DNA of 34,255 nt from NCBI GenBank assembly GCA_029548445.1, contig JAKPNJ010000316.1:1-34255 (forward strand), in the 5' to 3' direction. The DNA comes from Bacillota bacterium (GTDB lineage Bacteria > Bacillota > Clostridia > Saccharofermentanales > UBA5734). The translations under genes and the position numbers were made by a program. Below are positions 1 through 34,255 of this stretch, piece by piece. Every line of letters begins with the position of its first letter. Positions within the stretch are counted from its first letter, which is position 1. The notes under the pieces were generated by a model, which had not been told where the DNA came from, did not search any database, and worked only from the letters and a program-made list of their open reading frames with translations.

Positions 1-1291
1 CGGTGTTGGCCGCCGCCAGGGTCTGCTGGAACTGGCCCATGGCGTATTCCCGGGTCTCGGTGATGCCGGAGCCGGGCAGGATGTCATGGAAGTGGTTGAA
101 CAGGATCCGCTCCCAGGCGTCGGCGTAGGCCTTCGCAGGATAGGAGACGCCGGCATCCGTCGCGGCGGCGGAGAAGGCCTCGGCCTCGTTCATCCTGGCT
201 TCGGCAATCCGGTTCCCGGCCTTGATCCGGGTCTGGGTGGTATAGCAGCCGGTGAAGATGAAGTTCAGTTCATGGTCGACCACGGGCAGCCGGTCGGCGA
301 TGCGGTCGACGGCCCGGAAGAACTCCGCGTAGGTGCCGAATTGCAGGGTCGGGAAGACCGGCCAGGCGTTCATGTCGATCAGCCGCTCCAGGTCCCGCCG
401 GGTCGGACCGCCCCCATGGTCCCCGACACCGTACACCTTCAGGGCCGTGTCGAGGCCGTGTTCGGCGCAGAAGGCCGGCACGGGGGCGGCAATCGTCGCG
501 TCGATGGTGGCGTTGTACCAGTAGGGATCCCGGTACACCACGACCTGGCGGCCGGACGGCGACTGCCAGCGATAGAGGACATGGCCGTCGTATCCCCGGT
601 TATGATAATAGTGGCGGACGCCGCCCCGGGCCAGGATCTCCGGGACATTGGCGCTGTGGCCGAAGGTGTCCGGCTCGTAGTCCAGGTCCAGGGAGTCGGG
701 GTCCAGCCCGAACAGGTCCTGGAAATAGCGTTTCGTGTAGAGGATATGGCGGGCGAGGCTTTCGCCGGAGGGCATGTTCTTGTCGGTCTCGACCCAGGTG
801 GAGGCGGTCACTTCCCAGCGTCCCTCCCGGACCCGGCGGGCGATCTCCTGCAGGAGCGCGGGATCCTGCTCCTCGACGATCCGGTAGACCGAGGCCTGGG
901 ACTGGGCGTACGTAAAGTCCGGATACTCCTCCATGAGGCGGAGGATCGTCCGGAAGGTATCCAGGGTCACGGCCACGGTCTCCGGGTATCCCCACAGCCA
1001 GTTCATGTCGATGTGGGCATGGCTCACGCAGACGATCCGCAGGGCCTTGGCGTCCGGACCCGCTACGGCCAGGGCCGACTCCACGGCCTGGCAGACCGGC
1101 TTCGTGACAGCGCCCTCGTCCCGGACCGCCGCATCCAGGAGCGCCGCAGCCGCCTCGACGACACCGTCGTATCGCCTCTCCCGGACGGCCGACAGCCGGT
1201 CGGCGAAGTCCAGCTGGGCCAGGGCCCGGTCGGCCCAATACCCCGAGACGTGCTTCCTGAGATCCGCAATTCGTGCCTGCATCGTGTCCAT
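1..1291 (-). CDS. Alpha-mannosidase, glycoside hydrolase family 38 (C-terminus runs off the left edge)
   Basis: Own translation of the minus strand from ATG at 1291: MDTMQARIADLRKHVSGYWADRALAQLDF...RIVCVSHAHIDMNWLWGYPETVAVTLDTFRTILRLMEEYPDFTYAQSQASVYRIVEEQDP. HAHIDMNWLW..ET and the FxQSQ-like segment are GH38 hallmarks. SD GGAAGGAG upstream. Missing from the ORF track because it is open at the edge. Confidence 0.9.
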   Translation of the reverse strand, partial: MDTMQARIADLRKHVSGYWADRALAQLDFADRLSAVRERRYDGVVEAAAALLDAAVRDEGAVTKPVCQAVESALAVAGPDAKALRIVCVSHAHIDMNWLWGYPETVAVTLDTFRTILRLMEEYPDFTYAQSQASVYRIVEEQDPALLQEIARRVREGRWEVTASTWVETDKNMPSGESLARHILYTKRYFQDLFGLDPDSLDLDYEPDTFGHSANVPEILARGGVRHYYHNRGYDGHVLYRWQSPSGRQVVVYRDPYWYNATIDATIAAPVPAFCAEHGLDTALKVYGVGDHGGGPTRRDLERLIDMNAWPVFPTLQFGTYAEFFRAVDRIADRLPVVDHELNFIFTGCYTTQTRIKAGNRIAEARMNEAEAFSAAATDAGVSYPAKAYADAWERILFNHFHDILPGSGITETREYAMGQFQQTLAAANT

Positions 1292-1329
1292 GTTCGCTCC
1301 TTCCGGCACACCGTGCCAATGGGTTTCTC

Positions 1330-1350
1330 GGGGAGGGGAGGGGAGGGGGG
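1330..1350 (+). other. G-quadruplex motif GGGG-A-GGGG-A-GGGG-A-GGGGGG
   Basis: Read directly: four G-runs of at least 4 separated by single A residues, lying between the regulator stop (1355) and the mannosidase start (1291). Confidence 0.85.
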
Positions 1351-1354
1351 CGGA

Positions 1355-2476
1355 TCAGCGGCGTTCGCCGCAGGATTCCCGGGGGACCAGTTGGGTCGGG
1401 ACGGTTCGCCGATGGATGGCCATGTCATGGCCCTGGGCCTTGGCCGCAAGGATCTCCGCTGCCGCCCGGCCCAGGCTTCGGCCGTTCTGGGCCACGGAAG
1501 TCAGGGGGACGGGGGCCATGTCGCAGGCCGGATCGTTGTCGAATCCCACGAGGCCCACCTCGCCGCCTACGTCGATCCCCTCTTCCAGCAGGATCCGCAT
1601 GCACTGGAGGGCGACCATGTCGTTCATGGCGAACAGCCCCAGGGGAAAATGGGAGCGCAGGGAGAGGAGCTCGTCCCGAAGACGGTCCAGGTGGTGGCGC
1701 CAGGCGGCGTAGGGAAACCGTCGGATTTCCTCGTCCACGACCACGTGGGGAACCGCGACGAGGCCGAAATCCCGGACGGCCTGGAGATAGCCTTCCAGGC
1801 GCTCGTCCACCGAGGAAGCCGAGGTCCGGTCCGTGACGAAGCCCACGTTTCTGTACCCCCGGAGGGCCAGGTGCCGGACGGCGGCATAGGCCCCCCCGGC
1901 ATGGTCCGACATGACGGCGTCGACGGCGGGACTCGACGTCCGGGGGGCCCGGTCCAGCAGCAGGAGCGGCAGGCTGCGGCTTCGGAACAGCTCCGCCAGG
2001 CGGGCCGCATGCTCCTCGTCCAGGGGGAAGAGGGCGATGCCGGCGGGATCCAGGGCGGCCAGGCGGTCCAGGGCGGCCTGCTCCCCCTCCGGGGTCGAGC
2101 CGCTTTGGGCGAAGAGGGTGGCGAATCCGGCTTCCGCCGCCGCCTGCTCGAATCCTTCCAGGATGCCCCGGACCAGGGCGCTGCCGAGATCGGGCTGGAC
2201 CAGGCCCAGCAGGGCGGGCCCGGCCGTCCGTCCGTCCGGCGGCAGGTCCTCCCGGACAAAGGTACCGAGGCGGGGGGTTCGGCGCAGGTACCCCTCCTCC
2301 ACCAGGCCCGACAGGGCCTGCCGGACGGGGAAGCGGCTGATGCCGTAGACCCGGCAGAGTTCGGCCTCGGTGGGCAGGAGGGATCCGGGAGCCAGCCGGC
2401 CGCTGCGAATCTCGGACAGGAGGTGGCGCTTCAGCTGCAGGTGGACCGGCAGTCCGGATGTCCGGTCGATGGTCAT
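1355..2476 (-). CDS. Transcriptional regulator, N-terminal GntR winged helix plus C-terminal LacI/PBP1-type sugar-binding domain
   Basis: MTIDRTSGLPVHLQLKRHLLSEIRSGRLAPGSLLPTEAELCRVYGISRFPVRQALSGLVEEGYLRRTPRLGTFV is a typical GntR HTH. The C-terminal ...LVGFDNDPACDMAPVPLTSVAQNGRSLGRAAAEIL is LacI-like. ATG at 2476 preferred over 2494 because of the nearby SD-like GGAAAG. Confidence 0.92.
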   Translation of the reverse strand: MTIDRTSGLPVHLQLKRHLLSEIRSGRLAPGSLLPTEAELCRVYGISRFPVRQALSGLVEEGYLRRTPRLGTFVREDLPPDGRTAGPALLGLVQPDLGSALVRGILEGFEQAAAEAGFATLFAQSGSTPEGEQAALDRLAALDPAGIALFPLDEEHAARLAELFRSRSLPLLLLDRAPRTSSPAVDAVMSDHAGGAYAAVRHLALRGYRNVGFVTDRTSASSVDERLEGYLQAVRDFGLVAVPHVVVDEEIRRFPYAAWRHHLDRLRDELLSLRSHFPLGLFAMNDMVALQCMRILLEEGIDVGGEVGLVGFDNDPACDMAPVPLTSVAQNGRSLGRAAAEILAAKAQGHDMAIHRRTVPTQLVPRESCGERR

Positions 2477-2489
2477 GCGTCTTTCCAAC

Positions 2490-2547
2490 CTCATTTGTTA
2501 TGGATTTATTATGGGAATTGTACGGAGTCCAACCATTATGTAACATA
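2490..2547 (-). promoter_or_regulatory. AT-rich promoter/operator region of the regulator gene
   Basis: Only AT-rich stretch in this part of the window. Minus strand carries TTGGAC and TACAAT/TAATAA-like hexamers, plus the inverted repeat TATGT-A-ACATA at 2537-2547. Spacing is not ideal. Confidence 0.35.
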
Positions 2548-2651
2548 CGGACATCGGGCCGTCAAGGGGGTGCTGCGGCCGAAATCGGGCTGCGGGCTTT
2601 CGACAGCCGGCTGACGCCGGCCGTCGTTCGCCGGCGGTCATTCGCCAGCCG

Positions 2652-3272
2652 TCAACCGGTCCGCTCGATGCCGATAAAGATCGGGGGATCGTGGGGGGCG
2701 TTGGCCAGCTCGGACCGGATCACCGTGAACCGCCGGCAGTCGAGAAGTCGGACCGCCTCCAGGACCCGGTCCCGTTCCTCGTACCCGCTGGCACCGCCGT
2801 AATACAGGCCCATGGCGATGAGTCCGCCCGGCTCCAGCCGTTCCAGGGCGATGGACAGGGCCGCCAGGGTGGTGTCGGCCCGGGTGCCGATGGCGTGGTC
2901 TCCTCCCGGGAGCCATCCCAGGTTGAAGACCACGGCCCGGACGGAAGGAGGCAGGTATCGGTCCATATGCTCATGGCCGTCATGGACCAGGGTGCACCGG
3001 TCCAGCAGGCCGGCCTCCGCCAGGCGTTCCCGGGTATTGCGGATGGCCTGTTCCTGGATGTCGAAGGCGAAGACCCGGCCGGCCGGCCCCACCAGGCCGG
3101 CGCACAGGACGGTGTCCCGCCCGTTGCCGCAGGTGGCGTCCACCACCGTGTCCCCAGGCCGGAGCGCCCGGCGCAGGTAGTCATGGACCTGTCCCAGGGC
3201 GTTCCGAACCAGGTTCCGGTCCCGGTCGTTCCGGGGGAGTCCCTGGCCGTTCGCGGCAGCCCCGGCCGTCAT
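2652..3272 (-). CDS. mnmM: Class I SAM-dependent methyltransferase, YtqB/MnmM-like (rRNA_methylase family)
   Basis: NLVRNALGQVHDYLRRALRPGDTVVDATCGNGRDTVLCAGLVGPAGRVFAFDIQEQAIRNTRERL...VVFNLGWLPGGDH: short SAM methyltransferase with the DATxGNGxDT and NLGxLPGGDH motifs. Start overlaps the upstream HAD gene stop (ATGA, 3269-3272). Confidence 0.83.
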   Translation of the reverse strand: MTAGAAANGQGLPRNDRDRNLVRNALGQVHDYLRRALRPGDTVVDATCGNGRDTVLCAGLVGPAGRVFAFDIQEQAIRNTRERLAEAGLLDRCTLVHDGHEHMDRYLPPSVRAVVFNLGWLPGGDHAIGTRADTTLAALSIALERLEPGGLIAMGLYYGGASGYEERDRVLEAVRLLDCRRFTVIRSELANAPHDPPIFIGIERTG

Positions 3273-4051
3273 GTCACGGAAGCGGGCACGATGTCCCCGA
3301 CACCCTCCAGCACATGGTCCGGCCGATAGGGATACCGGTCGATGTCCTCCCGCCGGGTGACGCCGCTCAGGACCAGGACCGTCTCGATCTCGGACTCGAT
3401 GCCGGCGATGATGTCCGTGTCCATCCGGTCCCCGACGATGGCGGCCTCTTCGCGCCGGATGCCCAGCGTGCGCAGGGCGTGGCGCATGATCAGGGGATTG
3501 GGCTTGCCGATGAAGTAGGCGGTCTTGCCCGTGGCCATCTCGATGGGGGAAATGAGGGCCCGGGTCGCCGGCACAATGCCCGTTTCCGACGGACCCGTCA
3601 CATCCGGGTTGGTGCCCACCAGCCGGGCACCCCGCAGGACCAGCCGGACGGCCCGCTCGATTTTCTCGTAGCTGTAGGCCCGGGTTTCGCCCACCACGAC
3701 ATAATCCGGATTCACGTCGTTCATGGAAAATCCCGCATCGTAGAGCGCCTTCACCAGGCCGGCCTCCCCGATGACATAGGCGCTGCCGCCCGGCATCTGG
3801 GAAGAAAGGAAGGCCGCCGTAGCCAGGGCGCTGGTATAGAAATGGGATTCCGGCACATCGACCCCCATGCGGGACAGCTTCTGGGACAGCTCCCGGGGAG
3901 ACCGCTCGCTGCTGTTGGTCAGGAACAGGAACCGCTTGTCGGTCCGTTTCATCCAGGCAACGAACTCCGGCACCCCCGGCAGGATCCGGTCGCCGTGGTA
4001 GATGACGCCATCCATGTCGCAGAGGAAGGCCTTCTTGTCCAAAAGGTCCAT
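3269..4051 (-). CDS. HAD-IIA family hydrolase (NagD-like sugar phosphatase)
   Basis: MDLLDKKAFLCDMDGVIYHGDRILPGVPEFVAWMKRTDKRFLFLTNSSERSPRELSQKL...GKPNPLIMRHAL...AAIVGDRMDTDIIAGIESEIETVLVLSGVT; complete HAD motifs. Confidence 0.94.
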   Translation of the reverse strand: MDLLDKKAFLCDMDGVIYHGDRILPGVPEFVAWMKRTDKRFLFLTNSSERSPRELSQKLSRMGVDVPESHFYTSALATAAFLSSQMPGGSAYVIGEAGLVKALYDAGFSMNDVNPDYVVVGETRAYSYEKIERAVRLVLRGARLVGTNPDVTGPSETGIVPATRALISPIEMATGKTAYFIGKPNPLIMRHALRTLGIRREEAAIVGDRMDTDIIAGIESEIETVLVLSGVTRREDIDRYPYRPDHVLEGVGDIVPASVT

Positions 4052-4073
4052 GTCCCGTCCGCCCCTTCCGCCG

Positions 4074-4490
4074 TCAGATGTCCGCGATGGACCGCTCGAA
4101 GGCCCGTCCCTTGCCGACCAGGGCGTCCATCTCGTCCATGACGCGGACATAGGGATTTTTCCGATCACTGTGGGTCAGCAGGTACCCCACTTCCGGCAGT
4201 TCCTCGGCATGGGCGACGAGGAAACTCCGGACCGGGCTGCTGATGGATCCGGCCCAGACCGGTGTTCCGATAATGACCCGTTCGTAGTCGGCCAGCCTTT
4301 TCGTCAGCGGCAGGATCGGCACGATCCGCCGGGTCGAAGCCTCGAAACCGCTTCGGATGAACCCGAGGAACCCCTTCCTCGCACGACGCTCCCGGATTTC
4401 CTCCAGGTCCGCGCCCAGCTCCGTGGCCAGGGCCGCCGCCGCCGCCCGGGTCCGACCCTTCCTCGAGTAGAAGACGATGAGGGTTTTCAT
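4074..4490 (-). CDS. Flavodoxin family protein
   Basis: MKTLIVFYSRKGRTRAAAAALATELGADLEEI...RVIIGTPVWAGSISSPVRSFL: FMN-binding flavodoxin-like motifs. Confidence 0.88.
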   Translation of the reverse strand: MKTLIVFYSRKGRTRAAAAALATELGADLEEIRERRARKGFLGFIRSGFEASTRRIVPILPLTKRLADYERVIIGTPVWAGSISSPVRSFLVAHAEELPEVGYLLTHSDRKNPYVRVMDEMDALVGKGRAFERSIADI

Positions 4491-4545
4491 GTCCGCTGCC
4501 TCCCCTGCGACCGAATGGATACGATTCTCCGGACAGCCATACAGG

Positions 4546-4551
4546 TATAAT
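4546..4551 (+). promoter_or_regulatory. Candidate -10 box TATAAT inside inverted repeat ATACA-N7-TGTAT (4539-4555)
   Basis: Consensus TATAAT in the divergent intergenic region between the flavodoxin and epimerase genes; the -35 is weak. Confidence 0.45.
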
Positions 4552-4595
4552 GTATCACAAAGGCAATGGCCCCGATCGGGGAAGGAGGGAACCGC

Positions 4596-5609
4596 ATGGA
4601 TGTGTTCATGGTCGGCGGGACCGGCCTCCTGGGCGCTGCCGCCGCATCCGAACTCCTGGCCATGGGACACGGGGTCCGGTCCGTGGCCCTGCCTCCACTT
4701 CCTCCGGACACCCTCCTGCCCCGGGGCATGACTTTAACCCTTGGGAATATCCTCGACCTGTCCGACGACGACCTGCTGGGCCTCATGGCCGGTTGCGGCG
4801 GATTCGTCTTCGCCGCCGGCGTGGACGAGCGCATCGAGGGCCCCCCGCCCATCTACGACCTCTTCCATCGCCACAACATCGCGCCCCTGGGCCGGCTCCT
4901 GGCCCTGGCCAGGCAGGCGGGCATTCGGAAAGCGGCGATCCTGGGCTCGTACTTCGCCCACTTCGACCGGGCCTGGCCCGATCTGCAATTGGCCGCCACC
5001 CACCCCTACATCCGCAGCCGGGTCGACCAGGAACGGCTGGCCCTGTCCTTCGCCGATCCGGACCTGTCCGTGGCGGTCCTGGAAATTCCGTACGTCTTCG
5101 GCACCCAACCGGGCCGAAAGCCCGTCTGGACCTTCCTCGTGGAACAGGTCCGGGCCATGGGGCCCGTGACATTCTATCCCGATGGGGGAACGGCCATGAT
5201 GACGGTCCGACAGGTGGGCCAGGCGACGGCCGGCGCCCTGCTGCGGACCGAGGGCGGCCGGACCTGGCCGCTGGGGTGGGAGAACCGGACCTGGCGGGAG
5301 ATGCTTCGAAGCTTCCATCGGGCCATGGGCTGTCCGGGCCGCCCGATCCTGACAATTCCGAAGCCGGTCTACCGACTGGCCCTGGGCCGGGTCGCCCGGG
5401 AACGATCGGAACGGGGAATCGAGCCGGGCCTGGACCTTCGGGCCCTGGCGGATCTCATGGGCCGGAAGGCCTACATCGACCGGGCCCTGGGCGCTGCGCC
5501 CCTGGGCGTCACGGACGACGACCTGGAAGCCGCCATCGGGGACTCGGTCCGGCTGAGCCTCGCCTGGCTTTCCGGAAAGGCCGACCTGGTGGAGATGACG
5601 GTCGGCTGA
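4596..5609 (+). CDS. NAD-dependent epimerase/dehydratase (extended SDR) family protein
   Basis: MDVFMVGGTGLLGAAAASELLAMGHGVRSVAL N-terminal Rossmann GxxGxxG; SD GAAGGAGGG upstream; strong coding frame to 5609. Confidence 0.88.
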   Translation: MDVFMVGGTGLLGAAAASELLAMGHGVRSVALPPLPPDTLLPRGMTLTLGNILDLSDDDLLGLMAGCGGFVFAAGVDERIEGPPPIYDLFHRHNIAPLGRLLALARQAGIRKAAILGSYFAHFDRAWPDLQLAATHPYIRSRVDQERLALSFADPDLSVAVLEIPYVFGTQPGRKPVWTFLVEQVRAMGPVTFYPDGGTAMMTVRQVGQATAGALLRTEGGRTWPLGWENRTWREMLRSFHRAMGCPGRPILTIPKPVYRLALGRVARERSERGIEPGLDLRALADLMGRKAYIDRALGAAPLGVTDDDLEAAIGDSVRLSLAWLSGKADLVEMTVG

Positions 5610-5623
5610 AGGCGGGAATCCGG

Positions 5624-6814
5624 TCAGGCCCCGGATCCGCCTCCGGCGCCTCCTCCGCCCCCGGTTCCGATTTCCCTGCCGACCGGCGGATCGCACCGGT
5701 CGGGCCGGTCCCGGTCCGGGCAGTTGTCCGCCTTCCGGAACCACCCGCAGCTGCGGCAGTGGAGGCAGCAGTCGCCGGGCTGTCCCTGCCGGACCCGCCG
5801 GGCCCAGTCGGGATCGTGGAGCAGCGGCCGGCCGATGGCCGCCATGTCCGCCCATCCTTCCCGGACCAGCCAGGCCGCCCGTTCCCCGGTATGGATCCCA
5901 TTGGCGGCGATGACCGGCACGCCGGCCTCCTTCCGGATCCTTCGCGCGGCGAAGACCGGCAGGGAGAACGGTTCGTCCGAGAACCGGCCACCCGCCGCCC
6001 GGGCCCCCTGGATCGCGTCATCGGGAACCGGCGGCAGCCCGTCCGGCCCGGCGATGCCCCCCGACACATGGAGGACCTGGACTCCGGCTTCGGCATAGGC
6101 CCGGGCGATCCGGACCCCCTCGTCGAGATCGGGGTCGAGGCCGCCCATGCGGCATCCGACCAGGAAATCCGGCGAGGTGCCGGACCGGATGCCCGCCACG
6201 ATCTCCCGGAGGAGCCGGGTCCGGCCCCGGGTGTCACCGCCGTAGCCGTCCGTCCTTCTGTTGGCGATGGGGGAGGCCACCTGGTTCAGCAGGTACCCAT
6301 GGGCCCCGTGGAGTTCCACGCCGTCGAAGCCGGCGTCGAAGGCCCGGCGGGCCGCCGCGACGAACGCCTCGCCGATGGCGGCCAGTTCCTCCGCAGAAGC
6401 CGCCCGGGCCCGGCGGCGCCCGTGGCTCCAGTCCGATGGCCCGAGAACCGGTTCCTCGGGGTTTGCCGGGTCCGGTACCGAATGCCGTCCCGCATGGTGA
6501 ACCTGGAGCAGCGTCCGGGCGCCCTCGGCCCGGCAGGCCGCCGCGATCCGGGCCAGGCCGGGGATGTGGCCATCGCTCCATAGCCCCAGCTGGGGGATGT
6601 GGAGCCGGCCCTCGGGGAGGACGCAGGCCGCCTCCACGATGACGAGCCCGACGCCTCCCGCCGCCCGGGCCCGGTAATGGGCGACATGGCGATCCTCCGC
6701 GAAGCCCTCCGGTCCTCCCCATCCGAAGCAGACCATGGGCGGCAGGACGATCCGGTTCGGGAGGGTGATCCCGCCAATCCGGATGGGCGAAAAGAGGATG
6801 TCGAACGTCTGCAT
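5624..6814 (-). CDS. NADH:flavin oxidoreductase / old yellow enzyme family protein with Cys-rich, Gly-rich C-terminal tail
   Basis: MQTFDILFSPIRIGGITLPNRIVLPPMVCFGW...LLQVHHAGRHS...AARRAFDAGFDGVELHGAHGYLLNQVASPIANRRTDGYGGDTRGRTRLLREIV; ends GDCCLHCRSCGWFRKADNCPDRDRPDRC...GTGGGGGAGGGSGA. Confidence 0.94.
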   Translation of the reverse strand: MQTFDILFSPIRIGGITLPNRIVLPPMVCFGWGGPEGFAEDRHVAHYRARAAGGVGLVIVEAACVLPEGRLHIPQLGLWSDGHIPGLARIAAACRAEGARTLLQVHHAGRHSVPDPANPEEPVLGPSDWSHGRRRARAASAEELAAIGEAFVAAARRAFDAGFDGVELHGAHGYLLNQVASPIANRRTDGYGGDTRGRTRLLREIVAGIRSGTSPDFLVGCRMGGLDPDLDEGVRIARAYAEAGVQVLHVSGGIAGPDGLPPVPDDAIQGARAAGGRFSDEPFSLPVFAARRIRKEAGVPVIAANGIHTGERAAWLVREGWADMAAIGRPLLHDPDWARRVRQGQPGDCCLHCRSCGWFRKADNCPDRDRPDRCDPPVGREIGTGGGGGAGGGSGA

Positions 6815-6848
6815 GGGAGCCTCCTGTCGAAACCTTGGCAAGAGCTGA

Positions 6849-6868
6849 CAGAAAATCGTAGATTTCTG
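6849..6868. repeat. Imperfect inverted repeat CAGAAAATCGTAGATTTCTG upstream of the hydrogenase operon
   Basis: CAGAAA(A)TC - GTA - GATTTCTG with one extra A in the left arm; just upstream of the putative -35. Confidence 0.5.
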
Positions 6869-6871
6869 CTA

Positions 6872-6899
6872 AAGACAAGTTCGTATCCTATGGTACAAT
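6872..6899 (+). promoter_or_regulatory. Candidate sigma-A promoter AAGACA-N16-TACAAT for the hydrogenase operon
   Basis: Hexamers read directly; followed by a leader of about 115 bp to the ATG at 7014. Confidence 0.45.
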
Positions 6900-7013
6900 T
6901 CCTCTTAATAGCCTGCAGACAGACGATTCCGGCTGCCGACAGACCGTGCGATCCACATGCGTTTCCCCTCGTTCGCGAGGTTAGAAGGGACAATAGTCTC
7001 GGGAGGTGCCTGG

Positions 7014-7526
7014 ATGATGGAGATGTCCATGGAATTGCGGTGCGACCAGGCGGGTGCGCCGGAGAGCGAGCAGGACCGGTACGCCCTGCTGCGCCAGGTG
7101 ATCAGCCAGTACGAAGCGAAGGAAAGCAACCTGATCCAGATCCTGCACATGGGGCAGGCGATCTTCGGTTGCCTGCCGGAGGATGTCCAGCGGTTCATCG
7201 GGCAGGAAATGGACCTGCCCCTGCCCAGGGTCGCAGGGGTGGTTTCCTTCTATTCCTATTTCTCCACCCAGCCGAAGGGGCGGCATACCATCCAGGTCTG
7301 CCTGGGAACGGCCTGCTACGTCCGGGGCGGCAAGAAGGTGATGGAGGCCCTGCGGGACCATCTCGGCATCGACGTGGGGGAAACCACCGCGGACCGGCGG
7401 TTCTCCCTGGAGGTCAAGCGATGCATCGGCGCCTGCGGACTGGCACCGGCCGTGGCCATTGACGATGTCGTATACAAGCGGGTCGATCCCAACCGGCTGG
7501 CCGACATCCTCGGCCGCCACGCGTAG
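7014..7526 (+). CDS. hydC: NuoE/HydC-like [2Fe-2S] thioredoxin-fold subunit of [FeFe] hydrogenase complex
   Basis: QVISQYEAKESNLIQILHMGQAIFGCLPEDVQRFIGQEMDLPLPRVAGVVSFYSYFSTQPKGRHTIQVCLGTACYVRGGKKVMEAL...RCIGACGLAPAVAIDD: the C-x4-C ... C-x3-C [2Fe-2S] motif of NuoE. Confidence 0.93.
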   Translation: MMEMSMELRCDQAGAPESEQDRYALLRQVISQYEAKESNLIQILHMGQAIFGCLPEDVQRFIGQEMDLPLPRVAGVVSFYSYFSTQPKGRHTIQVCLGTACYVRGGKKVMEALRDHLGIDVGETTADRRFSLEVKRCIGACGLAPAVAIDDVVYKRVDPNRLADILGRHA

Positions 7527-7539
7527 GGAGGGTGGAGCC

Positions 7540-10500
7540 ATGAAAGCGATCAGGGACAAGATCCGGAGCGGAGCCGACCTGGAACGGATCCGCGAGCAAT
7601 ACAACGCCCTTCGGAAGAAATACCGGAATACCATTCTCCTGTGCGCCGGGGCGGGGTGCATTTCCTGCGGATGCCACCAGGTGTACGAGTCCCTGCTGCA
7701 GGAACTGCAGGCCGCGGGCCTTTCCGAGGAGGTCCTCGTGAAGCAGACCGGCTGCATGGGGGACTGCGACGTCGGGCCGGCCATGGTGATCCAGCCCGGC
7801 GGCATCTTCTACTGCCACCTGAAGCCCGAGGATGCCCGGACCATCGTCCGCTCCCACCTGGTCGGCGGCCAGGTGGCGGAATCCCTCTGCTTCGTGGACC
7901 GCCGGACGGGGAATCGGATCCTCCACATGGAGGACATCGGCTTCTTCAACCGCCAGCAGCGCATCGTCCTGAAAAATTGCGGCAAGATCGACTTCGACAG
8001 CCTCGAGGAGGCTGTTGCCGCCGGGGGCTTCTCGGCCCTGCACAAGGCCCTGGTGGGGATGACCCCGGACCAGGTGGTGGAGGAGGTCCGGAAGTCCGGC
8101 CTCCGGGGACGGGGCGGCGGCGGATTCCCCACCGGCCTCAAGTGGTCCCTGGCCCGCCGGTCTCCCGGCGATAGAAAATACATCGTCTGCAACGCCGACG
8201 AGGGCGATCCGGGGGCGTTCATGGACCGGAGCCTGCTGGAGGGCGACCCCTACGCCCTGATCGAGGGCATGGCCATCGGCGGATACGCCATCGGCGCCGA
8301 GACCGGTTTCATCTATGTCCGGGCCGAGTATCCCCTGGCCATCGAACGGGTGACCCGGGCCATCGAGAAGTGCCGCCAGGCCGGCCTGCTCGGCAAGGGC
8401 CTCTTCGGTACGTCCTTCCGGTTCGACATCGAGGTCCGCATCGGCGCCGGCGCCTTCGTCTGCGGCGAGGAGACGGCCCTGATGAATTCCGTGGAGGGCC
8501 GCCGGGGCGAGCCACGGCAGAAGCCGCCCTTTCCGTCGGAACAGGGCCTGTTCGGGTGCCCCACGGTGATCAATAACGTGGAGACCTTCGGCAACATCCC
8601 CGCCATCCTCGGCCGCGGCGGCGAGTGGTTCGCCTCCATCGGCACCGAAGGCAGCAAGGGCACCAAGGTCTTCGCCCTGGCGGGGGACATCCACAACACC
8701 GGGATCATCGAAGTGCCCATGGGCATTACGCTGGGCGAGGTCATTTTCGACATCGGCGGCGGCATTCCCCGGGGCAAGCGGTTCAAGGTAGCCCAGACCG
8801 GCGGGCCTTCCGGCGGCTGCCTGACCCGGGAACACCTGAACACGCCCATCGACTACCAGTCCCTGGTGGAATTGGGAGCCATCATGGGATCCGGCGGCCT
8901 GATCTGCATGGATGAAGACACCTGCATGGTGGACGTGGCCCGCTTCTTCATGGAATTCGTCCAGGACGAATCCTGCGGGAAGTGCGTCGCCTGCCGCCTG
9001 GGAACCCGGCGGATGCTGGAGATCCTGGAGCGCATCACCCGGGGCGAAGGCCGGGAGGGGGATGTCGAGAAGCTGGTCGAGCTGGGCGAGTCCATCCGGG
9101 ATACGGCCCTCTGCGGGCTGGGCCAGACGGCGCCCAACCCGGTGCTGTCCACGATCAAGTATTTCCGGGAGGAGTACGACGAGCACATCCGCCACAAGTA
9201 CTGCCGGGCGGGGGTCTGCTCCGACCTGTTCCAATCACCCTGCGGCAATGCCTGCCCCGCCAGCGTTGACGTGTCGGGCTACGTCGCCCTGATCGCCGCC
9301 GGGCGTCCCCTGGACGCCTACCGGCTGATCCGTCGGGAGAATCCGTTCCCCGCCATTTGCGGCCGGGTCTGCACCCACCCGTGCGAAAGCCGGTGCCGCC
9401 GGGCCCAGCTGGACGAAGCCGTGGCCATCTGTGACCTGAAGCGCTATGCCGCCGACGAGGCCATGAAAAATCCCGTTCCCGAGCCTGAAAAAGTCCTGCC
9501 AAGGAACGGCCGTTCCGTCGCCATCGTCGGGGCCGGTCCCTCGGGGCTGACCTGCGCCTATTACCTGGGCCGGATGGGCTATGACGTGGAGGTGTACGAG
9601 ACCCAGGACGTGGCCGGCGGCATGCTGGCCTTCGGTATCCCGGAGTACCGGCTGCCCAAGGAAGTGCTGCGCCGGGAGATCGATTCCATCCGCAACGTGG
9701 GCGTCCGGATCCGGACCGGGGTGGAAGTGGGCAGGGACTTGGATTTTGCCGAACTGCGGAAGACCCATGACGCCGTGTATGTTGCCACGGGAACCCAGCG
9801 GTCCCGGCGCATCGGCATCGACGGCGAATCGTTGCCCGATGTCTACCACGGGCTGGATTTCCTGCGGGACGTGAACCTGGGGCACCCGGTGTCCGTGGAA
9901 GGCGTCGTCGCGGTCATCGGCGGCGGCAGCACCGCCATGGACGCGGCCCGGGTCGCCCTGCGCAAGGGCGCTTCGGAGGTCCATGTGCTGTATCGCCGGG
10001 GCATCGACGACATGCCGGCGGAACCCCGTGAAATCCGGGAAGCGCTGGAGGAAGGCGTCGTGATCCATGAACTGGTGGAGCCCGTCGCCCTGGTGGGGGT
10101 CGTGTCCGTCGAGAAGGTGATCTGCCAGCGGATGGCCCTGAAGGGCTTCGACCGGGAGGGCCGGCGGAAGCCGGTGAAGATCCCGGGCGAGTTCGTGGAG
10201 TTCTACGTGGACCTGGTGATTCCCGCGGTCAGCCAGTATTCGGACCTGCCCTTTGTCCGGCCGGACGAGGTGGAGCTGACGCTCTGGGGCACCTTTGTGG
10301 TGAACCCCGATTCCCAGGAAACGACGATTCCCGGCGTTTTCGCCGGCGGTGACGTGGTCCGGGGCTCCGATGTGGTCATTACCGCCATCGCCGACGGCAA
10401 GAAGGCCGCGGCGGCCATCGACCGGTACCTGGGCGGAAGCGGGACGCTCTACAAGGGGGATCCGGTGGACATCCCCAGCGTCTTCGACGAATCCGGGCAG

Positions 10501-10656
10501 ACCGAGCACGAGCGGTTCCCCCGGCGCAGCATGAACCCCGAAACGCGCCGCCGGACCTTCGAGGAGGTCGACCGGGGCTACCGCCGACTCGACGCCATGG
10601 CCGAGGCCATGCGCTGCATGCGCTGCGACGGTCGCTTCACCGCATGCCGGGAATAG
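7540..10656 (+). CDS. NuoF/HydB-like FMN- and NADH-binding subunit fused to a C-terminal NfnB/GltD-like FAD/NADP(H) oxidoreductase
   Basis: N-terminal thioredoxin-like [2Fe-2S] domain; NuoF core GLRGRGGGGFPTGLKW, CNADEGDPGAFMDRSLLEGDP, ESCGKCVACRLGTRRMLEIL; then the GltD/NfnB cluster domain CGNACPASVDVSGYVALIAAGRPLDAYRLIRRENPFPAICGRVCTHPCESRCRR; FAD Rossmann VAIVGAGPSGLTCAYYLGRMGYDVEVYE; second Rossmann VIGGGSTAMDAARVALRKGASEVHVLYRR; terminal AEAMRCMRCD. One uninterrupted 1038-aa frame from ATG 7540. Confidence 0.92.
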   Translation: MKAIRDKIRSGADLERIREQYNALRKKYRNTILLCAGAGCISCGCHQVYESLLQELQAAGLSEEVLVKQTGCMGDCDVGPAMVIQPGGIFYCHLKPEDARTIVRSHLVGGQVAESLCFVDRRTGNRILHMEDIGFFNRQQRIVLKNCGKIDFDSLEEAVAAGGFSALHKALVGMTPDQVVEEVRKSGLRGRGGGGFPTGLKWSLARRSPGDRKYIVCNADEGDPGAFMDRSLLEGDPYALIEGMAIGGYAIGAETGFIYVRAEYPLAIERVTRAIEKCRQAGLLGKGLFGTSFRFDIEVRIGAGAFVCGEETALMNSVEGRRGEPRQKPPFPSEQGLFGCPTVINNVETFGNIPAILGRGGEWFASIGTEGSKGTKVFALAGDIHNTGIIEVPMGITLGEVIFDIGGGIPRGKRFKVAQTGGPSGGCLTREHLNTPIDYQSLVELGAIMGSGGLICMDEDTCMVDVARFFMEFVQDESCGKCVACRLGTRRMLEILERITRGEGREGDVEKLVELGESIRDTALCGLGQTAPNPVLSTIKYFREEYDEHIRHKYCRAGVCSDLFQSPCGNACPASVDVSGYVALIAAGRPLDAYRLIRRENPFPAICGRVCTHPCESRCRRAQLDEAVAICDLKRYAADEAMKNPVPEPEKVLPRNGRSVAIVGAGPSGLTCAYYLGRMGYDVEVYETQDVAGGMLAFGIPEYRLPKEVLRREIDSIRNVGVRIRTGVEVGRDLDFAELRKTHDAVYVATGTQRSRRIGIDGESLPDVYHGLDFLRDVNLGHPVSVEGVVAVIGGGSTAMDAARVALRKGASEVHVLYRRGIDDMPAEPREIREALEEGVVIHELVEPVALVGVVSVEKVICQRMALKGFDREGRRKPVKIPGEFVEFYVDLVIPAVSQYSDLPFVRPDEVELTLWGTFVVNPDSQETTIPGVFAGGDVVRGSDVVITAIADGKKAAAAIDRYLGGSGTLYKGDPVDIPSVFDESGQTEHERFPRRSMNPETRRRTFEEVDRGYRRLDAMAEAMRCMRCDGRFTACRE

Positions 10657-10672
10657 GCAGGAGGGATTCGAC

Positions 10673-12508
10673 ATGGTACACCTGACCATCAACGACACCC
10701 CGGTGACCGCCCATCCGGGCGAAACCATCCTGGAGGCCGCCTCCCGCAACGGTATCCTGATCCCGACGCTCTGCCACATGGAGGGCCGCCACAAGGTCGG
10801 CGCCTGCCGGATCTGCGTGGTGGAGGTCCAGGGAATGAAGAATCTCATGGCCTCCTGCGTGACGCCGGCCACCGACGGCATGGTCGTGCGGACCAGCACG
10901 CCCCGGGTCCGGAAGGCCCGGAAGATTCTCTACGAGCTCATGCTCTCCGACCATCCGGCCGACTGCCTCCACTGCGACCGGAACGGCCGATGCGAGTTCC
11001 AGCGGCTGGGCGAGACCCTGCAGATCCGGGAGTCCCGCTTCGAGGGCCGCCGGTCCCGGGACTTCGTGGACGACTCGAGCCCCTCCATCGTCCGGGATAC
11101 GGCCAAGTGCATTCTCTGCCGGCGCTGCGTGACCGTCTGCAGCGAGATCCAGGGCGTCGGGGCCCTGTCGCCCCAAAACCGCGGATTCGCCACGGAAATC
11201 GGTCCCGGCGGATCCTTGCGCCTGGGAACCGCCGTCTGCACGAACTGCGGCCAGTGCACCGTGGTCTGCCCGGTCAACGCCCTGCACGAGGCGGATTCGA
11301 CGGAGGCGGTGTGGAAGGCCCTGTCCGATCCCCGGAAGGTCGTGGTGGTCCAGACGGCACCGGCAGTCCGGGTCGCCCTGGGCGAGGAGTTCGACCTGCC
11401 GACGGGGACCCTGGTGACCGGCAAGATGGTGACGGCCCTCCGGCAGCTGGGATTCGACCAGGTGTTCGATACGAACTTTACGGCCGACCTGACGATCCTG
11501 GAGGAGGGCTACGAGTTGTTGGGACGGATCGTGTCCCTGCTCCGGTCCAAGGGCCTGGTGGACGACAGGCAGCTGGAGACGCTGGGGCTTCCGACCCACA
11601 TGGCCGCCCACCTGCCGGACCCGGTCCTGCCCATGATCACCAGCTGCAGCCCCGGCTGGATCAAGTACGTGGAACATTTCCACGGAACCCGGCTGGGCCA
11701 CCTGTCCACCTGCAAGTCGCCCCACATGATGCTGGGCGCCCTGGCCAAGTCCTGGTTCGCCGGGAAGGCGGGGATCGACCCGAAGTCCCTGTTCGTGGTG
11801 TCGGTGATGCCCTGCACCGCGAAAAAGTACGAGATCACCCGTCCCGAGATGGAGCAGGAAGGGCTCCGGGATGTGGACGCAGTCCTGACGACCCGGGAGC
11901 TGGCCCGGATGATCCGGGAGGCCGGCATCGACTTCGCCCGGCTGCCCGACAGCGCCTTCGACTCCCCCATGGGCCTATCCACCGGGGCCGCCGACGTCTT
12001 CGGCGTCACCGGCGGCGTCATGGAAGCGGCCCTGCGTACGGTCTACGAAGTCATTACCGGGCGCACCCTGCCCTTCGCGTCCCTCCATGTCGCCCCCATC
12101 GTCGGCCTGGAACAGGTCAAGACCGCCTCCATCGTCCTGGAGAATGTCTTGCCGCAATGGTCCTTCCTGGAGGGCCTGGAAGTCCGGATTGCCGTCACCA
12201 GCGGCCTCGACGGCGCCTCCCGCCTGATGGACGGGATCGCGGACGGCACCAGCCCGTACCATTTCATCGAGGTCATGGGGTGCCCCGGCGGATGCATTTC
12301 CGGCGGCGGCCAACCCCGCTCGCCGGATCCGGATTTTCGCCAGAAGCGGCTGGAGGCCATGTACCGGGAAGACGAGGGCAAGCCCCTGCGCAAATCCCAC
12401 GACAATCCCGATATCCAGGCCCTGTACGCGGAATGGCTGGGGGAACCGGGCGGGCACCGGTCCCACCACTACCTCCACACGACGTATACGACCCGGGTTC
12501 GACGGTAG
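10673..12508 (+). CDS. hydA: [FeFe] hydrogenase catalytic subunit, group A, M3-type modular architecture
   Basis: N-terminal [2Fe-2S]; HPADCLHCDRNGRC His-Cys cluster; CILCRRCVTVC and CTNCGQCTVVC [4Fe-4S] motifs; H-cluster motifs TSCSPGW, MPCTAKKYE, EVMGCPGGCISGGGQP. Confidence 0.96.
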   Translation: MVHLTINDTPVTAHPGETILEAASRNGILIPTLCHMEGRHKVGACRICVVEVQGMKNLMASCVTPATDGMVVRTSTPRVRKARKILYELMLSDHPADCLHCDRNGRCEFQRLGETLQIRESRFEGRRSRDFVDDSSPSIVRDTAKCILCRRCVTVCSEIQGVGALSPQNRGFATEIGPGGSLRLGTAVCTNCGQCTVVCPVNALHEADSTEAVWKALSDPRKVVVVQTAPAVRVALGEEFDLPTGTLVTGKMVTALRQLGFDQVFDTNFTADLTILEEGYELLGRIVSLLRSKGLVDDRQLETLGLPTHMAAHLPDPVLPMITSCSPGWIKYVEHFHGTRLGHLSTCKSPHMMLGALAKSWFAGKAGIDPKSLFVVSVMPCTAKKYEITRPEMEQEGLRDVDAVLTTRELARMIREAGIDFARLPDSAFDSPMGLSTGAADVFGVTGGVMEAALRTVYEVITGRTLPFASLHVAPIVGLEQVKTASIVLENVLPQWSFLEGLEVRIAVTSGLDGASRLMDGIADGTSPYHFIEVMGCPGGCISGGGQPRSPDPDFRQKRLEAMYREDEGKPLRKSHDNPDIQALYAEWLGEPGGHRSHHYLHTTYTTRVRR

Positions 12509-12670
12509 AACCGGAAACCTGCTGCCCGCTTGGCCGCCTCCCTCCGGCCCCTGCTTCCCGCTTCCCTGCGGGTGTATAATCAATGTGCCGTAACCGCGCC
12601 ATGCGGTGCATGCGAGCCGAGACCACGGCCGAATGCCGGGACCGGCCCAGGAACATGGGAGGGTAAAACC

Positions 12671-13624
12671 ATGAAGAGGTACCGCCATCCATCCCTGTTC
12701 ATCCGTCTCCTCCTCGTCCTCCTGATTCTCGTTTCACAGGTCTGGCTCGTCTCCGCCGCCGCGCCGCCAGACGCCCGCCCGTCCGCCGAAAGCGTCCACG
12801 CCGCCTTCCTCCGTCCCGCCGCCGCCACGGATGTCCAGATCGGCTACAGGGTCACGCTCGACGCCAAGGACGTCGTCTCAAGGAGCAAACCCGCGAAGCC
12901 CCCGGCGGCCACCGCGACCGGCATCCTGGGCACCCCGTGCACCGGCCAGCGCTACGCGCTCGTCATGGGCATCAACGATTACCCGGGAAGCGCGAGCGAC
13001 CTGTCCTACTGCGTGGCCGATGCCTGGGCTGTCCGGGACGTGCTGGTCGCCTACGGGTTTCCGTCCGCAAACATCACCTTCCTGCAGGATCGCCAGGTCA
13101 CCCGCGAAGCGATCGACGCCTTCACGCAGTCCCGTACCTTTGCTGCCGAAGACGAGATCTTCGTTTTCTATAGCGGCCATGGCTCGAAAGGCCGCGCCGA
13201 CGACTACGATACGCTGAAGACCGACCAGGCGATTGTCGTGTGCAACGCGACCTATACGGGATTCGATTCTATCTGGGACGGCGAGATGAAGAGGCTCTTC
13301 TCCGCTGTCCCGACGAATCGCATCGTGTTCGCGTTCGACAGCTGCTACGCCGGGGGCATGACCGTACTCGGACGGACGGGGGGCGAGGTTGTCATGGCCT
13401 GCACCGCCAACGCCCTGTCGTATGAATCCTCCGCGTATGGCGGCGGTCACGGCGCCTTTACCTGGTTCTTCTTCTGCGAAGGGATCGCCGCCCGCAAGGC
13501 CGAGCTTTCGACCGACGACAACGACATCGTGACAATCGAAGAGGCTTTCGATTATGCGAAGCCGCTCCTCGGCAGCCAGACCCCGGTCCTGAACGACGGG
13601 CTGGAGAACGATTTCGCTCCGTAG
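12671..13624 (+). CDS. Secreted caspase-like (C14/metacaspase-type) peptidase
   Basis: Signal peptide MKRYRHPSLFIRLLLVLLILVSQVWLVSAAA; caspase fold YALVMGINDYPGSASDLSYCVADAWAVRDVLVAYGFPSANITFLQDRQVTREAI; His motif FYSGHGS; Cys motif FDSCYAGG. SD GGGAGGG upstream. Confidence 0.9.
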   Translation: MKRYRHPSLFIRLLLVLLILVSQVWLVSAAAPPDARPSAESVHAAFLRPAAATDVQIGYRVTLDAKDVVSRSKPAKPPAATATGILGTPCTGQRYALVMGINDYPGSASDLSYCVADAWAVRDVLVAYGFPSANITFLQDRQVTREAIDAFTQSRTFAAEDEIFVFYSGHGSKGRADDYDTLKTDQAIVVCNATYTGFDSIWDGEMKRLFSAVPTNRIVFAFDSCYAGGMTVLGRTGGEVVMACTANALSYESSAYGGGHGAFTWFFFCEGIAARKAELSTDDNDIVTIEEAFDYAKPLLGSQTPVLNDGLENDFAP

Positions 13625-13677
13625 GCTGCCGCCGTCCCGACAGGAACGAAGGCCGCGCCCTGCCGCCCGTCCGCTCC

Positions 13678-16308
13678 TCAGTCCGGCAGCGGGTCCAGGA
13701 TCGCCAGTCCCAGGATGTGGCGTCGGATCAGCAGCAGGTCCAGGGAATTGATCCCCGCCGCGTCCCCGTTGGCGTTGGCGGCCTCTGCCGGCGCGCCGTC
13801 CAGGGCGGCCAGGCCCAGTAGGTGCCGGCGCGCCTGCAGGAGGTCCAGGGAGTTGACCTGCCCGTCCCCGCTGCAGTCTCCCCGGACCAGGACGAGAAAC
13901 TGTTCAAGGATTGTGTCCTTGTATGAAACCAGGACTTCCAGCCCGGTTCCCGCCAGGGCGCCGGGGGAAGCGCCGGGAGGGTCCCGAAGCGACACGTCGG
14001 CGCCCTGGCCATTCAGCCGGGACAGGAAAGCCGTTCGGGTGGTTCCGGGCCGGACGCCCAGGATCCGGCCGGTTTCACGGTCAATCCGGTAGTCCGCGCT
14101 GCTCATGGGCCGGAATAGGAAGGACAGCCGGATTTCCAGCAGGGGGCTGGGATTCCCGGCCCGGTCGAAGCAGACCGCCCGCAGGTCCAGGATGTCGCCG
14201 TATTCACCGGTCAGCACCAGCGGCCCGATGTACCGGGGACTGTCGGGTCCCGGCGGAGCCCCGTTCAGGGTGTAATGGGTCGATGCGGCATCCCCCGGGG
14301 GGACCAGGGCGACGGAGACCGATCCGGGATCCACCCGTCCGGATCCCCGGGAGGACAGCGGCGCCGTCGGCGGGGTCCGGTCAAGGAGGAAGGACAGGAC
14401 GGCGGGAGGGGAGATGCCGTCGGAGGCTTCGACCCGATGGGTTCCTTCGGCTGTGAGGCGGTACACCGGGCCGGACCCCGGGGGTGTCCCGGGCACACCG
14501 TCCAGCTGGAAGGACAGCGCAAGGGGAGCGGCCCCGCCCATGGCCAGGACCAGGACCTCCTGCCGGGTGGTGCCTCCGTCCGGTACCGGGAAACCGTCCG
14601 GATCCCGGGCGGCCAGCACCGGGATGTCGGGTCCGGAGGCCGATGCCCTGTACAGGAGGATGGTCCAGAGACGGGCATGGACGCCGTTCTCGGCCAGGAT
14701 GCGGAGGTAGAAAGCGTTTGGTCCCGGTAAAAGGGACAGGGCCGAGGCGTCCAGGGGAACGAAGCCCTCCGGATCCGCGGATACGGCCCATGTGGCACCG
14801 GGGCTGGCCTGGGGCGACAGGGAGACGACGGCCGTCTCCGATGGAACGACGGCGGTCCAGAAGGGGAAGGCAACCAGGTCCGGCTCCAGCCCCATCATGT
14901 CCAGGAGTTCGCATTGGTCGGAGGGCAGGCGCAGGTCGTCCACGAAGGCCAGGAGGGCGGGCGGATCCAGCCGTCCGTACCCGTAGCAGACATCGTACCC
15001 GGGATCCCCTCCGTCCTCCGATGTCACCGCCAGGGCTTCCAGGAACAGGCCGGGGGACAGGTCCGGCACCAGGGCCCGGGCCAGGGCGGCCACGGCAGAC
15101 ACGTGGGGGGTGGCGAAGGAGGTGCCGCTGCCGTTCCCGTAGGTGCTGCCGGGCCGGAGCCCCCGAATGCCCTCCCCGGGCGCGGATACCGTCACCCGGT
15201 CGTTGCAGTTGGAAAAGGACGAGCGGGTCCCCGTGGCATTGTGGGCGGCGACGCCCACAACACCGGGCAGGGCGGCGGGATAATTGTAGGCTGCATTCCC
15301 GGCGTTGCCGGCAGCGGCTACGACGATACACCCCCTGGCCAGGGCATAGTCGACGGCCTGGGCCAGGGCATCGGACGCCTCGTCGCTGCCCAGGCTCAGG
15401 TTGATGACGTCGGCGCCGGCCTCGACGGCCAGGTACAGGGCGGCGATCAGGTCGGCCTCGAAGGCCAGCAGGGTTCCGTCTTCCTGCTTGTGAAAGATCT
15501 GGAGCGGCAGGATCGAGACATCGAAGCAAAGGCCGGCGATCCCGGTTGCATTGTTCGGAACGGCGGCGATGATCCCGGCGACGAAGGTGCCGTGGGTGCC
15601 CATGTCCCGGGTGACCGGCGTTCCGGCCACGAAATCGTATCCCGACAGCAGGGAGGCGCCGGCGAAGTCCTCATGGGCCGGATCCAGACCGGTGTCGATG
15701 ATCGCCACCACGACCCCGTCGGATCCCCGGGTATAGGTCCAGGCGGTGCCCATGGCCAGGGCATCCAGCGCCCACTGTTGGGATCGGTCGGGATCATTGA
15801 CAGTCACGGCCGCCGGGATCGCCTGTCCTTCCGCCTGGAGGGACTGAATCCTGTCCCCGCCCCGGGTTCGGAACGCATCCGGATCCTCCGGGAAGACCAG
15901 GGCGGTGCGGCTGTCCGATGGGCCCAGCCATGCATGGGGCAGCGGGTCCAGGAGGTCCCCAAGGGTTTCCCGGGTTTCCCCCTCCCGGAACAGGACCAGG
16001 AAGGGAGCCTGGCCGGAACCAATCGGCCTCGGCCGGCGACGGGTGCTTTCGACCGGCGGGTTCGCAGGGGCTGCCGACCCCGCATTGTCCGGCTGGGCGC
16101 GGTCCACGGGCCGCAAGGCCTGGCCCATGGGCCGCAGGGCCAGGGCCACCGTATCCTGGAAGGCGGATTCGCCGGAATCCGGCCTCGCGGCCGCGACAAC
16201 GCCTTCGGCCAGCCCGCCGTCTCCCGGCGGAAACCCGGGCGACAGGACCAGGAGAATGGCCAGGAGGAACGCCAGGGCCCTCCCGGGAAGGCGGTCGGAA
16301 TGCGGCAT
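13678..16308 (-). CDS. Secreted S8 (subtilisin-like) peptidase with C-terminal type I dockerin
   Basis: Signal peptide; catalytic motifs VAIIDTGLD, THGTFVAGI, GTSFATPHVSAVAALA; C-terminus GDCSGDGQVNSLDLLQARRHLLGLAAL...ANGDAAGINSLDLLLIRRHILGL is a duplicated dockerin segment. Confidence 0.94.
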   Translation of the reverse strand: MPHSDRLPGRALAFLLAILLVLSPGFPPGDGGLAEGVVAAARPDSGESAFQDTVALALRPMGQALRPVDRAQPDNAGSAAPANPPVESTRRRPRPIGSGQAPFLVLFREGETRETLGDLLDPLPHAWLGPSDSRTALVFPEDPDAFRTRGGDRIQSLQAEGQAIPAAVTVNDPDRSQQWALDALAMGTAWTYTRGSDGVVVAIIDTGLDPAHEDFAGASLLSGYDFVAGTPVTRDMGTHGTFVAGIIAAVPNNATGIAGLCFDVSILPLQIFHKQEDGTLLAFEADLIAALYLAVEAGADVINLSLGSDEASDALAQAVDYALARGCIVVAAAGNAGNAAYNYPAALPGVVGVAAHNATGTRSSFSNCNDRVTVSAPGEGIRGLRPGSTYGNGSGTSFATPHVSAVAALARALVPDLSPGLFLEALAVTSEDGGDPGYDVCYGYGRLDPPALLAFVDDLRLPSDQCELLDMMGLEPDLVAFPFWTAVVPSETAVVSLSPQASPGATWAVSADPEGFVPLDASALSLLPGPNAFYLRILAENGVHARLWTILLYRASASGPDIPVLAARDPDGFPVPDGGTTRQEVLVLAMGGAAPLALSFQLDGVPGTPPGSGPVYRLTAEGTHRVEASDGISPPAVLSFLLDRTPPTAPLSSRGSGRVDPGSVSVALVPPGDAASTHYTLNGAPPGPDSPRYIGPLVLTGEYGDILDLRAVCFDRAGNPSPLLEIRLSFLFRPMSSADYRIDRETGRILGVRPGTTRTAFLSRLNGQGADVSLRDPPGASPGALAGTGLEVLVSYKDTILEQFLVLVRGDCSGDGQVNSLDLLQARRHLLGLAALDGAPAEAANANGDAAGINSLDLLLIRRHILGLAILDPLPD

Positions 16309-16370
16309 CGGCTCGGGGTCCTCCGTCAGGCATGAAACAGGAGGGGACCCCCTGATTGTACCGGGACAGG

Positions 16371-16405
16371 AAAAGAACGTCCACCAGCGGGGCCGGCGGA
16401 CGTTC
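16371..16405 (-). terminator. Rho-independent terminator downstream of the Gfo/Idh/MocA gene
   Basis: Minus strand GAACGTCCGCCGG-CCCCG-CTGGTGGACGTTC-TTTT: 13-bp stem with two G-U wobbles, 5-nt loop, T-run. Confidence 0.8.
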
Positions 16406-16425
16406 CTGCCTGGTCGGGCGGTCCG

Positions 16426-16441
16426 GGGTCCCCGGGGACCC
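16426..16441. repeat. Perfect 16-bp palindrome GGGTCCCCGGGGACCC
   Basis: Read directly; between the Gfo stop and the terminator hairpin. Confidence 0.6.
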
Positions 16442-16460
16442 GGGGGCCGGAACGGTTGCG

Positions 16461-17564
16461 TCAGAAAGTGTCGGCGGGGGACAGGGGTGCCGGCGGCACA
16501 AAGCGGCTGGCCATCTCATGGTGGCGACCCGATGCCGACGCCAGGTGGAAGCCGTGCATGGCCTCCAGCACATGGAAGGCCAGGCGGCCGGAGGCCCGGT
16601 GGTCCTGCCGGCCTTCCCGCAGGGCTCGGGCCATGTCGGCCACGCCGACGCCCCGGCTGTTGGCCTCGAAAGGCCGGGCCAGGGGCAAGGTCCGGAAGGC
16701 GTCGTCCCCGGCCAGGCGAAGCCGGACGGGTCCGCCGAAGGAGTTGGGATCCGGGACCGACAGGGTCCCCTCGCTCCCGTAGATCTCGATCCGGGGCAGC
16801 TCGGCGTGCCAGACATCGAAGCTCGTCAGGATCGTGGCCACGGCGCCGGACTCCAGGTCCAGGATTCCCGCTACATGGGTCGGGACCTCCACGGGAATGA
16901 CCTTGCCGCGCTTGGGGGCGCTGCCGATGACCCGCTCGGGGAAGGAACGGACGGCACTGCCCGTGACCCGCCGGGCCGGCCCCAGTAGGGCGAACAGCGC
17001 CGTCAGGTAGTAGGGGCCCATGTCGAACATGGGGCCGCCGCCCACCTGGTAGTAAAATTCCGGATCCGGATGCCATCCCTCGTGGCCGTGGCAGGTCATG
17101 AAGGCCGTGGCGCCGATGGGCCGGCCGATGGTTCCCTGTTGGACCAGGTCCAGGCAGGTCTGGATGCCCGCGCCCAGGAAGGTGTCCGGGGCTCCGCCGA
17201 TCAGGAGTCCCTTCTCTTCCGCCAGGGCCACCAGGGCCCGCCCCTCTTCCAGGTCCACCGACAGGGGCTTCTCCACATAGACATGCTTCCCGGCCAGCAG
17301 CGCCCGGCGGCAGAGGTCGGCGTGCTGGAGCGGGGTCGTCAGGTTGAGGACGATGTCCACCTGCGGGTCCGACAGCAGGGCGTCCGTGTCCAGGACCCGG
17401 GGCACGCCGTATCGGTCGGCCTGGGCCCTGGCCCGCTCCGGCATGAGGTCCGCCACCGCCGTGACCTCCACCGTATCGAACCGCTGCTGCAGGGTCTCGA
17501 GGTAGATTCCGCTGATATTGCCGCATCCCACAACCCCGATCCGGGTCCTGTCCGTCCTTGTCAT
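16461..17564 (-). CDS. Gfo/Idh/MocA family oxidoreductase
   Basis: MTRTDRTRIGVVGCGNISGIYLETLQQRFDTVEVTAVADLMPERARAQADRYGVPRVLDTDALLSDPQVDIVLNLTTPLQHADLCRRALLAGKHVYVEKPLSVDLEEGRALVALAEEKGLLIGGAPDTFLG: canonical EKP motif. Confidence 0.96.
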   Translation of the reverse strand: MTRTDRTRIGVVGCGNISGIYLETLQQRFDTVEVTAVADLMPERARAQADRYGVPRVLDTDALLSDPQVDIVLNLTTPLQHADLCRRALLAGKHVYVEKPLSVDLEEGRALVALAEEKGLLIGGAPDTFLGAGIQTCLDLVQQGTIGRPIGATAFMTCHGHEGWHPDPEFYYQVGGGPMFDMGPYYLTALFALLGPARRVTGSAVRSFPERVIGSAPKRGKVIPVEVPTHVAGILDLESGAVATILTSFDVWHAELPRIEIYGSEGTLSVPDPNSFGGPVRLRLAGDDAFRTLPLARPFEANSRGVGVADMARALREGRQDHRASGRLAFHVLEAMHGFHLASASGRHHEMASRFVPPAPLSPADTF

Positions 17565-18289
17565 GTCGCGTCACCCTTCCTTTCGAAATCCGAGAGCGAA
17601 AGCCCCAATGCCAGGGCCCGGGCCTTGCCGGCGGCCGCCCAGAGGAAGCCCCGCCGCATGATCTCCAGGGGCTCGAAGGCGTCGAAGACGTCCGCGTGGT
17701 GGCCCAGGGAGCTGTAAAAGACCCGGCCGTGGCCCCACATCTTGGTCCAGACGACGGGAACATCGGCAGCCGGGTTGGTCATGTGGTAGCCCGGCGGCGC
17801 CAGGGGATTGGGGAACCGGGTGGTGGCCAGGACTTCCGCGGCGGGGTCCACATGCACGTAGTACTGCTCGCTGCGCACGTCGAAATCCGGGATCCCCTCC
17901 ATAATGGGGTTGGATACCGACCGGATGCAGACCCGGTAGGGCGTGCCGTCATTCCCGGGATGGGCCACCCACTGGCCGCCGGTCATGAATTGCCAGTTCG
18001 TGTCCAGGCGGAACGAGTCGCACATGCCGCCGTGGCAGCCGGCCAGGCCGACTCCGGACGCCACCGCCTGGCTCGCGTTGTGGCTCTGCTCCCCCGTGAT
18101 GGTGCCCATGGTCCATTCCGGTACCAGCAGGTCCAGGGACAGCAGGTAGGGCAGGTCCAGCAGCGCGTCCAGCGTGTCGGCGACCCGGACCTCGAACCCC
18201 TCCTCCCGCAGGACCCGGGCAAAAATATCGGCCACCTGGACCGGTTCGTGACCATCCCAGCCTCCCTGTACGATCAGGGCCTTCCTCAT
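17561..18289 (-). CDS. ThuA domain-containing protein
   Basis: MRKALIVQGGWDGHEPVQVADIFARVLREEGFEVRVADTLDAL...GGMCDSFR...WVAHPGN...YYVHVDP...VVWTKMWGHGRVFYSSLGHHADVF; ATGA overlap with the Gfo gene at 17561-17564. Confidence 0.94.
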   Translation of the reverse strand: MRKALIVQGGWDGHEPVQVADIFARVLREEGFEVRVADTLDALLDLPYLLSLDLLVPEWTMGTITGEQSHNASQAVASGVGLAGCHGGMCDSFRLDTNWQFMTGGQWVAHPGNDGTPYRVCIRSVSNPIMEGIPDFDVRSEQYYVHVDPAAEVLATTRFPNPLAPPGYHMTNPAADVPVVWTKMWGHGRVFYSSLGHHADVFDAFEPLEIMRRGFLWAAAGKARALALGLSLSDFERKGDAT

Positions 18290-18304
18290 GTCCTCCTCCT
18301 TCCG

Positions 18305-18324
18305 CAGGCGATCGGTCGCCTGCC
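18305..18324. repeat. Perfect inverted repeat GCAGGCGA-TCGG-TCGCCTGC
   Basis: 8-bp arms, 4-nt spacer, directly upstream of the thuA-like SD on the minus strand. Confidence 0.75.
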
Positions 18325-18433
18325 ATCTCCCGATTCTGCCCCCATCCTAGCCCCGCGCCGGCGGATTGTCCTGTCATTTCATGGTATCCTGTAGACGTTT
18401 CGTGCGATTCCGATTCGAGAGGAGAGCGGCGGC

Positions 18434-19276
18434 ATGCAGCCCTTCCATGAAACCCGGACCTACGGGGGCGGCCTGCGCCTTGTCGCGGTCCGATCTTCCG
18501 GAATGGAGTTCCTGGCCCACTGGCAGGAGGACGTGGAGGTCTTCTTCGTGGCGGAAGGGGAGCAGCGCATCGGGATCCAGGGCCGGATCCTGGCCCTTGG
18601 TCCCGGACAGCTGGTGCTGTTGGGGTCGGGCGAGATCCACCACTACGAGCCGTCCGCCGGCTGCGTCGGCTTCATGCTGATCTTCCCCCGGGACCTGTCC
18701 CCGGATTGGACCTTTCCCCTGGAGTCCGGTCTCCATACCTTCCGGGATCCCGACAGGATCCGGACGATTGCAGGCTGGATGGCGGCCATGGCGGACGAGA
18801 TGGCCTCCCGGCGCCCGGGCTATGCCCTGGTGGCAGATGGAACCCTGCGGCTGTTCCTGGCCGCCCTGGTCCGGCCGGACCCGGCCCGGGAGACGGAACC
18901 CCTCCCGGATCCGGGACGGACGGCGGATCCGCGGATGCAGGAGATCCTGGACTACCTGGCAACCCACTACCCGGAGCCCCTGGACCGGGACGCCGTGGCC
19001 CGCCGGTTCCATTGGAGCCCTTCCCACTTCTCCCGCCGCTTCCGGGACGCAACGAACCTTGCCTTCTCCGAACACCTGGCCCGCCTGCGGCTGGAACACG
19101 CCTGCCGCGCCCTGCGGCAGACCCGGACCCCGGTCTCGGACATCGCCCTGGACTGCGGGTTCGACAGCGTCCGGACCTTCAACCGGGCCTTCCGGCGCCA
19201 CCTCGGCACCTGCCCCTCCGCAATCCGGGAGGACGGCACGGGTGCCCGGGGCGATCCAGCCAGGCCATTTCCCTAG
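18434..19276 (+). CDS. AraC family transcriptional regulator with N-terminal cupin domain
   Basis: Cupin-like N-terminus (EVFFVAEGEQRIGIQGRILALGPGQLVLLGSGEIHHYEP) and AraC HTH (LDRDAVARRFHWSPSHFSRRFRDATNLAFSEHLARLRLEHACRALRQTRTPVSDIALDCGFDSVRTFNRAFRRHLGTCPSAIR). Divergent from the ThuA/Gfo pair. Confidence 0.95.
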   Translation: MQPFHETRTYGGGLRLVAVRSSGMEFLAHWQEDVEVFFVAEGEQRIGIQGRILALGPGQLVLLGSGEIHHYEPSAGCVGFMLIFPRDLSPDWTFPLESGLHTFRDPDRIRTIAGWMAAMADEMASRRPGYALVADGTLRLFLAALVRPDPARETEPLPDPGRTADPRMQEILDYLATHYPEPLDRDAVARRFHWSPSHFSRRFRDATNLAFSEHLARLRLEHACRALRQTRTPVSDIALDCGFDSVRTFNRAFRRHLGTCPSAIREDGTGARGDPARPFP

Positions 19277-21468
19277 GGCAAGGCGGCGACCTCGGCCTCG
19301 AGCAACGCGAAATCCGCATCGTTCCGGATCGGGTCGAACCCGAAGGCCGCCTCGAACCGGCGCAGGTCGTCGTATCGGTTCGCCAATTCCCCGGCCAGGT
19401 CCCCGTCCGCCGACCGGTAGAGGACATAGAGGGCCGTGTCCTGGAACGTGTCGGACAGGACGGCGCGTCCCGCCTCCATCCGCACCGGTATGGGTCCGAT
19501 CCCGTCCCGGTGGACCCGGACCGCCGCGTCGCAGTCCCGGAGCCAGGCCGGCACCGGGAACGACAGCTCCCCGGTCCGGGGGCCCGCCGACACGAACTCG
19601 TTGTACCAGGCTTTCCGGTATTGCAGGTCGATGGCGAACAGGACCGCATGATCCTCGCCCGCCAGCACGTTTTGGTCCAGGTCGAGGAAGCGGTTCTCCC
19701 AGGCATAGGGAGCGGACTGGCCCAGGAGCCGGTCCACCGTCCGGATTTCCCGCCCGATTTCCTGGAGCACCGCCAGCCGGTCCCGGTTCGCCGACACATT
19801 CTTCCCGGACAGGTTGAACCAGTACAGGGACACCGCCCCGTTGGCCAGGGCCTCATACGCCTGGATCCGGATCTCCAGCGGATTCGGGTTGCCGGAAGCC
19901 GGCCGCAGCAGGGAGAACCAGCCGTCCGACAGGGCCTGGGACCAGGCCGCGATGGGATTGGGCCGGCTCAGGGCCGCCAGGGTGCGCATGTAGAAGCCGA
20001 TGGTCTCCAGCGGGGCTCCCCAGGGGACATTTTTCGACCCGTACCGGACATAGGCTCCCCAGCGGTCCGCATGGGGCGCCACCACCCGGTAGGCGTCGAA
20101 ATGGGGTAGGTCCGTCAGGCCGGCATATCGATGGAAACCCGGTTCATGGGACAGGGTCAGGGTCGTCGGGTACCCCGATTCCCGGTACTCGGCCAGGTAG
20201 ATATCGGCGATGCCCTGGGCCGGCCGGTTGTCGAACTGGGGTTCCCCGAACCGCTCGGAGCCATGGACCAGCGGCAGCCATTCGGGCGAACTCTTCACCG
20301 CGATGTCCGGGAGACTGTCGAAGGTTTTCATGGGGTGGGCCGCGACCCGGTCCGGATCGTCGTAGTAGGCACCCGGTCCCCCGTGGAACGTGTTGACGTG
20401 GAGGGACCGGATGGTCTTCCGGAAGGCTTCGCTGCCCACCAGCGCCTCCGTACCCCACCCCATGCTGAGGTCGAATTCGGTGACCACCGGCTTGGTGGAC
20501 TGGTAGATGTCACGGGAACCATCCGGACCGAGGATTTCGAAAGACAGGACCATTTCTCCGAAGGGCAGCGGCCCCGTCGACACCCGGGCGCCGCCCATGT
20601 CCCCGGGGGGAATCCCGGCTTCGCCGCCGAAGGGCGCCACCGACCGGGGAGCGGCCGTCTCCCGCCACCAGTGCTCCCGGTACGTGCCGTAGGAAGGCCA
20701 TAGGGTGATGCGCCCGAGGGACACGGGCGAAGCGGACCGGTTTCGCAAGAAAACCAGGAACCCGTCCGGGATCCGGTCCCCGGCCTCCGACGCAAACACG
20801 ATCCGCTCGACGGTCACGTCCGCTTCCGCCACCCGGATCGTCCCCTGCGCCTGCTCCCCGGTTTTCCGGTCGGTCATGGCAATGGCGATGCCGTTCCGAT
20901 AAAAGCCCGGGTCGAGGATGTTCAGGGTCCAGCAGTCCAGGGTCCCCCGGGGAAGGCCGTCGGACACCTTGCCCAGGGCCTCCCGGCTGTCCGGCACATC
21001 GCACCAGGACAATACCCCGGTGCCCACCAGGTCCAGCCCCGTCCGGCCGTTGAAGAGGACATCGGCCCGGATGTCCCGGTCTTCCGACACGTTCCGGACG
21101 AAGATCCGGACCAGGGCCCCCAGGTCCTCCGGCACGGCGAAGGGATCCTCCCGGCCGTAGCTTGCGATCTCCCCGGACACCCCGTGGGGCACCACCGTCA
21201 CCCCGGCGATCTCCACCGGCAGTGTGCCTGTCATCGGATGCTCCCCCCCTCCCGTGGGAACCGGATCCCCGGTGGGCCCAATCGTGGGCGCTCCCGTGGG
21301 GGTCGCCGCAGACCCGCCCGTGGGAGTCGGACCCGGGCCGGACCGGCATCCGGAGAGCGGAAGGCCCGCCAGCAGGACGGCGGCTGCAAGCCCCAACGCA
21401 GCGCAGAGAGAGCCCTTCCGGAATAAAGAGAAGGGGCGGTAGGCTCCCGCCATGGAATCAGCGTCCAT
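19273..21468 (-). CDS. Large uncharacterised lipoprotein, possible TIM-barrel glycoside-hydrolase-like fold
   Basis: Lipobox ..LLAGLPLSGC followed by a G/P/T-rich linker (RSGPGPTPTGGSAATPTGAPTIGPTGDPVPTGGG); later segments (LHVNTFHGGPGAYYDD, IADIYLAEYRESGYPTTLTLSHEPGFHRYAG, AYEALANGAVSLYWFNLS) look like barrel strands. No family recognised with confidence. Confidence 0.75.
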   Translation of the reverse strand: MDADSMAGAYRPFSLFRKGSLCAALGLAAAVLLAGLPLSGCRSGPGPTPTGGSAATPTGAPTIGPTGDPVPTGGGEHPMTGTLPVEIAGVTVVPHGVSGEIASYGREDPFAVPEDLGALVRIFVRNVSEDRDIRADVLFNGRTGLDLVGTGVLSWCDVPDSREALGKVSDGLPRGTLDCWTLNILDPGFYRNGIAIAMTDRKTGEQAQGTIRVAEADVTVERIVFASEAGDRIPDGFLVFLRNRSASPVSLGRITLWPSYGTYREHWWRETAAPRSVAPFGGEAGIPPGDMGGARVSTGPLPFGEMVLSFEILGPDGSRDIYQSTKPVVTEFDLSMGWGTEALVGSEAFRKTIRSLHVNTFHGGPGAYYDDPDRVAAHPMKTFDSLPDIAVKSSPEWLPLVHGSERFGEPQFDNRPAQGIADIYLAEYRESGYPTTLTLSHEPGFHRYAGLTDLPHFDAYRVVAPHADRWGAYVRYGSKNVPWGAPLETIGFYMRTLAALSRPNPIAAWSQALSDGWFSLLRPASGNPNPLEIRIQAYEALANGAVSLYWFNLSGKNVSANRDRLAVLQEIGREIRTVDRLLGQSAPYAWENRFLDLDQNVLAGEDHAVLFAIDLQYRKAWYNEFVSAGPRTGELSFPVPAWLRDCDAAVRVHRDGIGPIPVRMEAGRAVLSDTFQDTALYVLYRSADGDLAGELANRYDDLRRFEAAFGFDPIRNDADFALLEAEVAALP

Positions 21469-21483
21469 CGGCAACACCTCCCC

Positions 21484-22845
21484 TCATGCGGGCAAGCCGA
21501 GGAAGCGCTTCAGCTTCCGGTTGTCGGCGGGCAGGGGAATGGGGCGAACCTGGAAATCGAGGCCGCAGGGGATGTCATACGCGGCGAGTTCCTCCCGGAA
21601 GCGGGCTTCCAGGGCATCCACGATGCCCTGTTCCGCACCGGGCAGGGGAACCGTTCCGTCCCAGGCCCCGATCCCCAGGTCCAGGGCGATCCGAAGCCGG
21701 TCCGGCGCCACCTGTTCCACCTGGAACTCCCGGATCCGGTCGTCGGTGGTGATGATCCACCGGCTGGCCAGGTCCGGGAACACGGCCCGCCGGACCCCGT
21801 TCCGGTCCTGCAGGTACAGGACGTCGTCCTGCCGGCCGATGACCCTGGCGAGAGTCCGGAACTTGCTGCCGCAGGGACAGGGACCCCCCAGCTCCACCAG
21901 GTCGTTCATCCGGTACCGGATCAGGGGCTGGGCCCCGTTGACCAGGTTCGTGACCAGCATCCGAGCCGGCCGCCGGCCGGGCTCCGTGACAGGGGTGCCG
22001 TCCTCGTCCTCCAGCTCCACGTAGGCCAGGTCCTCGTTGATGTGGAGGGTGCCGCACCGGCAGGGGCTGGCGATCTGGCCCTCGCTGGCCTGGTAAATCT
22101 CCGCCACCGGTGCCCCGAAGACCCGGGCGAACCGTGCCTTCTCCTCGGGTTCCAGGACCTCGGCATAGGTCAGGATGCGCCGGGGAGGCCGGGCCAGCCG
22201 GTCCCGGAACGGCAGCAGCTGGCGAAGGACCGAGGGCGGCGCCATGAGCACGTTGCCGTCCATGGCGTTGAACGCGTCGAGGATGTCGGCGGGCGGTGTC
22301 ATGGAATGGAGGTAGCGGAGGCGGATCAGGGGGGCGTTGATGTCGGCGAATCCCTGGCTGAACACCCGGAGGATGAACAGGATCCGGAGGGGCAGGTCAG
22401 AGAGGCGGACGCCGCCCCGGGCCAGGAAGACGCCGGGGAGCCGCCGGGTCAGGGACCGGGGGGTCAGGTACAGCCCCTTGTTGCCGCTGGTGCCGGAAGA
22501 AAGACCCACCACGAAGCGGCCGCGCCAGTAGCCCAGGTCGTCCCGGCGCCGCTCCTTGTCCAGGGCGTAGGCCATCACCTCGTCCTTCCGGGCCCCGACG
22601 GTGTTCAGGGTGTCGAAGTGCTCCATCATCTCGGCCTTGTCGACCTGGGGGAACCGGCGGAAGGCCGACAGGCGCCGGAGCGGCAGTCCCCGGAGGGTTT
22701 GCTGGTAATAGGGGCTCTTCTGTCGGGCCAGGCGAACCAGGCGGACCAGGGCCCGGAGCTGTCGGGACCGGATGCGCCGGACCGGGTCGTGGTACAGGCG
22801 GTGGGTCAGGATCGCCCAGTCGGCCAGGTTTCGCAGGAGGGCCAT
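21484..22845 (-). CDS. PaaK-like adenylate-forming enzyme (phenylacetate-CoA ligase / F390-synthetase-related)
   Basis: MALLRNLADWAILTHRLYHDPVRRIRSRQLRALVRLVRLARQKSPYYQQTLRGLPLRRLSAFRRFPQVDKAEMMEHFD...VVGLSSGTSGNKGLYLTPRS...EIYQASEGQIASPC...LVTNLVNGAQPLIRYRMNDLVELGGPCPCGSKFRTLARVIGRQDDVL. SSGTSGNKG P-loop and RYRMNDLV motifs. True start 22845; the ORF-track extension to 23976 is out-of-frame shadow. Confidence 0.9.
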   Translation of the reverse strand: MALLRNLADWAILTHRLYHDPVRRIRSRQLRALVRLVRLARQKSPYYQQTLRGLPLRRLSAFRRFPQVDKAEMMEHFDTLNTVGARKDEVMAYALDKERRRDDLGYWRGRFVVGLSSGTSGNKGLYLTPRSLTRRLPGVFLARGGVRLSDLPLRILFILRVFSQGFADINAPLIRLRYLHSMTPPADILDAFNAMDGNVLMAPPSVLRQLLPFRDRLARPPRRILTYAEVLEPEEKARFARVFGAPVAEIYQASEGQIASPCRCGTLHINEDLAYVELEDEDGTPVTEPGRRPARMLVTNLVNGAQPLIRYRMNDLVELGGPCPCGSKFRTLARVIGRQDDVLYLQDRNGVRRAVFPDLASRWIITTDDRIREFQVEQVAPDRLRIALDLGIGAWDGTVPLPGAEQGIVDALEARFREELAAYDIPCGLDFQVRPIPLPADNRKLKRFLGLPA

Positions 22846-24071
22846 CAGCCCGCGTCTCCCCGAAGCGTCCGGGCCTTGGCGCTGTCCGCTCCCAGGCGGG
22901 AGACCACGAACCCGTACGAATGCTCCACGCTGCCCACATAGTGGGCTTTCTCCCAGGCCATCAGGGCAAAGCCCCAGAGGAGGGCCAGGACCAGGCCGAA
23001 CAGGAGGGCGCCCGGAATGGACAGGGACAGGCCGGGCCACAGCATCACCAGCAGGCGATGGGCCAGGGCCGCCACGATGCTCTCCCAGAAGAAGGCGGTC
23101 AGGCCGGCCTGTCCGAACCGGACCAGGAACCGGACCGCCGGCGCAGCGAAGCCGGTGACGGGCCCGGGTTTCCGGTCCAGCAGGGCGGTGGCGCCCCGGA
23201 TCATCAGGCAGAACAGGCCCAGCTGGGCGGTCATGATGCTGTACCACTTGGCGTCGATGGACCGTTGGAGCATGGTGTCCGGCAGGAAGACATAGGCGGC
23301 CATGCCGGACAGGAAGAGAAGGATCCCGGTCCAGGTCACGGGCCGCAGGCTGCGTCCCCCGTATAGCCGGAGGCCGATCCAGGCGCCCGCGAGGCCGAAG
23401 GCGAGATACGGAAGAATGGGGTTGTTCTTGTTGACCAGCCAGTTGAGCAGCAGGACCTGGCCCCAGCGGCCGTCCGCCAGGGCGTCGAGATAATCGCCGT
23501 ACAGCGGGATTCGGGCGAGGGAGGCCGCCATGACCGCCGCCGCCGCCACCAGCACGGCGTTGGGCCGCATTCGGCCGAACCGCCGGAACAGCAGGAGGAC
23601 GAGGCTTACCAGGAGAACATTGGTGCCGATCATGACCAGGCTGTCCACATACAGCACCCGGTCCAGGCTGAAGCCGGTCCAGCGCCCGTGGCGGATGGCC
23701 TCCACCAGGAGGCTGTTGTCCATGCGCCGGGCGGCGAAGTCCGCCAGGCCCGGGCCGGTGAAGAGGAAATACAGGTAGGCCGTGACCAGGATGAAGACTG
23801 CCGAGACCAGTTTCTTGCGCAGGATCCGGCCCGATGGCCAGCCGGCGGGACCGGCCAGCCGGGCGATCCCGATGGCGTGGACGGCGCCGCTGATCATGGC
23901 GAACAGGCCGGCGAACATGAGGAGGAACCCGATCACCGTGATGACCAGGGGCGGGTTGTCCAGGTCCAGGTCCCACAGGCCGTCATAGTAATAAAAGGCG
24001 GCATGCAGGAGGATCAGGCAGAAAATGCCCAGCCCCCGCAGGAAATCCAGTCCCTTCCAGTGCCGTTCCAT
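22845..24071 (-). CDS. Integral membrane acyltransferase-like protein (DUF1624/HGSNAT-like)
   Basis: MERHWKGLDFLRGLGIFCLILLHAAFYYYDGLWDLDLDNPPLVITVIGFLLMFAGLFAMISGAVHAIG followed by multiple hydrophobic segments. SD AGGAGG 5 nt upstream of the ATG. TGATG overlap with the downstream gene. Confidence 0.75.
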   Translation of the reverse strand: MERHWKGLDFLRGLGIFCLILLHAAFYYYDGLWDLDLDNPPLVITVIGFLLMFAGLFAMISGAVHAIGIARLAGPAGWPSGRILRKKLVSAVFILVTAYLYFLFTGPGLADFAARRMDNSLLVEAIRHGRWTGFSLDRVLYVDSLVMIGTNVLLVSLVLLLFRRFGRMRPNAVLVAAAAVMAASLARIPLYGDYLDALADGRWGQVLLLNWLVNKNNPILPYLAFGLAGAWIGLRLYGGRSLRPVTWTGILLFLSGMAAYVFLPDTMLQRSIDAKWYSIMTAQLGLFCLMIRGATALLDRKPGPVTGFAAPAVRFLVRFGQAGLTAFFWESIVAALAHRLLVMLWPGLSLSIPGALLFGLVLALLWGFALMAWEKAHYVGSVEHSYGFVVSRLGADSAKARTLRGDAG

Positions 24072-24080
24072 GTACACCTC

Positions 24081-24737
24081 CTAAAAATCGCCGCTGTAGC
24101 GGACCAGGGAAGCCGACAGGACGCCGGGCACCTTCTGGAGCCGCTCAAGGAAACTCGTGTCGGCGGGGTCCACCCGGATCTCCACCACCAGTTCCACCGA
24201 CTGGGGCGTCACGGTCTTGCTCTTGATGCGGAACGGGGGGACCAGCCGGGCCAGGTCCCCCTGGAAGGCGTCGGTGGTCCGCAGCACCAGGAGGAAGGGC
24301 CGGCGGATCCGCCCCATGCGCTGGACCAGGGTGGCCAGGACCATGATCACGGCCAGGGCCAGGCACCCGACGACGGCCAGCTCCAGGAACCCGGCGCCGG
24401 CGGTCAGGCCCAGGGCGATGGCCCAGAACATGAAGACAATGTCCAGGGGATCCTTCAGGGCGGTCCGGAACCGGACGATGGACAGGGCGCCCACCATGCC
24501 CAGGGACAGGACCAGGTTGGAACTGATGGGCATGATGACCAGGGAGGTCACCAGGGAGACCATCAGGAGGGCGGTCCCGAAGGTCCGGTTCTCCAGGACG
24601 CCCCGGTAGGTGGTCCGGTACACCGCCAGGATCAGCAGTCCCATCACCAGGGTGACGGTCAGGGTCGTGGCGATGCGCCCCAGGGTCAGGGGCTGGTTGA
24701 CGTTGGTCTCCAGGAGTTTTCTCAGGAGTTCGGTCAT
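24081..24737 (-). CDS. DUF4956 domain-containing membrane protein
   Basis: TELLRKLLETNVNQPLTLGRIATTLTVTLVMGLLILAVYRTTYRGVLENRTFGTALLMVSLVTSLVIMPISSNLVLSLGMVGALSIVRFRTALKDPLDIVFMFWAIALGLTAGAGFLELAVVG: the SLGMVGALSIVRFRTALKDPxDxxFxFWAIxxGL segment is characteristic of DUF4956. Confidence 0.88.
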   Translation of the reverse strand: MTELLRKLLETNVNQPLTLGRIATTLTVTLVMGLLILAVYRTTYRGVLENRTFGTALLMVSLVTSLVIMPISSNLVLSLGMVGALSIVRFRTALKDPLDIVFMFWAIALGLTAGAGFLELAVVGCLALAVIMVLATLVQRMGRIRRPFLLVLRTTDAFQGDLARLVPPFRIKSKTVTPQSVELVVEIRVDPADTSFLERLQKVPGVLSASLVRYSGDF

Positions 24738-24825
24738 GGCGGCGGTTCCCTTCCTTCCATTCCGGCCTGCGGGCCGTCCTTCGCCGGGAATGCACATCCC
24801 TGTCCCGGCGCCAGGGTCTGTTCAC

Positions 24826-25617
24826 CTACGGATCCAGCCACAGGGCCTGGGGGTCGGCCCATCGTCCGGGCTCGATGGCCCGGCAGCAGAGGGCGTACTT
24901 GCTGAGGGCCAGGGGAATGGCCCCGTCCAGGGGCAGCATGCGCCGGAGGAAATCCGGCAGGATCCGGTCGGTCTTGATCTCCAGGATCGTGGCGCCCGGG
25001 GGGAGGATCGGGAAAAGGGCCGCCCCCGGGTCGAACAGGTCCGTCCGGTACAGGCCGCTGGAGAGGTGGCGGTCGAAGGTGATGCGGATGCCCAGGGGCG
25101 GGAACACCAGGGGGATCCGGAGATAGTCCACCAGGACCCGCGGCACGAGGCGCCGGGTCCGGTGGCCCAGGTGGAGCTCCGCCCCCAGTCCCGGCCGGTC
25201 GGCCAGCCAGTCCAGGTCGCCGGACAGGATCCGGTCGACCTGTTCCCGGGTCAGGGGCGTGATTCGCTTGGCGGTCCGGGCGCCCCTCCGCATCTTCTTC
25301 TCCAGGTGGATGATCCGGTCCTGGCCGTCGTAGATGCGAATCCGGAACTTGTGGCGGGGATCGGAACCGGCCAGCTTCTCGGCCAGCCCATGGCGCTCTT
25401 CCGTATCCCAGTACAGGCTTCGGATCCGGTAGGCGGACAGCGGTTCTCCCGGCAGCGGGCGGGCGTGGGGATCCGTGGAAAGGACAGGCCGCAGCTGCCA
25501 GCACAACTGCAGGAAGGCGGCCTCGTCCAGCAGGTACTTTTCCTCGATCCGCCACCGGATCGGGACCCGGGCGTGACCCTTGTCGGAAGCGGGCAGGCCG
25601 GAGGGAGCGGGCCTCAC
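24826..25617 (-). CDS. Polyphosphate polymerase (VTC) domain-containing protein
   Basis: RIEEKYLLDEAAFLQLCWQLRPVLSTDPHA..YRIRSLYWDTEERHGLAEKLAGSDPRHKFRIRIYDGQDRIIHLEKKMRRGARTAKRITPLTREQVDRIL..RITFDRHLSS...ILEIKTDRILPDFLRRML: VTC-domain features. GTG start at 25617 overlaps the CotH stop (GTGA). Confidence 0.9.
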   Translation of the reverse strand: MRPAPSGLPASDKGHARVPIRWRIEEKYLLDEAAFLQLCWQLRPVLSTDPHARPLPGEPLSAYRIRSLYWDTEERHGLAEKLAGSDPRHKFRIRIYDGQDRIIHLEKKMRRGARTAKRITPLTREQVDRILSGDLDWLADRPGLGAELHLGHRTRRLVPRVLVDYLRIPLVFPPLGIRITFDRHLSSGLYRTDLFDPGAALFPILPPGATILEIKTDRILPDFLRRMLPLDGAIPLALSKYALCCRAIEPGRWADPQALWLDP

Positions 25618-28600
25618 GGGTCGTCCCCCGGGAACAGCCGGGCCATGTCGGCGTCGCCGAGGCCGAAGGAATTCCGCAGGATACCCTTGGTCCGGTCCCG
25701 CTTCTCCAGGGAAATCCGGCGCAGCGTCGCCACGTTTTTCTCCCACGCCTCCACGGATCCGGGCCGGCCCCAGCGGGCGATCTGCCGGGGCATCTCGCTC
25801 CGGATCTCCGCCGCCATGCCGTCCAGGATGCCGACCATCCGGTCAGGCCGAAACACTTCGTTCAGGTACCAGGCGTATCGCTGCAGGAAAGCCTCCCGGA
25901 AATCCGGGTTCTCCAGGAGCCGGACCTGGAGGAGGGTGCTGAAGATGTTGTCGGACCCGTGGCCGGCCGGGTCCAGCAGGTCGCCGGACAACATGTTCCA
26001 GGTATAGGTACCGGGGAAGAGCCCCCAGTCCAGGTCGAACAGGATCCAGCGCCACTGGCCGTCCTCCGTCCGAGGGCGCCAGAACTTCTTGTTGCCCGAG
26101 TCGGCGTTGTTGTAGAAGGACTGGACGATGACGAAGTCCATGAGGCTCTCCTCGTCGATCCAGCCCAGGACTTTGGCATACGCCTCGGGATTCCGCAGGT
26201 CGTGCTCCCGGACGTACTTCAGCAGGGCCTGGTAATTCCGGTTGTCCCCTTCCCGGACGATGTTGTTGCCCTTGATGATGTCCACCTGGTCGGGATCGGC
26301 GCCGTGGTGGGCGGCCATGTAGGTCTCGTCCGCGTTTTCGCGGATCTCATAGAGCCCGTAATACGCGCCGTTGACGTAGACTGCGCAGAAGCGGACGGCC
26401 ATGATGTCCAGGGCTGTGTATCCCTCGACGATCCGGGTCATGTAGGCGTCCCGCAGCTTCGAGATCTTCCAGTCCTGCCCCGAGGTCCGGAGGACCAGCC
26501 GGCGGAAGGTGGAGACCTCGTTGCCGGGGAAAAAGGGATAGGTCACTTCCGGGTCCCCGTATCCCCTGCGGAGGTTGATTTCCATGGATTTCTGCAATTC
26601 CTTGCGGCTGTATTGCCCATGGAGGGCCAGGCCGGCCCGGAACCGGACGCCTTCCCGGCCGCCGGCCTCGAAGAAGGCGATCTCCGCAGGCCGCTCCATA
26701 TCGGATGTAAACAGGGTCCAGAGGCCCGACGGCCCGTCGAAGTCCCGGGGATCCATGGCGACGGACAGGACGGGCAGGTCGTGCCGCAGCTCCATCAGGA
26801 CCGTCCGGACGGAGGGCCGTCCGGGAAGGCGGGGAGAGGCGCCGGACCCGCCCGGCGGGTCGAAGGCGGCGGCCCGGACCACGGCGGAACGGGACAGGAC
26901 GAAGGGGCCTTCGTAGGCTTTCGAAGAGGCGGTGGGCTCGCTGCCGTCCAGGGTATAGGTGACCCGGTCCCCGGCGAGCGCGGGCTGCAGCGAGACGGTT
27001 ACGGGTCCCTCGGCGTACAGGCCGTCCAGGGGGCGGCCGGCCTCGTCGGCGACCCGGATGGCCGGTGCGGCGGCGATGCCCTGGCAGGCCAGGGTCGTAT
27101 TGGCCTTCCCCTTGGTTGGATCCGGAAAGAACCATCGGTCCGGAAGGGTCGGCTCGCCCTCCGTCCCACGGACCCGCCCGCTGCTGACCCCGGGCCGGAG
27201 CCAGCCGGTTTCGAGGGCATCGACGGGCCGGCCGTCCGGCCCCATGAGAAGGAGGACCTCTCCCCGTACCGAGATCCCGAAGGTGTCAGGCGCGACAACC
27301 CGGTACTCGCCGGGGTCCATCACGATACCGGAGAGGGGCCAGCGGCCCGGCTGCCCCGGATCGTCCGTCAGGGCATATCCGTCCAAGGCCAGGGGCGCGC
27401 CGGCATTGTTGTACAGCTCGATCCAATCCCCGTCGCCATTGCCGCGCATGGCGGCGTCCTGGGCCAGCACCTCGCTGATCCATACCGGCTTCAGGTCCAG
27501 GGACGCGGCCGACCGGAGGTCCGGAAACCCGACGCCGTCATTGGGCCGGCCGGGGGAGGGCAGCGGGAAGTAGGCCCATGTCTCGCCGGCTTCCCCTCCG
27601 CCCCCCTCGCCGGATCCGGCCGGCGCCGGCACGCGACCCCGGGACACGCCCAGGGGGAGGGCCTCCAGGGTCGCCCGGGACAGGATCCGTCCCCGTTCGT
27701 CCAGCAGGAGCAGGACGGCGTCGTCGCCCCCCAGCCGGAAGGGGGCATGGGGGGACAACGGGGCGCCGGGTTCCGGCCCCGGACCATTCCAGGCCTTCTC
27801 CTTGCCCGACAACCACAGGACCAGGTGTTGGCCCGGCTCGATCCGGAGCGCAGGGAACCGCCATTTGTCCGGGCGGCCGGGGTCGTCGGTCAGGGCGAAT
27901 CCCTCGAGGTCCAGGGGGTCGGTCCCCTCGTTCACCAATTCCACCCAGTCGGACAGGTCTCCATCCTCGTCCGGGAAGGACGCGTTGCGGGTCACGAACT
28001 CGTTGATGTGCAGGGTGGAAACCGGCGCCGGCAGGGCCTGGTCCGCCGTCAGCCGCCCGTCCGGACCATTTTGCCTGCCGGGAGTCGGGGCGCCGAAGAA
28101 CAACCGGGGGACGTCGGGCTGTCCGGCCCGGGCGCCCATGGGATCCAGCCCGTAGGATATGTCGTCCGGCAGGACGGGAATCGTCCACTGGTCCAGGACC
28201 TGGCCGTCCGGGGCCGTCAGGACCAGTTCCTCCCCGGCGCCGGAAAGGCGGAAGCCGGCATGAAGACCCCCGTCCGCTGCCGACTCCCCGGCGGCGACCC
28301 CGTCATCGTCCCCGGAGGCGTCTGCCCCGCCGCCGTCCGCATAAACCAGCAGGTATCCGCCCGGCGCCAGGACCAGGTCGGGAAACGTCCATTTCATGGG
28401 ATTCCGCAGGCTGTCCGACAGGCCGATGCCCAGCAGCGGAACGGGCGTATCGCCGGCATTCCGGAGCTCGATCCAATCCGGCGTCGCCCCGGACGGGAGG
28501 ACCAGGGATCCGGTGTTCCTGGAGAGCACCTCGTTGATGTGGAGGCCGGTGTCGGACCGGGGCGCCTCCGTAGGGGACGGGGCCTGGCCGTCGGGCACAA

Positions 28601-28709
28601 GGGGCCGGTCCCAGTCGATGGGCAAGCCGTCGCAGCCGGCGGCGGCCAGCAGCAGGGCCCCGGCAAGGAACAACCAGAGGAGGCGGACCCGGATCGGCAT
28701 CGACGGCAT
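25614..28709 (-). CDS. CotH kinase family lipoprotein with multiple lamin-tail (LTD) domains
   Basis: Lipobox LLLAAAGC; repeated LTD blocks (LHINEVLSRNTGSLVLPSGATPDWIELRNAGDTPVPLLGIGLSD; LHINEFVTRNASFPDEDGDLSDWVELVNEGTDPLDLEGFALTD; VWISEVLAQDAAMRGNGDGDWIELYNNAGAPLALDGYALTD); CHB_HEX-like VTYTLDGSEPTASSKAYEGP; CotH core SGQDWKISKLRDAYMTRIVEGY...AVYVNGAYYGLYEIRENADETYMAAHHGADPDQVDIIKGN...WRWILFDLDWGLF. Confidence 0.95.
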   Translation of the reverse strand: MPSMPIRVRLLWLFLAGALLLAAAGCDGLPIDWDRPLVPDGQAPSPTEAPRSDTGLHINEVLSRNTGSLVLPSGATPDWIELRNAGDTPVPLLGIGLSDSLRNPMKWTFPDLVLAPGGYLLVYADGGGADASGDDDGVAAGESAADGGLHAGFRLSGAGEELVLTAPDGQVLDQWTIPVLPDDISYGLDPMGARAGQPDVPRLFFGAPTPGRQNGPDGRLTADQALPAPVSTLHINEFVTRNASFPDEDGDLSDWVELVNEGTDPLDLEGFALTDDPGRPDKWRFPALRIEPGQHLVLWLSGKEKAWNGPGPEPGAPLSPHAPFRLGGDDAVLLLLDERGRILSRATLEALPLGVSRGRVPAPAGSGEGGGGEAGETWAYFPLPSPGRPNDGVGFPDLRSAASLDLKPVWISEVLAQDAAMRGNGDGDWIELYNNAGAPLALDGYALTDDPGQPGRWPLSGIVMDPGEYRVVAPDTFGISVRGEVLLLMGPDGRPVDALETGWLRPGVSSGRVRGTEGEPTLPDRWFFPDPTKGKANTTLACQGIAAAPAIRVADEAGRPLDGLYAEGPVTVSLQPALAGDRVTYTLDGSEPTASSKAYEGPFVLSRSAVVRAAAFDPPGGSGASPRLPGRPSVRTVLMELRHDLPVLSVAMDPRDFDGPSGLWTLFTSDMERPAEIAFFEAGGREGVRFRAGLALHGQYSRKELQKSMEINLRRGYGDPEVTYPFFPGNEVSTFRRLVLRTSGQDWKISKLRDAYMTRIVEGYTALDIMAVRFCAVYVNGAYYGLYEIRENADETYMAAHHGADPDQVDIIKGNNIVREGDNRNYQALLKYVREHDLRNPEAYAKVLGWIDEESLMDFVIVQSFYNNADSGNKKFWRPRTEDGQWRWILFDLDWGLFPGTYTWNMLSGDLLDPAGHGSDNIFSTLLQVRLLENPDFREAFLQRYAWYLNEVFRPDRMVGILDGMAAEIRSEMPRQIARWGRPGSVEAWEKNVATLRRISLEKRDRTKGILRNSFGLGDADMARLFPGDDP

Positions 28710-28822
28710 GGCGCTCCCGCGCGGTCGCCCCGCACCCCCGGGACGAACGGCGTTCCCGGCCGGGTTCCCGGGCGACAGGTCCATTATTCCACATTCGTGG
28801 CCGGGGGAACAGGGGCGGCCCC

Positions 28823-28851
28823 TTGAACCCGGCGGCCGCATTTCCTATGAT
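28823..28851 (+). promoter_or_regulatory. Candidate sigma-A promoter TTGAAC-N17-TATGAT upstream of the cupin gene
   Basis: Near-consensus hexamers with optimal 17-bp spacer. Confidence 0.7.
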
Positions 28852-28859
28852 GGCAGGAG

Positions 28860-28875
28860 GACGGCCGCGGCCGTC
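28860..28875. repeat. Perfect 16-bp palindrome GACGGCCGCGGCCGTC near the predicted TSS
   Basis: Read directly; lies between the TATGAT box and the SD (GGGAGG). Confidence 0.7.
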
Positions 28876-28891
28876 GAAGGGAGGTCCCGCC

Positions 28892-29224
28892 ATGATCGAA
28901 ACGACATTTGCCTTTTCCCGGACCGACAGCAAGTGCATCGAGCGGATTCTCGAGGACGACAATGCCGGAATCAACCACATGGTCCTGCCCGAAGGGGAGG
29001 GACTGCCTCTGCACAACGCCAACTCCCATGTCTACATGATCGTCGTCCGGGGCCAGGTGGCCCTGAAGCTGGACGACCAGGAGGAGCATGTCCATCCCGC
29101 CGGCAGCCTCCTGGCGATCCCCTACCGGACCCGGATGAACGTCTACAACCGGTTCCCCGAAGTCCTGGAGCTCTTCGTGGTGAAGGCCCCGTCCCCCAGG
29201 ATCATGGCGGCCCGGGAAAGCTGA
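28892..29224 (+). CDS. Small cupin domain-containing protein
   Basis: MIETTFAFSRTDSKCIERILEDDNAGINHMVLPEGEGLPLHNANSHVYMIVVRGQVALKLDDQEEHVHPAGSLLAIPYRTRMNVYNRFPEVLELFVVKAP; SD GGGAGG. Confidence 0.92.
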   Translation: MIETTFAFSRTDSKCIERILEDDNAGINHMVLPEGEGLPLHNANSHVYMIVVRGQVALKLDDQEEHVHPAGSLLAIPYRTRMNVYNRFPEVLELFVVKAPSPRIMAARES

Positions 29225-29264
29225 GGCGCGCACGGCCGCGGCGGCGGCACGGGAGGAAACCGGA

Positions 29265-31340
29265 ATGGGCATCGGCATCGGCATCGACACCGGCGGCACC
29301 TATACGGACGCGGTGATCGTCGACCTGGACAGCCATGGGATCCTGGCCTCGGCCAAGGCCCTGACCACCCGGGAGGACCTGTCCCTGGGCATCGGCGCGG
29401 CGCTGGACGCGCTGCCCCCCGACCGGGTCCGGCAGGCGGAGCTCGTGTCCCTGTCCACCACCCTGGCCACCAACGCCTGCGTGGAGAACAAGGGCGGCCG
29501 GGCCCGGCTTCTCCTCCTGGGCGCCCACCGGAAGGTCGTGGCGGAATCGGGCCGGAAGTACGGCCTGCCGCCCGTCGAGGAGATCCATTTCCTCGATATC
29601 CGGAAGGGACCGAAAGGCGAAGTGCTGGAAGCCCCGGACTGGGATGCCTTCGAGCCGGAGGCCCGCGCCTGGCTGGCCGACGCCGACGCCCTGGCCGTGG
29701 TGGAACTCGAGTCCATGAAGAGTGCCGACCTGGAGCGGACCGCCCGGGACCTGGTGCGGCACTGGCTGGACCTTCCCGTCGTCTGCGGCCACGAGCTCTT
29801 CTCCGACCTCAACATTCTCCAGCGGGGGGCCGGCACCCTGCTCAACGCCCGCCTGTTCCCCGTGATCGCGGAGTTCCTGGAGGCGATCCGGAAGGCTCTC
29901 CTGGCCCGGTCCATCCGGGCACCGGTGGTCATCGTCCGCAGCGACGGCTCGCTGATGTCCGAAACCTTTACGGCCGCCCGCCCCGTGGAGACCCTGCTGT
30001 GCGGACCCGCCGCCAGCGTGGCCGGGGGCCTGGCCCTGACCCGGGAGCCCGACGCAGTGCTGGTGGACATGGGCGGCACGACCACGGACATTGCCCTGCT
30101 GCGGGCCGGCAGCCCCGTCCGGACCCGGGAGGGGATCCAGGTCGGCAAGTGGAGAACCTTCGTCCGGGGCGTTCTCATGGAGACCTTCGGCCTCGGCGGC
30201 GACAGCGCCATCCGGTTCACGCCCGACGGCCGCCTGACCCTGGGCCCGGAGCGGGTCATCCCCCTCTGTGCCGCGGCCGCCCGGTGGCCCGGCGTCCTGC
30301 CCCGCCTCGCGGCCATCGTGGCGGACGCCCGTCCCCATTCCCGGATGCTCCATGAATTCCTGTGTCTCCAGAAGGAGCCGGCCGGCCGGGACGCCTTTAC
30401 GGCCCAGGAACTGGCGCTGTGCCAAGTCCTGGCGGACGGGGCCCTGCCGGTCTCCGAAGCCGCCGCCGCGGTGGGATCGGACCATTACCGCCTGAAGACC
30501 GACCGACTGGAGCGCGAAGGCATCGTGATGCGCATCGGGCTCACGCCCACCGACATGATGCACCTGAAGGGAGACTTCGACCGGTTCGACCGGGAAGCCG
30601 CCCGGTTGGGAGCCGCCTATGTGGCCGCCCAGGTGGGGATTCCGGAAGACAGCCTGCCGGACCGGGTCTATGACCTGGTCCGGAAGACGCTCTACATCGG
30701 CATTGTCCGGTTCCTCCTGGAAGAGGCGGATCCCGAGCTGAGGAAGAAGGGCCTGGGGCATGGCCTGGAACGGCTGATCGAGGAGAGCTGGCACATGGCG
30801 GCCGACACCCGGGAAGGATCCGGCCGCCGGCTGGAGGCCGAGGACCTGGCCGAAGGCAAGCCGGTTCCCTTCCTGCAGTTCGGGTTCAGGACCCCCGCCG
30901 CCCTGGTGGGCCTGGGCGCCCCGACCCATCTCTTCCTGCCGGACGTGGCCCGGGCCCTGGGAACCCGGTGCGTGGTCCCGGAGCACGCCGCCGTGGCCAA
31001 CGCCGTCGGCGCGGTGACCGGCAGCGTGTCCGCCACACGGGAGATCGCCATCCGGCCCCTCCAGTCGGATGAAGGGGGAGAGGTCTATGTTTTGTATGGC
31101 GCGGACCGGGACCGGACGCTGCCCGACCTGGAGGAGGCCATCGCCGCCGCCCGCCAGGAGGCGGAGGACGCGGCCCTCCGGGAGGCCCGGGCCCGGGGCG
31201 CTTCGGGAGACCTGTCCGTCCGGTCGGAAGTGGCCATGGAATCCGTCCAGTCCAGGGAACGGATCGATGTCCTGCTGGGCGTGACAGTGACGGCCACGGC
31301 GGCGGGATGCATCGCCCGGGGCTCCGGGACCGGGATTTGA
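29265..31340 (+). CDS. Hydantoinase/oxoprolinase family protein (HyuA-like)
   Basis: MGIGIGIDTGGTYTDAVIVDLDSHGILASAKALTTREDLSLGIGAALDAL...LSTTLATNACVENKGGRARLLLLG...VIVRSDGSLMSETFTAARPVETLLCGPAASVAGGLALTREPDAVLVDMGGTTTDIALLRAG. Confidence 0.93.
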   Translation: MGIGIGIDTGGTYTDAVIVDLDSHGILASAKALTTREDLSLGIGAALDALPPDRVRQAELVSLSTTLATNACVENKGGRARLLLLGAHRKVVAESGRKYGLPPVEEIHFLDIRKGPKGEVLEAPDWDAFEPEARAWLADADALAVVELESMKSADLERTARDLVRHWLDLPVVCGHELFSDLNILQRGAGTLLNARLFPVIAEFLEAIRKALLARSIRAPVVIVRSDGSLMSETFTAARPVETLLCGPAASVAGGLALTREPDAVLVDMGGTTTDIALLRAGSPVRTREGIQVGKWRTFVRGVLMETFGLGGDSAIRFTPDGRLTLGPERVIPLCAAAARWPGVLPRLAAIVADARPHSRMLHEFLCLQKEPAGRDAFTAQELALCQVLADGALPVSEAAAAVGSDHYRLKTDRLEREGIVMRIGLTPTDMMHLKGDFDRFDREAARLGAAYVAAQVGIPEDSLPDRVYDLVRKTLYIGIVRFLLEEADPELRKKGLGHGLERLIEESWHMAADTREGSGRRLEAEDLAEGKPVPFLQFGFRTPAALVGLGAPTHLFLPDVARALGTRCVVPEHAAVANAVGAVTGSVSATREIAIRPLQSDEGGEVYVLYGADRDRTLPDLEEAIAAARQEAEDAALREARARGASGDLSVRSEVAMESVQSRERIDVLLGVTVTATAAGCIARGSGTGI

Positions 31341-31544
31341 CAGCCGGGTTTCCGCTGTGCTAGAAACAGGAATGAAACGAGTCCCATGAAGGGACCGCCC
31401 TCCAGATTCCATACTCCATTCCGCCCATTGTTCGATCGACGCGACGCAACCGGAGCCATGAAGGCACCGCCCCCGCGGAAGCCCTCATGGCTTTTCCATC
31501 CCCATTTCCTGAATAAGGAAAGAAACGAAAGTGAGGTCCATGCC

Positions 31545-32075
31545 ATGACCCGACATGCCATTCTCCGGCTTGTGACCGCCGCCCTCTGCCTGGCCCTGGG
31601 CATCCTGCTGCCCATCGTGTTCCATGCCATCGGGGGAGCTGGTGCGGTCTTCCTGCCCATGCACATCCCGGTGCTGCTCTGCGGCCTTCTGTGCGGTCCC
31701 CGGTTGGGAGCCCTCTGTGGCCTCGCGACTCCGCTGCTCTCGTCGGCGTTCACCGGCATGCCGCCCCTGTATCCCATCGCCGTCGCCATGATGCTCGAAC
31801 TGGCCGCCTACGGCCTGGCGGCGGGGCTGCTGAAGAAGCGGTTCCAGGTCCATCCCTCCCTGGTGGGTGCCATGCTGGCGGGACGGATCGTCCTGGGCGT
31901 GGCCAATACGCTGCTGCTGGGATTCGGGGGCAAGCCCTATAGCCTGGAAGCCTTCCTGGCGGCCTCCTTCGTGACGGCCCTGCCGGGCATCGCCATCCAG
32001 CTGGTCCTGGTTCCCATCCTGTACCTGGCCCTGGAAAAGGCCGGCTTCGTCCGCCGGCTCCAGCCGGCCGCCTAG
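31545..32075 (+). CDS. ECF transporter S component (substrate-binding membrane subunit)
   Basis: MTRHAILRLVTAALCLALGILLPIVFHAIGGAGAVFLPMHIPVLLCGLLCGPRLGALCGLATPLLSSAFTGMPPLYPIAVAMMLELAAYGLAAGLL: FLPMHIPVLLCGLLCGPxxGxxxGxxxPLLSSxxTGMPPLYP is typical of ECF S components. SD GTGAGGT upstream of the ATG at 31545. Confidence 0.9.
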   Translation: MTRHAILRLVTAALCLALGILLPIVFHAIGGAGAVFLPMHIPVLLCGLLCGPRLGALCGLATPLLSSAFTGMPPLYPIAVAMMLELAAYGLAAGLLKKRFQVHPSLVGAMLAGRIVLGVANTLLLGFGGKPYSLEAFLAASFVTALPGIAIQLVLVPILYLALEKAGFVRRLQPAA

Positions 32076-32082
32076 CAGACGC

Positions 32083-32559
32083 CTAGCCGAGCCGTTCCAC
32101 GATCCATTCGGCCGCCATGGCGACGACCTCTTCCGCATATTGGGAGGGCGACCGGTCGGCCACCCCGGCGATCCGGACCTGGCATTGGACCGACGGCACC
32201 AGGATTTTCCGGGCCCGGCTTTCGGCCACCGCACGGGCCATGGCGGCCGACACCTCTCCATGGAGCGCCCCCGACAGGACGATCCCCAGGGGACCGCAGA
32301 CCAGGTCGGCGTCGGCACAGTTCCACATGATCGCGTTCTCCCCGGTGGCACCCGCGTCCGCCCCGGCCTTCAGCATGGCCGACGTGGCCAGGGCGTTGGT
32401 GCCCACGGCAAGGAGCTCCAGCCGGTCTGCCCGGGCCTGGACCAGTGGGTGTCGCCGGAGCATCTCCACCAGGGTCCGTCCCAGGCCGCCGCCCTGGCCG
32501 TCGAGGATAACGACCTTGAGCCGCGGCAAGGCCTCCGACCCTCCCCCGGGGCCAGTCAT
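32083..32559 (-). CDS. DUF3842 family protein
   Basis: KVVILDGQGGGLGRTLVEMLRR...LLAVGTNALATSAMLKAGADAGATGENAIMWNCADADLVCGPLGIVLSGALHGEVSAAMARAVAESRARKILVPSVQCQVRIAGV. Confidence 0.92.
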   Translation of the reverse strand: MTGPGGGSEALPRLKVVILDGQGGGLGRTLVEMLRRHPLVQARADRLELLAVGTNALATSAMLKAGADAGATGENAIMWNCADADLVCGPLGIVLSGALHGEVSAAMARAVAESRARKILVPSVQCQVRIAGVADRSPSQYAEEVVAMAAEWIVERLG

Positions 32560-33815
32560 GTCCGCACCCTTCCGTCCGGTCCGAACTCCAGCCGGAACAG
32601 CTCGGCCGGGTTGTCGAACAGCAGACGGCGGGCCAGGGACAGGGCCCCCTTCCGGTCCAGGAGCCCGTCGTCCATCTTGTCCAGCAGGACCTTCCCCAGG
32701 TTCTCCCTGGCGATGTCCAGGTGGCCCGGCACCCCGTCTGCGAAACAGTAGTCGCCGCCGAAGGCGGAGATCTTGTTGGCGGGGACCGATTCCAGGGTTT
32801 CGGCCAGGAAGCGGCGGGTCAGCCGGGGGGTGATGATGTGGGTCCAGCAGAGGTCCAGGTAGACGTTGGGGAACATCTTCACCAGGGCCGCCAGGCTGTC
32901 CTGGTACGGATACCCCATGTGGAAGATGTCGAATTTCAGGTTCCGATACAGGTGGAACTGGTTCAGCAGGTGCTCCGGGTGGGTGTACCGGAGGTCGTTG
33001 CCGTTGCCCTCCTGGAGCCCGGTGTGGATCTGGAGCACGACGCCATCCCGGTCGATCCGGCGCAGCACGTGGTGCATCAGGTAGTCATGGAGGGCGGGAC
33101 CGAACCCGGGGTAGGCCCGCTCGGCCTCTTCCCGGCCGGTTTCGGGGAAAAGGAGCGGCCGGGCGTACGCCAGTCCATTCTTGAAGATCCGGACGCCCAT
33201 GGCCTCCACGCGGTCCAGGATCCCGTCCACGGCCGCCAGCAGGTCGGAAAACCCGTCGATCCGGACATTCCAGGCCGCCTCCAGCGCGTCCAGGGAGGGC
33301 CGGCCCGTAATCCACACCAGGGGACCGATGTCGAAAACCGGCGTATACAGGCTCCGGTCGCTCTCCAGCGATTGGGGATGGCACAGCAGGCTGGTCACGA
33401 TGCCGCAGGCGTCCCGCAGCACCCGGTGCAGCTTGTCCGGCCGGTTCGACGCCCGGAAGGCCGCCGCGATCCCCTCCACGGTGTCCCCATCCAGTCGCGG
33501 AAATCCGTAGAGGATCCGCACCGCCCGATCCAGGGCCTGGCCGTATCCGGTGAGGCGGCAGAACTCCCAATGGGAAGACAGGAGCCCATACCGGTCCGCT
33601 ACGGGAAGGGACGCATCCAGGGCCCTGGCCAGGACGGGCTCCGGGAGGCCGGATGAAATGAGGTCCCGGACGAAGTAGTGGATCAGGTATTCCCGGAGCA
33701 GGTCGGCTTCCGGATTGACCTGGGACGGGCCGATGGGCAGGTGCTCGTGGGTGTCCACCACCGGGATGGCGGCGATCTCCCCGACAAGGTCGGACAGGCG
33801 AGGATCGGACTGCAT
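32556..33815 (-). CDS. Amidohydrolase family protein (metal-dependent TIM barrel, uronate-isomerase-like)
   Basis: IPVVDTHEHLP N-terminal metal motif; VVLQIHTGLQEGNGNDLRYTHPEHL; FDIFHMGYPYQDSLAALVKMFPNVYLDLCWTHIITP; FGGDYCFADG. ATGA overlap with DUF3842 at 32556-32559. Confidence 0.9.
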   Translation of the reverse strand: MQSDPRLSDLVGEIAAIPVVDTHEHLPIGPSQVNPEADLLREYLIHYFVRDLISSGLPEPVLARALDASLPVADRYGLLSSHWEFCRLTGYGQALDRAVRILYGFPRLDGDTVEGIAAAFRASNRPDKLHRVLRDACGIVTSLLCHPQSLESDRSLYTPVFDIGPLVWITGRPSLDALEAAWNVRIDGFSDLLAAVDGILDRVEAMGVRIFKNGLAYARPLLFPETGREEAERAYPGFGPALHDYLMHHVLRRIDRDGVVLQIHTGLQEGNGNDLRYTHPEHLLNQFHLYRNLKFDIFHMGYPYQDSLAALVKMFPNVYLDLCWTHIITPRLTRRFLAETLESVPANKISAFGGDYCFADGVPGHLDIARENLGKVLLDKMDDGLLDRKGALSLARRLLFDNPAELFRLEFGPDGRVRT

Positions 33816-33862
33816 GGCGGCGCCTCCGTTTCGGACCCGGCGGGGCGGTCCCTTCCGGGTGA

Positions 33863-33894
33863 TCCTGGATCCGGTCCTTCCCGGATCCGGTCCT
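33863..33894 (-). repeat. Tandem 2 x 16-bp repeat AGGACCGGATCCGGGA / AGGACCGGATCCAGGA (minus-strand sense)
   Basis: 15/16 identical units, directly downstream of a -10-like box for the amidohydrolase operon. Confidence 0.8.
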
Positions 33895-33901
33895 ATTGCC
33901 C

Positions 33902-33910
33902 ATCATATCA
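33902..33910 (-). promoter_or_regulatory. Candidate extended -10 TGATATGAT for the amidohydrolase-DUF3842 operon
   Basis: TGnTATGAT on the minus strand; no good -35. Confidence 0.5.
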
Positions 33911-33961
33911 CGGGAGCGGCTTGTCTTCCGCGGGGGTCACGGGGCCCGGAGCGTCCGGGCT

Positions 33962-33990
33962 TTGTTGCCGAACCCCCGGAAACATGCTAT
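33962..33990 (+). promoter_or_regulatory. Candidate sigma-A promoter TTGTTG-N17-TGCTAT
   Basis: Hexamers and 17-bp spacing upstream of the right-edge CDS. Confidence 0.55.
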
Positions 33991-34056
33991 TCTGGAACCC
34001 GATCGAAACGGCCTTCCGCTTCTGCAAGGACCGATTCAAAAACAAGGGAGACCGAC

Positions 34057-34255
34057 GTGTTGGATGAAATCCTGCCCCGAAGTAGTTCGCTCGCCGCGGC
34101 GACGGCGAGCGGCGACGGTGTGACCCTTCTCCTCGATCTCCTCCTCCTCCTGGTCCTGATCCTCGTGAACGCCTTCTTCGCCGCCTCCGAGATCGCGATC
34201 ATTTCCCTGAACGACAGCCGCGTCCGCAAGCTCGCCGAGGATGGGGACAGGACCG
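34057..34255 (+). CDS. Hemolysin / CNNM-domain (CorC/HlyC-type) membrane transporter, N-terminal fragment (runs off the right edge)
   Basis: Own translation from GTG 34057 with SD AAGGGAG: MLDEILPRSSSLAAATASGDGVTLLLDLLLLLVLILVNAFFAASEIAIISLNDSRVRKLAEDGDRT: the NAFFAASEIAIISLNDSRVRKLAEDGD motif of CNNM/hemolysin-family proteins. Absent from the ORF track (open at edge). Confidence 0.88.
   Translation, partial: MLDEILPRSSSLAAATASGDGVTLLLDLLLLLVLILVNAFFAASEIAIISLNDSRVRKLAEDGDRT

Follow-up and report, generated by a model that had tools for sequence, protein, structure and literature searches.

The locus considered here raises the question of whether six closely packed genes encode a single cell-surface machine or a string of separate parts. 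The genes lie in the window, the whole stretch of 34,255 nucleotides that was analysed, and the preliminary description had read them as one six-gene system that makes, acyl-modifies or phosphorylates an extracellular polymer. The junctions, the two groups of proteins and their neighbourhoods in other genomes are considered in turn.

The Gene String

The analysis confirmed a genuine string of six co-directional minus-strand genes, running closely packed from 28709 to 19273 (9.4 kb, Table 1). All ORFs are present, and the GC content by codon position is gene-like in all six, with GC3 between 0.86 and 0.94 vs. GC2 between 0.42 and 0.51. From the CotH gene to the lipoprotein gene, the intergenic gaps are −4, 88, 9, −1 and 15 bp. 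The first junction is a GTGA overlap of the CotH and VTC genes; the acyltransferase and PaaK-like genes overlap in TGATG, and the PaaK-like gene is followed by the lipoprotein gene after the 15-bp gap. The acyltransferase start, 9 bp from the DUF4956 gene, is preceded by AGGAGG. The 88-bp gap between the VTC and DUF4956 genes arises because the DUF4956 start was chosen by alignment with homologues. No terminator-like site was found within this gap, and no riboswitch or other Rfam RNA across the window. Both lipoproteins carry a hydrophobic leader up to the lipobox (AAGC and LSGC, respectively). As far as the junctions and the gene identities are concerned, the preliminary description was right.

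Table 1. Genes of the 9.4-kb string, in order of transcription.
Feature	Position	Strand	Properties
CotH-domain lipoprotein	28709-25614	-	1031 aa; three LTD domains, CHB_HEX_C_1 and CotH kinase domain
VTC-domain (triphosphate-tunnel) polyphosphate polymerase-like protein	25617-24826	-	263 aa; GTG start; no TM helix
DUF4956 membrane protein	24737-24081	-	218 aa; N-terminal TM bundle, C-terminal ACT/MgtC-like tail
Transmembrane acyltransferase, AT3/HGSNAT fold, R-X10-H	24071-22845	-	408 aa
PaaK-like adenylate-forming enzyme, related to TIGR02304 ("F390 synthetase-related")	22845-21484	-	453 aa
Orphan lipoprotein	21468-19273	-	731 aa; lipobox LSGC

The CotH–VTC–DUF4956 Triad

The CotH gene matches Pfam PF08757 (E = 1e-38, 134 bits vs. 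a curated 23.8), with three further matches to PF00932 (LTD) and one to CHB_HEX_C_1, and its full lipobox reads LAAAGC. Its orthologues in the same family are about 50% identical. The catalytic Asp pair of Bacillus subtilis CotH is D228/D251 (PMC7821199); in the window protein, D870 and D892/D894, candidates for this pair by alignment, are invariant in nine orthologues, and a PDB search returned no CotH match. The VTC gene matches PF09359 (E = 6.5e-28, 98 vs. 23 bits), and its profile matches Vtc4 (E = 4e-12). Its R92, R94 and E213, invariant in 23 sequences, align with R264, R266 and E426 of Vtc4, the residues that were replaced to inactivate yeast VTC (PMC9911596). The polymerase domain is shared with the eukaryotic complex, and the gene next to VTC in the window codes for a separate multi-TM partner; unlike Vtc4, the window protein has neither an SPX domain nor fused TM helices. 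That neighbour, DUF4956, matches PF16316 (E = 2.7e-11, 43.9 bits vs. a curated 30.6) and, weakly, MgtC in NCBIfam, and the GMVGALSIVR core of these proteins is invariant. No sequence relation was found between DUF4956 and the VTC membrane domain. From the conserved triad and the retained catalytic residues, we infer that a cytoplasmic VTC enzyme would convert ATP to polyphosphate at the membrane with DUF4956 as its membrane partner, and that the CotH lipoprotein outside the cell may be a kinase-fold enzyme acting on an envelope protein or polymer.

That these three genes recur together, as the preliminary description had stated, was borne out by 29 triads in 58 genomes. The order from VTC to DUF4956 is constant in all 45 loci that have both, and CotH stands before or after them. 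In eight loci of the same family, the orthologous triads stand alone, with convergent or unrelated genes downstream. The belief that the triad had no assigned function does not entirely hold, since CotH-VTC-DUF4956 has been described as accessory to the Pel loci of Gram-positive bacteria, and mutants have phenotypes (PMC7112168, PMC12345266); for the VTC mutant of Streptococcus intermedius, no Pel phenotype was reported (PMC12345266). A 2025 paper reported this arrangement from Pel loci alone. SIR_1594-1592 of the S. intermedius pel operon comprise the same three families, adjacent and co-directional, with a secreted CotH, a soluble VTC and a membrane DUF4956 with MgtC/ACT features.

The window cluster might accordingly be taken to serve a Pel-like exopolysaccharide as an accessory locus, in the way that CotH-PPP-DUF4956-DUF4832 does in streptococci and clostridia, with the orphan lipoprotein in place of the DUF4832 glycoside hydrolase. 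Besides the published association, four triads from the same family or order as the host do adjoin pelG. However, PelG is absent from the host genome (97% complete), which contains three triads, and 25 of the 29 triads in the 58 genomes have no PelG within 10 kb. The cluster also differs from Gram-positive pel operons in lacking pelDEADAFG and the DUF4832 hydrolase, and from SIR_1594-1592 in having a CotH lipoprotein that bears three LTD domains. The lipoprotein gives no DUF4832 match even at E = 10. A Pel accessory role is very improbable here and was rejected for the window locus, as its host has no PelG. The same two observations, on the 25 triads and on the host, contradict the published Pel-only inference and correct it: the triad is common without Pel genes, and its role is therefore to be sought beyond Pel.

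The Acyltransferase–PaaK Pair

The last enzymes of the string belong to a different company. PaaK loci (n = 80) were retrieved with an alignment query; a contig scan with the single PaaK sequence gave no match. The acyltransferase and PaaK genes are adjacent in 47 other loci, namely 45 (28 in the window order and 17 reversed) plus L218 and L219. Among the 47 are loci from Bacillota, including the wall-less Mollicutes, and from Cryosericota, Bacteroidota and Asgard archaea. On the PaaK tree, the pairing state switches only five times, vs. a shuffled mean of 36.9. The pair loci share no other neighbour gene. The pair is a widespread module and apparently an undescribed one, as no account of it was found in the papers searched; a compact combination of acyl activation and membrane acyltransferase is thereby revealed in several bacterial phyla and in Asgard archaea. 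An apparent absence of the acyltransferase from the class proved to be a sampling effect, as three other genomes of the same family have it. In the genome G006, an 878-aa open frame was considered as an acyltransferase–PaaK fusion and rejected, as it consists of two adjacent genes. The PaaK gene of that genome has a nucleotidyltransferase-like C-terminal extension.

The acyltransferase matches Acyl_transf_3 (PF01757) under the cut-off (E = 5e-4, 19.6 vs. 31 bits), as do its homologues, and has no Pfam match to the HGSNAT sequence family PF07786. Its AlphaFold model (pLDDT 92.6) finds human HGSNAT as the best Foldseek matches (8vlg_A, probability 1.00, TMq 0.56, E = 1.3e-3), in agreement with the likeness proposed in the preliminary description. 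R14-X10-H25 in TM helix 1 and E332 are conserved in 44 of 44 sequences; in AT3 proteins, R-X10-H is described as absolutely conserved and essential, and the acyl group is modelled as drawn from cytoplasmic acyl-CoA (PMC9833829). AT3 proteins also have an RXXR in TM helix 3, at its cytoplasmic face; a candidate equivalent, RILR, is present in the window protein and is not conserved across the homologue alignment (A6). The protein resembles the AT3 acyltransferases (OafB, OatA) and HGSNAT in its multi-helix membrane fold, R-X10-H, conserved Glu and putative trans-membrane acyl transfer, but it has no SGNH domain, falls under the Pfam cut-off and is regularly paired with a PaaK-like enzyme. That enzyme comes just under the curated cut-off of TIGR02304 (E = 1.8e-68, 231.5 vs. 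251.9 bits), whose members it otherwise resembles in full-length homology, the AMP-binding P-loop and the C-terminal Lys; the SSGTSG P-loop and K445 are conserved in essentially all of the 80 sequences. Homologues in Bacillus and Paenibacillus lie in clusters of KAS III (OleA-like), epimerase and metallo-hydrolase genes that lack the acyltransferase.

From the conserved pair, we infer that the PaaK-like enzyme would use ATP to activate a carboxylic acid, most likely handed to CoA to give acyl-CoA, and that the AT3/HGSNAT-fold protein may take this acyl-CoA from the cytoplasm and pass its acyl group through the membrane to a hydroxyl or amine on the outer side. The acceptor is probably a glycolipid or a surface glycan. 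As a counterpoint to the CoA step, PaaK-like enzymes can also yield acyl-AMP or amides without CoA. The pair would work like DltA-DltB, which serve the D-alanylation of teichoic acids, with a cytoplasmic adenylating enzyme and a membrane acyltransferase modifying the surface; DltB is an MBOAT protein, however, and the Dlt pathway uses a carrier protein, of which none was found here.

The Orphan Lipoprotein

The product of the last gene, which the preliminary description had taken to be barrel-like, has no family in Pfam, no match in the PDB, plasmid or genome searches and no detected full-length relatives. Its single-sequence AlphaFold model (pLDDT 33) is unusable. Identification as a DUF4832 glycoside hydrolase like SIR_1591 was rejected for want of a Pfam match at E = 10, and identification as another known barrel found no support in the searches just listed.

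One System or Two Modules

The genes around DUF4956 were compared across 58 genomes and those around PaaK across 80 loci, in flanks that were often shorter than 10 kb and lay on MAG contigs. Within these flanks, none of the 28 other triads has an acyltransferase or PaaK homologue, and none of the 47 other pairs has a VTC, DUF4956, CotH or lipoprotein match; the linkage was observed only in the window, in one genome. In two of four genomes of the family, the pair is found alongside the triad, which is the chance expectation from 14/23. G006 has the pair and wholly lacks DUF4956 and CotH, and in G009 the pair and a VTC-DUF4956 pair are on different contigs. It is therefore unlikely that the string is one integrated surface system in which the triad provides polyphosphate or phosphorylation for an extracellular polymer that the last three genes acylate, even though all junctions are short, two genes overlap with their neighbours' starts, the 9-bp junction has a strong Shine-Dalgarno sequence and the 88-bp gap is free of terminator-like sites. 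That the lipoprotein has no relatives also speaks against this reading. The preliminary description had named such neighbourhood mining as its own check and a lack of co-occurrence as its refutation; in the flanks compared, the last three genes were not found with the core, so that the single six-gene system was rejected.

The 9.4 kb is instead probably a lineage-specific string of two evolutionarily separate membrane/envelope modules and an orphan lipoprotein, with the chemistry and roles proposed above, rather than a conserved six-part machine. The pairings inside each module are not due to chance, because they recur in many genomes, and neither module would need the other. A bolder reading, to which we give little credence, makes the triad a general rather than Pel-specific device: polyphosphate would be made inside, exported via DUF4956 as by the eukaryotic VTC channel, and used outside, where ATP is scarce, by the secreted CotH kinase as a phosphate donor or building block. 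The acyltransferase–PaaK pair would then be a second, cross-domain module (bacteria and Asgard archaea) of acyl activation and acyl export on the same transcript.

Could the modules be plain neighbours that are not expressed jointly, either as independent transcription units joined by rearrangement or through a mis-join in the MAG contig? The linkage does come from one MAG only (359 contigs), and the modules are unlinked elsewhere. A correctly spaced AGGAGG at a gap of 9 bp, however, is not what one expects from a mis-join, and neither GC content nor GC3 changes from one side of the junctions to the other, which makes this explanation improbable. For a string of two modules, the close spacing of the genes makes it likely that both are co-expressed with the lipoprotein in the host lineage, and both may therefore modify the same cell surface. 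As a point against fully separate modules, the 9-bp gap and strong Shine-Dalgarno sequence between DUF4956 and the acyltransferase suggest that co-expression was selected for, and the reason could be that the modules are functionally linked in that lineage.

Gene Content of the Cluster

The preliminary description proposed that the six genes form one surface system. The six ORFs are real, their coordinates, starts, stops and overlaps hold with slight refinements only, and the gene identities assigned to them were correct. A coding pattern in codon-position GC was found for all six, the orphan lipoprotein gene among them. While the gene string is real, the joining of its two modules is lineage-specific: the CotH-VTC-DUF4956 triad is already known, and the acyltransferase-PaaK pair is widespread and uncharacterised. 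The host assembly is 97% complete (3.03 Mb, 359 contigs); the window is its contig 15, with a GC content of 68%.

Features of the window
Feature	Coordinates	Strand	Annotation
Oxidoreductase and hydrogenase genes	7459-12508	+	NuoF-like flavoprotein fused with pyridine-nucleotide oxidoreductase, then FeFe-hydrogenase; a hydrogenase set of the electron-bifurcating type
Caspase-like protein	12530-13624	+	Peptidase_C14
Subtilase	13678-16308	-	CHB_HEX_C_1 and type I dockerin; adjoins the caspase-like gene
CotH gene		-	CotH, three LTD and CHB_HEX_C_1 domains
VTC gene		-	VTC domain
DUF4956 gene		-	DUF4956 domain
Acyltransferase gene		-	Acyl_transf_3, sub-threshold match
PaaK-like gene		-	Near TIGR02304
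Last gene		-	Lipoprotein, 731 aa; no family match

No full-length homologue of the orphan lipoprotein was found in 58 relatives, 391 genomes of the class and 399 of the phylum, nor in Pfam (E 10), the PDB or plasmids. The matches in all these searches covered the signal peptide and a proline/threonine-rich region only.

The CotH-VTC-DUF4956 Triad

DUF4956 was searched for in the host and 57 relatives, and the neighbourhoods of the matches were compared. It occurs at 49 places in these 58 genomes, three of them in the host. VTC immediately precedes DUF4956 in 45 of the 45 loci having both, and CotH lies either ahead of them, as in the window, or behind. According to a study of S. intermedius, the three-gene arrangement was seen at Pel loci only (PMC12345266). 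The numbers obtained here contradict this claim: CotH lies within 6 kb of DUF4956 at 29 loci, four of which have PelG within 10 kb, and PelG is wholly absent from 20 triad-bearing genomes. Orthologues of the window triad (CotH 650–1030 bits) were found at eight same-family loci, each a free-standing three-gene unit, and the DUF4956 tree groups the window with them (SH-aLRT 89, under the 95 mark). In S. intermedius, Pel production persisted in the DUF4956 and CotH mutants, with altered amounts and reduced aggregation (PMC12345266); the first paper on Gram-positive Pel called these genes an accessory group (PMC7112168).

The host genome carries two more triads (G000:C33 and G000:C86; loci L043 and L044) with neither acyltransferase nor PaaK nearby, and it has no PelG. 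In another genome (G014), the VTC gene lies in two reading frames (L067:8940-9701), owing to a frameshift or sequencing error.

A VTC profile built from 23 sequences matched yeast Vtc4. In the profile alignment, with positions counted by hand, R92, R94 and E213 of the window protein correspond to Vtc4 R264, R266 and E426, and all are invariant; these are the residues replaced for inactivating yeast VTC (PMC9911596). In nine CotH orthologues, D870 and the FDLDW motif (D892, D894) are invariant; the counterparts of the catalytic Asp pair described for B. subtilis CotH (PMC7821199) may lie among these residues.

The Acyltransferase-PaaK Pair

A PaaK alignment scanned against 84,980 species genomes gave 80 loci, at 45 of which an acyltransferase homologue adjoins; two additional pairs were found in same-family genomes. 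The order is that of the window in 28 of the 45, many with an overlap of a few bases, and reversed in 17. Five changes of gene-order state suffice on the PaaK tree, versus a shuffled mean of 36.9, and the window's sister (99) is L135, a locus in a genome of its own family (G009). The hosts include Cryosericota/Caldiserica, Izimaplasma, Acholeplasmataceae, Erysipelotrichia, Peptococcaceae, an actinobacterial MAG, Bacteroidota, Atribacterota and Heimdallarchaeota, and no further gene is common to the neighbourhoods across these groups. VTC, DUF4956, CotH and the lipoprotein were found near the pair at none of the loci, the flanks examined being often <10 kb.

A spirochaete PaaK homologue near the paired clade (L163:10001-11341) has no detectable adjoining acyltransferase. 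Bacillus/Paenibacillus-type loci (L128-L132) carry PaaK-like homologues without acyltransferase, beside KAS III-like (OleA-like), NAD epimerase, metallo-hydrolase and ATP-grasp-like genes, suggesting another use of the enzyme family. In genus g7, the PaaK-like enzyme has a nucleotidyltransferase-like C-terminal extension of ~215 aa (L218:8913-12290 and L219:1549-3723).

The acyltransferase model, made from 42 sequences (pLDDT 92.6, pTM 0.92), matched convincingly in the PDB only human HGSNAT (probability 1.00, TMq 0.56, E-values slightly >0.001) and GWT1 (probability 0.99). R14-X10-H25 and E332 are kept in 44 of 44 sequences, numbered from the GTG at 24077, which adds two residues relative to the ATG at 24071; R-X10-H is the AT3 signature (PMC9833829). 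In the PaaK-like enzyme, SSGTSG and the C-terminal lysine (K445) are kept in essentially all 80 homologues. In the OafB model, acyl-CoA comes in from the cytoplasmic side and the acyl group is delivered on the outside (PMC9833829). The simplest joint reading of the pair is that the PaaK-like enzyme would activate an acid inside the cell and the acyltransferase would transfer the acyl group outside.

Relationship between the Triad and the Pair

Among 23 genomes of the window's family, the pair occurs in four, the triad in 14 and both in two, versus 2.4 expected. DUF4956 is present in 11 of 30 genomes having a PaaK homologue elsewhere and in 37 of 58 relatives, thus without excess. Because co-occurrence is about as expected and DUF4956 is not enriched, there is no sign of dependence between the modules. 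Worth following are the acyltransferase-PaaK pair and the triad's independence from Pel. Within the host organism, the short junctions and a strong Shine-Dalgarno sequence argue for joint expression of the two modules.
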